From Rubrivivax sp. A210 (GTDB lineage: Bacteria > Pseudomonadota > Gammaproteobacteria > Burkholderiales > Burkholderiaceae_C): DNA of 64,000 nt. Positions 1-64,000 of this stretch are shown here, one piece after another (the first letter of the stretch is position 1; each line of letters opens with the position of its first letter). A model generated the notes under the pieces. The model did no database searches, was not told the DNA's origin, and worked only from the letters and a program-made list of their open reading frames with translations. Both the position numbers and the translations under genes were made by a program. The stretch is taken from contig NZ_CAJGBN010000056.1 in NCBI RefSeq assembly GCF_904426505.1, forward strand, positions 186,001 to 250,000. The letters run 5' to 3'.

Positions 1-1
1 G

Positions 2-289
2 GTGCTGCAGAGCAAGGGCCGCGGCCTGGGCCGGCAATGCGTGCGCATGCTCAAGCGCATGGCCTTTCGCGACCTGCGCGCGCACCGCTTCTGGCTCGAC
101 GTGAAATCGCTCAACACGCGGGCGCTGGCCCTTTACGCCAGCGAGGGCTTCGTCGAGGAAGGCCGATTGCGCGAGAGCGTTCGCATCAGCACCGATCTGG
201 CCGAGGGCTACGACAGCCTGGTGGTGATGAGCCTGCTCGACCGCGAATTCCAGGCGCGGCAAGCGCTGGGGCTGGAACTCGATCCCTGA
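2..289 (+). CDS. GNAT-family N-acetyltransferase, C-terminal part (5' end outside window)
   Basis: The reading frame is open from base 2 and ends at a TGA at 287-289, so only the last 95 residues are present and the true start lies upstream. The fragment begins with the RGxG-type acetyl-CoA pyrophosphate-binding loop (KGRGLGRQ) and ends with the GNAT C-terminal pattern: an N-x-RAxxLYxxxGF helix-strand followed by a charged strand. This is the fold of enzymes that acetylate amino groups on proteins, polyamines or small molecules. The YASEGFVEEG stretch resembles RimJ/SpeG-like members, but the substrate cannot be read from this piece. Confidence 0.85.
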   Translation: MLQSKGRGLGRQCVRMLKRMAFRDLRAHRFWLDVKSLNTRALALYASEGFVEEGRLRESVRISTDLAEGYDSLVVMSLLDREFQARQALGLELDP

Positions 290-322
290 CCGGGGCGTGA
301 ATCCGTCGGTGTCGAGCCCAGG

Positions 323-2146
323 TCAGGGCTTGAACTCGTCGGTGGGAAGCGTGAGCACGAAGACACGTCCGCGCTCGCTGCCGGCACGGGCCGCAAGGCT
401 GCCACCCATCTTCTGCGCCAGCTTCTGCGACAGCATCAGGCCCACGCTCAGGCCTGGCCCCGGTGCCGTGCCTGACGGGCCGGCAGCATGGTCCGGGGCC
501 GGCAGCAGCGGCGCGAACAAGGCTGCCGGGTCATCCGTCGCCTCGGCCTCGTCGTGTACCTCGATCAGGATGTTGCCCTCGCGCACCTGCTTCTTGGCGT
601 GCAGCGCCACCGTGCCATGCGCGGTGGCGGCGATGGCCTCGTGCAGCAGCTTGCGCAGCAGGCGCTCGACGCGCCGGGTGTCGCCGCGCGCATAGCCCAG
701 GTCGTCGGCCAGCTGCAGGGCCAGGCCCAGGCCCTTGCGCTCGGCCTCGGGGCGCAGGCGGGTCGCGGTCTCGTTGAGAACCTCCCAGACGTCGAAGGCC
801 TCGTGTACCAGCGCCACCCGGTCGGCCTCGAGCGCACCGTACTCCAGCACGTCCAGCACCGCCTCGTTGAGGCGCTCGGCCTGCGCCTGCAGCGCCGCCA
901 GCGGCACACGCTGGCGTGGCGGCGTGGCGCCGTCGTCGTGCAGCAGCACGCCGGCGCGCGCCAGCAGCGTGGCCGCGGGCAGGCGTAACGCAAGCTCGAC
1001 GGCAGCCACGAAGGCGGCCTGCAGGCGCTCGGCCGCGTCGGCGCGCTCGACCGCCTGTTCCAGCTCGGCGCGGCCCGACTTGAGCGCCTCGACCTGGCGG
1101 GATACCGCGGTGCGCAGGCGCTCGGAATCGCTGATGTCGCGCACGACGCAGACCATGCTGCGGTCCTGCGGCGACCACTGCGCTGCCCACTGCAGATGGA
1201 CAACGCTGCCGTCCTTGCGACGCCAGCGGTTGCGCAGCACCTGGGCCGCCGTGCCGCGCGTGATGGCAGCCAGCTGGGCCTCGGTGCGGCGCTGGTCTTC
1301 GGGCAGGGCGTGCTCGATGGCCGGACGGCCGGTCAGCTCCTGCGCGCTCCAGCCCCACAGGCGCTCGCCGCCGGCGCTGATGCGCGTGATGCGGCCCTCG
1401 TCGTCGAGCAGGCAGGCGGCGTCCAGCGCCAGCTCGAACAGACGCTGCCACTCGCTATCGGCACGGCGCTCGCCCATGGTCGAGTCGACGGTTTCATTGC
1501 GGGCGCGGCGCAATGCCGCGCTCACCGTCTGCAGCCGCCACAGCGCAAAGCCGGCGATGCCCATTGCGGCCAGGCTGCAGGCCAGGGCCGCCCCCTGGGC
1601 CTGGTTGACACTGTTGGTGATGCGCGTCTGGCTGGCCTGGCGCTCGCCCTCGGCGTGCAGTTGCAACTCGGTCAGCGCGGCACGCACGCGCTCGTCCAGG
1701 CGCCGACCTTCGCCCGTGGCCTCCCAGGCTGCCACCGCCGCAAGGCCGCCGCGTCCGCCGCGCAGCGCGATCGCCTCGGCCATGCCCTCGAAGCGGCGCC
1801 CCAGCAGCGCGCCCAGCGCGATCAGGCGCTCGTAGCGTTCGACGCTGGGCGCATCGGTGCTGCGCAGCTCGGCCAGGCGGGCGTCGACGCCGTCCTTGGC
1901 ACGCCTGTAGCTGTCCAGCAGCGCCGGGTCGCCGGTGAGCACATGGCCGCGCATGTGGGACTCGGCCTCGTAGGTGCTGGCCTGCAGCGTGGCCAGCAGG
2001 GCCAGCACGCGCTGCACGCGCGCCAGATTGGCGCCGTCGGCGCTCAGGCGCGCGGCGCTTTGCCAGGCAAACAGGCCGAAGCCAGCCAGAAAGGCCAGCG
2101 CCAGGCCGATGGCGGCAAGGGCTGCATGCTGGAAGGGCCTTTTCAT
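323..2146 (-). CDS. Membrane histidine kinase-like protein (CHASE3-PAS) with degenerate kinase core
   Basis: 607 residues from the ATG at 2146. The open frame runs further upstream, but the membrane-anchor sequence starts here. Domains: transmembrane helix at about 9-28, a CHASE3-like periplasmic helical domain at about 40-185, second membrane helix at about 187-205, PAS at about 232-340, then a DHp/ATPase-like region from 376. The usual SHELRTPL box reads VELALRLPA, so Leu385 sits where the phospho-accepting His should be. The ATP-lid N box reads LLHEAI, with Glu503 replacing the catalytic Asn. The G1 box (around 531-539) lacks its glycines, while a G2-like GPGL (563-566) remains. Family knowledge predicts no autophosphorylation, so I infer a pseudokinase or sensory scaffold. 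It is divergent from the chemoreceptor at 2324, sharing a 177-base intergenic region. The frame is clean, so this is not a simple frameshift. Confidence 0.85.
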   Translation of the reverse strand: MKRPFQHAALAAIGLALAFLAGFGLFAWQSAARLSADGANLARVQRVLALLATLQASTYEAESHMRGHVLTGDPALLDSYRRAKDGVDARLAELRSTDAPSVERYERLIALGALLGRRFEGMAEAIALRGGRGGLAAVAAWEATGEGRRLDERVRAALTELQLHAEGERQASQTRITNSVNQAQGAALACSLAAMGIAGFALWRLQTVSAALRRARNETVDSTMGERRADSEWQRLFELALDAACLLDDEGRITRISAGGERLWGWSAQELTGRPAIEHALPEDQRRTEAQLAAITRGTAAQVLRNRWRRKDGSVVHLQWAAQWSPQDRSMVCVVRDISDSERLRTAVSRQVEALKSGRAELEQAVERADAAERLQAAFVAAVELALRLPAATLLARAGVLLHDDGATPPRQRVPLAALQAQAERLNEAVLDVLEYGALEADRVALVHEAFDVWEVLNETATRLRPEAERKGLGLALQLADDLGYARGDTRRVERLLRKLLHEAIAATAHGTVALHAKKQVREGNILIEVHDEAEATDDPAALFAPLLPAPDHAAGPSGTAPGPGLSVGLMLSQKLAQKMGGSLAARAGSERGRVFVLTLPTDEFKP

Positions 2147-2323
2147 CGGCGGCGAGGATACTGGAGCCGCCGCCGTTGCAGCGGGGCGACCACCGCGTGC
2201 GGGCAGTGCGGCGGGTCTTTTTGACGATGACGCCCCGCCAAGCCTCAAGTTGGTGCATGTTCCGACCGAAAGCAAGGGGGATTGCGGGCCCCCCGGCCTC
2301 GCACGGATCTTCAGAACGCACCC

Positions 2324-4363
2324 ATGGCCGCAGTCCTTCGCGCAGACTCCGCAGCAATTACCGCCGCCGCGCCCGCCGACGACGGCTTCTTCGCCCACCA
2401 TGGTTTCTGGTCGCCCGGGGTGCGGCTGTTCCGCAAGCTGCACTTCCTGTCCAAGGCGCTGATCATCTCGCTGGCCTTCGTGCTGCCCAGCGGCGCACTG
2501 GTGGGCTGGCTGATCAAGCACCAGGCCGACGATGCGATGCAGGCGCGCATGGACAACGCGCGCCAGCACGTCGAGGTGGCGCATGGCATCGTCGTCTGGG
2601 CCCACGCCCAGGTGGCCGGCGGCGGCATGAGCGAGGCCCAGGCGCAGCAGCTCGCGCGCAAGCTCATCGCCGCGTTGCGCTACGACACCAGCGAGTACTT
2701 CTGGATCAACGACATGCAACCGCGCATGGTCATGCACCCGATCAAGCCGGCGCTCGACGGCCAGGACGTGGGCGAGATGAAGGATCCCAACGGCCTGGCG
2801 CTGTTCAGGGCCTTCGTGGCCAAGGTCAAGGCCGAGGGCAAGGGCTTCGTCGAGTACCAGTGGCCCAAGCCCGGCAGCGAGCGGCCGGTGGACAAGATCT
2901 CCTATGTCCAGGGCTTTGCGCCCTGGGGCTGGGTCATAGGCACCGGCCTCTACGTCGGCGACCTGCGCGAGGTGCTGTTGCGCGAGCTGGCCTGGGTGGC
3001 CGGCGTGGTGGCGGTCTCGTTCGCCCTGGCGAGCTACCTCTTCCTGAGCTTCTACCGGGTGATGGACGGCGGCCTGAAGGAGACCCGGCGCCACCTGCGC
3101 GCCATCACCGCCGGCGACCTCACCACCTCGCCCTCGCCCTGGGGCCGCGATGAGGCGGCGCAGCTGATGCTGGAGCTGCGCGCGATGCAGGACGCCCTGC
3201 GCACCATGGTGCGCAGCGTGCGCGGCGCCAGCGACGTGATCGTCCATTCGAGCAGCGAGATCGCCGCCGGCGCGATGAGCCTGTCGGCGCGCACCGAGCA
3301 GGCGGCGGCCAATCTCGAGGAGTCGGCGGCGTCGATGGAGGAAATCTCGGCCACGGTGAAGCTGACATCCAAGAGCACCGAGGACGCCGCCCAGGTGGCG
3401 CGCCACAACGCCGAAGCCGCTGGCGAGGGTGGCCAGGTCATGCTCGAGGTGGTGCAGACGATGGAAGCCATCCGAGGCTCGTCGGCCCAGATCGGCGACA
3501 TCATCGGCACCATCGATGCCATCGCCTTCCAGACCAATATCCTGGCGCTCAATGCCGCGGTGGAGGCGGCGCGCGCCGGCGAGCAGGGGCGCGGCTTCGC
3601 CGTCGTCGCCAGCGAGGTGCGCGTGCTGGCGCAACGCAGCGCCGGCGCGGCGCGCGAGATCAAGGTGCTCATCGGCCGCAGCGTCGAGCAGGTCGAATCG
3701 GGCACCGAGGTCGTGCGCAAGGCCGGCACGCGCATGGAGGACATCGTCGCCTCGTCGCGCCGGGTCGATCAATTGCTCAGCGATGTCGCCCGCGGCGCTC
3801 AAGAGCAGAGCCAGGGCGTCGGCCAGATCGGTGTGGCCGTACAGGAACTCGACCGCATGACGCAGGAGAATGCGGCGCTGGTGGAGGAAACCGCGGCGGC
3901 CTCGATGGCCATGAAGGGCCAGGCCGAGGCGCTGGCCGACGAGGTGGCCCGCTTCCGCCTGCCGGCCCAGGCGGCGGCTTCCGCCGCGGCGCTGACGGCG
4001 GCGCCGGGCGCCGGCTTCGATTTCGACCAGGCCATCGACGCGCACCGGCAATGGAAGGTCAAGCTGCGCAGCGCCATCGCCGGCCATGAAAAGCTCGATG
4101 CCGACAAGATCTGCCGCGACGACCAGTGCCCGCTGGGCAAGTGGCTGCACGGCGACGGTGGCCAGCGCTGGGGTGGCCGGCCCCGCTTCGTCGAACTCAT
4201 GGACAAGCACGCCGGCTTCCATCGCGCCGCCGGGGCCGTGGCCCTCACCATCAACAGTGGGCGCTACGAACAGGCCGAGCGGCTGATGGGCGGCGACTCG
4301 GACTTCTCGCGCGCCTCGATCGCAGTGTCGACGGCACTGGCGGCGGCCAGGCGGGAGTTCTGA
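2324..4363 (+). CDS. Methyl-accepting chemotaxis protein with Cache sensor and CZB zinc-binding domain
   Basis: 679 residues from the ATG at 2324. A TTG at 2282 would add 14 residues and is less likely. Membrane helix at about 44-64, a single-Cache periplasmic domain at about 80-212 (YDTSEYFWI, then [22 protein letters not shown]), second helix at about 223-243, HAMP, and a methyl-accepting coiled coil with the conserved tip ([20 protein letters not shown], about 399-420). The C-terminus is a chemoreceptor zinc-binding (CZB) domain with ligand candidates His574, Cys602 (or Cys597), His629 and His633. The receptor should signal to CheA/CheW from the inner membrane. Cache domains of this type often bind small carboxylates, and CZB domains sense zinc or oxidants such as HOCl. 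The ligand is not readable here. No che genes are adjacent. Confidence 0.93.
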
Positions 4364-4490
4364 CCCGGGTACTGCCGCGGTCTCTGGCCGCGCCCGCGCC
4401 GAACCTGGACGCCAGGCCCGGGCCACCAGGCCATGGACCACAATGCCGCTCCCGGCCTTTTCCGGTGCCGGGCGCCGCCCCTGCCCTTCC

Positions 4491-6809
4491 ATGACCGACC
4501 TGTTCACGCCGCCGCCCCCCGACCCTGCCGAGACCCTTTCGCTGGCCGACTACGCCCAGCGTGCCTATCTCGAATACGCGCTGTCCGTCGTCAAGGGCCG
4601 CGCCCTGCCCGATGTCTGCGACGGCAACAAGCCGGTGCAGCGGCGCATCCTGTACTCGATGTTCCGCATGGGCCTGGGCTGGACCGGCACCGGCGCCAGC
4701 GGTGCGCCCAAGCCGGTGAAGAGCGCCCGCGTGGTGGGCGACGTGCTGGGCCGCTACCACCCCCATGGCGACACCGCGGCCTACGACGCGCTGGTGCGCA
4801 TGGCGCAGAACTTTGCCCAGCGCTACCCGTTGATCGACGGTCAGGGCAATTTCGGCAGCCGCGACGGCGACGGCGCCGCGGCCATGCGCTACACCGAGGC
4901 GCGCCTGGCGCCCATCGCGCGGCTGCTGCTGGACGAGATCGACGAGGGCACGGTGGACTTTCGGCCCAACTACGACGGCAGCACCGAAGAGCCGTCGCAG
5001 TTGCCTGCCCGCTTGCCGTTCGTGCTGCTCAATGGGGCCAGCGGCATCGCCGTCGGCCTGGCCACCGAGGTGCCCAGCCACAACCTGCGCGAGGTGGCGG
5101 CAGCCGTGGTGGCCCTGCTCGAGGACGAGGGCCTGAGCGACGACGCGCTGCACGCCCTGCTGCCGGCGCCCGATTTCCCCGGCGGCGGCCAGATCATCAG
5201 CCCCGCGGCCGACATCCGCGAGGCCTATCGCACGGGCCGCGGCAGCCTCAAGCTGCGCTCGCGCTGGGTGATCGAAGAGCTGGCACGCGGCCAGTGGCAG
5301 CTGGTGGTGACCGAGCTGCCGCCTGGCACCAGCACGCAGAAGGTGCTGGAAGAGATCGAGGAGATCACCAACCCCAAGGTCAAGGCCGGCAAGAAGGCCC
5401 TGGGCGCCGAGCAGGTGCAGCTCAAGCAGACCGTGCTGGCGGTGCTGGATGCCGTGCGCGACGAGAGCAGCAAGGACGCCCCGGTGCGCCTGGTCTTCGA
5501 GCCGCGCAGCCGCACGGTGGAGCAGCAGGAGCTGATCACCACGCTGCTGGCCCACACCAGCCTGGAAAGCAGCGTGCCCATGAACCTCACCATGGTGGGC
5601 CTGGACGGTCGCCCGGTGGGCAAGGGCCTGCGCCGCATCCTGACGGAATGGATTGCCTTCCGCCTGACCACGGTGGAGCGGCGCACCCGCCACCGGCTGG
5701 CCAAGGTCAACGACCGCATCCATGTGCTCGAGGGCCGGCAGCTGGTGCTGCTGAACATCGACGAGGTCATCCGCATCATCCGCAATGCCGACGAGCCCAA
5801 GCCGGCGCTGATCGCCCGTTTTGCGCTCAGCGACCGCCAGGCCGAGGACATCCTCGAGATCCGGCTGCGCCAGCTGGCGCGGCTTGAGGCCATCAAGATC
5901 GAGCAGGAGCTGGCCGAGCTGCGCGAGCAGCAGGGCAAGCTGTCTGCAATCCTGGCCAGCCCGGCGCTGCTGCGCCGCACCGTGATCCGCGAGATCGAGG
6001 CCGACGCCAAGGCCCACGGCGACGACCGCCGCACCCTGGTGCAGGAAGAGAAGAAGACGGTGGCCGAAATTCGCGTCGTCGACGAGCCGGTGACGGTGGT
6101 GGTCAGCGCCAAGGGCTGGGTGCGCGCGCTCAAGGGCCACGAGATCGAGGCCGCCACGCTGGCCTTCAAGCCCGGCGATGCGCTCTATGGCCGCTTTGCC
6201 TGCCGCTCGGTGGACACGCTGCTGGCCTTCGGGGGCGGCGGCCGCGTCTACAGCGTGGCCGTCAGCGGCCTGCCCGGCGGGCGCGGCGACGGCGTGCCCA
6301 TCACCTCGCTGATCGACCTCGAGGCCGGCACCCAGGTCGTGCATTACCACGCCGGTGCCACCGGCGAGACCCTGCTGCTGGCCAACAGCGGTGGCTACGG
6401 CCTGCTGGCGAAGGCGGGCGACATGGTCGGCCGCAACCGCGGCGGCAAGGCCTTCCTCACACTCGATGCGACCGAACGCCTGCTGCCGCCGGCCGTCGTG
6501 GCCGCAGCCCATCGCCAGGTGGCCTGCCTGGCCCAGGACGGGCGGCTGCTGGTCTTTGCGCTGGACGAGCTGAAGCTGCAGTCCAACGGCGGCCGTGGCC
6601 TCACGCTGATGGATGTCGATGCCACGGAGCCGCTGCTCTCGGCCGTGTCCTGTGCCGAGGTGCTGCGCATCCTGGGCAGCGGTCGCGGCGGCAAGCCGCG
6701 CGACGAGGTCTACAAGGCCGGCGCGCTGGCCGACCACCTGGGCCGGCGGGCACGCAAGGGGCGCAAGGTCGAGGGCTTCGTGAAGGTCTTGCAGCTGTTG
6801 CCGGCCTGA
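4491..6809 (+). CDS. parC: DNA topoisomerase IV subunit A
   Basis: 772 residues from the ATG at 4491; an upstream in-frame ATG at 4443 lacks family support. With ParE it forms the type IIA topoisomerase that decatenates replicated chromosomes. The winged-helix breakage-reunion core is intact: a [12 protein letters not shown] motif, GNFGSRDGD, and the catalytic tyrosine Tyr134 in AMRYTEARL. The tower and coiled-coil regions follow, then a shorter C-terminal beta-pinwheel region with degenerate blade repeats ([21 protein letters not shown]). The absence of a GyrA box and the short C-terminal domain support ParC over GyrA. parE is not in this window. Length is normal for betaproteobacterial ParC. 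Confidence 0.95.
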
Positions 6810-6843
6810 AACGAACGCCTTTCCTGGCGGGGCCGCGCCAACC

Positions 6844-6871
6844 TTGGCGGGATTAGACTGCGCGCCATAAA
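6844..6871 (+). promoter_or_regulatory. Candidate sigma-70 promoter of the kor operon
   Basis: TTGGCG at 6844-6849 and CATAAA at 6866-6871 are separated by 16 bases, each matching 4 of 6 consensus positions. The pair lies 53 bases before the korC start. An AGGAG Shine-Dalgarno at 6913-6917 sits 7 bases before the TTG start codon. This is pattern matching only. Confidence 0.35.
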
Positions 6872-6924
6872 GAAGCGGCCCGCACGCTCGCCGCCGACGA
6901 CGCGGGCCCGCCAGGAGACAAGAC

Positions 6925-8757
6925 TTGCCTGCCACCGACATCGGCGATCCGGCCTATTTCCACAAGGTCGTCGATTGCCAATGGGCCTGCCCGGCCCACA
7001 CCCCGGTCCCCGAGTACATCCGCCTCATCGCCCAGGGTCGTTTCGACGACGCCTACATGGTCAACTGGGTCAGCAACGTCTTCCCCGGCGTGCTGGGCCG
7101 CACCTGCGACCGCCCCTGCGAACCCGCCTGCCGGCGCGGCCGGGTGGAAGAGAAAAACCTCGCCAAGCCCGAGCCGGTGGCGATATGCCGCCTCAAGCGC
7201 GTGGCGGCCGACTTCAAGGGCGACGAAGTGCGGGCGATGATTCCGCGCCCGCTGCCCCGCAACGGCAAGAAGATCGCCTGCGTGGGCGCCGGCCCGGCCA
7301 GCCTGACGGTGGCGCGCGACCTCGCCACGCAGGGCTATGCGGTGACGGTCTTCGACGGCGAGCGCAAGGCCGGCGGCTTCATCCGCAGCCAGATCCCGCG
7401 CTTCCGCCTGCCCGAGAGCGTGATCGACGAGGAAGTGGGCTACATCACAGGCCTGGGCGTCGAGTTCCGCGGCGGCCAGCGCATCGCTTCGATGCAGGCC
7501 CTGCTGGCCGAGGACTGGGACGCGGTCTTCGTCGGCTGCGGCGCACCGCGCGGGCGCGACCTCGACATCCCCGGCCGCCAGGAGGCGGCAGCTGACATCC
7601 ACATCGGCATCGATTGGCTGGCGTCCGTGTCCTTCGGGCACATCAGCAGCGTGAAGAAGCGCGTCATCGTGCTGGGCGGCGGCAATACCGCGATGGACTG
7701 CTGCCGCTCGGCGCGGCGTTTGGGCGCCGACAGTGTCAAGGTGGTGGTGCGCAGCGGCTTCGACGAGATGAAGGCCTCGCCCTGGGAGAAGGAAGACGCC
7801 CAGCACGAGGGCATCCCCATCATCAACTGCCATGTGCCGCTGGCTTTCGTGTACGAGGGCGGACGCCTCACCGGCATGCGCTTTCAGGTCGTGCGGCCCG
7901 AGTTCGATGCCAAGGGCCGACGCCGTCTCGTGCCCACCGGCGAGCCCGAGGTGCTCATCGAGTGCGACGAGGTGCTGGTGGCGGTGGGGCAGGAGAACGC
8001 CTTCCCCTGGATCGAGCGCGACTGCGGCATCGCCTTCGACGAGCAGGGCATGCCGGTGCTGGACGCCGCCACCTTCCAGACCACGCTGCCGCGCGTCTTC
8101 TTCGGCGGCGACGCCGCCTTCGGGCCCAAGAACATCATCACCGCGGTGGCCCACGGCCACGAGGCGGCGGTGTCGATAGACCGCTACGTCCACGACGAGG
8201 ACGTGCGCCAGCGCCCGCCGCCGCATGTGAACCTGCTGTCGCAGAAGATGGGCATCCATGAGTGGAGCTACGACAACGCGGTCAGCGACGACCTGCGCCA
8301 CAAGGTGCCCTGGGCGGCGGCCGAAAAGGCGCTGGCCAGCATCCGCGTGGAGGTCGAACTCGGCTTCGACCTCACCACCGCTTTCAAGGAAGCGCAGCGC
8401 TGCCTCAACTGCGACGTGCAGACGGTGTTTGCCGACAAGCTGTGCATTGAATGCGACGCCTGCGTCGACATCTGCCCGATGGACTGCATCAGTTTCACCG
8501 CCGACGGCGACGAACAAGACCTGCGCCAGCGCCTCAAGGCCCCGGCCGCGAATGCCGAACAGGCGCTCTACGTGAGCGGGCCGCTGAAGACGCGGCGCGT
8601 GATGGTCAAGGACGAGGACGTCTGCCTGCACTGCGGACTGTGCGCCGAGCGCTGCCCCACCGGGGCCTGGGACATGCAGAAATACCTCTTCAATCCGACC
8701 AAGGCCGGGCCGGGTTGCCGTGATTCCAAGCACCGTGTGCGTCCTGTGGGAGCCTGA
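6925..8757 (+). CDS. korC: FAD/NAD(P)-binding iron-sulfur oxidoreductase subunit of a 2-oxoacid oxidoreductase (KorC-like)
   Basis: 610 residues. The start is TTG at 6925, preceded by AGGAG at 6913-6917. It is supported because conserved cysteines of a GltD-type N-terminal [4Fe-4S] domain (Cys18, Cys22, then CDRPCEPAC) begin almost at once. An FAD Rossmann motif (VGAGPASLTVARDLA, about 117-131) and an NAD(P)-binding motif (VLGGGNTAMDCCRSA, about 250) follow, with a second FAD contact GDAAFGPKN. At the C-terminus are two ferredoxin-type clusters: CIECDACVDICPMDC from about 507 and CLHCGLCAERCPTG from about 567. The predicted role is to carry electrons between the KorAB clusters and NADP(H). 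The arrangement matches the KorABC 2-oxoglutarate:NADP+ oxidoreductase known from Azoarcus evansii. The 2-oxoglutarate specificity is inferred from family resemblance. Confidence 0.85.
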   Translation: MPATDIGDPAYFHKVVDCQWACPAHTPVPEYIRLIAQGRFDDAYMVNWVSNVFPGVLGRTCDRPCEPACRRGRVEEKNLAKPEPVAICRLKRVAADFKGDEVRAMIPRPLPRNGKKIACVGAGPASLTVARDLATQGYAVTVFDGERKAGGFIRSQIPRFRLPESVIDEEVGYITGLGVEFRGGQRIASMQALLAEDWDAVFVGCGAPRGRDLDIPGRQEAAADIHIGIDWLASVSFGHISSVKKRVIVLGGGNTAMDCCRSARRLGADSVKVVVRSGFDEMKASPWEKEDAQHEGIPIINCHVPLAFVYEGGRLTGMRFQVVRPEFDAKGRRRLVPTGEPEVLIECDEVLVAVGQENAFPWIERDCGIAFDEQGMPVLDAATFQTTLPRVFFGGDAAFGPKNIITAVAHGHEAAVSIDRYVHDEDVRQRPPPHVNLLSQKMGIHEWSYDNAVSDDLRHKVPWAAAEKALASIRVEVELGFDLTTAFKEAQRCLNCDVQTVFADKLCIECDACVDICPMDCISFTADGDEQDLRQRLKAPAANAEQALYVSGPLKTRRVMVKDEDVCLHCGLCAERCPTGAWDMQKYLFNPTKAGPGCRDSKHRVRPVGA

Positions 8758-8790
8758 AATGAAACAACCCCCACGCTCTCTCCGTTCGCT

Positions 8791-8840
8791 GCCCCCCAAG
8801 GGGGCTGTCAGTACCTTCGGAACGGCCGGGCGGTACTGAC
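8791..8840. repeat. REP-like G/C palindrome followed by a 9-bp inverted repeat at the korA start
   Basis: GCCCCC (8791-8796) pairs with GGGGGC (8800-8805) around a 3-base loop. Directly after it, GTCAGTACC (8807-8815) is perfectly inverted as GGTACTGAC (8832-8840), ending at the korA ATG (8841). The preceding text (CTCTCTCCGTTCGCTG) plus C-run/G-run palindrome is the style of dispersed repeats seen in Comamonadaceae-type genomes. It occupies the whole korC-korA gap, so it may affect relative expression of the two genes. Only one copy is in this window. Confidence 0.6.
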
Positions 8841-10694
8841 ATGACCATCCAGCGCATCGAGGCAGTGAACGACTTCGTCGTCAAGTTCGCCAACGTCAAC
8901 GGCTCGGGCTCGGCCTCGGCCAACGAGTTGTTCGCCAAGGCCGTGCTGCGCATGGGCGTGCCGGTGAGCCCACGCAACATCTTCCCCAGCAACATCCAGG
9001 GCCTGCCCACCTGGTACGAGGTGCGCATCTCCGAACGCGGCTGGCTGGGCCGGCGCGGCGGCATCGACATGATGGTGGCGATGAACCCGCAGACCTGGGA
9101 CGCCGACGTGGCCGAGGTCGAGAGCGGCGGCTACCTTTTCTACGACAGCACACGCGCGCTGCCGGCCTCGGCCTTCCGCCGCGACATCAACTTCATCGCC
9201 ATGCCGGTGACGGCGATCTGCAACGCCACCTACGAAGATCCGCGCCAGCGCACGCTGTTCAAGAACATCATGGTGCTGGGCGCGCTGTCGGTGCTGATGG
9301 ATGTCGAGGGCGAGGTCATCGAGCAACTGTTCACCGAGCAGTACAAGGGCAAGGAACGCCTGCTCGAATCGAACGTGCGCGCGTTGCAGGCCGGGCGCAG
9401 CTTCGCCCGCGAGCACCTGATGCCACCGCACCGCGATGGTGTCGGCCTGCGCGTGAAACGCGCCGACGCCGTGGGCAATCGCATCTTCGTCGACGGCAAC
9501 AGCGCCGCCGCCCTGGGCTGCGTCTACGGCGGCGCCACCGTCTGCGCCTGGTACCCGATCACGCCCAGTTCCTCGGTGGCCGAGAGCTTTGCGGCCTATT
9601 GCAAGAAGCTGCGCCACGACCCCGCCACCGGCGAGGCACGCTACGCCATCGTGCAGGCCGAGGACGAGATCGCCTCCATCGGCATGGTGGTGGGCGCGGG
9701 CTGGAACGGCGCACGCGCCTTTACCGCCACCTCGGGCCCTGGCGTCTCGCTGATGACCGAGTTCATCGGCCTGGCCTATTTCGCCGAGATCCCGGTGACC
9801 ATCATCAATGTGCAGCGCGGCGGGCCTTCCACCGGCATGCCCACGCGCACCCAGCAGGCCGACCTGCTGAGCACGGCCTATGCCTCGCACGGCGACACCA
9901 AGCATGTGATGCTGCTGCCGCAGGATCCGAACGAATGCTTCGAGTTCGCAGCCACGGCGCTGGACCTGGCCGACCGCCTGCAGACGCCAGTCTTCGTGAT
10001 GACCGATCTCGACATCGGCATGAACCAGCGCCTGTGCGAGCCCTTCCACTGGGACGACGCGCGCCGCTACGACCGCGGCAAGGTGATGAGCGCCGAGGAA
10101 CTGGAAGCCGGGCGCGACTTCGGCCGCTACAAGGACGTCGACGGCGACGGCATCCCCTGGCGCACGCTGCCCGGCACGCATGAGAGCCGCGGTGCCTACT
10201 TCACCCGCGGCACCACGCGCGACCCCTATGCGCGCTACTCCGAGGCCGGGCCCGACTACCTCTACAACGTCGAGCGGCTGCAGAAGAAGTTCGTCACCGC
10301 GGCGCTGCTCGCACCCCAGCCCGAGGTGCGCGCCGCGGCGCGCAAGACGCGCCTGGGCGTGCTGTACTTCGGCTCCACCACGCCGTCCATGGACGAAGCC
10401 CTGGTGATCCTGGCCGAATCCGGCATCCACATCGATGCGATGCGCCTGCGCGCCTTTCCCTTCGCGCCCAGCGTGGCCGAGTTCATTGCCGCCCACGACC
10501 CGGTCTTCGTGGTCGAGCAGAACCGCGATGCGCAGATGCGCTCGATGCTGATCAACGAGCTCGAGATCGACCCGCTGCAGCTGATGTCGGTGCTGCACTT
10601 CGACGGCACGCCCATCACCGCCCGCTTCATCGTCAAGACGATCACCCGCCACGTCCACACGCTGGCCGTCGCACCCCGGGAGCGCATCAAGTGA
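8841..10694 (+). CDS. korA: 2-oxoacid:acceptor oxidoreductase, fused gamma-alpha subunit (KorA-like)
   Basis: 617 residues from the ATG at 8841. The N-terminal about 185 residues are a pyruvate:ferredoxin oxidoreductase gamma-type domain (GSGSASANELFAKAVLRMG). The rest is the alpha-type pyrimidine-binding domain, with AWYPITPSSSVAE, AEDEIASIGMVVGAGWNGA and TSGPGVSLMTEF. In this family the alpha subunit pairs with a TPP-binding beta subunit and decarboxylates a 2-oxoacid to the acyl-CoA while reducing iron-sulfur clusters. It lies between the reductase korC (83-base gap holding a palindromic element) and korB (4-base overlap). The C-terminal VEQNRDAQMRSML motif is typical of KorA proteins. 2-oxoglutarate is the most likely substrate, but pyruvate or branched-chain acids cannot be excluded. 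Confidence 0.88.
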   Translation: MTIQRIEAVNDFVVKFANVNGSGSASANELFAKAVLRMGVPVSPRNIFPSNIQGLPTWYEVRISERGWLGRRGGIDMMVAMNPQTWDADVAEVESGGYLFYDSTRALPASAFRRDINFIAMPVTAICNATYEDPRQRTLFKNIMVLGALSVLMDVEGEVIEQLFTEQYKGKERLLESNVRALQAGRSFAREHLMPPHRDGVGLRVKRADAVGNRIFVDGNSAAALGCVYGGATVCAWYPITPSSSVAESFAAYCKKLRHDPATGEARYAIVQAEDEIASIGMVVGAGWNGARAFTATSGPGVSLMTEFIGLAYFAEIPVTIINVQRGGPSTGMPTRTQQADLLSTAYASHGDTKHVMLLPQDPNECFEFAATALDLADRLQTPVFVMTDLDIGMNQRLCEPFHWDDARRYDRGKVMSAEELEAGRDFGRYKDVDGDGIPWRTLPGTHESRGAYFTRGTTRDPYARYSEAGPDYLYNVERLQKKFVTAALLAPQPEVRAAARKTRLGVLYFGSTTPSMDEALVILAESGIHIDAMRLRAFPFAPSVAEFIAAHDPVFVVEQNRDAQMRSMLINELEIDPLQLMSVLHFDGTPITARFIVKTITRHVHTLAVAPRERIK

Positions 10695-11746
10695 CCTACA
10701 TCGCCAAACCCCGGATGCACCATCCGAGCCTGACGAAGAACGCCGTCGGCTACACGCGGCGCGACTACGAAGGCAAGATCAGCACCTTGTGCGCCGGCTG
10801 CGGCCACGACTCCATCTCCGCGGCCATCGTGCAGGCCTGCTGGGAGCTCGACATCGCGCCGCACCGCGTGGCCAAGCTCAGTGGCATAGGCTGCAGCAGC
10901 AAGACGCCTGATTACTTTCTCGGCGCCAGCCACGGTTTCAACACGGTGCATGGCCGCATGCCCAGCGTGCTGACCGGCGCCGCGCTGGCCAACCGCACCC
11001 TGCTCTACCTGGGCGTCAGTGGCGATGGCGATTCGGCCAGCATAGGCCTGGGCCAGTTCGCCCACATCATGCGCCGCGGCGTGCAGATGGCCTACATCGT
11101 CGAGAACAACGGCGTCTACGGCCTCACCAAGGGCCAGTTCTCGGCCACGGCCGACCGCGGCAGCCTGAGCAAGAAGGGCCAGCGCAATGCCGACGCGCCC
11201 ATCGACCTGGTGGCGCTGGCGCTGCAACTGGGTGCCACCTACGTGGCGCGCGGCTTCTCGGGCGACAAGGCCCAGCTGGTGCCGCTGATCAAGGGCGCGC
11301 TGCGCCATGGCGGCGCCGCCTTCGTCGACGTGGTCAGCCCCTGCGTGGCCTTCAACAACCACGCCGGCAGCACGCGCAACTACGACCATGTGCGCGCCCA
11401 CAACCAGGCCGTCAACCGCATCGACTTCATCGACCTCGCACCCGAGATCAATGCCGCGCAGGCGCCCGGCGAAGTGCTCGAACTGCCGCAGCCCGACGGT
11501 GGCGTGATGCGCCTGCGCCGGCTGCACGCCGACTACGACCCCACCGACCGCATCGTCGCGCTGACCCAGGTGCAGGCGCTGCAGAAGGCGGGCGAGATCG
11601 CCACCGGCCTGCTCTACGTCGAGCCCGGCGCGGCCGACCTGCACGCCGCGCTCAACACGGTGCCGCAACCGCTCAACACGCTGGCCGAGGCCGATTTGTG
11701 CCCAGGCGCCCAGGCGCTGGCAAAAATCAATGGGGCCTTGCGCTGA
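10691..11746 (+). CDS. korB: 2-oxoacid:acceptor oxidoreductase, TPP-binding beta subunit (KorB-like)
   Basis: 351 residues. The GTG start overlaps the korA stop by 4 bases (GTGA), implying translational coupling. It shows the beta-subunit [4Fe-4S] cysteines in CAGCGH and GIGCSS plus a later Cys in SPCVAF. The thiamine-diphosphate motif GDGDSASIG at about residue 111 continues to ENNGVYGLTKGQFS, which is typical of 2-oxoglutarate and related oxidoreductases. The product should bind TPP/Mg and carry out the oxidative decarboxylation with KorA. The C-terminal part after the NHAGSTRNYDHVR motif is longer than in the minimal archaeal enzymes and resembles the bacterial KorB group. Confidence 0.9.
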   Translation: MTYIAKPRMHHPSLTKNAVGYTRRDYEGKISTLCAGCGHDSISAAIVQACWELDIAPHRVAKLSGIGCSSKTPDYFLGASHGFNTVHGRMPSVLTGAALANRTLLYLGVSGDGDSASIGLGQFAHIMRRGVQMAYIVENNGVYGLTKGQFSATADRGSLSKKGQRNADAPIDLVALALQLGATYVARGFSGDKAQLVPLIKGALRHGGAAFVDVVSPCVAFNNHAGSTRNYDHVRAHNQAVNRIDFIDLAPEINAAQAPGEVLELPQPDGGVMRLRRLHADYDPTDRIVALTQVQALQKAGEIATGLLYVEPGAADLHAALNTVPQPLNTLAEADLCPGAQALAKINGALR

Positions 11747-11781
11747 ACCCCTGCGCCTCCCCCTAAGCTGAACCGGCATTA

Positions 11782-11819
11782 ATTCACGCCCGCAGCGACA
11801 AATCGCCAAAGGCGTGAAT
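11782..11819. promoter_or_regulatory. Perfect 9-bp inverted repeat upstream of a PEP-CTERM gene
   Basis: ATTCACGCC (11782-11790) is exactly inverted as GGCGTGAAT (11811-11819) with a 20-base spacer. It lies 35 bases after korB and 133 bases before the PEP-CTERM start. No T-run follows, so a Rho-independent terminator is unlikely. It may be a regulator binding site or an mRNA hairpin. The rest of the 206-base gap (11747-11952) holds GGAAG at 11943-11947 as ribosome binding site and nothing else I can name. Confidence 0.45.
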
Positions 11820-11952
11820 AGCGCACCCGCTGCAGCCCCCGCAAGCCGGGGTTCGGCGGCCTGTGACAGGATGTGTTTTCGAGGCTGCGCGGGCAGACTG
11901 CTTCCATCGCCAAAGGGCGCCCAAAAGGCCCCTCGCAACCTTGGAAGTCACC

Positions 11953-12627
11953 ATGAATTCGCGTCTTATCAGCCCGCTGCTGGCCCTCGTCCTGGCGGCA
12001 GGCGTCACCGCCTCGCAGGCCGCCAGCGTCAGGTTCACCGGCTGGGCCTTCGGCACCGGCAACAACGTACACGCCTCGGCGCCGATCTACAACGGCCAGG
12101 CCGGCGGCTTCTCGACCGTGGTCGACGGCAACGCCATCCAGACCTATTGCGTCGAGCTGTCGCAGAGCTTCTTCTGGAACACCACCTACACCGATTTCAG
12201 CCAGCGCACGGCGCTGGACTACTTCGGCAGCGCCAGCGGCAAGGCCCAGAAGCTGGGCCGTTTGCTCAGCTATGTGGCCGACAACACCGGCGCGGTGGAC
12301 AGCGCGAGCGAGTCGACCGCCATGCAACTGGCGGTGTGGAACATCGTCTACGACAACGACCTGGCGATGGGCGGCGGCAGCTTCACCGACACCAGCAGCT
12401 TTGCCGGCCATGCCAACAGCCTGCTCTCGGCCTCGGCGAACTGGACCAACAAGATGAATGTCTGGGTGCTGGGTTCGCCCTCGCGGCAGGATCAGCTGCG
12501 CTGGTCGGTGGCGCCGTTGGGCAGCACCCTCAACAGCGTGCCCGAACCGGCCAGCCTGGGCCTGGTGCTGCTGGCGCTGGGCGGTGCCGGCGTCGCCGCG
12601 CGTCGCCGCCGCAGCCGCAGCCGCTGA
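11953..12627 (+). CDS. PEP-CTERM sorting domain-containing exported protein
   Basis: 224 residues from the ATG at 11953, with GGAAG spaced 5 bases upstream. An N-terminal signal peptide (about 1-22, hydrophobic, ending SQAAS) is followed by a compact secreted domain containing YCVELSQSFFWNT and STAMQLAVWNIVYD, a pattern seen in many cys-poor PEP-CTERM proteins. The C-terminus is the sorting signal: VPEPASLGLVLLAL, then a membrane stretch, then a run of arginines. Family knowledge says such proteins are processed by an exosortase (EpsH/XrtA type) and linked to exopolysaccharide or biofilm. No exosortase is in this window, so the processing enzyme must be encoded elsewhere. The specific function is unknown. 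Confidence 0.9.
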   Translation: MNSRLISPLLALVLAAGVTASQAASVRFTGWAFGTGNNVHASAPIYNGQAGGFSTVVDGNAIQTYCVELSQSFFWNTTYTDFSQRTALDYFGSASGKAQKLGRLLSYVADNTGAVDSASESTAMQLAVWNIVYDNDLAMGGGSFTDTSSFAGHANSLLSASANWTNKMNVWVLGSPSRQDQLRWSVAPLGSTLNSVPEPASLGLVLLALGGAGVAARRRRSRSR

Positions 12628-12631
12628 AAAC

Positions 12632-13111
12632 CTAGCGCAGCCGGCCGAGCAGGATCAGCAGCGAGACCACGCTCAGCAGGCTGAACAGCGTCAGGCTGTA
12701 GAACTCGTAGGGCACGCCCAGCAGCGTGGCCTTGGCATCGGCGCAGCTGGCATAGGCGGCAAACACCTGGGGCAGCAGGGCGTCCAGGCCGGTGGCACCG
12801 ACGATGCGGTCGGCCAGCGTCAGGTTGCACGAGGCACTGGCCGAGGCCACGAAGTGCTGCCACAGCGCCGCGGCCACGCCGCAGCCGGCCACCAGCAGCA
12901 TCGTCAGCGCGGCGATGCGGCGCGCAATGGCGCCGCCCAGCGCCAGCCCGGCCACGGCCGCCAGCGCAACGGTGAGGAAGATCAGGCGCTGCAACACGCA
13001 CCAAGGGCAGGGCAGCATGCCCAGGCCGTGCTGCGTGAAGAGGGCCGTCGCCACCGCCGCGGGCGGCAGCAGGGCGCCGGCGGCGAAGCCCTGGGTCGCA
13101 CCCAGCTTCAT
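12632..13111 (-). CDS. dsbB: Disulfide bond formation protein B
   Basis: 159 residues, four predicted membrane helices. DsbB reoxidises periplasmic DsbA and passes electrons to quinones. Both essential cysteine pairs are visible: CPWC (Cys35, Cys38) in the first periplasmic loop and Cys95/Cys123 in the second. GVPYEFYSL near the C-terminus is the usual family motif. Its ATG overlaps the stop of the upstream RidA-family gene by 4 bases (13108-13111), so the two are probably cotranscribed. It converges on the PEP-CTERM gene with only 4 bases between the stops. dsbA is not in the window. Confidence 0.93.
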   Translation of the reverse strand: MKLGATQGFAAGALLPPAAVATALFTQHGLGMLPCPWCVLQRLIFLTVALAAVAGLALGGAIARRIAALTMLLVAGCGVAAALWQHFVASASASCNLTLADRIVGATGLDALLPQVFAAYASCADAKATLLGVPYEFYSLTLFSLLSVVSLLILLGRLR

Positions 13112-13566
13112 GCGACTTCCGCGATCAGCTCGATCTCGACGCAGGCGCCCAGCGGCAGTTGGGCCACGCCGAAGGCGCTGCGCGCATGGGTGCCGACCTC
13201 GGCGCCGAAGATCTGGCCCAGCAGTTCGCTGCAGCCGTTGGTGACCAGGTGCTGCTCGGTGTAGGTGGGCGTGCTGTTCACCAGGCTCAGCACCTTGACG
13301 ATGCGGCGCACGCGCGCCAGATCGCCCACCGCCGCCTGCAGCGTGCCCATCAGGTCGATGGCCACGGCACGCGCCGCAGCCTTGCCTTGCTCGGTGTCCA
13401 TGTCCAGGCCCAGCTGGCCGACCCAGGGTTTGCCATCGCGCTTGGCGATGTGGCCGGAGATGAAGACGAGCTTGCCCGTGTACACGAAGGGCGTGTAGGC
13501 GGCGGCCGGCACGGCCAGCGGCGGCAGCGTGATGCCGAGAGATGAGAGGCGCTCTTGGATGCTCAT
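13108..13566 (-). CDS. RidA (YjgF/YER057c/UK114) family protein
   Basis: 152 residues from the ATG at 13566. RidA proteins hydrolyse reactive enamine/imine intermediates (such as 2-aminoacrylate) released by PLP enzymes. The C-terminal signature is present (HARSAFGVAQLPLGACVEIE), including the Arg that binds the substrate carboxylate and the Glu of VEIE. The protein is about 20 residues longer than the archetype, with an extra N-terminal segment (SLGITLPPLAVPAAAY) that defines a separate subgroup in proteobacteria, so exact activity is uncertain. It overlaps dsbB by 4 bases. The comEC start at 13611 is divergent, leaving a 44-base shared upstream region. Confidence 0.88.
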   Translation of the reverse strand: MSIQERLSSLGITLPPLAVPAAAYTPFVYTGKLVFISGHIAKRDGKPWVGQLGLDMDTEQGKAAARAVAIDLMGTLQAAVGDLARVRRIVKVLSLVNSTPTYTEQHLVTNGCSELLGQIFGAEVGTHARSAFGVAQLPLGACVEIELIAEVA

Positions 13567-13610
13567 GGCGGGGGTCCGAATCGGTGCGGCGGCCATCCTA
13601 CACTGCGGCC

Positions 13611-16031
13611 ATGGAGCGAAGAGCGGCGCTGTGCGGGCTGGTGGCCGCCCTCGGCTGGCTCGCCGGAACGGCGCTGCAGTTGCAGCTGCCGGCGCTGTGG
13701 CAGCCCCTGCCGCTGCTGGCCCTGGGTGCTGCCGCCGGCGTCGCCGTACTGCCGGCACTGCGGCTGTGCCCGCGCCTGCCGGCCCTGCTGGCGCTGGCCC
13801 TGGCCTGCGCCGCGCTGGCCTTTGTTGCCACCAGCGGCCGCGCCGCGTTGCGCTTGGCCGACGTGCTGGACCCGTCGCTGGAAGGCCAGGATCTCATTGT
13901 CACCGGCATCGTCGACGATCTGCCGCAGACCGGCCTGGACGGCACGCGATTCGTCTTCGCCACCGAGTCGGCAAGCTGGCGCGGCCGGCCGGTGGCCGTG
14001 CCGGCGCGGCTGGCCCTGGGCTGGTACCGCGGCCCCGACGAGGATGCCCTGCTCGGCGGCCCGCCCGAAGAAGTGCGCGCCGGCCAGCGCTGGCGGCTGC
14101 CGCTGCGCCTGCGCCAGCCGCACGGCCATCTCAACCCGCACGGCTTCGATCTGGAACTGTGGCTGTTCGAGCGCGGCCTGCGCGCCAGCGGCCAGGTGCG
14201 CTCTCGCGCCGGCGAACCGGCGCTGCTGCTGGCTGCCGTCGCCGGCCGCCCGCTGCAGCGCGCCCGCCAGGCGGCGCGCGACGCCATCCAGATGCAGGTG
14301 GCCGATCCGCGCGCCGCCGGTGTGCTGGCGGCGCTGGCCATCGGTGACCAGGCGGCCATAGGTCGCGCCGACTGGGACTTGTTCCGGACCACCGGGGTCG
14401 CCCATCTGATGTCGATCTCTGGGCTCCACGTCACGATGTTCGCCTGGCTCGCCGGCCTGCTGATAGCCCGCCTCTGGCGCCTGGGCCGGCGCCTGCCGCT
14501 GGCCTGCCCGGCCCAGCAGGCCGCGCGCTGGGGCGGGCTGGCCGCGGCGGCGGCCTACGCACTGCTGGCAGGCTGGGGCGTGCCGGCCCAGCGCACGGTC
14601 TGCATGCTGGCCCTGGTGGCGCTGCTGCGCGGCGGCGCCCGGCGCTGGCCGCTGCCGGCCGTGCTGCTGGCCGCCGCGCTGGCCGTGGCCCTGCTCGACC
14701 CCTGGGCCCTGCTGCAGGCCGGCTTCTGGCTGTCCTTCGTCGCCGTCGGGCTGCTGGCGGCATCGGAGCCGGTGCAGCCGGCCCTGGTCGACGCCCCGGC
14801 TGGCTGGTGGCCGCGGGCGCGACGGGCTCTGCGCGAAGGCCTGCGTTCCCAGGCCGTGGCCACGGTGGGCCTGGCGCCGCTGTCGCTGGTCTTCTTCCAG
14901 CAGCTCTCGCTGGTGGGCTTCGGCGCCAACCTGGTGGCCATTCCGCTGGTCACGCTCTTGATCGCGCCGCTGTCGCTGCTGGGCCTGCTGATGGCACCGC
15001 TGTGGCAGCTGGCGGCGGCGCTGGTGCAGGGCCTGGCGTGGCTGCTGCAGGGCCTGGCCGGCCTACCCTGGGCGCAATGGCAGGCCGCGGTGGCGCCGCC
15101 CTGGGCCGTGGCCTGCGGCCTGCTGGCCGGCCTGCTGGCGGTGGCGCCGCTGCCCTGGCGGTTGCGCCTGCTGGCCCTGCCGCTGATGCTGCCGCTCGTG
15201 GCGCCGCCGCTGCAGCGGCCGGCGCCGGGGCGCTTCGAGCTGGTCGCGGCCGACATCGGCCAGGGCACGGCCGTGCTGCTGCGCACCGCGAACCATCTGC
15301 TGGTCTACGACAGCGGGCCGCAGTACGCCCGCGAGTCCGATGCCGGCGGCCGCGTGCTGGTGCCCCTGCTGCGCGCCCGCGGTGAGCCGCGCATAGCCTT
15401 GCTGGTGCTGAGCCACCGCGACCTCGACCACGTGGGCGGCGCCGCGGCGCTGTTGGCGGCCCTGCCGGTGGCGGCACTGTCGACCTCGCTGGAAGACGGC
15501 CATCCCTTGCGCGCCAGCGGCCCACCCCACACGCGCTGCCTGGCCGGCCAGGTCTGGAATTGGGACGGTGTGAACTTCCAGGTGCTGCACCCGCGGCCCG
15601 AGGACTACGACAGCGCCGCCAAGCCCAATGCGCTGAGCTGCGTGCTGCATGTGCAGGGGGCAGACCGCAGCGTGCTGCTCACCGGCGACATCGAGGCGCC
15701 GCAGGAAGCGGCCCTGCTGCGGCGCAGCCCCGAGGCGCTGCCGGCCGATGTGCTGCTGGTGCCGCACCACGGCAGCCGCACGTCATCAACCGCCGACTTC
15801 ATCGCCGCCGTGGCGCCGCGCCTGGCCCTGGTGCAGGCGGCCTACCGCAGCCGCTATGGCCACCCGGCACCGGCCGTGCTCGCGCGCTATGCGGCCCAGG
15901 GCGTGGCGGTGCAGCGCAGCGACCTCTGCGGCGCCTGGACCCAGCCCGCCGACGGCCCGCCGTCCGCAGCCTTCTGCGAGCGCGAGCGCGCCAGGCGCTA
16001 CTGGCACCACCCAGGGCGCTTCACGCCCTGA
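13611..16031 (+). CDS. comEC: DNA internalization-related competence protein ComEC/Rec2
   Basis: 806 residues from the ATG at 13611. An in-frame upstream start at 13542 would overlap the divergent gene and lacks family support. The order is N-terminal membrane helices, an OB-like DUF4131 region (about 80-200), the competence transmembrane domain with MSISGLHVTMFAWLAG near 267, several more helices, and a C-terminal metallo-beta-lactamase-like domain from about 540. The last has VLSHRDLDHVGG near 600, LTGDIE and LLVPHHGSRTSS. ComEC forms the inner-membrane channel for uptake of single-stranded DNA. The intact metal-binding motif suggests an active nuclease domain. No other competence genes are adjacent. 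Confidence 0.94.
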   Translation: MERRAALCGLVAALGWLAGTALQLQLPALWQPLPLLALGAAAGVAVLPALRLCPRLPALLALALACAALAFVATSGRAALRLADVLDPSLEGQDLIVTGIVDDLPQTGLDGTRFVFATESASWRGRPVAVPARLALGWYRGPDEDALLGGPPEEVRAGQRWRLPLRLRQPHGHLNPHGFDLELWLFERGLRASGQVRSRAGEPALLLAAVAGRPLQRARQAARDAIQMQVADPRAAGVLAALAIGDQAAIGRADWDLFRTTGVAHLMSISGLHVTMFAWLAGLLIARLWRLGRRLPLACPAQQAARWGGLAAAAAYALLAGWGVPAQRTVCMLALVALLRGGARRWPLPAVLLAAALAVALLDPWALLQAGFWLSFVAVGLLAASEPVQPALVDAPAGWWPRARRALREGLRSQAVATVGLAPLSLVFFQQLSLVGFGANLVAIPLVTLLIAPLSLLGLLMAPLWQLAAALVQGLAWLLQGLAGLPWAQWQAAVAPPWAVACGLLAGLLAVAPLPWRLRLLALPLMLPLVAPPLQRPAPGRFELVAADIGQGTAVLLRTANHLLVYDSGPQYARESDAGGRVLVPLLRARGEPRIALLVLSHRDLDHVGGAAALLAALPVAALSTSLEDGHPLRASGPPHTRCLAGQVWNWDGVNFQVLHPRPEDYDSAAKPNALSCVLHVQGADRSVLLTGDIEAPQEAALLRRSPEALPADVLLVPHHGSRTSSTADFIAAVAPRLALVQAAYRSRYGHPAPAVLARYAAQGVAVQRSDLCGAWTQPADGPPSAAFCERERARRYWHHPGRFTP

Positions 16032-16131
16032 AGCGGCGGGGAAACCGCACCCGACCTTGATCGACCGCAGGCGCCCGTCCCCCGGCCGGGGTCGAGAATG
16101 ACGCCCGCTCCCACCCGCTGCCAAACCGACA

Positions 16132-16153
16132 CCATCGCGGCGCCATCGCGGCG
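16132..16153. repeat. Two direct copies of an 11-bp unit in the comEC-kinase gap
   Basis: CCATCGCGGCG occurs at 16132-16142 and again at 16143-16153, each followed by CC. The copies sit in the 209-base gap 16032-16240 between comEC and the receiver-kinase gene. The rest of the gap is C-rich with no recognised promoter or terminator. Confidence 0.5.
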
Positions 16154-16240
16154 CCAGCCCACCATGCACCACCCGCCACCACCGCGTGCCACGCCCGCCC
16201 GCCGCTGCCTTGCCGCACGCACCCTGGGACGGGCCGCGCA

Positions 16241-17572
16241 ATGACGCTGCCCACCGCCAGCGTGCTGGTGGTCGAGGACTCGCGCTCGGCGCTGCGCCTG
16301 CTCACCGACATCCTGATGGCCGCCGGCTACGAGGCGCTGGCGGCCGATGGCGGCGAGGCCGCGCTGGCGCTGGTGGAGCGCCGGTTGCCCGACCTCATCC
16401 TGCTCGACATCTACATGCCGGGCATCGATGGCTTCGAGGTGCTGCGCCAGCTGAAGGCAAGCAAGCGCACGCGCGCCACGCCGGTGGTGCTGCTCAGCGC
16501 GGCCACTGAAACGGCGCAACGGCTCAAGGGCTTTCGCCTCGGTGCCATCGACTTCATTGCCAAGCCCTACCAGCGCGAGGAACTGCTGGCGCGCGTTCAC
16601 ACCCATGTCGAGCTGGCACAGGCGCGCGCCGCGCTCGAACAGCAGGCGGCCTCGCTGGCGCAGACCAACACCCGGCTGCAGCAGGAAGTGGCCGAGCGCG
16701 TGGCCGCCCAGACCGCGCTGCAGGCCCAGCTCGAGGCGGTGCGCGCGATGCACGAGCAGCTGGCCCAGGCCCAGGCCCAGCTGCTGCAGGCCGAGAAGAT
16801 GTCGGCCATCGGCCAGCTGGCCGCCGGCGTGGCGCACGAGTTGAACAACCCCATAGGCTTCGTGCAGTCCAACCTGGGATCGATGGCCGCCTACGTGGAT
16901 GACCTGCTGGGCCTGCTCGACCTCACCACGCGCTGCCTGCGCGAGCACGTCGACCCGGCGCGGCTGACGGTGGTCGAGCAGACGCGGCGCGAGCTCGACG
17001 TCGACTTCCTGGCGCGCGACATGCGCCAGCTGCTGGCCGAATCGCGCGACGGCGTCGACCGCGTGCGCAAGATCGTGCTCAACCTGAAGGAGTTTTCCCA
17101 TGTCGGCGACAACGAATGGGTCTGGACCGATTTGCGCAAGGGCCTGGACAGCACGCTGGCCATCGTCTGGAACGAGCTGAAGTACAAGGCCGACGTGAAC
17201 CGCAGCTACGGCGAGATGCCCGAGATCCTGTGCATCCCCTCGCAGCTGAACCAAGTCTTCATGAACCTGCTCGTCAATGCGGCGCAGGCGATCGACGGCC
17301 ACGGCGAGGTCGATGTCCGCACCGGCAGCGTGGGCGACGAAGTCTGGGTCGAGATCGAGGACAGCGGCCGCGGCATCGCACCCGAGCACATCAACCGTAT
17401 CTTCGAGCCCTTCTTTACCACCAAGCCCGTGGGCCAGGGCACAGGGCTCGGGCTTTCGCTGTCCTACGGCATCGTGTACCGCCACGGCGGGCACTGGACG
17501 GTGCGCAGCACGCCGGGCGAGGGCACCTGCATGCGCATCACGCTGCCGCTCAAGCCGCCGGCTCCAGCCTGA
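16241..17572 (+). CDS. Hybrid response regulator-histidine kinase (receiver first)
   Basis: 443 residues, soluble. An N-terminal CheY-like receiver (about 8-122) has acidic residues in VVEDS, the phospho-acceptor Asp56 in LLDIYMPG and Lys in AKPYQ. A coiled coil at about 125-185, rich in Gln/Ala, leads to a HisKA domain with His199 in GVAHELNNPIGF. The HATPase_c domain has an intact N box (VFMNLLVNAAQAI), G1 (EDSGRGIA), F box (FEPFFTTK) and G2 (GQGTGLGLSLSYG). This receiver-kinase layout is typical of intermediates in phosphorelays controlled by an upstream sensor kinase. No cognate output regulator is adjacent. It precedes the transglutaminase operon on the same strand by 153 bases. A regulatory link to that operon is possible but unproven. 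Confidence 0.92.
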   Translation: MTLPTASVLVVEDSRSALRLLTDILMAAGYEALAADGGEAALALVERRLPDLILLDIYMPGIDGFEVLRQLKASKRTRATPVVLLSAATETAQRLKGFRLGAIDFIAKPYQREELLARVHTHVELAQARAALEQQAASLAQTNTRLQQEVAERVAAQTALQAQLEAVRAMHEQLAQAQAQLLQAEKMSAIGQLAAGVAHELNNPIGFVQSNLGSMAAYVDDLLGLLDLTTRCLREHVDPARLTVVEQTRRELDVDFLARDMRQLLAESRDGVDRVRKIVLNLKEFSHVGDNEWVWTDLRKGLDSTLAIVWNELKYKADVNRSYGEMPEILCIPSQLNQVFMNLLVNAAQAIDGHGEVDVRTGSVGDEVWVEIEDSGRGIAPEHINRIFEPFFTTKPVGQGTGLGLSLSYGIVYRHGGHWTVRSTPGEGTCMRITLPLKPPAPA

Positions 17573-17662
17573 AGCCGCTATCTCGCACGCGCCCTTGCTG
17601 GCATCATCCCGCCATGGTGGCCGCGCCGCGGCCCCCGCTTTTACACTGTCCGCAAACTTGGG

Positions 17663-17678
17663 TGGCCCGCAGCTTGCA
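17663..17678 (+). promoter_or_regulatory. Candidate sigma-54 (RpoN) promoter of the transglutaminase/ATP-grasp operon
   Basis: TGGCCCGCAGCTTGCA at 17663-17678 carries the invariant GG (17664-17665) and GC (17676-17677) with exactly 10 bases between. It closely matches the TGGCAC-N5-TTGCW consensus, with one mismatch in the -24 block. Transcription would start near 17690. AGGAG at 17712-17716 and the GTG start at 17726 follow. No comparable -35/-10 pair for sigma-70 is evident in 17573-17725. Confidence 0.6.
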
Positions 17679-17725
17679 TCGTTCGCCGATGCCCCCATAG
17701 CAAACCGGCCCAGGAGCTACGCCCC

Positions 17726-20700
17726 GTGTCCATCCATGTCGCGCTGAACCACGTCACGCACTACCGCTACGACCGCCCGGTCACGCTTTCGCCCCAGGTC
17801 GTGCGCCTGCGCCCCGCGCCGCACTGCCGCACCCGCATCCTCGGCTACTCGCTGCGCATCGAGCCCGGCGACCACTTCATCAACTGGCACCAGGACCCCT
17901 TCGCCAACCACCTGGCGCGCCTGGTCTTCCAGGAGAAGACGCGCGAATTCAAGGTCACCGTCGACCTGGTGGCCGAGATGTCGGTGCTCAACCCGTTTGA
18001 CTTCTTCCTCGAGCCCGAGGCCGAGAACTTCCCGTTCACCTATGGGCCCGAGCTGGCGCGCGATCTGCTGCCCTATCTGGACAAGGCGCCGCTGACGCCG
18101 CGCTTCGCCGAGTTCGTGGCCAGCATTCCGCGCACCGAACAGCGCACCATCGATTTCATGGTGGGCCTCAACCAGCGCCTGCAGAAGGACATCAAGTACC
18201 TGATCCGCATGGAGCCCGGCGTGCAGACGCCCGAGGTCACGCTGGTCAACGGCAGCGGCTCCTGCCGCGACACCGGCTGGCTGATGGTGCAGACGCTGCG
18301 CCACCTGGGGCTGGCGGCACGCTTCGTCAGCGGCTACCTGATCCAGTTGAAGCCCGACGTGAAGTCGCTCGACGGCCCCTCAGGCACCGAGATCGACTTC
18401 ACCGACCTGCACGCCTGGTGCGAGGTCTACCTGCCGGGCGCCGGCTGGATCGGCTTCGACCCCACCTCGGGCCTGCTGGCCGGCGAGGGCCACATCCCGG
18501 TGGCCTGCACACCCGAGCCCAGCACCGCCGCGCCGGTGAGCGGCGCGGTGGACGAGAGCGAGGTCGAGTTCTCCCACCACATGGAGGTGACGCGCATCCA
18601 CGAGTCGCCGCGCGTCACCCTGCCCTACACCGATGGCCAGTGGGCCGACATCCTGAAGCTGGGCCACGAGGTCGACTTGCAGCTGCAGGCCCAGGACGTG
18701 CGGCTGACCATGGGCGGCGAGCCCACTTTCGTCGCCGTGGACGACCGCGACGCACCGGAATGGAACACCGACGCCCTCGGCCCCACCAAACGGGGGCTGG
18801 CCACCGAATTGGTGCACAAGCTGCGCGCCAAGTACGGGCAGGGCGGCTTTCTGCACTTCGGCCAGGGCAAGTGGTATCCGGGCGAGCAGCTGCCGCGCTG
18901 GGCGCTGAGCATCTGCTGGCGCGCCGACGGCCAGCCCTGCTGGAACGACGCCAGCCTTTTTGCCGACGAGCGCGACAACCACCAGTACACGGCTGACGAC
19001 GCCAAGGCCTTCGTCCAGGTGCTGACGCGGCGCCTGGGCATCGAGCCCAAGCACGTCCAGCCCGCCTACGAGGACACCTGGTACTACCTCTGGCGCGAGC
19101 GCCGGCTGCCGGTCAACGTCGATCCCTTCGATGCGCGCCTGGACGACGAGATGGAGCGCGCCCGCCTGCGCCGGGTCTTCTCCCAGGGGCTGGACGCCGT
19201 GGTCGGCTACCTGCTGCCGCTCAAGCGCGAATGGCAGGTCGGCACCGCCGGCCCGGCCTGGATCACCGGGCCCTGGTTCCTGCGCGACGAGCGCCTCTAC
19301 CTGATGCCGGGCGATTCGCCCATGGGCCTGCGCCTGCCGCTGGACTCCCTGCCCTGGGCCGCCGCCGGCGAGCGCCCGTGGACGCTGCCGCAAGACCCCT
19401 TCGCGCCCTTCGGCGCCCTGCCCTCGGCCGCGGCCTGGCGCATGCAGCAGGCCTTGCGCGGGCCTGAGGGCGCCGATGCCGGCGCTGCTGGCACGGCAAG
19501 CCACGGCGCAGCGGGCGCCAAGTCCGGCGCCGAAGCCAGCGCTGAAGGCGCCGGCGCGGCCTGGTCCGCCTTCGGCACCGCGGGCACGGCCGCCGCCGGC
19601 CTGCCCGGCGAGCTGCGCATGGCCACCGAGCACGATCCGGTGACGCCGCACCCACGCAACCCGGCCCTGCTGCCGGCACGCTTCGAATCCGCCGGCGAGC
19701 TCACGCGCACGGCGGTCTGCGTGGAGGTGCGCGACCCCCAGCGCGCCAACGGCCCGCGCGCCGAGGCCGCGGCCGAGAAGAAGCTGGGCGGCCGCCGCGG
19801 CGTGCTCTACATCTTCATGCCGCCGCTGCGCTTCCTCGAGGACTATCTCGAGCTGGTGGCCGCGGTCGAGGCGACGACGGCCGAACTGGGCCTGAAGATC
19901 GTCATCGAGGGCTATCCGCCCCCGCGCGACCCGCGCCTCAAGACGCTGGCGGTGACGCCCGACCCGGGCGTGATCGAGGTCAACATCCACCCCGCCAGCA
20001 GCTGGGAACAGCTGGTCGACCACACCGAATTCCTCTACGAGGCGGCGCACCACACACGCCTGTCGACCGAGAAGTTCATGCTCGACGGCCGCCACACCGG
20101 CACCGGCGGCGGCAACCACTTCGTGCTGGGCGGCGCCACGCCGGCCGACAGCCCCTTCCTGCGCCGGCCCGACGTGCTGGCCAGCCTCATCACCTACTGG
20201 CACAACCACCCCTCCCTCAGCTTCCTGTTCAGCGGCCTCTTCATCGGCCCCACCAGCCAGGCGCCGCGCTTCGACGAGGCGCGCAGCGACCAGGTCTACG
20301 AGGTCGAGCTGGGCCTCAACGAGCTGGAGCGCCAGCTCGGGCTCAATGGCAACGTGCCGCCCTGGATCGTCGACCGCACGCTGCGCAACCTGCTGGTCGA
20401 CGTCACCGGCAACACCCACCGCAGCGAGTTCTGCATCGACAAGCTCTACAGCCCCGACGGCCCCACCGGCCGCCTGGGCCTGCTCGAACTGCGCGCCTTC
20501 GAGATGCCGCCGCATGCGCGCATGAGCCTGGCGCAGCAGCTGCTGTTGCGCTCGCTGCTGGCCTGGTTCTGGCGCGAGCCCTACAACGGCCGCGGCGCCA
20601 CCCGCCTGACGCGCTGGGGCACGGGCCTGCACGACCGCTTCATGCTGCCGAGCTTCTGCGAGCTGGATTTCGACGACGTGATGGCCGAGCTGCGCGAGGC

Positions 20701-21289
20701 CGGCTTCGCCTTCGACGCCGCCTGGTTCGCGCCCCACTTTGCCTTCCGCTTCCCGCTCATCGGTGAGCTGGCCACGCAGGGGATTGGCCTCACGCTGCGC
20801 AATGCGCTCGAGCCCTGGCATGTGCTGGGCGAGGAAAACACCGCCGGCGGCACGGCGCGCTATGTCGATTCCTCGCTGGAGCGGCTGGAGGTCAAGGTCA
20901 CGGGCCTCAATGGCAACCGCCACGTCGTCACCGCCAATGGCAACGCCCTGCCGCTGCAGCCCACCGGGCGCGTGGGCGAGTTCGTCTGCGGCGTGCGCTA
21001 CCGCGCCTGGCAGCCGCCCTCGGCCCTGCACCCCACCATCCCGGTCGATGCGCCCATCACCTTCGACCTCGTCGACCGCTGGCACCGCCGCTCCATTGGC
21101 GGCTGCCGCTACCACGTCGCCCACCCGGGCGGGCGCGGCTACGACACCTTCCCGGTCAACGCCTACGAGGCTGAGAGCCGGCGGCTGTCGCGCTTCTTCC
21201 GCTTCGGCCACACGCCGGGCGAGATGGACGTCAAGCCGGCCGTGCCCAGCCTCGAGATGCCCTTCACCCTCGATCTGCGGCCCCGCTGA
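17726..21289 (+). CDS. Transglutaminase-like protease / DUF2126 fusion protein
   Basis: 1187 residues. The start is GTG at 17726 with AGGAG 9 bases upstream. The N-terminal part (about 1-290) is a bacterial transglutaminase-like domain, preceded by its small beta region (MSIHVALNHVTHYRYDRPV). The triad is intact: Cys180 (GSGSCRDTGW), His229 (DLHAWCEVY) and Asp245 (GFDPTSG). The remainder is the large DUF2126 domain with conserved blocks such as LTMGGEPTFV, FGQGKWYPGE and GTGGGNHFVLGG. An Ala/Gly-rich low-complexity insert at about 579-631 interrupts it. Proteins of this architecture have been placed by comparative genomics with ATP-grasp amidoligases and alpha-E proteins in putative peptide synthesis or tagging pathways. 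It is probably cytoplasmic since no signal peptide is seen. It is the first gene of a five-gene operon; 8 bases separate it from the next. Confidence 0.9.
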   Translation: MSIHVALNHVTHYRYDRPVTLSPQVVRLRPAPHCRTRILGYSLRIEPGDHFINWHQDPFANHLARLVFQEKTREFKVTVDLVAEMSVLNPFDFFLEPEAENFPFTYGPELARDLLPYLDKAPLTPRFAEFVASIPRTEQRTIDFMVGLNQRLQKDIKYLIRMEPGVQTPEVTLVNGSGSCRDTGWLMVQTLRHLGLAARFVSGYLIQLKPDVKSLDGPSGTEIDFTDLHAWCEVYLPGAGWIGFDPTSGLLAGEGHIPVACTPEPSTAAPVSGAVDESEVEFSHHMEVTRIHESPRVTLPYTDGQWADILKLGHEVDLQLQAQDVRLTMGGEPTFVAVDDRDAPEWNTDALGPTKRGLATELVHKLRAKYGQGGFLHFGQGKWYPGEQLPRWALSICWRADGQPCWNDASLFADERDNHQYTADDAKAFVQVLTRRLGIEPKHVQPAYEDTWYYLWRERRLPVNVDPFDARLDDEMERARLRRVFSQGLDAVVGYLLPLKREWQVGTAGPAWITGPWFLRDERLYLMPGDSPMGLRLPLDSLPWAAAGERPWTLPQDPFAPFGALPSAAAWRMQQALRGPEGADAGAAGTASHGAAGAKSGAEASAEGAGAAWSAFGTAGTAAAGLPGELRMATEHDPVTPHPRNPALLPARFESAGELTRTAVCVEVRDPQRANGPRAEAAAEKKLGGRRGVLYIFMPPLRFLEDYLELVAAVEATTAELGLKIVIEGYPPPRDPRLKTLAVTPDPGVIEVNIHPASSWEQLVDHTEFLYEAAHHTRLSTEKFMLDGRHTGTGGGNHFVLGGATPADSPFLRRPDVLASLITYWHNHPSLSFLFSGLFIGPTSQAPRFDEARSDQVYEVELGLNELERQLGLNGNVPPWIVDRTLRNLLVDVTGNTHRSEFCIDKLYSPDGPTGRLGLLELRAFEMPPHARMSLAQQLLLRSLLAWFWREPYNGRGATRLTRWGTGLHDRFMLPSFCELDFDDVMAELREAGFAFDAAWFAPHFAFRFPLIGELATQGIGLTLRNALEPWHVLGEENTAGGTARYVDSSLERLEVKVTGLNGNRHVVTANGNALPLQPTGRVGEFVCGVRYRAWQPPSALHPTIPVDAPITFDLVDRWHRRSIGGCRYHVAHPGGRGYDTFPVNAYEAESRRLSRFFRFGHTPGEMDVKPAVPSLEMPFTLDLRPR

Positions 21290-21297
21290 AGCAGGCC

Positions 21298-23859
21298 GTG
21301 CAGCAGCAGTTCCAGGGCTCGTTTCCGTTTGACCGCACGCCGGGGCCTGGGCACCCGGCGGCGCATGCCCTGGCCAGCCGCGTGCTGCCGGCCGAGGCCG
21401 GCGTGTGGGACGAACTGCGTGACGGCCAGGGCGCGCTGCGTGCAGCATGGCAGCGCTTCGCGCAGACCGTGCCGGCGCCGGCCAGCGGTCTGGAGATGGT
21501 CCAGGATCTCGACCGCCGCGTCGAGCAGGTGGGGCAGCGCATTGCCCTCGACGGCGTCACGCACAACGTCTTCGCCGATGGCGGCGTGGCCAGCCGGCCC
21601 TGGTCGCTGGAGCTGCTGCCGCTGCTCATCGAACCGGCCGACTGGGCCCAGATCGAGGCCGGCGTGGTGCAGCGCGCCGAACTGCAGGAGCGCGTGCTGG
21701 CCGATCTCTACGGCCCGCAGCGCCTGCTGCACGAGGGCCTGCTGCCGCCCTCGCTGCTGCTGCGCCACCCGGGCTGGCTGCGGCCCATGCGCGGCGTGGC
21801 GCCGCCGGGCGGGCTGCGGCTGTTCATCGTCGCCTTCGACATCGCTCGTGGCCCCGACGGCCGCTGGTGGCTGATGTCGCAGCGCACCCAGGGCCCCTCG
21901 GGCCTGGGCTATGTGCTGCACAACCGCCTCGTCATCTCGCGCCAGTTTCCCGACGCCTTCCGCGACCTGCGCGTGCAGCACATCGCCAGTTCCTACCGTC
22001 GCCTGCTCGACACGCTGGAGATCACGGCCCGCCAGGTTTCGCGCCAGGCGCGCGACGGCGAGACGCCGCGCATCGTGCTGCTCACGCCGGGGCCCTATGC
22101 CGAGACCTATTTCGAGCATGCCTACCTGGCGCGCTACCTCGGCCTGCCGCTGGTGGAAGGCGGCGACCTCACGGTGCGCGGCGAGCGCCTGTTCCTGCGC
22201 ACGGTGGAAGGCCTGGAGCCGGTGCATGGCCTGCTGCGCCGCGTCGACGACGACTGGTGCGACCCGCTCGAGCTGCGCCCCGATTCGGCCCTGGGCGTGC
22301 CGGGCCTGATCCAGGCCGCACGCGCCGGCACGGTGGTGATGGCCAATGCCCTGGGCAGCGCCTTTCTCGAATCGCCCGCCATCCAGGGCTTCATGCCCGG
22401 CATTGCCGAAAGGCTGACCGGCGCGCAGCTGTTGCTGCCCTCGCTGCCCACCTGGTGGTGCGGCGAACCGGCGGCCTGGGCCGATGTGCGTGGCGGGCTG
22501 CATGACAAGATCGTTCGCTCCACCTTCCCCCGCGGCGGCCTCGCGTCCCAGGTGGGCCAGGCCGCGGCGGTGGCCGAAGACCCCGATGCCTGGACCGTGC
22601 AGGGGCGGCTGCGCTACTCGCGCGCACCCATCTGGGGCAATGGAGCGGTCACGGCCCGCCCCTCCATGGTGCGCGTTTATGCGATTGCCGACGGCGGCGG
22701 ACGCTGGCATGTGCTGCCCGGCGGCATGACGCGGGTGGCGCAGCGCGAGGAAGGCAGCGTCTCCATGCAGCGCGGCGGCACCAGCCTGGACACCTGGGTG
22801 CTGACCGAAGGCGCGGTCGACAGCTTCTCGATGCTGCCGCAGCGCCTGCAGGTGGACGACATCGTGCAGCGCCGCCGCCCGGTGAGCAGCCGCACCGGCG
22901 AGAACCTGTTCTGGCTGGGCCGCTACACCGAGCGCACCGAGCAGCTGGTGCGGCTGGCGCGCGCCACGCTGACGCTGATCGACGCCGACACCGACGTGCC
23001 GCCGGCTGTGCTGCAAGCGCTGTCGACGCTGGCCATCAGCGCCGGGCTGGCACCCCCGGGCGTGCCGACGCTGCTGCAGTCGTCCCACCTCTTCGAGCGC
23101 GCCGTGCTCGCCGGCCTGGGTGACGAGACCGGCGCCACCAGTGCGGCCTACAACCTGGCGGCACTGGAGCGCGCCGGCATGGCCTTGCGCGAGCGCCTGT
23201 CGTCGGAGCACTGGGGCCTGATTGCCGCCATGCGCGAGGGCTTCCAGCACACGCTGCGCAGCGCCCACGGCGAACTGCCGACGCTGGCCCAGGTGATGCC
23301 GGCGCTCGACCGTCTGGCGCTGGAACTGGCGGCCGTGACCGGCGCCCAGAGCGACCGCATGACGCGCGACCACGGTTGGCGCCTGCTCACCGTGGGCCGG
23401 TTGATTGAACGCCTGGGCGGCGTCTGCGCGCGCCTGGAGGCCTTTGTCGCCGCCGGCGCGCTGGCCAGCGCCGCCGGTATCGACCTGCTGCTCGAGCTCT
23501 TCGACAGCGTCATCACCTTCCGGGCCCGCTACCAGCGCCACGAAGACCTGCTGGCGCTGGCCGACCTGCTGGTGTTCGACAGCGCCAACCCGCGCGCCTT
23601 TGCCGGGGTGCTGCGCCGGCTGCGCACCGAGATCGGCAAGCTGCCCGGCCTGCCCGAGGTGCTGCAGCCGTTGCGTGCCCTGCTGCCGGCCGAGGGCGCC
23701 GGGCTCACGCTCGAAGACCTGCGCGACGCCGACGACGCCGAGATCGCCCGCGCCCTGCTGGCGCTGGCCCACGACCTGCGCGGCGCCGCGGTGGCGCTGG
23801 CCGAGCGCGTGGGCGAACGCTATTTCACGCTCGCCCAGGGCATGGATCAGCGGGTCTAG
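21298..23859 (+). CDS. Fused circularly permuted ATP-grasp and alpha-E (DUF403) protein
   Basis: 853 residues from the GTG at 21298, 8 bases after the previous stop. Residues about 1-520 align with circularly permuted type 2 ATP-grasp proteins (TPGPYAETYFEHAYLARYLG, LRRVDDDWCDP, LPGGMTRVA, LDTWVL). Residues about 530-850 are an alpha-E helical domain (SRTGENLFWLGRYTERTEQL). Compared with the separate ATP-grasp protein encoded at 24849, the nucleotide-binding blocks look altered. VKEVHGAGGYGM is replaced by VRSTFPRGG, and EDNLRVPSG by QRTQGPSG. I infer that this copy may have reduced or different ATP chemistry. It is sandwiched between two transglutaminase genes. Members with this fusion occur widely in proteobacteria beside DUF2126 proteins, with no experimentally settled function that I know of. 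Confidence 0.88.
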   Translation: MQQQFQGSFPFDRTPGPGHPAAHALASRVLPAEAGVWDELRDGQGALRAAWQRFAQTVPAPASGLEMVQDLDRRVEQVGQRIALDGVTHNVFADGGVASRPWSLELLPLLIEPADWAQIEAGVVQRAELQERVLADLYGPQRLLHEGLLPPSLLLRHPGWLRPMRGVAPPGGLRLFIVAFDIARGPDGRWWLMSQRTQGPSGLGYVLHNRLVISRQFPDAFRDLRVQHIASSYRRLLDTLEITARQVSRQARDGETPRIVLLTPGPYAETYFEHAYLARYLGLPLVEGGDLTVRGERLFLRTVEGLEPVHGLLRRVDDDWCDPLELRPDSALGVPGLIQAARAGTVVMANALGSAFLESPAIQGFMPGIAERLTGAQLLLPSLPTWWCGEPAAWADVRGGLHDKIVRSTFPRGGLASQVGQAAAVAEDPDAWTVQGRLRYSRAPIWGNGAVTARPSMVRVYAIADGGGRWHVLPGGMTRVAQREEGSVSMQRGGTSLDTWVLTEGAVDSFSMLPQRLQVDDIVQRRRPVSSRTGENLFWLGRYTERTEQLVRLARATLTLIDADTDVPPAVLQALSTLAISAGLAPPGVPTLLQSSHLFERAVLAGLGDETGATSAAYNLAALERAGMALRERLSSEHWGLIAAMREGFQHTLRSAHGELPTLAQVMPALDRLALELAAVTGAQSDRMTRDHGWRLLTVGRLIERLGGVCARLEAFVAAGALASAAGIDLLLELFDSVITFRARYQRHEDLLALADLLVFDSANPRAFAGVLRRLRTEIGKLPGLPEVLQPLRALLPAEGAGLTLEDLRDADDAEIARALLALAHDLRGAAVALAERVGERYFTLAQGMDQRV

Positions 23860-23878
23860 CAGGACATTGGCGAAAACG

Positions 23879-24823
23879 ATGGCGATGGAACTGACGGTCC
23901 AGCACGAGACCCGCTACGACTACACCGCGCCGGTGTCGCTGGCCCATCACCTGGCCCATCTGCGGCCCCTGCACGACGCCCACCAGCAGGTGCTGGCGCA
24001 CAGCCTGGAAATCGAGCCGGCGCCGGGCCAGCAGCGCGACAGCGTCGACGACCAGGGCAATGCGCAATGCCATTTCAGCCTCGCCCAGCCGCACCGCCGC
24101 TTGCGCGTGCGCGCCGCGAGCCAGGTGCGCGTGCGGCCACGCTTTGCCGCGCTGGCACCGGCGGCGGGGCCGGCCTGGGACACGCTGGCGGCCCGGCTGC
24201 GCTACGTGGCCGGCGCACCCTTCGTGCCCGAGCTCGAGTACGCGCTGCCATCGCCCTATGTGCCGCGCCTGCGCGAGCTGCGCGACTTTGCCGCCGCCAG
24301 CTTCGCGCCCGGGCGGCCCGTGGCTGACGCCGCCATCGAGCTGATGCGGCGCATCCACGCCGGTTTCCGCTATGAAAGCCGCAGCACCGACATCGACACG
24401 CCTCTCACGCGCGTGCTCGAGCAGCGGCGCGGCGTGTGCCAGGACTTCGCCCACCTGATGGCCGGCATGCTGCGCATGCTGGGCCTGCCGGCGCGCTATG
24501 TCAGCGGCTACCTGCTGACGCACGCGCCCGAAGGTGGTGCGCGCATGCAGGGTGCCGACGCCTCGCACGCCTGGGTCCAGGTCTGGTGCCCGGGCACGCC
24601 CGGCGTGCCCGACACGGGCGCGGGTGCCGGCTGGCTCGATCTGGACCCCACCAACGACGTGGTGCCCGGCAGCGGCCATGTGCGGCTGGCCATCGGGCGC
24701 GACTTCGGCGACGTGACGCCGCTGCGCGGCGTCATCCGCGGCGGTGGCCGCCACACCCTCACCGTGGGGGTCGATCTGCGCCCCACTGGCCAGAACCCGC
24801 AGAGCGGGCCCGGGGATTGCTAG
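23879..24823 (+). CDS. Stand-alone transglutaminase-like cysteine protease
   Basis: 314 residues from the ATG at 23879; a second ATG at 23885 is possible. It has an N-terminal beta domain (VQHETRYDYTAPVSLAHHLAHLRP-type, shared with the family) followed by the papain-like transglutaminase core. The triad is Cys187 (GVCQDFAH), His230 (ASHAWVQVW) and Asp256 (LDPTND). There is no signal peptide, so it is expected to be cytoplasmic. It is smaller than its operon mate at 17726 and lacks DUF2126. Transglutaminase-like enzymes may cleave or form isopeptide/amide bonds; in this operon class a peptidase trimming an amidoligase product is the usual hypothesis. It is 19 bases downstream of the fused ATP-grasp gene and 25 bases before the next. 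Confidence 0.9.
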   Translation: MAMELTVQHETRYDYTAPVSLAHHLAHLRPLHDAHQQVLAHSLEIEPAPGQQRDSVDDQGNAQCHFSLAQPHRRLRVRAASQVRVRPRFAALAPAAGPAWDTLAARLRYVAGAPFVPELEYALPSPYVPRLRELRDFAAASFAPGRPVADAAIELMRRIHAGFRYESRSTDIDTPLTRVLEQRRGVCQDFAHLMAGMLRMLGLPARYVSGYLLTHAPEGGARMQGADASHAWVQVWCPGTPGVPDTGAGAGWLDLDPTNDVVPGSGHVRLAIGRDFGDVTPLRGVIRGGGRHTLTVGVDLRPTGQNPQSGPGDC

Positions 24824-24848
24824 AGAGCATGCCAAGGAAGCTGGGACG

Positions 24849-26285
24849 ATGAAGACGCCATTTGATGAAATGAACACCGCCGAACGCGCGGTGCGCGAGC
24901 ACTACCGCGTCTACGACGCCTGGCTGCAACGCCAGCCGCCCGAGACCATGCGCACGCGCCGGGCCGAGGCCGAGATGATCTTCCGCCGTGTCGGCATCAC
25001 CTTCGCGGTCTACGGCGCCAAGGACGAGGACGGCTCCGGCACCGAACGCCTGATCCCCTTCGATCTCATCCCGCGCGTGATTCCGTCGCAGGAATGGATC
25101 TCGATGGAGGCCGGCCTGCGCCAACGCGTGGTGGCCCTCAACCGCTTCATCCACGACGTCTACCACGGCCAGGAAATCATCAAGGCCGGCATCGTGCCGG
25201 CCGAGCAGGTGCTGCAGAACGCCCAGTTCAGGCCGGTGATGATGGGCGTCAACGTGCCGGGCAATGTCTATTCGCACATCGCCGGCGTCGACATCGTGCG
25301 CGCCGGCAATGCCGACGGCAGCGGCAGCTACTACGTGCTGGAGGACAACCTGCGCGTGCCCAGCGGCGTGAGCTACATGCTCGAGAACCGCAAGATGATG
25401 ATGCGGCTCTTCCCCGAGCTGTTCGCGCGCCATCGCGTGGCGCCGGTGGCTCATTACCCCGATCTCTTGCTCGAAACGCTGCGCGCGGTGGCGCCGGCCG
25501 GCGTGAGCGAGCCCACGGTGGTGGTGCTCACCCCCGGCATGTACAACAGCGCCTACTTCGAGCACGCCTTCCTGGCCCAGCAGATGGGGGTCGAACTCGT
25601 CGAGGGCCAGGATCTGGTGGTGCGCGACGGCTTCGTCTACATGCGCACGACCCAGGGCCCCAAGCGGGTCGACGTCATCTACCGCCGCGTCGACGACGAC
25701 TTCCTCGACCCCAAGGTCTTCCGCAAGGACAGCACCCTGGGCTGCGCCGGCCTCATCGACGTTTACCGCGCCGGCAACATCGCGCTGTGCAATGCCGTCG
25801 GCACCGGCATCGCCGACGACAAGAGCATCTATCCCTACGTGCCGAAGATGATCGAGTTCTATCTCGGCGAGAAGCCCATTCTCAACAACGTGCCCACCTA
25901 CCTCTGCCGCGACGCCGACGACCTCAAGTACGTGCTGGCGAACATGGGCGAGCTGGTGGTGAAGGAAGTGCATGGCGCCGGCGGCTACGGCATGCTGGTG
26001 GGCCCGGCCGCCACCAAGGCCGAGATCGCCGAGTTTGCCGAGGTCGTGAAGGCCAACCCGACGAATTACATCGCCCAGCCCACGCTGTCGCTGTCGAGCT
26101 GCCCCACCTATGTCGACAGCGGCATCGCACCGCGCCACATCGACCTGCGCCCCTTCGTGCTCTCGGGCACCAGCGTGCAGATGGTGCCGGGCGGGCTCAC
26201 GCGCGTGGCCCTGAAGGAAGGCTCGCTGGTCGTCAACAGCAGCCAGGGCGGCGGCACCAAGGACACCTGGGTTCTCGAAGACTGA
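24849..26285 (+). CDS. Circularly permuted type 2 ATP-grasp protein (probable amidoligase)
   Basis: 478 residues from the ATG at 24849. It has the full set of conserved blocks of the family (formerly DUF404/DUF407): YYVLEDNLRVPSGVSYMLENR, TPGMYNSAYFEHAFLA, RRVDDDFLDP, VVKEVHGAGGYGMLVGP and HIDLRPFVLSG. It ends with GGTKDTWVLED. ATP-grasp enzymes activate a carboxylate as acyl phosphate and join it to an amine; the acceptor here is unknown. All nucleotide-binding residues that differ in the fused paralogue at 21298 are retained, so this is the likely catalytic copy. Its last codons overlap a 13-bp tandem repeat that separates it from the alpha-E gene. Confidence 0.92.
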   Translation: MKTPFDEMNTAERAVREHYRVYDAWLQRQPPETMRTRRAEAEMIFRRVGITFAVYGAKDEDGSGTERLIPFDLIPRVIPSQEWISMEAGLRQRVVALNRFIHDVYHGQEIIKAGIVPAEQVLQNAQFRPVMMGVNVPGNVYSHIAGVDIVRAGNADGSGSYYVLEDNLRVPSGVSYMLENRKMMMRLFPELFARHRVAPVAHYPDLLLETLRAVAPAGVSEPTVVVLTPGMYNSAYFEHAFLAQQMGVELVEGQDLVVRDGFVYMRTTQGPKRVDVIYRRVDDDFLDPKVFRKDSTLGCAGLIDVYRAGNIALCNAVGTGIADDKSIYPYVPKMIEFYLGEKPILNNVPTYLCRDADDLKYVLANMGELVVKEVHGAGGYGMLVGPAATKAEIAEFAEVVKANPTNYIAQPTLSLSSCPTYVDSGIAPRHIDLRPFVLSGTSVQMVPGGLTRVALKEGSLVVNSSQGGGTKDTWVLED

Positions 26286-26328
26286 GTGCAAAGACTCAGC
26301 ACGAAGACCGAGTACGAAGATTGAGTGG
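26277..26328 (+). repeat. Four tandem copies of a 13-bp unit spanning a stop codon
   Basis: Four back-to-back 13-base units occupy 26277-26289, 26290-26302, 26303-26315 and 26316-26328, with consensus GAAGACTGAGTAC and two to four differences per copy. The first copy encodes the last codons of the ATP-grasp gene and its TGA. The later copies fill the gap before the alpha-E start at 26339. Because 13 is not a multiple of 3, the units lie in different frames. GGAG at 26327-26330 may act as ribosome binding site for the next gene. Confidence 0.85.
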
Positions 26329-26338
26329 AGATCAAGAG

Positions 26339-27304
26339 ATGCTTTCGCGAACCGCCGACCACCTCTTCTGGATGGCCCGCTACATGGAGCGGGCCGAAAA
26401 CACGGCGCGGATGCTCGATGTCAACTACCAGACTTCGCTGCTGCCGCAGAGCACCGACATGGCCGAGCAGGGCTGGCGCGGCCTGCTTTCGATCAGCGAG
26501 CTGACCTGGAGCTTCTCGCAGAAGTACCAGGCCGTCGGCGCGCGCAGCGTCATGGATTTCATGGTGCGCGACGAGACCAACCCGTCCAGCATCGTGGCCT
26601 GCCTGCGCGCGGCGCGCGAGAACGCGCGTGCGGTGCGCGGCGCGCTCACCACCGAGGTCTGGGAGACGCAGAACCAGACCTGGCTCGAGTTCAACCGCAT
26701 GCTCAAGGACGGCGCCTTCGAGCGCGACCCGGGCAGTTTCTTCGAGTGGGTCAAGTTCCGCTCGCACCTGAGCCGCGGCGTCACCGTGGGCACCATGCTG
26801 CAGGACGAGGCGCTGCACTTCCTGCGCATCGGCACCTTCCTCGAGCGCGCCGACAACACGGCGCGGCTGCTCGACGTCAAGTTCCAGGCGCTGGCCGGCG
26901 GCGATTACTTCGGCCCCGGCGCCAGCAAGGAGGGCATGGAGGTCGATTTCTACCACTGGAGCGCGATCCTGCGTTCGGTCTCGGGCTTCGAGATCTACCG
27001 CAAGGTCTACCGCAACGTGATCCACCCCGAGAAGGTGGCCGAACTGCTGATCCTGCGCCCCGACATGCCGCGCTCGCTGGCCGCCTGCATGAACGAGGCG
27101 GTGGCGAATCTGCAGCTGGTGGCCAACGAGCAGAGCGGCGAGACGCTGCGCCGCGCCGGCCGCCTGAAGTCCGACCTGCGTTATGGCCGCATCGACGAGA
27201 TCCTGGCCACCGGCCTGCACGCCTACCTGACGCAGTTCCTTGACCGCGTCGGCGATCTGGGCGTGGGCATCAGCCGCGACTTCCTCGTACCTATGGCGGC
27301 GTGA
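26339..27304 (+). CDS. Alpha-E domain (DUF403) protein
   Basis: 321 residues from the ATG at 26339. It is an all-alpha protein opening with the family motif MLSRTADHLFWMARYMERAENTARML, and it has later blocks ETWEQN-like (VWETQNQTWLEFN) and FLERADNTARLLDVKF. Alpha-E proteins are found with circularly permuted ATP-grasp enzymes and transglutaminases and are predicted to be their partners; no catalytic activity is established. It is the last gene of the five-gene operon. Its 3' end overlaps that of the convergent mltB by 14 bases (27291-27304). The same domain occurs fused to the ATP-grasp paralogue at 21298, so the operon encodes one fused and one split version. Confidence 0.92.
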   Translation: MLSRTADHLFWMARYMERAENTARMLDVNYQTSLLPQSTDMAEQGWRGLLSISELTWSFSQKYQAVGARSVMDFMVRDETNPSSIVACLRAARENARAVRGALTTEVWETQNQTWLEFNRMLKDGAFERDPGSFFEWVKFRSHLSRGVTVGTMLQDEALHFLRIGTFLERADNTARLLDVKFQALAGGDYFGPGASKEGMEVDFYHWSAILRSVSGFEIYRKVYRNVIHPEKVAELLILRPDMPRSLAACMNEAVANLQLVANEQSGETLRRAGRLKSDLRYGRIDEILATGLHAYLTQFLDRVGDLGVGISRDFLVPMAA

Positions 27305-28367
27305 CGGGTCGCGCGGCTTTTGCCGCCGCCACGGCCTGTCCCAGCTCGATCACCGCCATCGCGTAGTAGCTCGACGCGTTGTAGCGCGTGAGGGCACGGA
27401 AGTTCACGGTGCCGGCCACATAGCTGGGCGGCTGTTCGCCGTTGTGCAACTCCACCAGCGCCAGCGGACCCTCGTGGGCGCGGCCATCGTCGGACAGCGC
27501 AGCACCCTTGTCGGCCATCTGCGTGGCACTGAAGCTGGGCGCGATGTCCGGCGCCAGCAGCGCGGCGCGGTTCTCGGCGTCTGCCGGCGGCACCACCTCG
27601 TAGCGCGCCGGCAGGCCGCGCTGCCAGCCGGCGCGCTGCAGGTATTGCGCCACCGAGCCGACGATGTCGGCGCGGCTGCGGTAGAGGTCGACATGGCCGT
27701 CGCCGTCGAAGTCGAGCGCGTGGCGGTTGATGCTGCCGGGCATGAACTGCGGCCAGCCGATGGCGCCGGCAAACGAGCCCTTCACCGTCTGCGGGTCGAC
27801 CCCCTCTCGCGCGCACAGCACGAAGAACTCGGCCAGTTCCTGGCGGAAAAAGGCGCGGCGGTCGCTGCGGCCGGCGGGGAAATCGAAGGCCAGCGTGGAC
27901 AGCGCGTCGATGACGCGGAAATTGCCGGTGATGCGGCCATAGTAGGTCTCGACGCCGACGATGCCCACCACCACCTCGGCCGGCACGCCGAAGCGTTCTT
28001 CGGCCTGGGCCAGCCAGTCGGCGTTGTCCTGCCAGAACGCCAGGCCGGCGGCGATGCGCTGCGGCTCGATGAAGCGCTCGCGGTAGGCGGCCCAGTTCTT
28101 GGCCGTGGCCACGGCCGGCGGCATGATGAGCTTGCGCACCGCCTCGATGCGGTGGGCGCGCGCCAGCTGCGTCGCCAGCCAGCGCCGGTCCAGGCCCTGG
28201 GCCGCGGCGGTCTCGGCGGCAAAGCTGCGGATCTCGGCACGACCGGCATAGGAGGGCTCGCGCTTGTTGTTGACGGCGTGGCTGCCGTGGCGGGCGCTGG
28301 CCGGGGTGGCGATCAGCAGCGCGGCCAGGGCCAGCGAAGCCAGTGGATGAGGGGCGGTCAGGCGCAA
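27291..28367 (-). CDS. mltB: Lytic murein transglycosylase B
   Basis: 358 residues if started at the TTG at 28367, which gives a clean signal peptide (hydrophobic run LASLALAALLIATPASA). An upstream start would run into the preceding gene, whose stop is at 28379. No lipobox cysteine is seen, so this may be the soluble periplasmic (SltB-like) form rather than a lipoprotein. The catalytic Glu140 is in IVGVETYYGRITGNFRV, and the family motifs SFAGAIGWPQFMPGS and the calcium-like loop DFDGDGHVDLY are present. The enzyme cleaves peptidoglycan glycan strands to 1,6-anhydro-muropeptides. It is downstream of the moxR-DUF58-tgpA genes by 11 bases and is probably cotranscribed with them. Confidence 0.9.
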   Translation of the reverse strand: MRLTAPHPLASLALAALLIATPASARHGSHAVNNKREPSYAGRAEIRSFAAETAAAQGLDRRWLATQLARAHRIEAVRKLIMPPAVATAKNWAAYRERFIEPQRIAAGLAFWQDNADWLAQAEERFGVPAEVVVGIVGVETYYGRITGNFRVIDALSTLAFDFPAGRSDRRAFFRQELAEFFVLCAREGVDPQTVKGSFAGAIGWPQFMPGSINRHALDFDGDGHVDLYRSRADIVGSVAQYLQRAGWQRGLPARYEVVPPADAENRAALLAPDIAPSFSATQMADKGAALSDDGRAHEGPLALVELHNGEQPPSYVAGTVNFRALTRYNASSYYAMAVIELGQAVAAAKAARPVTPP

Positions 28368-28378
28368 GACGATCAGGC

Positions 28379-30466
28379 TCAGCTCGGGATGGAAGGCGGC
28401 GAGTTTAGGGGCGACCGCTGCGCTTTTTCCGCCTTCGCCGCCTTCGCTGCGGCACGGGCCGCACGGGCAAAGCGCGGCCACCATAGCGCATCGGGCGTGG
28501 CGGTGGCGGCGGCGCCGTAGCGGCGGCGGTCGAGTTCATCCAGCAGTGCGGCCAGGGCCTCGCCGCGCCCATTGAGGGCGGCGCGCACCAAGCCGGCGCG
28601 CGCCCTGGGTGCATGGTGTACCTGCACCGCCACGCCCAGCCTCGCCAGCCGTGCCTGCACGCGGCGTTGCAGCCTTTGCCAGGGGTCTTGGCGGCGGCGG
28701 TCCCAGGCGGCCCAGGCGGCGCCGGTCAGCGCGCCACCGCTGGCCAGGCCTATCAGCAGGTAGGCCAGGTCCTGCCAGTCGGGCGCCGCAAAGCCAAGGC
28801 TGCGCAGCAGGTCAAACTGCTGGCCGCGCGCATAGCCCAGCACCCACTGGTTCCAGCGGTTGTTGGCCGCTTCCCAGGCGCCGCGCAGCGCGGCCAGCAG
28901 GTTGGGGTCCAGGGTGTTGATGGCGCCGGCCACCAGGCCCGGCGGCGCCGCCAGGCTGCGCCCCCGCCGCACGCGGTCGGGCGCCACGGCCGCGGTCGGG
29001 TCGACGCGCTGCCAGCCGCTGCCGGCCTGCCAGATCTCGGCCCAGGCGTGGGCGTGGCGCTGGCGCACGATCCACCAGCCGTCCACCGGCGCCGGATCGG
29101 TGCCCTGGTAGCCGGTGACGATGCGCGCCGGCACGTCCAGCGCCCGCATCACGATGACGAAGGCGCTGGCGAAGTGCTCGCAGAAGCCGAGCTTGCGGTC
29201 GAGCCAGAACTCGTCAATGGCATCGCCCTCGTAGACGCCCGGGGTCAGCGTGTAGCTGTAGCCGCCGCGGGCGATGTGCTGCAGCACGGCGCCGGCCAGG
29301 GTGGCCGCGTCGGCCTCGGCCAGCTCGGGGCGCTGGCGCAGCTGCTGCGCCCAGTCGCGCGTGCGCGGGTTGGCGCCGGGCGGCAGCGCCAGGTGCTCGG
29401 CGAGGCCGGGCACGGGCGCACGCGGGCCGTGGCGGTGTTCCAGCCAGGCGCTGGCCTGCAGGCGCAGCCGCTCGTCGACCGGCCGGTCGGTCTGCCACTG
29501 GCCGTCGCCGCGCTGGCTGGCCACCCAGCCAGGAACGAGGGGCGCGCTGTCGGCGCGATCAGGCGTCATCTCCAGCAGCGGCAGCAGCGGCAGGCGGCTG
29601 GGTTCCAGCGTCATCTCGTAGCGCAGCGGTGCGCCCACGGTCTCGAGCTCCAGCCGCAGCCGGCCGCCCTGGGCAAAGCCGGTCAGGCCGCGTGTCCACT
29701 GGCGGCCGTCGAAGCGCACCAGCACCGGGCCGCGGAAATACATCTGGTCCGGCCTCGGCACGGTGTCGGCAAAGCGCAGACGCAGCGCGATGGAATCGTC
29801 TTCGGCCACCTCGGCGACACCGCCCAGGCGCATCGAGCCCGACAGGCCGGTGCGACCGGCTGCATCCTGCGGCAGGCTCCACAGTGGCGCGATGCGCGGA
29901 AACAGCAGGAAGAGCACGGCCATCACCGGCAACGCCAGCAACGCCGTGCGCGCCGCCACGCCGCCGGCCCGGGCCAGCGGGGGCCGGCCCACCGGCATAT
30001 GGGCCAGCACCAGGGCCGTCAGCAGGGCCCACACGGCCACCAGCAGCCACAGGCCGATGAGCAGGGTCTGCGAATAGAGGAAGTGAGTGAGCACCAGGAA
30101 GAAGCCGAGGAAGAACAGCACCAGGGCGTCGCGGCGCGCACGCAACTCCAGCGTCTTGAGCGTGACCAGCATCACCAGCAGCGTGATGCCGGCTTCCTTG
30201 CCCAGCAGCGTGCGTTCCTGCCACAGCGTGAGGCCGCAGGCCAGCAGCAGCAACACGATCAGCGCGGCGCGGTGGGGCAGGCTGCCGCCCAGCAGCGCGA
30301 TGCGGCCGCGCCACAGCAGCACCGCGGCGGCGATGGCGCCACACCACAGCGGCAGGTGCAGCAAATGGGGCGTGATGGTCCAGGCGATGACGGCGAGCTG
30401 GAACAGCGTGTCGCGCGTCTCGCGCGGCAGGTGGGCGCTGCGCTCCTGCAGGCCGGCGATCCCCAT
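28379..30466 (-). CDS. DUF3488/transglutaminase membrane protein (TgpA family)
   Basis: 695 residues from the ATG at 30466, which shares one base with the upstream stop (TGATG); a GTG at 30475 is the alternative. There are five or six N-terminal membrane helices (about 20-190), a periplasmic region of about 350 residues with a transglutaminase core (Cys in LGFCEHFASAF, His in RHAHAWAEIW, Asp in RVDPTAAV), and a last membrane helix (YLLIGLASGGALTGAAWAAW) with a cytosolic tail. In Pseudomonas aeruginosa TgpA has periplasmic transglutaminase activity and is important for growth; its in vivo target is unclear. It sits in the classic moxR-DUF58-tgpA order. Confidence 0.92.
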   Translation of the reverse strand: MGIAGLQERSAHLPRETRDTLFQLAVIAWTITPHLLHLPLWCGAIAAAVLLWRGRIALLGGSLPHRAALIVLLLLACGLTLWQERTLLGKEAGITLLVMLVTLKTLELRARRDALVLFFLGFFLVLTHFLYSQTLLIGLWLLVAVWALLTALVLAHMPVGRPPLARAGGVAARTALLALPVMAVLFLLFPRIAPLWSLPQDAAGRTGLSGSMRLGGVAEVAEDDSIALRLRFADTVPRPDQMYFRGPVLVRFDGRQWTRGLTGFAQGGRLRLELETVGAPLRYEMTLEPSRLPLLPLLEMTPDRADSAPLVPGWVASQRGDGQWQTDRPVDERLRLQASAWLEHRHGPRAPVPGLAEHLALPPGANPRTRDWAQQLRQRPELAEADAATLAGAVLQHIARGGYSYTLTPGVYEGDAIDEFWLDRKLGFCEHFASAFVIVMRALDVPARIVTGYQGTDPAPVDGWWIVRQRHAHAWAEIWQAGSGWQRVDPTAAVAPDRVRRGRSLAAPPGLVAGAINTLDPNLLAALRGAWEAANNRWNQWVLGYARGQQFDLLRSLGFAAPDWQDLAYLLIGLASGGALTGAAWAAWDRRRQDPWQRLQRRVQARLARLGVAVQVHHAPRARAGLVRAALNGRGEALAALLDELDRRRYGAAATATPDALWWPRFARAARAAAKAAKAEKAQRSPLNSPPSIPS

Positions 30467-31451
30467 CACGCCCACTGCCCCAGAAGATCGAGCGCGGCGC
30501 GGCGGTGGGCCGCACCCTGGCCGGGGGGCTGCTCGCGGCCGGGCAGGCGCAGGCCGGCGGTGATGCCCTCGCGATCAGCCGTCAGCACCCAGGCCGCCAG
30601 CCGCGCCAGGCGGCGCTCGGCATCGCCGGTGGTGTCCTGCCAGTCCAGCCAGAGCTCGCGTGCGGCGCTGCCGGCGGTCTCGCGGCTGACCATTTCGCCG
30701 CTGTGCGCCACCTTCTTCCACACCACCTGGCGCATGGTGTCGCCGCGCCGCCAGGGGCGCACGCCGTCGAGCTCGCTGCCGCCGCCGCGGCGCGCGGGTT
30801 GCGGGTCGCCGGTGCTCGAGCCACTGGCCGGCAGCGGCGGTTCGGGCTGCTCCGGCCGCGGCCAGGCCAGCAGGCGCGAAGCCGGCCGCCACACGGTCCA
30901 GGCGCGGAAGAGGCCGAAGGGGAAGACCGTCTCCAGCTGCAGCGTCGGCAGGCCATGCCAGCCGCGCCGGGGCGGCACGAAGCTCAGGTGGGCCACGGCC
31001 TGGCCGCCTGCCGGTGCGTCGGTCCATACCGTGGTGGCGGCGTCGTCCTCGTGGCGCAGCGCCAGCGCATAGCGTTGGCCGCCGGGGTTGCTGATGACCA
31101 CCTCCAGCAGGGCCGGCGCGCCGGCGTGTACCGGCGCCGGCGGCCGCAGATGCAGCGTCAGGCCGCGCAGGTTGGCGTGGGTCAGGTGCATGGACACCAG
31201 GGCCGAGCTGGCGAGCAGAAAGGTCAGCGCATAGCCCAGGCTGAGCTGGTAGTTGATGGAGGCCACCAGCATCACCACCAGGGTGGCGGCGAAGGTGAAG
31301 CCGGCGCGCGTGGGCAGGATGTAGATGTTGCGCTGGCCCAGGGTCCAGCTGTCCTTGAGCGGCAGCCGCGCCTGCAGCCAGGCTCGAAAGCGCCGCCGCG
31401 GCGACAGCGTCGACAACCAGGCCCGGGCGGCCGGAGGCGGGGCAGCCACGG

Positions 31452-31455
<4 letters not shown>
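30466..31455 (-). CDS. DUF58 domain-containing membrane protein
   Basis: 329 residues. The start is taken as the TTG at 31455, which overlaps the upstream moxR stop by 4 bases (TTGA); GTG at 31449 is possible. Two membrane helices at about 48-92 (AGFTFAATLVVMLVASINY, then the LGYALTFLLASSALV stretch) precede a beta-rich domain. The DUF58 motif follows: ELDGVRPWRRGDTMRQVVWK. The family usually pairs with MoxR AAA ATPases and transglutaminase membrane proteins, as here; DUF58 is vWA-related. The 1-base overlap with tgpA and 4-base overlap with moxR show a tightly coupled operon. Exact role unknown. Confidence 0.85.
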
Positions 31456-32378
<923 letters not shown>

Positions 32379-32418
32379 GCGCGGGACCATACTCGAAAAG
32401 CGAAAGCGCGATCCCACC

Positions 32419-33357
32419 GTGAGCACCGTCTTCTACACCCACCCCGCTTGCCGCCTGCACGACATGGGCGCAGGCCATCCCGAATGCCCGGGGCGGCTGG
32501 ACGCCATCAACGACCAGTTGCTGGCCACCGGCCTTGACATCGCGCTGACCTTCCGCGATGCCCCCGAAGCCACCATCGAGCAGATCGAGCGCGCCCACAC
32601 GGCGCACTACGTCACCGAGATCAAGGACCTGCTCGAGCAGGTGCGCGATGGCGGCGTCACCAAGGCGCTGGACCCCGACACCGTCGCCTGCCCGGCCACG
32701 CTGTCGGCGGCGCTGCATGCCGCCGGCGCCGCCGTCGCGGCCACCGACGACGTGATCGCCGGCCGCGCACTCAACGCCTTCTGCGCCGTGCGCCCGCCCG
32801 GCCACCACGCCACGCGTGACGAAGCCATGGGCTTTTGCTTCTTCAACAACGTCGCCATCGCGGCCCGCCACGCGCTGGACGTGCATGGCCTCGAGCGCGT
32901 GGCCATCATCGATTTCGACGTCCACCACGGCAATGGCACCGAGGACATCATCGCCGGCGATGACCGCGTGCTGATGTGCAGCTTCTTCCAGCACCCGCTC
33001 TACCCCTACAGCGGCGCCGTGCCCAAGGGCACGAACATGGTCAATGTGCCGGTGCCGCCCTATACGCGCGGCGCCGCGGTGCGCGAGATGATTGAGACGA
33101 TGTGGATGCCGGCGCTGCACCGCTTCGCGCCGCAGATGGTCTTCATCTCGGCCGGCTTCGACGCCCACCGCGAGGACGACCTCGGCCAGATGGGCCTGGT
33201 CGAGGCCGACTACGAATGGATCACCCAGCGCCTGGTGGACGTGGCGCGCCGCCACAGCCACGGCCGCATCGTGTCCTGCCTCGAAGGCGGCTACGCGCTG
33301 AGTGCGCTGGCGCGCAGCGTGGCAGCGCATGTGCGCGTGCTCGCCGACGTGCATTGA
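32419..33357 (+). CDS. Histone deacetylase-family (acetoin utilization / acetylpolyamine) amidohydrolase
   Basis: 312 residues from the GTG at 32419. The zinc-hydrolase motifs are intact: RPPGHHATRDEAMGFCFFNN, IIDFDVHHGNGT with the two metal-binding Asp/His, and FISAGFDAHREDDLG with the third Asp. A late LEGGYALSAL loop completes the fold. Bacterial members deacetylate acetylated polyamines, acetyl-CoA synthetase or small amides. Genomic context (a divergent moxR and a downstream channel gene) does not decide the substrate. It follows the moxR start by 40 bases on the other strand. Confidence 0.9.
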   Translation: MSTVFYTHPACRLHDMGAGHPECPGRLDAINDQLLATGLDIALTFRDAPEATIEQIERAHTAHYVTEIKDLLEQVRDGGVTKALDPDTVACPATLSAALHAAGAAVAATDDVIAGRALNAFCAVRPPGHHATRDEAMGFCFFNNVAIAARHALDVHGLERVAIIDFDVHHGNGTEDIIAGDDRVLMCSFFQHPLYPYSGAVPKGTNMVNVPVPPYTRGAAVREMIETMWMPALHRFAPQMVFISAGFDAHREDDLGQMGLVEADYEWITQRLVDVARRHSHGRIVSCLEGGYALSALARSVAAHVRVLADVH

Positions 33358-33380
33358 CCTGGTAGGGCGCTGCGGCAGCC

Positions 33381-34634
33381 ATGGACCGTCCGCCGACGGC
33401 CGACGAGCTCGACCGGCTCGTCCACGCCCTGCTCCAGCCCACCGCGGCCATCGAGCTGGCGGTGCTGGTGGCCTGCTTGCTGGGCGGCTGGGCGCTGGTG
33501 CGCGGGCTGCGCGGGCCTCAGGCCGAGCGGGGCTCGATCTGGTTCGGCCACCGCATCGTCGACGGCGCCCTCTTCCCGCTGCTGACCCTGTTGCTGGCGC
33601 TGACCGCGCGCTGGGCGCTGGCCGGGCAGGTGCCGATCGCGGTGTTCAAGCTGGTCGTGCCCATCCTGGTCTCGCTGGCGGTGATACGGCTCACGGTGCG
33701 CGTGCTGCGTGCCGCCTTCCCGGGCTCGCAGCTGATGCGGGTGGTCGAGCGCAGCGTGTCCTGGATCGCCTGGCTGGCCATGGTGCTGTGGATCACCGGC
33801 GTGCTGCCGCTGATGCTGGCCGAGCTGGACGACATCCACTGGAAGATAGGCGCCAGCAAAGTCTCGGTGCGCAACCTGCTGGAGGGTGCGGTCACCGCGG
33901 TGCTGGTGCTGGTGCTGGCGCTGTGGGTATCGTCGATGTTCGAGGCGCGCCTGCTCAAGGGCGCCACCGACAACCTCAGCATCCGCAAGATGGCGGCCAA
34001 TGCGCTGCGCGCCGTGCTGCTCTTCGTGGGCGTGCTCTTCGCCGCCTCGGCCGCCGGCATCGACCTCACGGCGCTGGGCGTGCTGGGCGGCGGCCTCGGC
34101 GTCGGCATCGGCCTGGGCCTGCAGAAGCTGGCGGCCAACTACATCAGCGGCTTCGTGATCCTGGCCGAGCGCAGCATGCGCATCGGCGACATGGTCAAGG
34201 TCGACGGCTTCGAGGGCCGCATCACCGACATCAGCACCCGCTACACCGTGATCCGCGCCCTCAACGGCCGCGAATCCATCGTGCCCAATGAGATGTTGAT
34301 CACCCAGCGCGTCGAGAACGCCTCGCTGGCCGACCCCAAGGTGCTGCTCACCACCGTGGTGCAGGTGGCCTACGGCAGCCCGCTGCCCACGCTGATGCCC
34401 CAGTTGGCCGCCGCCGCCGGCCGCGTGGCGCGCGTGGTGGCCGACCCGGCGCCCTCGGTGCAGCTGTCGAATTTTGCTGCCGACGGCCTGGAGCTGACCA
34501 TCGCCTTCTGGATTGCCGACCCCGAGAACGGCCAGGGCAATGTGCGCTCGGCCGTCAACCTGGCGCTGCTGGAAGCGCTGAACGAGGCCGGGGTTGACAT
34601 TCCATTTCCGCAGCGCGTGGTGCGCCAGGCCTGA
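33381..34634 (+). CDS. MscS-family mechanosensitive ion channel
   Basis: 417 residues from the ATG at 33381. Five membrane helices: about 25-42, 60-80, 85-107, 125-145 and 170-195. The MscS pore helix and signature follow (VLGGGLGVGIGLGLQKLAANYISG, about 234-257), and then the beta domain starting ERSMRIGDMVKVDGFEGRI and ending with the FPQRVV element. MscS channels release osmolytes on hypo-osmotic shock. The extra N-terminal helices put it in the larger YnaI/YbdG-like group rather than the minimal MscS. It is 23 bases downstream of the HDAC-like gene and 48 bases before the PPK2 gene on the same strand. Confidence 0.93.
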   Translation: MDRPPTADELDRLVHALLQPTAAIELAVLVACLLGGWALVRGLRGPQAERGSIWFGHRIVDGALFPLLTLLLALTARWALAGQVPIAVFKLVVPILVSLAVIRLTVRVLRAAFPGSQLMRVVERSVSWIAWLAMVLWITGVLPLMLAELDDIHWKIGASKVSVRNLLEGAVTAVLVLVLALWVSSMFEARLLKGATDNLSIRKMAANALRAVLLFVGVLFAASAAGIDLTALGVLGGGLGVGIGLGLQKLAANYISGFVILAERSMRIGDMVKVDGFEGRITDISTRYTVIRALNGRESIVPNEMLITQRVENASLADPKVLLTTVVQVAYGSPLPTLMPQLAAAAGRVARVVADPAPSVQLSNFAADGLELTIAFWIADPENGQGNVRSAVNLALLEALNEAGVDIPFPQRVVRQA

Positions 34635-34682
34635 TACGGTCGGAGATGACGCCGCGGTGCGGCGGGCTCGGAAGGAATCGCG

Positions 34683-36296
34683 ATGTTCGAATCGGCAGAG
34701 ATCGGCCACAAGATTGCCAAGGAGGCCTATCGCCTGGCCCTGCCCGAGTTGCGTGCGGCGCTGCTGCAGGCGCAGATCGAGCTGGTGCAGCGCAAGAAGA
34801 CCTCGGTGCTGCTCATCATCAGCGGCCAGGACGGCGCCGGCAAGGGCGAGACCATCAACCTGCTCTACGAGTGGATGGACCCGCGTTTCATCTCGACGCT
34901 GGCCTTCTCCGAGCCCACCGAGGAAGAGCACGACCGACCGCCGATGTGGCGCTACTGGCGCTCGCTGCCGCCGCGCGGGCGCATGGGCATGTTCGCCGGC
35001 TCCTGGTACTCCGATCCCATGCGCGACCGCATCGAGGGCCGGCTTTCGATCAAGGAACTCGACGCCCGCGCCGAGCAGATCAACCGCTTCGAGGCCATGC
35101 TGGTCAACGAGGGCGCGCTGATCCTCAAGTTCTGGCTGCACCTCACCAAGTCGGCCCAGCGCAAGCGGCTCAAGGCGCTGGAGGCCGACCCCCGCACCGC
35201 CTGGCGCGTGACGCAATGGAACTGGGACCGCCTCGAGAGCTTCGACGAGGCGCAGGAGACTGCCGGCCATGTGCTGCGCGTCACCAACACACCCTGGGCG
35301 CCCTGGGCCGTGGTCGAGGCCAGCGACGACCGCTACCGCGAGCTGACAGTGGGCCGCATCCTGCTCGAGGCGCTGCGCCAGAAGCTGGACTGCGAAGAAC
35401 GCCCGCAGCCGCCGGCAGCGCCGCTGGTGCGCGTGGACACCGACGGCCGCAACCTGCTGACCGAACTCGACCTTTCGCTCGTGCTCGCGGAGCGCCCCTA
35501 CGAAAAGGAACTGGCGCGCTGGCAGGGCCGGCTGTCGGAGCTGGTGCGCGACCCGCGCTTCAAGGATCACGCCGTGGTCTGCGCCTTCGAGGGCGCCGAC
35601 GCGGCCGGCAAGGGCGGCGCCATCCGCCGCCTGTGCGCGGCGCTCGACGCGCGCCAGTACCAGGTGATACCGATAGCTGCGCCCAGCGAGGAAGAACGCG
35701 CCCAGCCGCACCTGTGGCGCTTCTGGCGCCACATCCCGCGGCGAGGCCGCCTGGCCATCTTCGACCGCACCTGGTACGGCCGCGTGCTGGTCGAGCGTGT
35801 CGAGGGCTATTGCAGCGAGGCCGACTGGCAGCGCGCCTACACCGAGATCAACGACTTCGAGCACGAGCTCACCGGCGCCGGCGTCATCGTGCTCAAGTTC
35901 TGGCTCCAGACCAGCCGCGAGGAGCAGCTGCGGCGCTTTCGCGAGCGCGAAGAGGTGGCGCACAAGCGCTTCAAGATCACCGAGGACGACTGGCGCAACC
36001 GCGACAAGTGGGACGCCTACCAGCGGGCGGTGTGCGACATGGTCGACCGCACCAGCACCGGCGACGCGCCCTGGACCCTGGTCGAATCGAACGACAAGTA
36101 CTTCGCCCGCGTCAAGATCCTGCGCACCCTGTGCGAACGGATAGAGGCAGCGCTGCAGGCCGGGCCGCACGGCATGGCGAGGGCCGACAACGACGCGGCG
36201 GCAAAGAAGAGGGCTGGCAAGCCGGGCAAGGCCAGGCCCAAGAAGGCATTGGGCAAGCAGGCGGCCAGGCCAGCGCGCAAATCGGCAGGCAAATAG
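34683..36296 (+). CDS. pap: Polyphosphate:AMP phosphotransferase (tandem PPK2 domains)
   Basis: 537 residues from the ATG at 34683. Two PPK2 domains are fused: one at about 1-245 with Walker A-like GQDGAGKGE, and a second at about 270-500 with GADAAGKGG. The two-domain layout is characteristic of PAP (class II PPK2), which uses polyphosphate to turn AMP into ADP. The second domain has the full motif set (RRGRLAIFDRTWYGRVLVERVEG). The C-terminus from about 505 is a Lys/Ala/Pro tail (KKRAGKPGKARPKKALGK) resembling histone H1-like or polyphosphate-binding extensions. The gene ends 6 bases before the stop of the convergent pdxH. Confidence 0.9.
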   Translation: MFESAEIGHKIAKEAYRLALPELRAALLQAQIELVQRKKTSVLLIISGQDGAGKGETINLLYEWMDPRFISTLAFSEPTEEEHDRPPMWRYWRSLPPRGRMGMFAGSWYSDPMRDRIEGRLSIKELDARAEQINRFEAMLVNEGALILKFWLHLTKSAQRKRLKALEADPRTAWRVTQWNWDRLESFDEAQETAGHVLRVTNTPWAPWAVVEASDDRYRELTVGRILLEALRQKLDCEERPQPPAAPLVRVDTDGRNLLTELDLSLVLAERPYEKELARWQGRLSELVRDPRFKDHAVVCAFEGADAAGKGGAIRRLCAALDARQYQVIPIAAPSEEERAQPHLWRFWRHIPRRGRLAIFDRTWYGRVLVERVEGYCSEADWQRAYTEINDFEHELTGAGVIVLKFWLQTSREEQLRRFREREEVAHKRFKITEDDWRNRDKWDAYQRAVCDMVDRTSTGDAPWTLVESNDKYFARVKILRTLCERIEAALQAGPHGMARADNDAAAKKRAGKPGKARPKKALGKQAARPARKSAGK

Positions 36297-36302
36297 GGCG
36301 CC

Positions 36303-36935
36303 TCAGGGCGCCAGGCGCTCGCGCACCCAGGCCTCACCCTCGAGCCGGTAGCGCAGGCGGTCGTGCAGACGGCTCTTGCGGCCCTGCCAGAACTCCCACA
36401 GCTCGGGCCGCAGGCGGTATCCGCCCCAGTGCGGCGGGCGCGGCGGGTTGAGCGCGTACTGCGCAGCGGCCTTGGCGGCGCCGGCCACCAGCAGGGCGCG
36501 CGAAGTAATCACCTGGCTCTGCGGCGAGGCCCAGGCGCCCAGGCGCGAATCGAGCGGGCGCGTCTTGTAATAGGCATCGGACTCGGCCGCGCTGGTCTTC
36601 TCGACGCGGCCCTCGATGCGCACCACCCGCTCCAGCTCGACCCAATGGAACTGCAGCGCGGCCAGCGGATGGGCGGCCAGTTCGCGGCCCTTGCGGCTGT
36701 CGTAGTTGGTGTACCAGACGATGCCTTGCGCATCGAAGCCCTTGACCAGCACCACGCGGGTCGACGGCCGGCCGTCGGTGCCCACCGTGGCCAGGGTCAT
36801 CGCATTGGGCTCGGGCAGCTGCGACGACAGCGCCTGCTCGAACCAGCGCTCGAATTGCTTCAGCGGGTCGGCCTCCGAGGCCGATTCGTCGAGCGCGTCG
36901 CGCTCATAGCTCTTGCGCAGATCGGCGATGTCCAT
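36303..36935 (-). CDS. pdxH: Pyridoxamine 5'-phosphate oxidase
   Basis: 210 residues from the ATG at 36935. PdxH uses FMN and oxygen to convert pyridoxine or pyridoxamine 5'-phosphate to pyridoxal 5'-phosphate. The N-terminal [18 protein letters not shown] and the FMN-binding blocks [24 protein letters not shown] and [18 protein letters not shown] are present. The C-terminal [17 protein letters not shown] carries the PLP-contacting arginines. A TATACT -10-like element on the minus strand at 36942-36947 is so close to the ATG that the transcript could be nearly leaderless; I see no good -35. Confidence 0.95.
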
Positions 36936-36953
36936 CGCTGCAGTATAGAAAGC

Positions 36954-36996
36954 TAGGGGGTTAGCGTCCCCGGGGAAGGCCGTAAGTGAACCCCCC
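36954..36996. repeat. Nested palindrome between pdxH and the nucleotidyltransferase gene
   Basis: GGGGGTT (36956-36962) is exactly inverted as AACCCCC (36989-36995), with the self-complementary CCCCGGGG at 36968-36975 inside the loop. It lies in the 140-base gap between the divergent pdxH (start 36935) and the gene at 37076. No T-run flanks it. It might be a dispersed repeat or a shared regulatory site. Confidence 0.5.
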
Positions 36997-37075
36997 ACTA
37001 TCCCGCGGCGGGCGGGGCGGCCATTCTCGTCTCAGAGGAAAAGCGCCCGCAGCCCAGAAGCCGGCCCCAATAACG

Positions 37076-37663
37076 ATGAGATTCCGTCCCACCATCGTCG
37101 TGCCCGCAGCGGGCCGCGGCAGCCGTTTTGCCGGCCCGCAGCACAAGCTCGAGCAGCCTTTCGGCAGCGCCACGGTGCTGGGCTGCACCGTGCGCCAGGC
37201 CGTCCAGACGCAATTGCCGGTGGTGGTGGTCACCACGGCGGCACTGCAGCACCTGGTGGCCGAATTCCTGGCCACGCGCGACATCGTGGTGCTGAGTCCG
37301 GCCGACGCGGCACGCGGCATGGGCCACAGCATCGCAACAGGCATCTCCGAGCGCTCGGGTGCGCCGGGCTGGCTGGTGCTGCCGGGCGACATGCCCCTGG
37401 TGCGCCCGTCCAGCATCCTGGCCGTGGCCACGGCGCTGGAGCAGCATGCGGTGGTCTGCGCCCAGCACCGCGGCCGGCGCGGCCACCCGGTGGGCTTTGC
37501 CGCCGAGCTGTATTCCGAACTGATCCTGCTGCGCGGCGACGAGGGCGCGCGCCGCCTGATTGCGCGCTACCCGGCTCAGGGGCTGGAACTCGACGACCCC
37601 GGCGTGCTGCTCGACGTCGACACCTCGTCCGACCTCGAAACCCTGCGCCGCACCTCGGGCTGA
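37076..37663 (+). CDS. MobA-like NTP transferase domain protein (molybdopterin cytidylyltransferase-like)
   Basis: 195 residues from the ATG at 37076. It is a single Rossmann-like nucleotidyltransferase domain with the nucleotide-binding loop VPAAGRGSRFAG, the metal-binding LPGDMPLV and the GRRGHPVGF motif of the MobA/MocA family. Homologues transfer CMP or GMP to the molybdopterin cofactor, or act on unknown substrates in xanthine dehydrogenase maturation. The usual lysine of GxxxRMGxxK is replaced by the looser PQHKLEQPFG, so the exact nucleotide and acceptor are uncertain. No molybdenum genes are nearby. Its last 88 bases overlap the convergent chaC gene. Confidence 0.75.
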   Translation: MRFRPTIVVPAAGRGSRFAGPQHKLEQPFGSATVLGCTVRQAVQTQLPVVVVTTAALQHLVAEFLATRDIVVLSPADAARGMGHSIATGISERSGAPGWLVLPGDMPLVRPSSILAVATALEQHAVVCAQHRGRRGHPVGFAAELYSELILLRGDEGARRLIARYPAQGLELDDPGVLLDVDTSSDLETLRRTSG

Positions 37664-38280
37664 AGCAGGCCATGGCGGCGCGCGAGCGCCACCAGGCGCT
37701 CGATCTCGCGGTCGCGCACGCCGCGCTCGCGCAGCGCGGCCGAGGTCTCGGCCAGGTAGTCCAGCGTGCTGCCGCAACGCCCGCGCGCATGGCGCAGGAT
37801 GTGCAGCACCTCGTCGTCGGGCAGGTGGGGCAGGAAGGCCTCGCTGCGCCGGCTCAGCGTGAAAGCCAGCGCCAGCACCGTGCCCTCGCGTGTGCGACAG
37901 GGCAGCAGGCGCGGGTCGTAGACGCCAGTGGGCATCTCGCGCGCCCACAGGCGCTCAAGTTCCTCGTCGCCGTTCTCGGGCCGCAGCCGGTAGACCATGC
38001 CGCGGCAGGCGCCGCCCGGCAGCAGCGCGAACACCAGCCCCGGCTGCTGCGGCGTGCCGCGGTTGATGCGCGAACGCATGCGCAGCGCGCGGTGCCAGCC
38101 ATGCACCAGGGCGGGGCGGTGCTCGGCGGCGTCGAACTCGGGACGCCAGATCAGCGAGGCGTAGCCGAAGATCCAGCGCTCGCAGCGGCCCTGCCACTGC
38201 CGGCGCAGTTTCTGCAGCGACTCGGCCGGGTCGCTGACCATCAGTTCGGGGTCTATGGGCGCCTGCACGGCCGCCAGCAT
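37576..38280 (-). CDS. chaC: ChaC-family gamma-glutamylcyclotransferase
   Basis: 234 residues from the ATG at 38280. ChaC-type enzymes cleave glutathione to 5-oxoproline and Cys-Gly. The substrate-binding [13 protein letters not shown] loop, the [15 protein letters not shown] region and the [11 protein letters not shown] segment with the acidic catalytic residue are present. The C-terminal about 20 residues are unusually serine-rich ([14 protein letters not shown]) and are encoded antisense to the end of the MobA-like gene (37576-37663). The tail is probably a by-product of the overlap rather than a domain. The edd promoter region lies upstream on the opposite strand. Confidence 0.88.
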
Positions 38281-38331
38281 CGCACGGTTACCCGGCCCCC
38301 GGCAATGGCCCTGACGGCACCAGCGATGGCG

Positions 38332-38360
38332 TTGACGATGTAACTCAGTTACTTGATAAT
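38332..38360 (+). promoter_or_regulatory. Strong sigma-70 promoter for edd-eda
   Basis: TTGACG at 38332-38337 and GATAAT at 38355-38360 each match 5 of 6 consensus positions with an ideal 17-base spacer. Transcription should begin near 38367, about 20 bases before the edd ATG (38388). This is the best -35/-10 pair I found in the window. Confidence 0.75.
38339..38353. promoter_or_regulatory. HexR-like operator within the edd promoter spacer
   Basis: TGTAACTCAGTTACT at 38339-38353 contains the perfect 13-bp palindrome GTAACTCAGTTAC and agrees with the HexR consensus TGTAATTAAATTACA at 11 of 15 positions. It lies exactly between the -35 and -10 elements, where a repressor would block RNA polymerase. 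HexR responds to KDPG and is known to control edd/eda in gamma- and betaproteobacteria. No hexR gene is in the window. Confidence 0.6.
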
Positions 38361-38387
38361 GGACAGACAGGTTACAAGGTCGCCCGC

Positions 38388-40205
<1,818 letters not shown>

Positions 40206-40219
40206 AGGCAGGAAACGAC

Positions 40220-40852
40220 ATGAAGGACCCGCTCGAACTCGTCGCCCACGGCCCGGTGATCCCGGTCATCGTGATCCAGCGCCTGGCCGACGCCGTGCCG
40301 CTGGCGCGCGCCCTGGTGGCGGGCGGCGTGTACGTGCTCGAGGTGACGCTGCGCACGCCGGTGGCGCTGGCGGCGATGCGCGAGATCGTCGCCGCCGTGC
40401 CCGAGGCCATCGTCGGCGCCGGCACCATCCGTTCGGTGGCCGACGCCCAGGCGGCCAAGGACGCCGGCTGCCGCTTCGGCGTCAGCCCCGGCTACACCAG
40501 CGACATCGGCCATGCCTGCCGCAACATGGGCCTGCCGCTGCTGCCGGGCGTGGCCTCGGCCAGCGAGGTGATGGCGGCCAATGCTGACGGCTACAGCTTC
40601 CTGAAGTTCTTCCCGGCCACGGCGGCCGGCGGCATACCCATGCTCAAGGGCCTGGCCGGGCCTTTTGCCGATGTCGCCTTCTGCCCCACCGGCGGCATCA
40701 CGCCCGAGACCGCGCCGCAATTCCTGGCCCTGCCCAACGTCAAGGTCTGCGGCGGTTCGTGGCTGACGCCGCAGGACGCCATCGACGCCGGCGACTGGGA
40801 CCGCATCACCGCGCTGGCCCGCGCCGCCTCGGCGCTGCGCCCGGCGCGCTGA
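40220..40852 (+). CDS. eda: 2-keto-3-deoxy-6-phosphogluconate aldolase
   Basis: 210 residues from the ATG at 40220, chosen because AGGA at 40210-40213 is spaced 6 bases upstream. An ATG at 40196 would add 8 residues and overlap edd by 10 bases. The class I aldolase splits KDPG into pyruvate and glyceraldehyde 3-phosphate. The Schiff-base lysine is in [10 protein letters not shown] and the general base glutamate in [14 protein letters not shown] and the phosphate-binding CPTGGI loop are present. It is coupled to edd, completing the Entner-Doudoroff pair. The stop at 40850-40852 directly abuts the stop of the convergent PaiB-like gene. Confidence 0.95.
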
Positions 40853-41470
40853 TCAGGGTTTCGGCAGCACCAGGGCGGCCATCGCCTGGGCGCCGGCGTC
40901 GCCGGTGGCCATGCCGGCGGCCACGCCGGCACGGTCGGCCGCGCTCTTGTTCTGGCTGAGCTTGAACTTGCCCTCCAGGCGCTCGACCGCGATCTCGATG
41001 CCGACGATGGCAGCGAGCATCTGCTGGATGAAATCGGCCGGCGCATCACCCACCGCCCAGGGCGTGGGGCGGCCGGTTTCATGGCGGGCCGTGAGGCCGC
41101 TGACCAACTCGTGCAGCCAGGGCGCATCGTCCACCGCGCGCAGGCGGCCATGGGCGTGGACGACGGCGTAGTTCCAGGTCGGCACGACCTTGTGGTGCTC
41201 GGCCTTGGACGGGTACCAGGACGGCGAGACATAGGCCTGGGCGCCACGGAAGATGGCCAGCACTGGCTGGCCCGCGGCCGCACGCCACAGCGGGTTGGCA
41301 CGCGCGACATGGCCGCGCAGCACCTGCGCCGCTTCGTCGTACTGCAGCGGAATGTGGTCGGCCGTGGGTTCGCCGTCCTGCACCGAAACCAGCGCAGCCA
41401 GCGGGTGGGCCTGCATCAGCGCCACCAGCGCGGCGCCGTCTTCCTGCCTGAAGTGGGCCGGCTGGTACAT
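40853..41470 (-). CDS. PaiB-family FMN-binding protein (putative negative regulator)
   Basis: 205 residues from the ATG at 41470. The split-barrel flavin-binding fold of the PaiB family is clear from MYQPAHFRQED at the start, DHIPLQYDEA, ARANPLWRAA, AYVSPSWYPSKAEHHKVVPTWNY and the C-terminal KFKLSQNKSAADR motif. PaiB in Bacillus is described as a transcriptional repressor of protease and sporulation genes, while others are FMN-binding proteins with no known target. No recognisable DNA-binding helix-turn-helix is present. It is the last gene of a run on the minus strand, 13 bases after the VOC lyase gene. Confidence 0.88.
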   Translation of the reverse strand: MYQPAHFRQEDGAALVALMQAHPLAALVSVQDGEPTADHIPLQYDEAAQVLRGHVARANPLWRAAAGQPVLAIFRGAQAYVSPSWYPSKAEHHKVVPTWNYAVVHAHGRLRAVDDAPWLHELVSGLTARHETGRPTPWAVGDAPADFIQQMLAAIVGIEIAVERLEGKFKLSQNKSAADRAGVAAGMATGDAGAQAMAALVLPKP

Positions 41471-41483
41471 GGTGGGCGGCAGC

Positions 41484-41918
41484 CTACCAGTTGCCGACGT
41501 TGGGCATCGATATCCACGGCTCGGCCGGCGCCAGCGCGCCACCGGCCTGCAGCAGTTCGACCGAGATGCCGTCGGGCGAGCGCACAAAAGCCATGCGACC
41601 GTCGCGCGGTGGGCGGTTGATGGTGACGCCGGCGGCCATCAGGCGCTGGCAGGCAGCGTGGATGTCGTCCACCGCATAGGCCACATGGCCGAAGTTGCGG
41701 CCGCCGGTATAGACCTCGGCGCGGCCGTCGGCGTCGGGCCAGTTGTAGGTGAGCTCGATCTGCGCCTGGCTGTCGCCCGGCGCGGCCAGGAAGATCAGCG
41801 TGAAGCGGCCGGCCTCGATGTCGCGGCGCGACTGTACCTCGAGCCCCAGGGCGTCGCGCCAGAAGTGCAGCGAGGCCTCGACATCGGTCACGCGGACCAT
41901 GGTGTGAAGGTATTTCAT
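41484..41918 (-). CDS. Glyoxalase I-like VOC-superfamily lyase
   Basis: 144 residues from the ATG at 41918; an ATG at 41927 would add three residues. Two beta-alpha-beta-beta-beta modules hold the four metal ligands of glyoxalase I: His in LHTMVRV, Glu in QIELTYNW, His in NFGHVAYAV and Glu in ISVELLQ. Glyoxalase I turns the methylglyoxal-glutathione adduct into S-lactoylglutathione, usually with nickel in proteobacteria. Length and spacing match the lactoylglutathione lyase group (GloA), but other VOC activities cannot be ruled out. Its neighbours are a thioesterase and a PaiB-like protein. Confidence 0.85.
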   Translation of the reverse strand: MKYLHTMVRVTDVEASLHFWRDALGLEVQSRRDIEAGRFTLIFLAAPGDSQAQIELTYNWPDADGRAEVYTGGRNFGHVAYAVDDIHAACQRLMAAGVTINRPPRDGRMAFVRSPDGISVELLQAGGALAPAEPWISMPNVGNW

Positions 41919-41960
41919 GGCCGCCATTGTCGGTCAGGCCGGCAGGTCGGACACGGCCTG

Positions 41961-42497
41961 TCAGGCCGGCATGTCGAACACCAGGCAGGTGGTCGAGCCA
42001 TGGGCGTAGAGGCGGCCGTCGGGGCCGACCAGGCGGGCGTCGGCAGTGGCCGTCTGCCCGCCCAGGTGGATCAATCGGCCCTCGGCGCGCACGCGGGCGA
42101 CCTTGTCGCTGAGGGCGCGGATCATGTTGACCTTCAGCTCCAGCGTCGTATAGCCCTTGCCGGCCGGCAGCGCCGAGTGCACGGCGCAGCCCAGGGCCGA
42201 ATCGAGCAGGGTGGCAAACCAGCCGCCGTGTACGCTGCCCATGGGGTTGTAGTGCTGCGGCCCGGGTCGGCCCTGGAAGACCGCGTGGCCGGGTTCGATG
42301 TGTACGGGCAAGAAGTCCAGCGTCTGGCCTATGGGCACGCGCGGCACCTGGCCGGCGAAGAGGGCCTCGAAGAGCGCCATGCCCGGCTTGCCAGCGAAGT
42401 GCTCGCGGCGGGCGACGCCGGTTTCGGGAGCGAGGCGCTCGCGCACGGCTTCTTCCTCGGCCAGCCAGCGCGCCAGGGTCTCGTCCGGGGTTTTCAT
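41961..42497 (-). CDS. PaaI-family hotdog thioesterase
   Basis: 178 residues from the ATG at 42497. It has a single hotdog domain at about 50-175 with the PaaI signature HYNPMGSVHGGWFATLLDSALG, in which the His-Gly-Gly and the Asp in the helix are the usual active-site region, and the strand GYTTLELKVNMIRAL. Such enzymes hydrolyse acyl-CoA thioesters, often aromatic or hydroxylated. The N-terminal extension of about 45 residues (TPDETLARWLAEEE) is charged and of unknown role. It sits 21 bases downstream of the SDR gene and is probably in the same transcript. Confidence 0.88.
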   Translation of the reverse strand: MKTPDETLARWLAEEEAVRERLAPETGVARREHFAGKPGMALFEALFAGQVPRVPIGQTLDFLPVHIEPGHAVFQGRPGPQHYNPMGSVHGGWFATLLDSALGCAVHSALPAGKGYTTLELKVNMIRALSDKVARVRAEGRLIHLGGQTATADARLVGPDGRLYAHGSTTCLVFDMPA

Positions 42498-42518
42498 GGC
42501 TTGGCTGCGCCCCGGGGC

Positions 42519-43316
42519 TCAAGCCGGCGGCACGGTGTAGTTCAAGGCCATGCGCCCGCCATCGACGACGATGATCTCGCCGGTGACGTAGCTGGCGGCA
42601 TCGCTGAGCAGCCAGGCCACGGCGTCGGCAATCTCCTCGGGCTCGCCCAGTCGGCGCATGGGCGTGCGGCTCATGATGCGCTCGCGTGCCTCGTCGCTGG
42701 TGAGCACGGCGCTGCGCGCCAGCTCGGTGGCGATGGTGCCCGGCGCCACCGCATTGACGCGCAGGCCCTGGTCGGCCAGGGCCAGCGCCATCACGCGGGT
42801 GAGCTGGTCGATGGCGCCCTTGCTGGCGTTGTAGCTGGCAATGCTGGGTATGGCCAGGCGGCCGTTGACCGAGCTCATGTTGACGATGGCGCCGCGCCGC
42901 GGGCCGGCGTTGCCGACCATCGCGCGTGCGACGGCCTGGCCAACCAGGAAGGCGCCCTTGAGGTTGATGGCGATCACCGCATCCCAGTCGGTCTCGGCGA
43001 TGTCGAGAAAGGCCGCGGCCTTGAAGATGCCGGCGTTGTTGACGAGGCCGTCGACATGGCCGAAGGCGGCCAGCGTGGCCGTCAGTGCCGCGTCGACCTC
43101 GGCCTTGCTTGCCACATTGCAGTGGCAGTAGAGGGCTCGCGCGCCGGCGGCCTGCAGCTCGGCGGCCAGGGCCGAGCCGGCGGCGTCGGCCACGTCCCAC
43201 AGCGCCACCGCGGCGCCGTCGCGCGCCAGGCGCTGCGCACAGGCCGCACCGATGCCCTGGGCCGCGCCGGTGATCACGACGACGCGGCCTTCGAGACCGA
43301 AATGAACGCCTGCCAT
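42519..43316 (-). CDS. Short-chain dehydrogenase/reductase
   Basis: 265 residues from the ATG at 43316. It is a classical SDR with the cofactor motif TGAAQGIG, Asp after beta-2 (LWDVADA), which favours NAD+ over NADP+, and NNAG. The catalytic Ser-Tyr-Lys is in MSSVNGRLAIPSIASYNASKG. The C-terminal RLGEPEEIADAVAWLLSDAASYVTGEIIVVDGG is the standard FabG-type ending. The substrate is unknown. The gene lies between an MBL hydrolase gene and a thioesterase gene, all in one direction, compatible with a small acyl- or alcohol-oxidation pathway. Confidence 0.9.
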   Translation of the reverse strand: MAGVHFGLEGRVVVITGAAQGIGAACAQRLARDGAAVALWDVADAAGSALAAELQAAGARALYCHCNVASKAEVDAALTATLAAFGHVDGLVNNAGIFKAAAFLDIAETDWDAVIAINLKGAFLVGQAVARAMVGNAGPRRGAIVNMSSVNGRLAIPSIASYNASKGAIDQLTRVMALALADQGLRVNAVAPGTIATELARSAVLTSDEARERIMSRTPMRRLGEPEEIADAVAWLLSDAASYVTGEIIVVDGGRMALNYTVPPA

Positions 43317-43339
43317 CTTTTCGCCCCTTCAGTCCGGAT

Positions 43340-44299
43340 TCAGCGGCGGTCGAGCCAGATCGCCATGCCCTGGGCATCGAGCTCGATGTCGATGGCCAGC
43401 AGCTCGGCAACTTCGGCGCGGCCCAGCGTGCAGCCGTGCGCGGCCAGGCTGTCGGCGAAGATGCCGAGCAGGCCGGCCTTGAGCGCCTCGTGGCGCGCGG
43501 TGGCTGTGCCGGCCTGCCGATGGATGGTCCGGCCCAGCGCCACCATCTCGTCGAGCAGCGCCAGAAACTGCGCGCCCAGCCGCGACACGCCGGTGACGCG
43601 GCCGAAGTGGGTGAGGTAAAGGCAGTCGGGCTGCGCCGCCATCAGGCGCTCGACCGAAAGCCTCAGTTCATCGGGTTCGAACTGCACCGGCGTCGTCGTC
43701 GGCACGATCCAGGGCCCGCGCCCGGTGTCGAACTCGCGGTAGCTGAGGCCGAAGGTGTCGCCGGTGAACCAGCCGCGCGTGACCTCGTCCCACACGCAGT
43801 GGTGGTGACGCGCATGGCCGGGGGTGTCGGCAAAGCGCAGGCGGCGGCCGGCCAGGCTTACCTCCATGCCCTCTTCGGTGGCACACACACGCTCGGCCGG
43901 CACCGGCACAATGCCACCGTAGGAGCGCGTCATCTCTTCGGCGCCATAGACCGCGGTGGCGCCCATCCACAGCGCCTTGGGGTCGATCAGGTGGCGCGCA
44001 CCCCGCGCGTGGACCAGCAGCGTGGCCTGGGGGCATTGCTGCATCAGCCAGCCGGCGCCACCGGCGTGGTCGAGGTGGACGTGGGTGGGGATGACGTAGT
44101 CCACCGCGGCGGGCGCCAGCCCCAGTGCCGCCAGTGCCGCCATCAAGCGCGGCGCGCCAATCTGCGTGCCGGTGTCGACAAAGGCGGCGCGGCCGTCCTG
44201 CACCAGCAGGTAGGCGGCATCGAAGCGGTCGCGGTGGAAGCCGGTGTCGACGGCAAAGACGCCGCCGCCGAGATCGACGACGAAGGGCAGCGGGGCCAT
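43340..44299 (-). CDS. MBL-fold metallo-hydrolase
   Basis: 319 residues from the ATG at 44299; the frame extends 18 codons further with no better start. The metallo-beta-lactamase motif is THVHLDHAGG (two His, Asp, His), with further ligands His in TPGHARHHHC and Asp in FTGDTFGLSY, and a late His in YLTHFGRV. The layout is that of glyoxalase II/flavodiiron-like binuclear hydrolases, with a C-terminal helical region. Substrate unknown. It is 23 bases upstream of the SDR gene and 29 bases downstream of the TPR gene, so it may begin a separate metabolic unit or be read through from the TonB operon. Confidence 0.88.
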   Translation of the reverse strand: MAPLPFVVDLGGGVFAVDTGFHRDRFDAAYLLVQDGRAAFVDTGTQIGAPRLMAALAALGLAPAAVDYVIPTHVHLDHAGGAGWLMQQCPQATLLVHARGARHLIDPKALWMGATAVYGAEEMTRSYGGIVPVPAERVCATEEGMEVSLAGRRLRFADTPGHARHHHCVWDEVTRGWFTGDTFGLSYREFDTGRGPWIVPTTTPVQFEPDELRLSVERLMAAQPDCLYLTHFGRVTGVSRLGAQFLALLDEMVALGRTIHRQAGTATARHEALKAGLLGIFADSLAAHGCTLGRAEVAELLAIDIELDAQGMAIWLDRR

Positions 44300-44328
44300 G
44301 CGGCCGGTTGCGCGCGGCGCGGCAGGGC

Positions 44329-45534
44329 TCAGCCCGCGCCCAGGATGGTCCACAGTCGCGCGATGTCGGCCGCGCCATCATTGCCCTTGACGCTGCGCAG
44401 CGTCTGCAGCGCGGCGGCCTTGGACTTGGCCGATTGCAGCTGGGCCATGCCCAGGCGCAGCTTGGCATCCTCGGGGCGCTTGAGATTGCCCTTGGCGATG
44501 CCCTTCTGGATCAGCTCGATGCCCTTGTCGACCTGGCCCAGCGAGACGTGGGCGTAGCCGACCTTGACCAGGCCGTCGCCTTCCTTGAAGCCCTCGGCCT
44601 CGCTGGTCTGGGCGGCCAGCGCGGCCTTGGATTCGGCCTCTTGCTTGACGGCCAGCTCGCGCAGGCGCTGGTGGCGGCCGGCCTCGGCGCCCGTGCCCAG
44701 GGCGCCGGCCTTGAAGCCCTGGTCGGCGATGCTGCGCGCCTCGGCCGGCAGGCCGGCCTGCAGGCTGAGCTGGGCCATCTCCATGAAGTCCTCGGTCTTG
44801 GTGAGCGTGCCACTGGCCAGGCGCAGGCGCAGCAGGTCGAGCGTGAAACGGTCGGCAAAGCCCGGCTTGCGCGCCAGGCGGCCGAGGTAGGCGCTCCAGT
44901 AGTCCTTCTTGGGATAGTTGAACAGCAGTTTCTCGAGGCTGCCGGCATAGCCATTGAGGTTGCCGGTGCGCTGCTGGGCATCGGCCAGGCGCAGCAGTTC
45001 GCCCTCTTCGGGGCGGCGGCCGGCCTGCTCGGCGGCGGCCACAGCGGCGCCGGCGTCGCGGGCGATGGCGGCAAAGTCACCGCTGGCCGATTGCAGATAG
45101 CTCTGCAACTGCTTGACGGTGGGGCTGGTGTTGCCGGCCGCCACTGCCTTGTTCAGCCATTCGATGGCCTTGGCATTGTTCTTCTGCTGGGTGTAGGCCG
45201 AGGCCAGCTGCTCGGCCAGCTGGCCCTGCTCGGCGCCGGCCGCCTTGGCGTGTACGGCCTCCAGCGCCTGGATGGCGGTGGCCCAGTCGCCCGCGCGCTG
45301 GGCGGCGGCGGCCTTCATGCGGTCTATGGTCAGCTGTTCGGTGGCCGTCTTGCCACCCACGGCGTCGGCGTCGCGCACCTTGGCCAGGGCCTCCTTGGCC
45401 TTGCCCGCGCGCAGCAGCTCGCCGGCCTGCTTGAGCGGATTGCCGACCTCGGGCCGCACGCCCTGGGCCTGGGCCAGGCTCAGCGAGGCGCAGGCCGCCA
45501 GGGTCAGGACCAGGGTGCGAAGGCTCTTGCTCAT
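44329..45534 (-). CDS. Exported TPR-repeat protein of the TonB-ExbBD operon
   Basis: 401 residues from the ATG at 45534. A signal peptide (LRTLVLTLAACASLSLAQAQG) is followed by helical tetratricopeptide-like repeats through the whole mature protein (for example AKEALAKVRDADAV, WATAIQALEAVHAKA, AKAIEWLNKAVAAG and DKGIELIQKGIAKGN). It should be periplasmic. It is the last gene after two exbD genes (17-base gap), an arrangement common in Xanthomonas- and Burkholderiales-type TonB systems, where the TPR protein may organise the complex. No enzymatic motif is seen. Confidence 0.88.
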   Translation of the reverse strand: MSKSLRTLVLTLAACASLSLAQAQGVRPEVGNPLKQAGELLRAGKAKEALAKVRDADAVGGKTATEQLTIDRMKAAAAQRAGDWATAIQALEAVHAKAAGAEQGQLAEQLASAYTQQKNNAKAIEWLNKAVAAGNTSPTVKQLQSYLQSASGDFAAIARDAGAAVAAAEQAGRRPEEGELLRLADAQQRTGNLNGYAGSLEKLLFNYPKKDYWSAYLGRLARKPGFADRFTLDLLRLRLASGTLTKTEDFMEMAQLSLQAGLPAEARSIADQGFKAGALGTGAEAGRHQRLRELAVKQEAESKAALAAQTSEAEGFKEGDGLVKVGYAHVSLGQVDKGIELIQKGIAKGNLKRPEDAKLRLGMAQLQSAKSKAAALQTLRSVKGNDGAADIARLWTILGAG

Positions 45535-45551
45535 GGGACGCGGGGTTCTCT

Positions 45552-45989
45552 TCAGAGGAATTGCTCGTTGCCGACGATGCCGATCTTGGTCACGCCCAGG
45601 CGCTGGGCGGTGGCCATGATCATCGCCACATGCTTGTAGACCACCAGCTTGTTGGGACGAAGGTGTACCTCAGGCTGGTCGGACAGGGCCGCCACGGCGG
45701 CCAGGCGAGCCTCGATGGCGGCGCGGTCGCCGGCCTGGATGACCTCGCCGTTCCAGCCAATGGTGCCGTCGAAATCGACGTCGATGCGGATGATCTCCGG
45801 CGGCCGCGGCGGCGGCGCCGCATTGTTGGGCACCGGCATGTTCATCTTCACCGCATGCGTCTGGATGGGGATGGTGATGATGAACATGATCAGCAAGACC
45901 AGCATCACGTCGATCAGCGGCGTGGTGTTGATATCAACCATCACGTCGGGCTCGTCACCGCCGCCGCCACTGCCTATGTTCATGCCCAT
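45552..45989 (-). CDS. exbD: ExbD-type biopolymer transporter (second copy)
   Basis: 145 residues from the ATG at 45989. One membrane helix near the N-terminus has the essential Asp in INTTPLIDVMLVLLIMFIIT. The rest is the periplasmic domain ending with VAMIMATAQRLGVTKIGIVGNEQFL. It has an N-terminal glycine-rich cytosolic tail (MGMNIGSGGGGDEPDVMVD). ExbD works with ExbB as a proton-driven motor for TonB. It is the downstream one of two adjacent exbD genes, 27 bases apart, and differs clearly from the other in the periplasmic domain. Confidence 0.94.
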   Translation of the reverse strand: MGMNIGSGGGGDEPDVMVDINTTPLIDVMLVLLIMFIITIPIQTHAVKMNMPVPNNAAPPPRPPEIIRIDVDFDGTIGWNGEVIQAGDRAAIEARLAAVAALSDQPEVHLRPNKLVVYKHVAMIMATAQRLGVTKIGIVGNEQFL

Positions 45990-46016
45990 GTTTTCAATCC
46001 CATTTACGCGGGACTC

Positions 46017-46463
46017 CTAGTTCAGCCGGGCGGCGGCGCCCGCCGGCGGCTCGGTGATGAAGCCGACCTTGTAGATGCCCGCACGCTGGCAGGCCACGAC
46101 GATGCGGCCCACCGATTCGTAGCGCACCTCGTTGTCGCCGCGGATGTGGACCTCGGGCTGGGGCTCCTTGACCGACTCGACCTTGAGCCGCGCCACCAGG
46201 GCCTCGGCATCGGGCATGCGCTCCATGCCCCAGTAGACCTCGCCGTCGCGGTTGACCGCGATGACGATGTTCTCGGGCTTGGTCTGCGTGGGCAGATTGC
46301 GTTCCTTGGGCAGGTCGAGCTTGATCGACTGCGTCACCACCGGGATGGTGATGAGGAAGATGATCAGCAGCACCAGCATCACGTCGACCAGCGGCGTGGT
46401 GTTGATGGTGTTGTTGAGCTGTTCCTCGCCGTCTTCGGCGGCGGGGCCTACGTTCATCGCCAT
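46017..46463 (-). CDS. exbD: ExbD-type biopolymer transporter (first copy)
   Basis: 148 residues from the ATG at 46463. The membrane helix INTTPLVDVMLVLLIIFLIT keeps the protonatable Asp. The periplasmic part contains QPEVHIRGDNEVRYESVGRIVVACQRAGIYKVGF. It follows exbB by 49 bases and precedes the second exbD by 27 bases. Dual ExbD systems are known in Xanthomonas campestris, where ExbD2 is needed for only some TonB functions, so the two copies may serve different receptors. Confidence 0.94.
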   Translation of the reverse strand: MAMNVGPAAEDGEEQLNNTINTTPLVDVMLVLLIIFLITIPVVTQSIKLDLPKERNLPTQTKPENIVIAVNRDGEVYWGMERMPDAEALVARLKVESVKEPQPEVHIRGDNEVRYESVGRIVVACQRAGIYKVGFITEPPAGAAARLN

Positions 46464-46512
46464 GCGGATTCTCCTGCGCTGCCGGCGTGGGGCCGGGACA
46501 GCCTGGCGGCTG

Positions 46513-47349
46513 TCACGAGCGCTTGCCGGCGATGAGCACGTTGAGCAGGTCGCCGGCGAAGGCCTTGGTCTCGTCCATCACGGCCTTGTTGCGGCGGATG
46601 AGCCAGTTGTAGCCCATCACCGCGGGCACCGCGACGGCCAGGCCGATGGCGGTCATGATGAGCGACTCGCCCACCGGGCCGGCGACCTTGTCGATGCTGG
46701 CCTGGCCGCTGATGCCGATCTTGACCAGGGCGTTGTAGATGCCCCAGACGGTGCCGAACAGGCCCACGAACGGAGCCGTGGAGCCGACGGTGGCAAGGAA
46801 GGCCATGCCGTCCTGCAGCCGGCCCTGGATGTTGCCGACGGCGCGGTCGATCGACATGCTGATCCAGGTGTGCTTGTCGATGGTCTCGACCATCGTGCCT
46901 TCGTGGTGATCGCTCGAGGTGATGCCGCGCTCGGCGATGAAGCGAAAGGCCGAGCCTTCCTCGAGGGCGCCGACGCCAGCCTTGATCGAGCTGGCCTTCC
47001 AGAACGAGTCGGCCGAGCTGCGCGCGCTCTTGAGCATGGCGCGCTGCTCGAACAGCTTGGTGAAGATGATGTACCAGCTGCCCATCGACATGATGACCAT
47101 GATGATGAGGGTGCCGCGGGCGACGAAGTCGCCCTGCGTCCACAGCGCCTTCAGGCCATAGGGGTTGTCGACGGCTTCTTCGGTGACGGCGGGCGCCACC
47201 GCGGCCGGCGGCGCCGCGGGGGCGGGGGCCGAGGCGGCCTGGGCCAGCGCGGCGGTGGGCAGGCTGCAGGCCAGCACCAGGCCGGCCAGCGCCGAGGCGA
47301 GCGTCTTGGCCAGCCACGAGCGGGCATTGTTGAACTTGGTCATGGTCAT
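46513..47349 (-). CDS. exbB: ExbB/TolQ/MotA-family proton channel with signal-peptide extension
   Basis: 278 residues from the ATG at 47349, chosen because GGAG sits 6 bases upstream (47355-47358). A TTG at 47361 and a second ATG at 47343 are alternatives. The N-terminal about 75 residues are a signal-like hydrophobic segment and an Ala/Pro-rich linker (APAPAAPPAAVAPAV), longer than in E. coli ExbB. The core follows with three membrane helices and the family motif VGSTAPFVGLFGTVWGIYNA, then GESLIMTAIGLAVAVPAVMGYNWLIRRN. With ExbD and TonB it turns the proton gradient into force for outer-membrane transport. It is second in the tonB-exbB-exbD-exbD-TPR operon. Confidence 0.93.
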   Translation of the reverse strand: MTMTKFNNARSWLAKTLASALAGLVLACSLPTAALAQAASAPAPAAPPAAVAPAVTEEAVDNPYGLKALWTQGDFVARGTLIIMVIMSMGSWYIIFTKLFEQRAMLKSARSSADSFWKASSIKAGVGALEEGSAFRFIAERGITSSDHHEGTMVETIDKHTWISMSIDRAVGNIQGRLQDGMAFLATVGSTAPFVGLFGTVWGIYNALVKIGISGQASIDKVAGPVGESLIMTAIGLAVAVPAVMGYNWLIRRNKAVMDETKAFAGDLLNVLIAGKRS

Positions 47350-47410
47350 GTGGAACTCCAAAGGAACGGGCCGGCGCGGCCCCGCAGGCCACGCGCGTGG
47401 GGAGAGAGAA

Positions 47411-48070
47411 CTAGTCGGTGATCTTCCAGACGTAGGTGACGCGGGCGGTCAGCTTCTCGGGCTTGCCGTCGAGCGTGCCCGGCGTGCCCTTGCAGGCCTT
47501 CACCGCCTCGAGGGTGAGGCGGTCGAGCATCTTGTGCTCGCGCGTCGGGCCGGCCGATTTCTCGACCGTGGCCTCGTTGATCACGCCATTGGTGTCCATG
47601 GTGTAGACCACGACCACCGTGCCCTGGGCCTCGGCGCGGCGCGCCGCGGCGTTGTAGTCGGGGCGGTCGCACTTCGACGCGAAGTCGATCTTGGGCTCGA
47701 CGCGCACCGGCGCCCGCGGCGGGGCCGGCGGCGGCGCGATGGTCACTGGCGTCGGCGGCGGCGCGACCTGGGTCGTGGTGATGGTCGGCGCCGGGGTCGG
47801 CGGCGGGTTCACGTTGACCTCGGGCGGTGGCACGAAGGACGGCGGCGGCGGCGCGAACTTGGGCGGCGGCGGCAGGTTCTCGGGCGGCGGCGGCGGCGGC
47901 GGCTTCACCTCCTCGATGATCTTGGTCTCGAGCGGAGACTTGATCACCTCGACCAGGCGTTGCGCGAGGCCGTTGACCAGCGCCCAGCCGATCAGCAGGT
48001 GCAGCACCAGCACGAAGCCGAAACCGACGGCGTGCCTGCCCGGATTGCGTTGTTGTTGGGCGAAATCCAC
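47411..48070 (-). CDS. tonB: TonB energy-transduction protein
   Basis: 219 residues. The start is GTG at 48070, preceded by a strong GGAGGGAT Shine-Dalgarno. It has an N-terminal membrane anchor (HAVGFGFVLVLHLLIGWALVNGL) and a long Pro-rich periplasmic spacer (about 55-120, repeated PPP and TPAP). The C-terminal TonB domain (about 130-219) has the family pattern RPDYNAAARRAEAQGTVVV and two cysteines (Cys in SKCDRPD and VKACKGT) that may form a disulfide. It is first in the operon that continues with exbB, two exbD and a TPR gene. Iron regulation is plausible, but I see no convincing Fur box. Confidence 0.92.
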   Translation of the reverse strand: MDFAQQQRNPGRHAVGFGFVLVLHLLIGWALVNGLAQRLVEVIKSPLETKIIEEVKPPPPPPPENLPPPPKFAPPPPSFVPPPEVNVNPPPTPAPTITTTQVAPPPTPVTIAPPPAPPRAPVRVEPKIDFASKCDRPDYNAAARRAEAQGTVVVVYTMDTNGVINEATVEKSAGPTREHKMLDRLTLEAVKACKGTPGTLDGKPEKLTARVTYVWKITD

Positions 48071-48286
48071 TCATCCCTCCAGGCCGTGCCGCACATGAGA
48101 TATCGCGCGGTACGCCGTAATGTCCCGAATCCAGCCTCGTGAGCCGGCATGACCGGATGCGGTCAAGGCGCGGCACTATATCGCGAACCTCCGCGCACCC
48201 ACTCGGGGCATCACCCTAGGTGCGGGGGGTCGCCGGCTGGTGCATGCAAGCTTGCAGGACAGGCCAGCAAGATCGATGCCGCACGG
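48071..48286. other. Intergenic region between miaA and tonB with overlapping palindromes
   Basis: This 216-base gap holds the upstream region of tonB and the 3' end of miaA. TGCATGCA (48241-48248) and the perfect 12-bp palindrome TGCAAGCTTGCA (48245-48256) overlap near miaA. On the minus strand a TATAGT -10-like element at about 48176-48181 precedes tonB, but no good -35 accompanies it. No terminator hairpin with a T-run is seen. Confidence 0.4.
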
Positions 48287-49222
48287 TCATGTCCGGCCGG
48301 CGAGATCCATCAACAGGCCGACCGCGTGCGCCGTGGCGCCGTCGGCATCGCAAGCGATCACATGGCGTTCGGGGCTGGCGCGGAGCCAGGTCAACTGGCG
48401 CTTGGCAAGCTGGCGGGTGGCGGCCAGGCCGCACGCACGCAAGCCGTCCAGGCGGCCCGAATCCAGCGCCTCCCAGGCTTGGCGGTAGCCGACGCAGCGC
48501 ATGGCGGGCAGGCCAGGATGCAGGTCGCCACGCGCTCGCAAGGCCTTCACCTCGTCGACCAGGCCGGCAGCCAGCATGGCGTCGAAGCGCTCGGCGATGC
48601 GCCCGTGCAGCCAGGCGCGCGACTGCGGCTCCAGCGCCACCAGCGGCCACCCGGCCGCAGCCGGCGGCGGGCGTGCGCCGCCCTGGGCATGCCAGTCGCT
48701 GAGTGTGCGGCCGCTGGCGCGCCAGACCTCGAGCGCGCGCTGGATACGCTGGGCATCGGCCGGCGCCAGGCGCGCCGCGGTGGCGGGGTCGACGCGAGCC
48801 AGTTCGGCGTGCAGGGCCGGCCAGCCGAGCGCCGCGGCTTCGCGGTCGATGGCGGCGCGCACCTCGGCGTCGGCCGCCGGCATTGCGTCCAGGCCCTCGC
48901 GCAAGGCCTTGAAGTACAGCATGGTGCCGCCCACCAGCAGCGGCAGGCGGCCACGCTGCCGGATCTCGACCACCAGCCGCTGCGCATCGGCGGCAAAGCG
49001 GGCCGCCGAATAAGCCTCGCGAGGGTCGAGGATGTCGATCAGGTGGTGGGGCACGGCGGCGCGCTCGGCGGCGCTGGGCTTGGCGGTGGCTATGTCCATG
49101 CCGCGGTAGACCAGCGCCGAGTCGACGCTGATGATTTCCAGCGGCAAACGTTCGGCCAGGGCCAGCGCCACCGCGGTCTTGCCCGCGGCGGTGGGCCCGG
49201 CCAGACAGATTGCGGCGCTCAT
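48287..49222 (-). CDS. miaA: tRNA dimethylallyltransferase
   Basis: 311 residues from the ATG at 49222, overlapping the upstream MFS gene stop by 4 bases. MiaA adds a dimethylallyl group to A37 of tRNAs reading UNN codons. The P-loop [15 protein letters not shown], the [17 protein letters not shown] motif, [13 protein letters not shown] and the swinging domain with [12 protein letters not shown] are all present. Length is normal. The usual neighbours hfq and hflX are not adjacent in this genome; the gene lies instead behind a drug-exporter gene. Confidence 0.95.
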
Positions 49223-50463
49223 CCCGACACCGGCCCGGCGCGGTGGACGCGCTGGACCAGGGTCCAGGCCACGACCGCGGTGGCCACGGCCCAGAAGGCC
49301 AGGCCATAGGCCAGAGGCCGCGTGCTGCCGTCCAGCGCCACGCCCAGCCAGCGTCCGACGACGAAGGCCACCAGCGCCAGCAGGAAGCCGGCCAGCGCCG
49401 AGGCGGTGCCGGCGGCACGCGGAAACGGCGCCACCACGCCAGCCTGGCCGCAGGGCTGGTGCAGGCCATGGCCGAAGAGGTAGAGGCATTGCGGCAGCAG
49501 CACCGCCCACACCGCCTGCACGCCGGCGGCGGCCAGCCCCGCCGCGAGCAGGCCGCCGGCCAGCGTGAAGAAGGCGCCGCGCTTCACCGTGGCCGTCATG
49601 CCCAGGCGGCCTATCCAGCGCCGGCACACCAAGGTGGACAGCAGGTAGGTGAAGGAGCCCACGGCCATCGCTGCGCCATAGGCGGCAGGCGAGAGGCCCA
49701 GCACGTCCATGTAGACGAAGGACGAGGCCGCCAGCACGATGAAGAGGCCGCCATAGGTACAAGCCACGAGCAGGGCCCAGGCCAGGAAGACGCGGTGTAC
49801 CGCGATCTCGCGCCAGCTTTGCAGCAGCGGCGCCCACGAGGTGGCCCGAGGGTTGAGCCGGCTCGCGGTTTCGGGCAGGCGCAGTGCGACGAAAGCGAGT
49901 GTGGCGGCGCCCGCCGCGGCCACCAGTGCGAGCGTGCCGCGCCAGCCCCACAGCGCCGCCGCCGCACCGCCGGCCAGAGGCGACGCCAGGGCGATGGCGC
50001 CCAGCCCGGTCAGCGCCAGCGCCATCACCTGGGCGCCTTCCTGCGGCTCGTAGAGGTCGCGCACGATGGCGCGCGCACACACCACGGCCGCCGCCATCGC
50101 CGCGCCCTGCAGCACGCGCCAGACGATGAGGGCGGTGATGCTGCCGGCCATGGCCGCGCCCAGGCTGGCCGCGGTGTAGAGCGCCAGCCCCCACAGCAGC
50201 ACCGGGCGCCGCCCGACGCGGTCGGCCACCGGGCCCCAGGCGAGCTGGGCGAAGCCGAAGGCGAGGATGAGGGCCGACATCGTCAGCTGCGCCGAGGCCA
50301 TCGAGGCGCCCAGCGCCGCCGTGAGCATGGGCAGGGCCGGCAGGTAGATGTCGGTGGTCACCGGCTGCAGGCCCAGCAGCAACGACAGCGCCAGGGCGGC
50401 CAGGCCGGGGGCGACGGTCACCATGGCAACGGGAGCCACGGCGGCCGGTGGAGAAGTCGACAT
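49219..50463 (-). CDS. MFS multidrug exporter, Bcr/CflA family
   Basis: 414 residues from the ATG at 50463. Twelve predicted membrane helices. It has the Bcr/CflA signatures [18 protein letters not shown] in helix 1 and the loop motif [16 protein letters not shown] between helices 2 and 3, then [23 protein letters not shown]. The family exports bicyclomycin, sulfonamide, chloramphenicol or small metabolites such as cysteine; the substrate cannot be told here. It overlaps miaA by 4 bases (ATGA), so both are probably cotranscribed. The ParA gene starts 90 bases away, divergent. Confidence 0.9.
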
Positions 50464-50553
50464 CGGGCGAGATTAGCAGGCGGACGCGGCGAAAGCGCCG
50501 CAGGTGCTGCGATGCACAATCCGGGTTTCGCCATCCAGACCAGGGAACCCTGC

Positions 50554-51315
50554 ATGCGCCGCGTCGTGTTCAACCAGAAGGGCGGGGTCGGCAAGTCGAC
50601 CATCACCTGCAACCTCGCCGCCGTGGCGGCCAGCCAGGGACAGCGCACGCTGGTGGTGGATCTCGATCCCCAGGCGAATTCGACGCGCTACCTGATAGGC
50701 GATGCCGACCCCGGCGCCGGTGCTGCCGAGTTCTTCGGCACCACGCTCAGCTTTGCGATGCGCGCGCCCAAGACCGCCGAATACATCGTCGAGACACCCT
50801 TCGAGAACCTGCACCTGATGCCCTCCAGCGGCGCGCTCGAAGAGCTGCACGGCAAGCTGGAGAGCCGCTACAAGATCTACAAGCTGCGCGATGCCCTGGC
50901 CGAGCTGGCCTCCAGCTACGACGAGATCTGGATCGACACCCCGCCGGCGCTGAACTTCTACACGCGTTCGGCGCTCATCGCCGCCGAACGTTGCCTGATC
51001 CCGTTTGATTGCGATGACTTCTCGCGCCACGCGCTCTACGGCCTGCTCGAGAGCGTGAAGGAGATCCAGGCCGACCACAACGCGGGGCTGGAGGTCGAGG
51101 GCATCGTCGTCAATCAGTTCCAGCCGCGCGCCAGCCTGCCGCAGCGCGTGGTGGCGGAGCTCATCGCCGAAGGCCTGCCGGTGCTGCAGCCCTACCTCAG
51201 CGCCAGCGTCAAGATGAAGGAATCGCACGAGGCGGCGCTGCCCATGGTGCATCTGGACGCGCGCCACAAGCTGTCGCAGGAGTTCCTGGCGCTGTACCAG
51301 GGACTGGCGGCCTAG
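50554..51315 (+). CDS. ParA/Soj-family ATPase (orphan)
   Basis: 253 residues from the ATG at 50554. The deviant Walker A motif is [14 protein letters not shown] at residues 9-22, and the other ATP-binding blocks are [25 protein letters not shown] and [15 protein letters not shown]. ParA-type ATPases position plasmids, chromosomes or protein clusters. There is no ParB gene, CTPase or parS-like site nearby, so this is not an ordinary segregation locus. Single ParA copies in Burkholderiales have been linked to positioning of other cell structures. Function open. Confidence 0.9.
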
Positions 51316-51389
51316 GCCTCGGCGCAGCCGCGGCGCAGGCCGTCATCTGCTGCTGCAGCGGATGACCGCCCCGGGTTCGCGCGGCGGCG

Positions 51390-53501
51390 CTACTTCGTCG
51401 CCGCGCCCCGATCCACGAGACGCAGCACGCGCGCAATGATGGTGACGGGCGGACCGATGGCCGTCGCGATCGTCACCACCTCCAGCACCCACAGCGACGA
51501 GCCCTGTCGCGCCAGCGGCGTCCAGGTGCGGATGCGCTGGCGCGCCGGCGCGCCCGAGCGGATTTCGACGGTGTCCACCGGCCCCGGCACGAGGGACCAG
51601 GTGGTCGGGTTCGATGTCGGCTCGGTACCGGCGGCAGTCCCGATGTTGAGGCCAGTGCCGTCGTCGAACAGGGCATGCTCCACCAGCTGGCTCGCGTTGC
51701 GGAACACTTCCCAATGGCGGGCGAAGCCCGCGATGCTGAACGTCAAGGCCCCGCCGGCATGCACCGGGATGCTCGCGACGACGCCGTTGCCGATGAACCC
51801 GCCCCCGGCCGTGATCGGGGCCATGGCGAGCCAGCGCTCGCTGCCGTCGGCATCGACCGCCAGTCGAACGTAGTCGTTGGCGATGAAGGTCTGGCCGGCG
51901 ATGGTCTGCGCGAGTGAAACGGTGTCCGCGGCCACGCTGACGGTGTAGCTGGCCGTCGGATCGGTCAGCGAGCTGCCGGCGCCACCGCCGCCGAACGCGA
52001 TCACGTCCTGCGCCAGTTCGGTGCGCGGCAGGTTGTTCGGCGCGCTGGCGAGGAACGTCTTCGCAAAGCCGCCCCAGCGGCTTCCGGTGGCGAACTCGGT
52101 CGCGCTGACCGGCAGTCGGTTCGCCAGGTCGAGCTCGCGCATCGTCTGGCCGGGGGTATTGGCGGTGGCCAGCGTCACGGTCGTTCCAGCGCGCGAGCCG
52201 TCCAGGTAGGTCTGGGTGGCCACCACCGTGACGTCGTAGGTCGCCGCCGCCAGCGCGTGCCGGCGCAGCACCAGCGCCGTCTGCGACACCTGCAGCTCGT
52301 TCTGGAGGCCCGTTACCGGATCCAAGTCTTCGCTGAAGCCGCTGACCAGCAGCGGCTGCGGAAAGGTCAGCGTGATACCGCGGTCGTCGCGCGACCAGGT
52401 GCAAACCAGGGTCCCGAAGTCGCCACGCACCTGCGCGTTGCCGTTCGCGAAGAAGCTGACCAGATAGGCCGCATCGGGCCCGATGCCGGTGCCGTAGTAG
52501 GCGAGGGTCCGGCCGGCGAGTTCAGTCGCCGCCGGTGGCGCGGTCAGCGGCAAGCTGGCCCGGGCCGACTGCAGCGCGGCGTCGAAGGCCGCCGGGTCGG
52601 CTGCCACGGTGGTGGCCAGGAAGCTGGAATAGGTCGTTGCGTCGGACACCAGAGACCAGACGTCGGCCTTGCCGGCGGGCAGGGCCACGCCGCCGTCGAC
52701 GACGCGCTGGATCAGCGCCGCCATGTCGCGCGCATCGTCCAGCGACACGCGCGCCAGGGCGGCGTCCAGCTGTGCGGCTGTAGTCGGCAGCGTGCCGCCG
52801 TTGGCCGGGATCGCAAGGGCCGACATGGCGGTACTGTGGTGGGTGGCGTCCAGACGGGACAGCGTGGCGGCGTCGATCCGGCCGCCACCGGAGGCGGTCA
52901 CCAGCGCGCCAAATTCGCCGACCAGTGTGCGCAGGCGCGCGACGCCACCGGCGCCGACGGCGTCGATGCGGACGAAGTCGCTGGATGCGGCGCTGCGCAC
53001 GGTGACAGCGAACGCCCCGTTCGCGCCCGCCGTCGCGGTGAAGCTGCGGCCGGCCACGTCGGCGGTGACAGCGGCGCCAGGCAATGGTGCGTCACTGGCG
53101 GTTCCGGCCAGCACCAGTTGCGCTTCGACGCTGACGCTGACCCGCGCCGCAGAGGTGGCGCCGCCGTCATCGGCACGCGCGGTGTAGCTGAAGCTGTCGC
53201 TGCCGTAGTAGCCGCTCGCGGGCGTGTAGACGATGCGGCCGTTGCTGACCGAAGCCGTGCCATGAGCGGGCGCGCTCACCGACAACAAGCTCAGTCCGCC
53301 GCTGCTGGCGCGGTCGTTGCCAATGACGTCGACTGTCGCAGGCGCGTTCCAGGTGGCGGTCGCCGTGTCGTCGGCGAGCGCCAGCGTCGCGGCCGGAGGT
53401 GCTGGCGGAGAGCCGCCCCCACCCCCGCCACAACCTGCCAGAACCGAAATAACGACAGCGCCAAGCACGACTCGGCCGCGCAATCCGATGGTTGCGAACA
53501 T
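51390..53501 (-). CDS. Large exported lipoprotein with Ig-like domain, function unknown
   Basis: 703 residues from the ATG at 53501, with a strong GGAGG upstream. The signal peptide ends in the lipobox VLAGC followed by a run of six glycines, typical of surface-exposed or outer-membrane lipoproteins. Residues about 45-125 form an Ig/cadherin-like domain (APATVDVIGNDRASS, then GRIVYTPASGYYGSDSFSYTA), and about 130-180 a carboxypeptidase-regulatory-like fold. The remainder (about 200-703) matches nothing I recognise; it contains a DGS-rich beta region and a C-terminal stretch with a WEVFRNAS motif. The codon use includes more A/T than the neighbours, a mild hint of different origin. The gene has no operon partner. 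Confidence 0.8.
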   Translation of the reverse strand: MFATIGLRGRVVLGAVVISVLAGCGGGGGGSPPAPPAATLALADDTATATWNAPATVDVIGNDRASSGGLSLLSVSAPAHGTASVSNGRIVYTPASGYYGSDSFSYTARADDGGATSAARVSVSVEAQLVLAGTASDAPLPGAAVTADVAGRSFTATAGANGAFAVTVRSAASSDFVRIDAVGAGGVARLRTLVGEFGALVTASGGGRIDAATLSRLDATHHSTAMSALAIPANGGTLPTTAAQLDAALARVSLDDARDMAALIQRVVDGGVALPAGKADVWSLVSDATTYSSFLATTVAADPAAFDAALQSARASLPLTAPPAATELAGRTLAYYGTGIGPDAAYLVSFFANGNAQVRGDFGTLVCTWSRDDRGITLTFPQPLLVSGFSEDLDPVTGLQNELQVSQTALVLRRHALAAATYDVTVVATQTYLDGSRAGTTVTLATANTPGQTMRELDLANRLPVSATEFATGSRWGGFAKTFLASAPNNLPRTELAQDVIAFGGGGAGSSLTDPTASYTVSVAADTVSLAQTIAGQTFIANDYVRLAVDADGSERWLAMAPITAGGGFIGNGVVASIPVHAGGALTFSIAGFARHWEVFRNASQLVEHALFDDGTGLNIGTAAGTEPTSNPTTWSLVPGPVDTVEIRSGAPARQRIRTWTPLARQGSSLWVLEVVTIATAIGPPVTIIARVLRLVDRGAATK

Positions 53502-53631
53502 GTATTCCTCCCCGTTTTCAAAAGTCTACAAGGCGCGCCACCGGGTTGTACTGGCGGGGAACCGCTGCCACGCAGCGGCCGCTGCAGCGCTGGCGGTCGA
53601 CAACGGGCAGGCGCGCGCCGCGGCGCGTGAC

Positions 53632-54786
53632 TCAGAAGCGCTCGTCGTCGCGCAGATAGCGCCACTGCCCCGGCGGCAGTTGCCCCAGCACGACGCTGCC
53701 GATGCGCACGCGCTTGAGTCCGACGACGCGCAGGCCCACCAGTTCGCACATGCGGCGGATCTGGCGCTTGCGGCCTTCGCGCAGCACCACCCGCAGCTGG
53801 TCTTCGTTTTGCCAGCTCACCTGGGCCGGGCGCAGCGCCACGCCGTCGAGCTCGAGGCCATGGCGCAGCAGCGCCAGGTCTTCGTCGGGCAGGCGGCCGG
53901 GCCGGCTGTATTCGACGCGCACCAGGTATTCCTTCTCCACCCGCGTCTCGTCGCCGATCAGGCGCTTGGCGATGCGGCCATCCTGGGTAAAGACCAGCAG
54001 GCCGGTGGAATCGATGTCCAGCCGCCCGGCCGGCGCCAGGTGGCGCAGATGGGCACCGCGGAACTCGAGACCCGAGCGGTCCTCGACCCAGCGGTTGGCC
54101 GGCGTGACCAGGGTCAGCGCCGGCTCGTGGCCGTCCTCGGCCTGGCCGCTGACATAGCCGATGGGCTTGTGCAGCAGCACGGTGACGCGGCGGGCCTGCT
54201 CGACGCGGGCGCGCTCGTCGATCGCAATCGCGGCATCAGCCGCGACGCGCTGGCCCAGCACCACGGCCTGGCCGTCCACGCTCACCCAGCCGGCCTCGAT
54301 CCAGTCGTCGGCCTCGCGCCGCGAGGCCAGGCCGCGCTCGGTGATGAGCTTGGAGACGCGCACGCCTTCGGCGGCGGCGGCGGGCTCAGGCCGCTGCGAT
54401 GGTTCAGGTCGTCGCGCGGGCTGGTCCGGCTGGGGCCGGGGCCCAGCTTGCGGGCGCGGTGCGCGGTCTGGGGCGGGCGCCCGGTCAGGGCGCGCGACCG
54501 GCCGGTCGGGGCGAGGGGGGCGATCCTGGCGGTCGGGACGCGGCGGACGTTCCGGGCGCGGGGGCGGCCGCTCGGCGCGTGCGGGCGACCGGTCGGGACG
54601 GGGCGGTCTGTCGGCGCGCTCTGGCCTTGCGCTGCGTTCGTTGCGCTCGGCGGGCGGGGCCGCGCCGCGCTCGGCCAGCGGCGGCCGTGGCGGCTTGCGC
54701 GGCGCCGTCATCGCGCGAACCGGGGCACGCAGGGGATCGCGCGCCGGGGCGCGGGCTTTGACGCTGAGCTTGGGGCGGTCGGCCAT
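53632..54786 (-). CDS. 23S rRNA pseudouridine synthase, RluF/RluB type, with long Arg/Pro-rich N-terminal tail
   Basis: 384 residues from the ATG at 54786. The first about 135 residues are an intrinsically disordered tail of PDRP/PERP-type repeats with many Arg and Pro. An S4 RNA-binding domain follows ([25 protein letters not shown]), then the pseudouridine synthase core with the catalytic Asp in [17 protein letters not shown] and the [11 protein letters not shown] motif. The C-terminal block [13 protein letters not shown] and [10 protein letters not shown] resembles E. coli RluF, which modifies U2604 of 23S rRNA; RluB is the alternative. Long basic tails are common in betaproteobacterial members of this group. 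It is divergent from the Sel1 gene with 71 bases between. Confidence 0.88.
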
Positions 54787-54857
54787 GCGGGCATTGGACC
54801 ACGGCCACGGCCTCGTCCATCGCCGTGCTCGAGCGCAAACCTCCCGCGTAAGGCAGC

Positions 54858-55589
54858 ATGGCCGGCCACCGACGAAAACCCATGAAGCCGCCCTTGCCTG
54901 CCCGAACATGGATCAGCCGCTGCCTCGCCGCCGCCCTTTACGGCTGGACCCTGCTGGCCCAGGCCCTGCCGCCGGCCCAGCAGGCCCGCCTGGACGCCGC
55001 CGTGCTGGACTACGAGGCCGGCCGCCACGGCGCCGCCCGCGCCGCCTTCGAGCGCTTGGCGCGCCAGGGCGTGGCGGCGGCCGACTACAACCTCGCCGTG
55101 ATGCACCTGCGCGGCGAGGTCCCGCGCCCCGACCTGCGCCGTGCCGAGCAGGGCCTCGAGCGGGCCGCCGAGCGCGGCTTCGTGACGGCGCAGTTCATGC
55201 TGGGCCAGAGCCTGGAGAACGGCGCCCTGGGCCGGCGCGACCTGGTGCGGGCCCACGACTGGTACGAAAAAGCCGCCACGGCCGGCAGCATCGAGGCCCA
55301 GCTCGCGATGGGCACGGCCTGCTACCTGGGCCGCGGCCGCCCGCGCGACGCCGCGCTGGCTGCGCACTGGTACCGCGAGGCGGCCAAGGGCGGCGATGTC
55401 GGCGCGCAATACCTGCTGGCCTCGATGTACGAGCAGGGCGAGGGTGTGGCGGCCGACCTGCGCCTCGCGAGCTACTGGTACGCGGCGGCGGCGCGCCAGG
55501 GCGATGTGGCCGCGCCCTACAAGCTGCGCGAACTGGAGGCGCGCGGCGCTGCCGCAGCGGCTGCAGACCCGGCTACAGCACCACCTTGA
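54858..55589 (+). CDS. Exported Sel1-repeat protein
   Basis: 243 residues from the ATG at 54858; a second ATG at 54882 (MKPPLPART) would give a tighter signal peptide. After a hydrophobic signal segment ([19 protein letters not shown]) come five Sel1-like repeats of about 36 residues ([58 protein letters not shown] and a C-terminal partial one). Sel1 repeats mediate protein-protein contacts. The gene ends in an Ala-rich tail whose last 17 bases overlap the convergent ybeD gene. Function unknown. Confidence 0.88.
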
Positions 55590-55842
55590 CCATCGGATGG
55601 GTGCTGAGCGTGCGGTAGAGCTCGTCGAGCTGCGTGCGGCTGGTGGCGGTGACGGTGAGCGTCAGCCCCAGGTATTTGCCGCCCTTGCTGGGGCGGCGTT
55701 CTATGCTGGCCGGGTCGAAGCCAGGATCAAAGGTGCGCGCCACGGCCACCATCGCGTCCTCGAAGCCCTCGGCCTGCTGGCCCATCACCTTGATGGGAAA
55801 GGGGCTCGGGTATTCGATCAGGCTGGGCCGGTCGGCTTCCAT
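55573..55842 (-). CDS. ybeD: DUF493 family protein (YbeD-like)
   Basis: 89 residues from the ATG at 55842, sharing one base with the dat stop (TGATG). It is a small ferredoxin-like alpha/beta protein with the family pattern LIEYPSPFPIKVMGQQ, then [33 protein letters not shown]. In most proteobacteria it lies between dacA/dat and lipB; the function is not settled. Here the next gene on this strand is absent: the Sel1 gene converges from the other side and overlaps by 17 bases, so lipB and lipA are not linked as usual. Confidence 0.92.
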   Translation of the reverse strand: MEADRPSLIEYPSPFPIKVMGQQAEGFEDAMVAVARTFDPGFDPASIERRPSKGGKYLGLTLTVTATSRTQLDELYRTLSTHPMVKVVL

Positions 55843-56708
55843 CAGATGGACATCCTGGCCTTGGCCTGCTGGTAGGCCTCGTACAGGCGACCATAGACAG
55901 GCCCCGGCTTGCCGCGCAGCGCACCATGGCCAACGGGCTCGCCATCGATCTTGGTCACCGGCAGCACTTCCTTGGTGGCCGAGCTGAGCATCACCTCGTC
56001 GGCCGTGCGCACATCGGCCTCTGAGACGGGGCGCAGGTTGTAGGCAATGCCGCAGTCCTCGCACAGCTCGCGCAGCAGCTCGACGCGTATGCCCTCGAGC
56101 ACATGCTCGCTCTTGGGCGGGCCCAGCAGCGCGCCCTCGTGGACGACCCAGACATTGCTGGACGAGGCCTCGGTGAGCATGCCGTCGCGGAAGAGGATGG
56201 TCTCCACGCAGCCGTGGTCGGCCGAGATCTGGCGCGCCAGCACATTGCCCAGCAGGCTGGTGCTCTTGATGTCGCCGCGCTCCCAGCGGAAGTCGCGTGC
56301 CGTCACGCAGGCCACGCCCTGGTGGCGCTGCTCGGCCGAGGGCGGCTTCATGGTCGTGGCGAGCATGAAGACCGTCGGCACCAGCCCCTGGGGCATGACG
56401 TGGTCGCGCGGCGCCACGCCGCGGCTGATCTGGATGTAGAGCAGCTGGTCCTCGGACGCCTGGGCGTGTACCAGGGTGCGGCAGCGCTCCAGCCACTGCT
56501 CGCGCGTGGCCGGGTTGGCGATGCGCAGCTTGGCCAGGCTGCGGCCCATGCGGGCGATGTGCTCGTCAAAGCGGAACAGGCGCCGGCCGTAGACCGGCAC
56601 CACCTCGTAGATGCCGTCACCGAAGATGAAGCCGCGGTCGAGCACCGGGATGCGCGCCTCGGACAGGGGCAGGAACTCGCCGTTCAGGTAGCACAGGGCG
56701 TCATTCAT
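55842..56708 (-). CDS. dat: D-amino acid aminotransferase (PLP class IV)
   Basis: 288 residues from the ATG at 56708. It is a class IV PLP aminotransferase with the FIFGDGIYEVVPVYGRRLFR motif and the catalytic lysine in GDIKSTSLLGNVLA. The PLP-phosphate loop is FRDGMLTEASSSNVWVV. Dat makes D-alanine and D-glutamate-related amino acids, precursors for peptidoglycan. BCAT (IlvE) is the main alternative, but the adjacent dacC and ybeD and the overall motif favour Dat. It is 63 bases downstream of dacC and overlaps ybeD by 1 base. Confidence 0.9.
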   Translation of the reverse strand: MNDALCYLNGEFLPLSEARIPVLDRGFIFGDGIYEVVPVYGRRLFRFDEHIARMGRSLAKLRIANPATREQWLERCRTLVHAQASEDQLLYIQISRGVAPRDHVMPQGLVPTVFMLATTMKPPSAEQRHQGVACVTARDFRWERGDIKSTSLLGNVLARQISADHGCVETILFRDGMLTEASSSNVWVVHEGALLGPPKSEHVLEGIRVELLRELCEDCGIAYNLRPVSEADVRTADEVMLSSATKEVLPVTKIDGEPVGHGALRGKPGPVYGRLYEAYQQAKARMSI

Positions 56709-56771
56709 CGGAGGCTTTCTCGGGTGACGGCAAATTGTGGCACTGCCGTCACGCCTGGCGCCTTCACTTCT

Positions 56772-57917
56772 CTACTTGATCCAGAGCCGGATCGAGTCCC
56801 AGGCGCGACCGAAGAGGCCGGCCAGCGGCACCGGCTCCAGCACCACCAGCGGCACCGTGGCCACCGGCGTGCCGGCGGCGGTGGTGATCTTGATGGCGCC
56901 CACCTGCTGGGCAGCAATCAGCGGCGCCAGCAGCGGGTCGGTGCGCTCGACCGTGGTCTTCAGCTTGTCGCCCTCGCCCTTGGGCACGGTGACGTAGAGC
57001 GCGCCCGGCGCGCCCAGCTTGGCCTCGGGCTGGGCGCCCTTCCACACCGGCACCGTGACCACGGGCTTGCCGGCCTCGAACAGGCGCACCGCATCCCAGG
57101 CCTGCCAGCCCCAGTTGAGCAGCTTCAGGCTTTCGGCGGCGCGCGCCTCGCGGCTGGCCGTGCCCATCACCACGCTGATCAGGCGGCGCTTGCCGGCCGG
57201 CGTCTCGCGCGCCGAACTCGCCACCAGGCAGTAGCCGGCGGCTTCGGTGTAGCCGGTCTTCATGCCGTCGACCGAGGGGTCGCGCCCGAGCAGCAGGTTG
57301 CGGTTGTCCTGCTTGATGTTGTTGAAGCTGTACTGCCGCATCGAGTAGATGGGGTAGAAATCGGGGTGCTCGGTGATGATGTGGGCCGCGACCATGGCGA
57401 CATCGCGTGCGCTCATGTGGTGGCCCGGCTCGGTGAGGCCGGCGACGTTCTTGAACTGCGTGTTCTTCAGGCCCCAGGCCTTGGCCTGGCGGTTCATGGC
57501 CTCGACGAAGGTCTCGACCGAGCCCGCCACGCCCTCGGCCAGCACAATGGCAGCGTCGTTGCCGCTCTGCACGATGAGGCCGCGCAGCAGCTCGCTCACC
57601 TTGGGCGTCATCGTGGTGTCGATGAACATCAGCGAGCCCCCGGCGCGGCGCTCGTCCCAGGCGCGACGCGACACCGTGAGCGTCTGCTCCAGCCCCAGCT
57701 TCTTGTCACGGATGGCGTTGAACACCAGGTAGGCGGTCATCAGCTTGGTCAACGAGGCCGGCTCGCCGGGCACGTCGGCCTCGCGTTCGGCCAGCACCTG
57801 GTTGCTGTTGAGGTCGAGCAGGATGTACTGGCGCGCCGCCACCTCGGGCGGCTGCGGGGTCTGGGCAGAGGCGGCCGCGCAGCAGGCGGCCAGGAAGAAG
57901 GCGATCAGCGTTTTCAT
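56772..57917 (-). CDS. dacC: D-alanyl-D-alanine carboxypeptidase (PBP5/6 type)
   Basis: 381 residues from the ATG at 57917. A signal peptide (KTLIAFFLAACCAAASAQ) leads into the low-molecular-weight penicillin-binding protein core: SxxK in ASLTKLMTAY, SGN in VQSGNDAAI and KTG in GMKTGYTEAAGYC. A beta-rich C-terminal domain and an amphipathic terminal helix (LFGRAWDSIRLWIK) anchor it to the outer face of the inner membrane. It trims the terminal D-Ala from pentapeptides. It forms a cluster with dat and ybeD. Confidence 0.94.
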   Translation of the reverse strand: MKTLIAFFLAACCAAASAQTPQPPEVAARQYILLDLNSNQVLAEREADVPGEPASLTKLMTAYLVFNAIRDKKLGLEQTLTVSRRAWDERRAGGSLMFIDTTMTPKVSELLRGLIVQSGNDAAIVLAEGVAGSVETFVEAMNRQAKAWGLKNTQFKNVAGLTEPGHHMSARDVAMVAAHIITEHPDFYPIYSMRQYSFNNIKQDNRNLLLGRDPSVDGMKTGYTEAAGYCLVASSARETPAGKRRLISVVMGTASREARAAESLKLLNWGWQAWDAVRLFEAGKPVVTVPVWKGAQPEAKLGAPGALYVTVPKGEGDKLKTTVERTDPLLAPLIAAQQVGAIKITTAAGTPVATVPLVVLEPVPLAGLFGRAWDSIRLWIK

Positions 57918-57935
57918 GGCGGGAATGGGTCAGAG

Positions 57936-57983
57936 GTGCGCCGGCGTCGGCGCACGGGAACAGGGCTCGCGCCGCAGGGCGCG
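57936..57983. repeat. Two strong hairpins between the ferredoxin gene and dacC
   Basis: GTGCGCCG (57936-57943) pairs perfectly with CGGCGCAC (57948-57955) over a 4-base loop, and CGCGCC (57968-57973) pairs with GGCGCG (57978-57983) over a GCAG loop. They fill most of the 72-base gap. No T-run follows in either direction, so they may be transcript-stability or attenuation structures rather than a terminator. Confidence 0.5.
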
Positions 57984-57989
57984 CGGCGT

Positions 57990-58316
57990 TCAGCGGCCGA
58001 TTTCAGGCGCCAGCAGCAGGCGCTCGACGACCTTGCCCTGCTTGAGATGCAACTCGACGATCTCGTCGATGTCGCTGTTGTCGACGAAGGTGTACCAGGT
58101 GGCCTCAGGGTAGACCACGGCCACCGGGCCGCCGGCGCAGCGGTCCAGGCAGCCGGCCTTGTTGACACGCACGCCGCCCGGGCCGTTGAGCCCGGCGGCC
58201 TTGACGCGCGATTTGCAATGATCGAAGGCGGCCTGGGCGCCGTGGTCGGCACAGCAGGCTTCGCCGCCACTGCGCTGATTGAGGCAGAAGAAGATGTGAT
58301 GCTGGTAATAACTCAT
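57990..58316 (-). CDS. Thioredoxin-fold [2Fe-2S] ferredoxin
   Basis: 108 residues from the ATG at 58316. It has the thioredoxin-like ferredoxin pattern: MSYYQHHIFFCLNQR with the first cysteine, a second cysteine in the GEACCADHG region, and NKAGCLDRCAGGPVAVVYPE for the last two. This family (like Azotobacter FdI-type Shethna ferredoxin) carries electrons or acts as a redox scaffold. It is 73 bases upstream of dacC, probably not functionally tied to it. No partner oxidoreductase is adjacent. Confidence 0.9.
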   Translation of the reverse strand: MSYYQHHIFFCLNQRSGGEACCADHGAQAAFDHCKSRVKAAGLNGPGGVRVNKAGCLDRCAGGPVAVVYPEATWYTFVDNSDIDEIVELHLKQGKVVERLLLAPEIGR

Positions 58317-58341
58317 TGACGGATTGTAGGCAGTGATGATT

Positions 58342-59469
58342 TCAGCGCCCGGCGCGGGGTCGGGCCGCCAACTGGGCCAGCAACCAGACCATCGCCGCAT
58401 AGGGCCAGAGCCAGCCCACCCACTGGGCCAGGCCGTGGAAGCGCACGAAGCGGCCCTGCTCCCAGGCCTGCAGGCTTTGCGCGAAATAAGGGTTGTCGGG
58501 CGCCTGGGCCACCCCGGCGACGAGGCCGGTGAAGACCACCAGGCCGAGGCCGGCAGCCAGCCGCCGGGGCAGCGGCGTGGCGATCAGGGCCAGCAGCAGG
58601 CCGGCCGTCAGGCCTGGCACGGTGGCCGGCGAGATCCAGGCCAGCGCATGGCTGGGGCCAAAGTTCAGCAGCGTCGAAACCGACATGCCGGCCACGCCCA
58701 CGACCGCAGAACCCGCCGCCATGGCCAGCCGCCGCCAACCCGGCGCGGTGGCCGCATAGGCCACCAGGCAGGGCGCGAGCAGGCCCAGCGCCACGATCAG
58801 CGCTTCGGAAAGCGGGCGCAGCGGTGTGCCGGCCGGCGGCGGCGCCGCCAGCAGGGCGTGGGCCGCGCCGGCCCAGGGCACGTCGGCCAGCAGTTCGGAG
58901 AGCCCTTCGCGCAGGCGCTCGCCCACCTGGCCCAGGCCCAGCGGCACCGGGGTTGGGAAGAGCAGGCCCACCGGCCACAGCGCCAACAGGGTCAGGGCCA
59001 TCGCCGCCTCGCCCTCGAACCAGCGCTGGCGCAGCCGTGACCAGCGGTCGACATAGCCCAGCGCGTCGGCCGCCAGCGCCAGCATCGCGCCCGCCACCGC
59101 CCCGGCCGCGTTGAGCGCCAGGTCTTCGCGCGACGGCACGCGCTGCGGCACGAAGTGCTGCATCAGCTCGCAGAAATAGGACAGCAGCGCCGCGCTGGCA
59201 AAAGCCGCCAGAACCGCGCCCAGCCGTCCGGCGCCGCCGCGCCGCGCCGCCACTGCCAGCAGCAGGCCCAGCGGCATATAGCCCAGCAGGTTGGACCAGG
59301 TGTCGAAGGCCGGGTGGTAGACCGAGCGCGGCAGCACGGCCAGCGCCAGGAGATCCTGGCCCGGCGGCCAGCGCCAGCCGTCGAAGGGATAGAGGCTGGC
59401 ATACAGCACCAGCGCCACATAGGCCAGCGCCAGCGGCACCGAGGCGCTGCGGGGGCGGGCGCCGGGCAT
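58342..59469 (-). CDS. VanZ-family membrane protein
   Basis: 375 residues from the ATG at 59469. About eight or nine membrane helices; the VanZ-like half spans about 10-140 with YASLYPFDGWRW, the polar SNLLGYMPLGLLLAV and ELMQHFVPQRVPSREDLALNAAG. The C-terminal half is a further membrane region of unknown type. VanZ-domain proteins occur in teicoplanin resistance and cell-envelope contexts, with no enzymatic activity assigned. Here it lies between hemJ (12-base gap) and the ferredoxin gene on the same strand. Confidence 0.82.
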   Translation of the reverse strand: MPGARPRSASVPLALAYVALVLYASLYPFDGWRWPPGQDLLALAVLPRSVYHPAFDTWSNLLGYMPLGLLLAVAARRGGAGRLGAVLAAFASAALLSYFCELMQHFVPQRVPSREDLALNAAGAVAGAMLALAADALGYVDRWSRLRQRWFEGEAAMALTLLALWPVGLLFPTPVPLGLGQVGERLREGLSELLADVPWAGAAHALLAAPPPAGTPLRPLSEALIVALGLLAPCLVAYAATAPGWRRLAMAAGSAVVGVAGMSVSTLLNFGPSHALAWISPATVPGLTAGLLLALIATPLPRRLAAGLGLVVFTGLVAGVAQAPDNPYFAQSLQAWEQGRFVRFHGLAQWVGWLWPYAAMVWLLAQLAARPRAGR

Positions 59470-59481
59470 GGCAGGCCTGGC

Positions 59482-59916
59482 CTAGAAGGGCTTGACGACG
59501 ACCAGCACCACCACCGCGGCGAACAGCAGCACCGAGACTTCGTTGAAGACGCGGTACCAGCGGTGGCTGCGCCGGTTGGCCAGTTGCTCGAAGCCGCGCA
59601 TCAGCGAGCGGCACATGTGGTGGTAGCCGACCACGCCCACCACCAGGGCCAGCTTGGCGTGCATCCAGCCGCTGCCGCGGCCTACGCCCAAGCCCAGCCA
59701 GAGCCAGAAGCCCAAGGCCAGCGCCGGCAGCATCAGCAGGCTGGAGAAGCGGTAGAGCTTGCGCGCCATCAACAGCAGGCGCTCGCGTTCGGCGTGGCTG
59801 TCGGCCGGCACCATGGCCAGGTTTACGTACAGGCGCGGCAGGTAGAACAGGCCCGCGAACCAGCTCGCCACGAAGACGATGTGCAGGGCCTTGACCCAGA
59901 GATAGGTATTCCCCAT
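59482..59916 (-). CDS. hemJ: Protoporphyrinogen IX oxidase HemJ
   Basis: 144 residues from the ATG at 59916. Four membrane helices with the HemJ/UPF0093 motifs: WVKALHIVFVASWFAGLFYLPRLYVN at the start (conserved His in the first helix), GWMHAKLALVVGVVGYHH in the middle, and a VVVLVVVKPF ending. HemJ converts protoporphyrinogen IX to protoporphyrin IX, replacing HemG or HemY. Its divergent neighbour is hemB, so heme genes are paired here. No Shine-Dalgarno is evident, and a terminator-like hairpin lies only 20 bases upstream of its start. Confidence 0.9.
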   Translation of the reverse strand: MGNTYLWVKALHIVFVASWFAGLFYLPRLYVNLAMVPADSHAERERLLLMARKLYRFSSLLMLPALALGFWLWLGLGVGRGSGWMHAKLALVVGVVGYHHMCRSLMRGFEQLANRRSHRWYRVFNEVSVLLFAAVVVLVVVKPF

Positions 59917-59936
59917 CGGGCCATTATGGCGGCCAC

Positions 59937-59965
59937 AAAAAAGCGCCCCGGCACAGGCCGGGGCG
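59937..59965 (-). terminator. Rho-independent terminator upstream of hemJ
   Basis: On the minus strand a perfect 9-bp stem (59944-59952 with 59957-59965, loop ACAG) is followed by six T's (59942 to 59937). This is the only canonical intrinsic terminator I found in the window. Because hemJ begins 20 bases further on, it either ends a small RNA or attenuates hemJ. Confidence 0.8.
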
Positions 59966-60047
59966 GGTAAGCCTTATCGCTGTCATCACGCTAAGGCACC
60001 TGCTCAGGGAGGAAAAGCAGGGGATGAAAGCCTCGCAGCTATCATCC
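59943..60047 (-). ncRNA. Candidate structured small RNA or hemJ leader with three hairpins and a terminator
   Basis: Three adjoining inverted repeats precede the terminator on the minus strand: GGATGA/TCATCC (60022-60027, 60042-60047), CCTGCT/AGCAGG (59999-60004, 60016-60021) and GCCTTA/TAAGGC (59971-59976, 59992-59997). In the minus-strand RNA the middle loop reads UUUCCUCCCUG, an anti-Shine-Dalgarno-like sequence. Strand is inferred from the T-run alone. I considered 6S RNA, TPP and cobalamin riboswitches and found no convincing match. The 5' end is not defined and no clear promoter is visible. Confidence 0.5.
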
Positions 60048-60092
60048 GGGAACGACTTTATCAGGTTGATTTCGAGTGCGCTACGCAGGTAA

Positions 60093-61142
<1,050 letters not shown>

Positions 61143-61162
61143 GCCGCGGCTGAAACACGCCG

Positions 61163-62260
61163 ATGCGCGTCTTCCACGTCCTTCCTGATCGCTTCACCGA
61201 GTTGCCCGGCCTGCCGGCCGAGTTGCCGGCCGGCGGCTTTCTGTGGGTAGGCAGCGCGCGGCGCGAATTCGAGGTCGGCGTGGCCGAGGTGCAGGCGGCT
61301 CTGCAGCGCCTGGCCGGTGGCCAGCTGGTCGACCTGCACGCGTCCGACCTGCTGAACAACCAGCTGCCCAGCCACTACGACTACACCTCCTGGTACGACA
61401 TCATGGTGTTCCGGCGCCTGGCGCCCGGCGCCGGCACCGAAGGCCTCTTCGTCGACGACAACACCGGCACCGCGGCCACGGCCCGCCAGGCGCTGGCGGC
61501 CATCGACACACGGCCGGTGGGCTTTGCCGCCTTCGATCAGCTGCTGCTCACCGTCCACCCCGCCGAATGCGCGGTGCTCGACCACTTCGCCGCCCGCCTG
61601 GCCGGCCTGGTGGCCGGCAGCGACGGCCGCGGCGCCACCCGCCTGCCCAGCAGCCCGGCCGACCTGATGCTGCGCATGGTCAACCACATGGTCGACAGCT
61701 ACCTCGACCTGCGGCGCCTGCTCACACGCCAGCTCGGCTATCTGCAGGCCCAGCTGCTCGACCCCAAGAGCCGCTTCGACGACTGGTCGCTGCTGCTCGA
61801 ATCGCGCAACGCCCTGCACCTGCTGGAAGACACCTGCGAAGACCAGCGCAGCGCAGTGCAGGAATGGATAGACGCGCTCGCCGAATGGCCCGACGCCACC
61901 GACCCGCAGGCGCGGCGCGAGCGCGAGCTGCTGCGCGTGCGATCACGCGATGTGCAGGAGCATGTCGAGCGCGTGCTGGGCCATGTGCGGCGGCTCGAGC
62001 AGAGCGCCGAAACCGCGGTGCAGATGCATTTCAGCGCCTTGGGCCACCGCACCAACGACATCATGCGCACGCTCACCGTGCTGACCGCCATCTTCCTGCC
62101 GCTGAACCTGATCACCGGCTATTTCGGCATGAATTTCGAATCGCTGCCGCTGATCCACAACCCCTATGGCTTCTGGATCGCCAGCGGCGGCATGGTCTTC
62201 GTCGGCGTCACCCTGGTCGCCATCTTCCGCAGCAAGCGCTACCTCGGCCGCTCGCGTTGA
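61163..62260 (+). CDS. corA: CorA-family divalent metal (magnesium) transporter
   Basis: 365 residues from the ATG at 61163. A large cytosolic domain of alpha/beta plus long helices (about 1-300) is followed by two C-terminal membrane helices with the signature GMN in ITGYFGMNFESLPL between them. CorA pentamers import Mg2+ (also Co2+, Ni2+); ZntB-type zinc efflux is an alternative. The cytosolic region LLNNQLPSHYDYTSWYD is typical of the betaproteobacterial branch. It begins 20 bases after hemB and ends 31 bases before the decarboxylase gene, so the three may be cotranscribed. Confidence 0.92.
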   Translation: MRVFHVLPDRFTELPGLPAELPAGGFLWVGSARREFEVGVAEVQAALQRLAGGQLVDLHASDLLNNQLPSHYDYTSWYDIMVFRRLAPGAGTEGLFVDDNTGTAATARQALAAIDTRPVGFAAFDQLLLTVHPAECAVLDHFAARLAGLVAGSDGRGATRLPSSPADLMLRMVNHMVDSYLDLRRLLTRQLGYLQAQLLDPKSRFDDWSLLLESRNALHLLEDTCEDQRSAVQEWIDALAEWPDATDPQARRERELLRVRSRDVQEHVERVLGHVRRLEQSAETAVQMHFSALGHRTNDIMRTLTVLTAIFLPLNLITGYFGMNFESLPLIHNPYGFWIASGGMVFVGVTLVAIFRSKRYLGRSR

Positions 62261-62291
62261 GCCGGGCCGGGGCGGTGCGGCCCACACCGCC

Positions 62292-63725
62292 ATGACACCC
62301 GAAGAATTCCGCCAGCACGGCCATGCCGTGATCGACTGGATCGCCGACTACCGTGCCCGCCTCGAAACCCTGCCGGTCAGGTCGCGCAGCCAGCCGGGCG
62401 AGATCCGCGCCGCGCTGCCGGCCGCGCCGCCCGATGCGGCCGAGCCCTTCGAGGCCATCCTGGCCGATCTCGACCGCCTCGTCGTGCCGGGGCTCTCGCA
62501 GTGGCAGCACCCGCGCTTCTTCGGCTACTTTCCGTCCAACAGCCTGCTGGCCAGCGTGCTGGGCGACTTCGTCAGCAGCGGCCTGGGCGTCATCGGCCTG
62601 GCCTGGCAGAGCAGCCCGGCGCTGACCGAGGTGGAAGAGGTCGTCACCGACTGGCTGCGCCAGATGGTGGGCCTGTCGGCCGCCTGGAGCGGCGTGATCC
62701 AGGATACGGCCTCGACCAGCACCCTGGTGGCCCTGCTCTCGGCGCGCGAGCGCAGCACGGCCTACGGCCTGGCGCGCGGTGGCCTGCAGGCCGAGACCGC
62801 ACCGCTGGTGGTCTACGTCTCGGCGCACAGCCACAGCTCGGTGGAGAAGGCGGCGCTGCTGGCCGGCTTCGGCCGCGACAACGTGCGCGTCGTCGCCCAC
62901 GACGAGCGCCACGCGATGCGCCCCGAAGCCCTGGCCACGGCCATCGCCGCCGACGTGGCGGCCGGCCGCAAGCCCTGCGCCGTGGTGGCCACCTGCGGCA
63001 GCACCGCCACCACGGCCATCGACCCGGTGGCGGCCATCGCCGCCCTGGCGCAGCAACACGGCCTGTGGCTGCATGTCGACGCGGCAATGGCCGGCTCGGC
63101 CATGATCCTGCCCGAATGCCGCTGGATGTGGGACGGCATCGAAGGCGCCGACTCGTTGGTGCTCAACCCGCACAAATGGCTGGGCGCCACCTTCGACTGC
63201 TCGGTCTACTTCGTGCGCGATGCCGAGCATCTGGTGCGCGTGATGTCCACCCACCCGAGCTACCTGCAGACCGCGGCCGACGGCCAGGTCAGGAACTACC
63301 GCGACTGGGGCCTGCCGCTGGGGCGGCGCTTTCGCGCGCTCAAGCTCTGGTTCCTGATCCGCGAGCAGGGCGTGGCAGGCCTGCAGGCGCGCCTGCGCCG
63401 CGACATGGGCCATGCGCGCTGGCTCGAAGGCCAAGTCGCCCAGACCCCCGGCTGGCGCCTGCTGGCGCCGCTGACGCTGCAGACCCTGTGCGTGCGCCAC
63501 GAGCCGCCGGGGCAGGAAGGCGAGGCGCTGGACCGCCACACCCAGGCCTGGGCCGAGCGCATCAACGCCTCGGGCCTGGCCTACCTGACGCCGGCCCAAC
63601 TGGATGGGCGCTGGATGGTGCGCGTCTCCATCGGCGCCGAAGCCACCGAGCTGCGGCATGTGCAGCAGCTGTGGGCCGCGATGCGGGCGCAGGTGGACGC
63701 AATCACTGACCCGCCCAGCACCTGA
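62292..63725 (+). CDS. PLP-dependent aromatic-L-amino-acid decarboxylase family protein
   Basis: 477 residues from the ATG at 62292. It is a group II decarboxylase with MTPEEFRQHGHAVIDWIADY at the start, HPRFFGYFPSN, SAHSHSSVEKAALLAGF, HVDAAMAGSAMI and the PLP lysine in LNPHKWLGATFDCS. Family members decarboxylate DOPA, tryptophan, tyrosine or phenylalanine to amines, though some are aldehyde synthases. The exact substrate is not readable. The gene converges on the partial PEP-CTERM gene with 22 bases between stops. Confidence 0.9.
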   Translation: MTPEEFRQHGHAVIDWIADYRARLETLPVRSRSQPGEIRAALPAAPPDAAEPFEAILADLDRLVVPGLSQWQHPRFFGYFPSNSLLASVLGDFVSSGLGVIGLAWQSSPALTEVEEVVTDWLRQMVGLSAAWSGVIQDTASTSTLVALLSARERSTAYGLARGGLQAETAPLVVYVSAHSHSSVEKAALLAGFGRDNVRVVAHDERHAMRPEALATAIAADVAAGRKPCAVVATCGSTATTAIDPVAAIAALAQQHGLWLHVDAAMAGSAMILPECRWMWDGIEGADSLVLNPHKWLGATFDCSVYFVRDAEHLVRVMSTHPSYLQTAADGQVRNYRDWGLPLGRRFRALKLWFLIREQGVAGLQARLRRDMGHARWLEGQVAQTPGWRLLAPLTLQTLCVRHEPPGQEGEALDRHTQAWAERINASGLAYLTPAQLDGRWMVRVSIGAEATELRHVQQLWAAMRAQVDAITDPPST

Positions 63726-63747
63726 TCGGCCGGGCCTTGGCCCTGCC

Positions 63748-64000
63748 TCAGCGCGTGCGGCGGGCGCGACGCAGCACGGCCAGGCCCAGGCCGACCAGGG
63801 CCAGCGAGCCGGGTTCGGGCACGACTTCGAAGTCCAGATCCTGGATGCGGACCTCGGTCGCGTCGGTGTCGGCATGGACCACGAAGACGGTGCCGACCAG
63901 GTTGAGGCCGGGGTGGTCGGAAACACCGCCGTAATTGAGGGCATCCTGGCCGTCGACCTCGAAGCGCAGGAAATCGCCGATGGACGCATCCCAGCGGCCG
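63748..64000 (-). CDS. PEP-CTERM protein, C-terminal part (5' end outside window)
   Basis: The minus strand is open from the window end to a TGA at 63748-63750, giving 83 visible residues without a start. The visible part is a beta-rich segment (GDFLRFEVDGQDALNYGG, then GTVFVVHADTDATEVRIQDL) followed by the PEP-CTERM signal VVPEPGSLALVGLGLAVL and a basic end RRARRTR. It resembles a secreted exosortase substrate, as does the protein encoded at 11953. Function is unknown. The gene was found by reading the frame directly, since no start codon lies inside the window. Confidence 0.85.
   Translation of the reverse strand, partial: GRWDASIGDFLRFEVDGQDALNYGGVSDHPGLNLVGTVFVVHADTDATEVRIQDLDFEVVPEPGSLALVGLGLAVLRRARRTR

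Follow-up and report, generated by a model that had tools for sequence, protein, structure and literature searches.

Two candidate ligases and a probable pseudo-ligase in a transglutaminase, ATP-grasp and alpha-E gene set of Rubrivivax sp. A210

Gene content of the locus

The 64,000-nucleotide stretch of Rubrivivax sp. A210 DNA analysed here (the window) belongs to a genome of 5.37 Mb in 72 contigs and carries, at positions 17726-27304, five genes (g1 to g5), all on the plus strand and separated in order by gaps of 8, 19, 25 and 53 nt. The first-pass annotation of this DNA had described five tightly spaced genes on one strand, encoding proteins without signal peptides, and had proposed an amide-bond system that combines fused and split ATP-grasp/alpha-E versions within a single operon. 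This description agrees with the coordinates, with an inspection of the N-termini by eye and with the Pfam domains. At E 0.001, NCBIfam gave zero matches for g1, g2, g3, g4 or g5.

The first gene, g1 (17726..21289, plus strand), starts with GTG and encodes a 1187-residue protein in which a transglutaminase-like protease (Bact_transglu_N and Transglut_core) is fused to DUF2126, a family described by Pfam as 'Putative amidoligase enzyme' (PF09899, E=0, 1316 bits, residues 276-1185). The earlier count of two transglutaminases is right for the domains found in g1 and g3, but it overlooked that about 910 of the 1187 residues of g1 are DUF2126. In fold searches, the AlphaFold2 model of g1 matched the glutamine-synthetase fold over this domain (18551..21280, plus strand), making DUF2126 a candidate second amide ligase. 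Comparison of its profile with those of glutamine synthetases found nothing (hhalign probability below 1%, with shallow profiles), and the link therefore rests on the predicted fold and on motifs read by eye. Identity to glutamine synthetases, GmaS and YbdK is 6 to 14%, and DUF2126 differs from these enzymes in being fused to a transglutaminase and in containing an Ala/Gly-rich insert (g1 residues 580-644), which is modelled with low confidence and has no consensus among relatives.

The transglutaminase triad of g1, assigned by motif as Cys180-His229-Asp245 (18263..18460, plus strand), occupies columns that are invariant in 38/38 aligned sequences; under a stricter motif count over 71 sequences, the Cys motif was found in 53, the His motif in 71 and the Asp motif in 59. 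Motif and alignment place the same Cys-His-Asp triad in g3 (23879..24823, plus strand, 314 aa), a transglutaminase-like cysteine protease by Pfam, which resembles structures 3isr and 6g49. Over 63 sequences, window included, the Cys and Asp motifs occur in all 63 and the His motif, as written, in 56. The closest g1 among the named loci comes from a Rubrivivax metagenome bin, at 80% identity. A third transglutaminase of this genome (L007:4142-5095, on contig C1 of G000) resembles the transglutaminase part of g1 and lies on a different contig from the two alpha-E domains of the genome.

The two last genes encode a split pair. The product of g4 (24849..26285, plus strand, 478 aa) is a circularly permuted ATP-grasp protein (CP_ATPgrasp), whose residues 3-478 align with the solved structure 3n6x (E = 1.6e-219), that of Methylobacillus flagellatus Mfla_0391, titled 'putative' glutathionylspermidine synthase. 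Its Mg-ATP ligase signature is complete and consists of E165-D-N167 (25341..25349), K372 with the Gly-rich loop to G381 (25962..25991) and D432 (26142..26144), all on the plus strand. The E-x-N motif, its Arg (E-x-N-x-R), D432, K372, G378, G379 and G381 are each present in 48/48 split proteins. We take E165 and N167 to be Mg ligands, as in glutathione and glutathionylspermidine synthetases, and the roles of the Asp, the Lys and the loop are likewise presumed. From these motifs, together with the Pfam and 3n6x matches, g4 is predicted to be an active Mg-ATP ligase. When profiles of the ATP-grasps were compared with those of GSP_synth proteins, no similarity emerged, so that this link too relies on fold prediction and on visual reading of motifs. 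The stand-alone alpha-E protein g5 (26339..27304, plus strand, 321 aa) matches PF04168 at E=3e-101. At positions 26276-26326, starting within the end of g4 and extending into the g4-g5 gap, a 13-nt unit (consensus CGAAGACTGAGTA) is repeated in tandem about four times.

The fused protein g2 as a probable pseudo-ligase

Between the two transglutaminase genes lies g2 (21298..23859, plus strand, 853 aa), in which Pfam recognises a circularly permuted ATP-grasp (CP_ATPgrasp_2) fused to alpha-E. The alpha-E domain (residues 530-843, 22885..23826, plus strand) keeps both ER motifs by Pfam and alignment, and the ATP-grasp fold is kept by model. The residues are another matter. When 86 fused proteins were compared with 48 split ATP-grasps, the Asn at the place of N167 and the Asp at the place of D432 were absent in 86/86 fused proteins, and the Glu at the place of E165 was kept in a single one. 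Where the split enzymes carry E-x-N-x-R, g2 has R196-x-Q198 by alignment (21883..21891, plus strand), and the same replacement runs through the fused proteins (R in 84/86, Q in 77/86). The loop glycines are kept in 4 (G378), 27 (G379) and 4 (G381) of the 86, and K372 in 63; g2 itself has Gly at the places of G378 and G379, not at that of G381, and Arg in place of the Lys.

These losses make g2 a probable pseudo-ligase that has shed its Mg-ATP ligands. The first-pass annotation had taken the coexistence of fused and split ATP-grasps as a sign of two related ligation steps. That reading would require g2 to be active through other metal and phosphate ligands, and with the Asn and Asp gone from every fused protein and the glycines from most, it is judged unlikely. 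The second ligase would be sought instead in the DUF2126 domain of g1, with its predicted glutamine-synthetase fold.

Two modules and their order in relatives

The gene set consists of two modules, TGase-DUF2126 / fused ATP-grasp-alpha-E / TGase on the one hand and ATP-grasp / alpha-E on the other. Among 80 named loci, 69 have enough downstream sequence to show what follows g1; g2 is the next gene in 63 of them and g3 follows in 61. Homologues of g4-g5 are placed downstream, as here, in 2 of the 80 loci; in 19 they are upstream in the same orientation and in 22 upstream and divergent. They were not found in 13 despite at least 9 kb on both sides, and 24 loci are cut off, placement being left unjudged there. 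Within the genus, DUF2126 occurs in 24/31 genomes, and the order was counted in 18 of the 23 other DUF2126 genomes. Four of these loci were too short, and the complete order g1-g2-g3-g4-g5 was found in 14/14 of sufficient length, which places the order far beyond chance. The notion of a five-gene operon thus holds within the genus, but not as a fixed unit, the modules being mostly arranged otherwise outside it, where the five-gene order is rare. One of 40 order-level loci, G058, has the gene order seen here, and its operon extends to a further transglutaminase gene and one that is Anbu-like; the fused protein is nearby in 20 of the 40, several of which are ended by contig ends.

Of 150 genomes of the order, 81 have alpha-E; 50 of these 81, and no others, have DUF2126. 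The fused type, selected manually on score and length of the reading frame, occurs in 27 genomes, each with a second, split-type alpha-E (raw counts, kinship ignored), and 26 of the 27 also have DUF2126, the exception (G144) being 84% complete. The fused protein is accordingly found only in genomes with split alpha-E, and split without fused is common.

Around the cluster, a ComEC-like gene adjoins it in 25/80 named loci. Here the ComEC-like gene lies at 13542-16031, with a response-regulator/kinase gene (16241-17572) between it and g1. A short stretch at about 17594-17612, before g1, resembles one just before g1 in most same-genus loci; read by eye, it looks like the 3' end of ComEC, which would fit an insertion of the kinase gene. 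Downstream, on the minus strand (27291-32426), follow an MltB lytic transglycosylase, a TgpA-type membrane transglutaminase and two more proteins, which we presume to be DUF58 and MoxR; no Pfam match was obtained for the DUF58-labelled one. The MltB frame is convergent with g5 and overlaps its end by 14 nt. Homologues of these four genes occur in the same order in locus L158.

Comparison with known systems

Kinship to systems foreseen by comparative genomics, as proposed for this DNA at first sight, is supported. The Anbu operon (ATP-grasp, alpha-E, transglutaminase and Anbu; PP_2685-2688 in P. putida, also in Y. bercovieri) places a split ATP-grasp and alpha-E beside a transglutaminase, as do g4, g5 and g3; the TGase-DUF2126 protein and the fused ATP-grasp-alpha-E protein are additional here. 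No Anbu gene was found in the operon or the genome, where PF00227 at E 0.001 gives one match, HslV beside HslU; in relatives, for example G058 and G002, this search also yields weaker matches of Anbu-like type. A second counterpart is B. cenocepacia H111 I35_5080-5083, which comprises a DUF404/407 protein, a DUF403 protein, a transglutaminase and a 'large' transglutaminase, and is given as NtrC and sigma-54 dependent (PMC5491218). By analogy with Burkholderia sp. TSV86 (L111), the 'large' protein probably contains DUF2126.

Among the matches listed, YgiC/YjfC, glutathionylspermidine synthetase, Cp1B and eukaryotic glutathione synthetases show 8 to 13% identity, and because identity is this low the substrates of such peptide-polyamine and glutathione-type ligases are not transferable to the present proteins. 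They are the best structural analogues, and on this ground a substrate that is a polyamine, an amino acid or a small peptide appears more likely than a protein tag; the intergenic gaps also offer no space for a gene encoding a tag. Protein tagging of a ubiquitin-like or glutamylation-like kind, in which the ligases would modify proteins with amino acids or peptides that the transglutaminases take off again, is one of the broad predictions made for gene sets of this sort, as relayed second-hand in PMC5666114 and PMC6376114. With gaps of only 8 to 53 nt and a genome that has HslV/HslU and no Anbu at E 0.001, this explanation is considered improbable for the locus.

Promoter sites and nitrogen control

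A sigma-54-type (-24/-12) promoter, TGGCCCGCAGCTTGCA, lies at 17663..17678 on the plus strand, 47 nt before the GTG start of g1. It has one mismatch to what we take to be the sigma-54 consensus and is the sole pattern match in the window, where 0.46 are expected; genome-wide, the pattern has 46 matches and its reversed form 7. In relatives, with GG and GC fixed, at most 2 mismatches allowed and 300 nt upstream searched, sites were found before 39/80 g1 homologues and 29/44 g4 homologues (window counted), leaving 41 g1 homologues without one at this threshold. The reversed-sequence control gave 2/80 for g1 and 1/44 for g4, and the other controls gave 11/434 (other genes), 2/69 (g2), 2/63 (g3) and 39/2370 (random windows). 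Within the genus, the g1 site (at most 2 mismatches, within 160 nt) is present in 16/18 loci, with variable flanks.

A second sigma-54-like site, GGGCCCGGGGATTGCT, found by pattern with 2 mismatches, precedes g4 at 24806..24821 on the plus strand and overlaps the end of g3. It recurs in 10/14 same-genus loci at the looser threshold of at most 3 mismatches and is weaker than the g1 site. In one locus of the genus (L213) a perfect consensus, TGGCACGCTGATTGCA, stands upstream of the g4 homologue, which suggests that the second module may be transcribed from a promoter of its own. The assumption of a single operon is qualified to this extent, as g4 may be served by its own site. An NtrC-type dyad was not found in the window, where the best candidates, with 5 mismatches before g1 and 4 before g4, are at chance level. 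In relatives such dyads (at most 3 mismatches) show modest enrichment: 13/80 for g1, 9/44 for g4 and 3/69 for the g2 control.

Published work on relatives connects such genes with nitrogen. In an ntrC mutant of B. cenocepacia H111 shifted to low ammonium, the log2 changes of I35_5080-83 were -8.2, -9.4, -9.4 and -6.0, and the cluster is counted among the targets common to sigma-54 and NtrC (PMC5491218). Expression of the P. putida Anbu operon is likewise nitrogen-linked (PMC8050072, PMC7801951): PP_2685 and PP_2688 were up on nitrate versus ammonium (PMC8050072), and PP_2686-2688 rose in nitrogen limitation 11 to 15-fold in the wild type and 14 to 20-fold in an rpoN mutant, PP_2685 being barely up in the wild type (1.12) (PMC7801951). 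The urt genes also rise equally in that mutant, and despite the rise the authors still assigned NtrB/NtrC (PMC7801951). Constant expression of Anbu operon proteins under various conditions is cited in PMC5666114. Nitrogen control is thus well supported by this literature for relatives, and by analogy it probably extends to the present organism; sigma-54 dependence is supported by B. cenocepacia and opposed by P. putida, whose operon is of the Anbu type.

The sigma-54 and nitrogen links, together with the intact protease motifs of both transglutaminases, also speak for a mainly catabolic role, in which the transglutaminase-fold proteins would degrade peptides or amides for nitrogen in starvation and the ligases would prepare or recycle substrates. 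However, two ATP-consuming ligases are costly for pure breakdown, and Pfam finds no transporter or deaminase among the five genes, which leaves this explanation doubtful.

Proposed mechanism

The reading preferred here, to which we give about an even chance, is a sigma-54-controlled operon, probably induced by nitrogen limitation, that runs a cytoplasmic cycle of amide synthesis and cleavage with two active ligases, two proteases and one pseudo-ligase. Nitrogen shortage would activate transcription via sigma-54. The g4 protein, with its alpha-E partner g5, would spend ATP to link a carboxylate with an amine, which could be an amino acid, a peptide or a polyamine, and the DUF2126 domain of g1 would act as a second ATP-dependent amide-forming ligase. 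The two cysteine proteases of transglutaminase fold, namely the N-terminal part of g1 and the g3 protein, would then hydrolyse or transfer the product, and g2 would bind substrate or partner without ATP turnover, serving the other ligases as a pseudo-ligase with a substrate-binding or regulatory function. Support for ATP turnover comes only from the Anbu operon of Y. bercovieri, whose ATP-grasp released phosphate from ATP; the pull-downs described in the same source gave no specific interactions among the operon proteins, and no peptidase activity was found there for Anbu (PMC6376114).

A bolder proposal concerns g2 more generally and is offered tentatively, as possible rather than probable. 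The g2-type proteins would constitute a separate, phylum-spanning class of pseudo-ATP-grasps that gave up the Mg-ATP site and gained a new conserved one (R-x-Q, Q491, WWCGE). Through the fused alpha-E they would carry or regulate substrate between glutamine-synthetase-fold and ATP-grasp ligases, in an amide cycle of nitrogen starvation yielding an undescribed metabolite or modification.

Implications

The gene set is not a new system; it typifies a class already predicted in the literature. The general prediction for such sets is said to originate with Iyer et al. 2009, and that work may already have pointed out that the fused ATP-grasp is degenerate or that TGase and DUF2126 are fused. In the literature searched, to which Iyer et al. 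2009 did not belong, no paper on DUF2126 function was found, and the role of such sets, predicted since 2009, is unproven as far as found. With DUF2126 in a third of the genomes of the order, sets of this type are widespread. The analysis adds a testable condition and corrects the parts list, which now includes a probable pseudo-ligase and a second candidate ligase with a different fold. Since the fused protein has lost its ATP site, the other two of the three ligase-like proteins stand out as those to assay first, and the shared sigma-54-type promoter tells the condition under which the product is to be sought.
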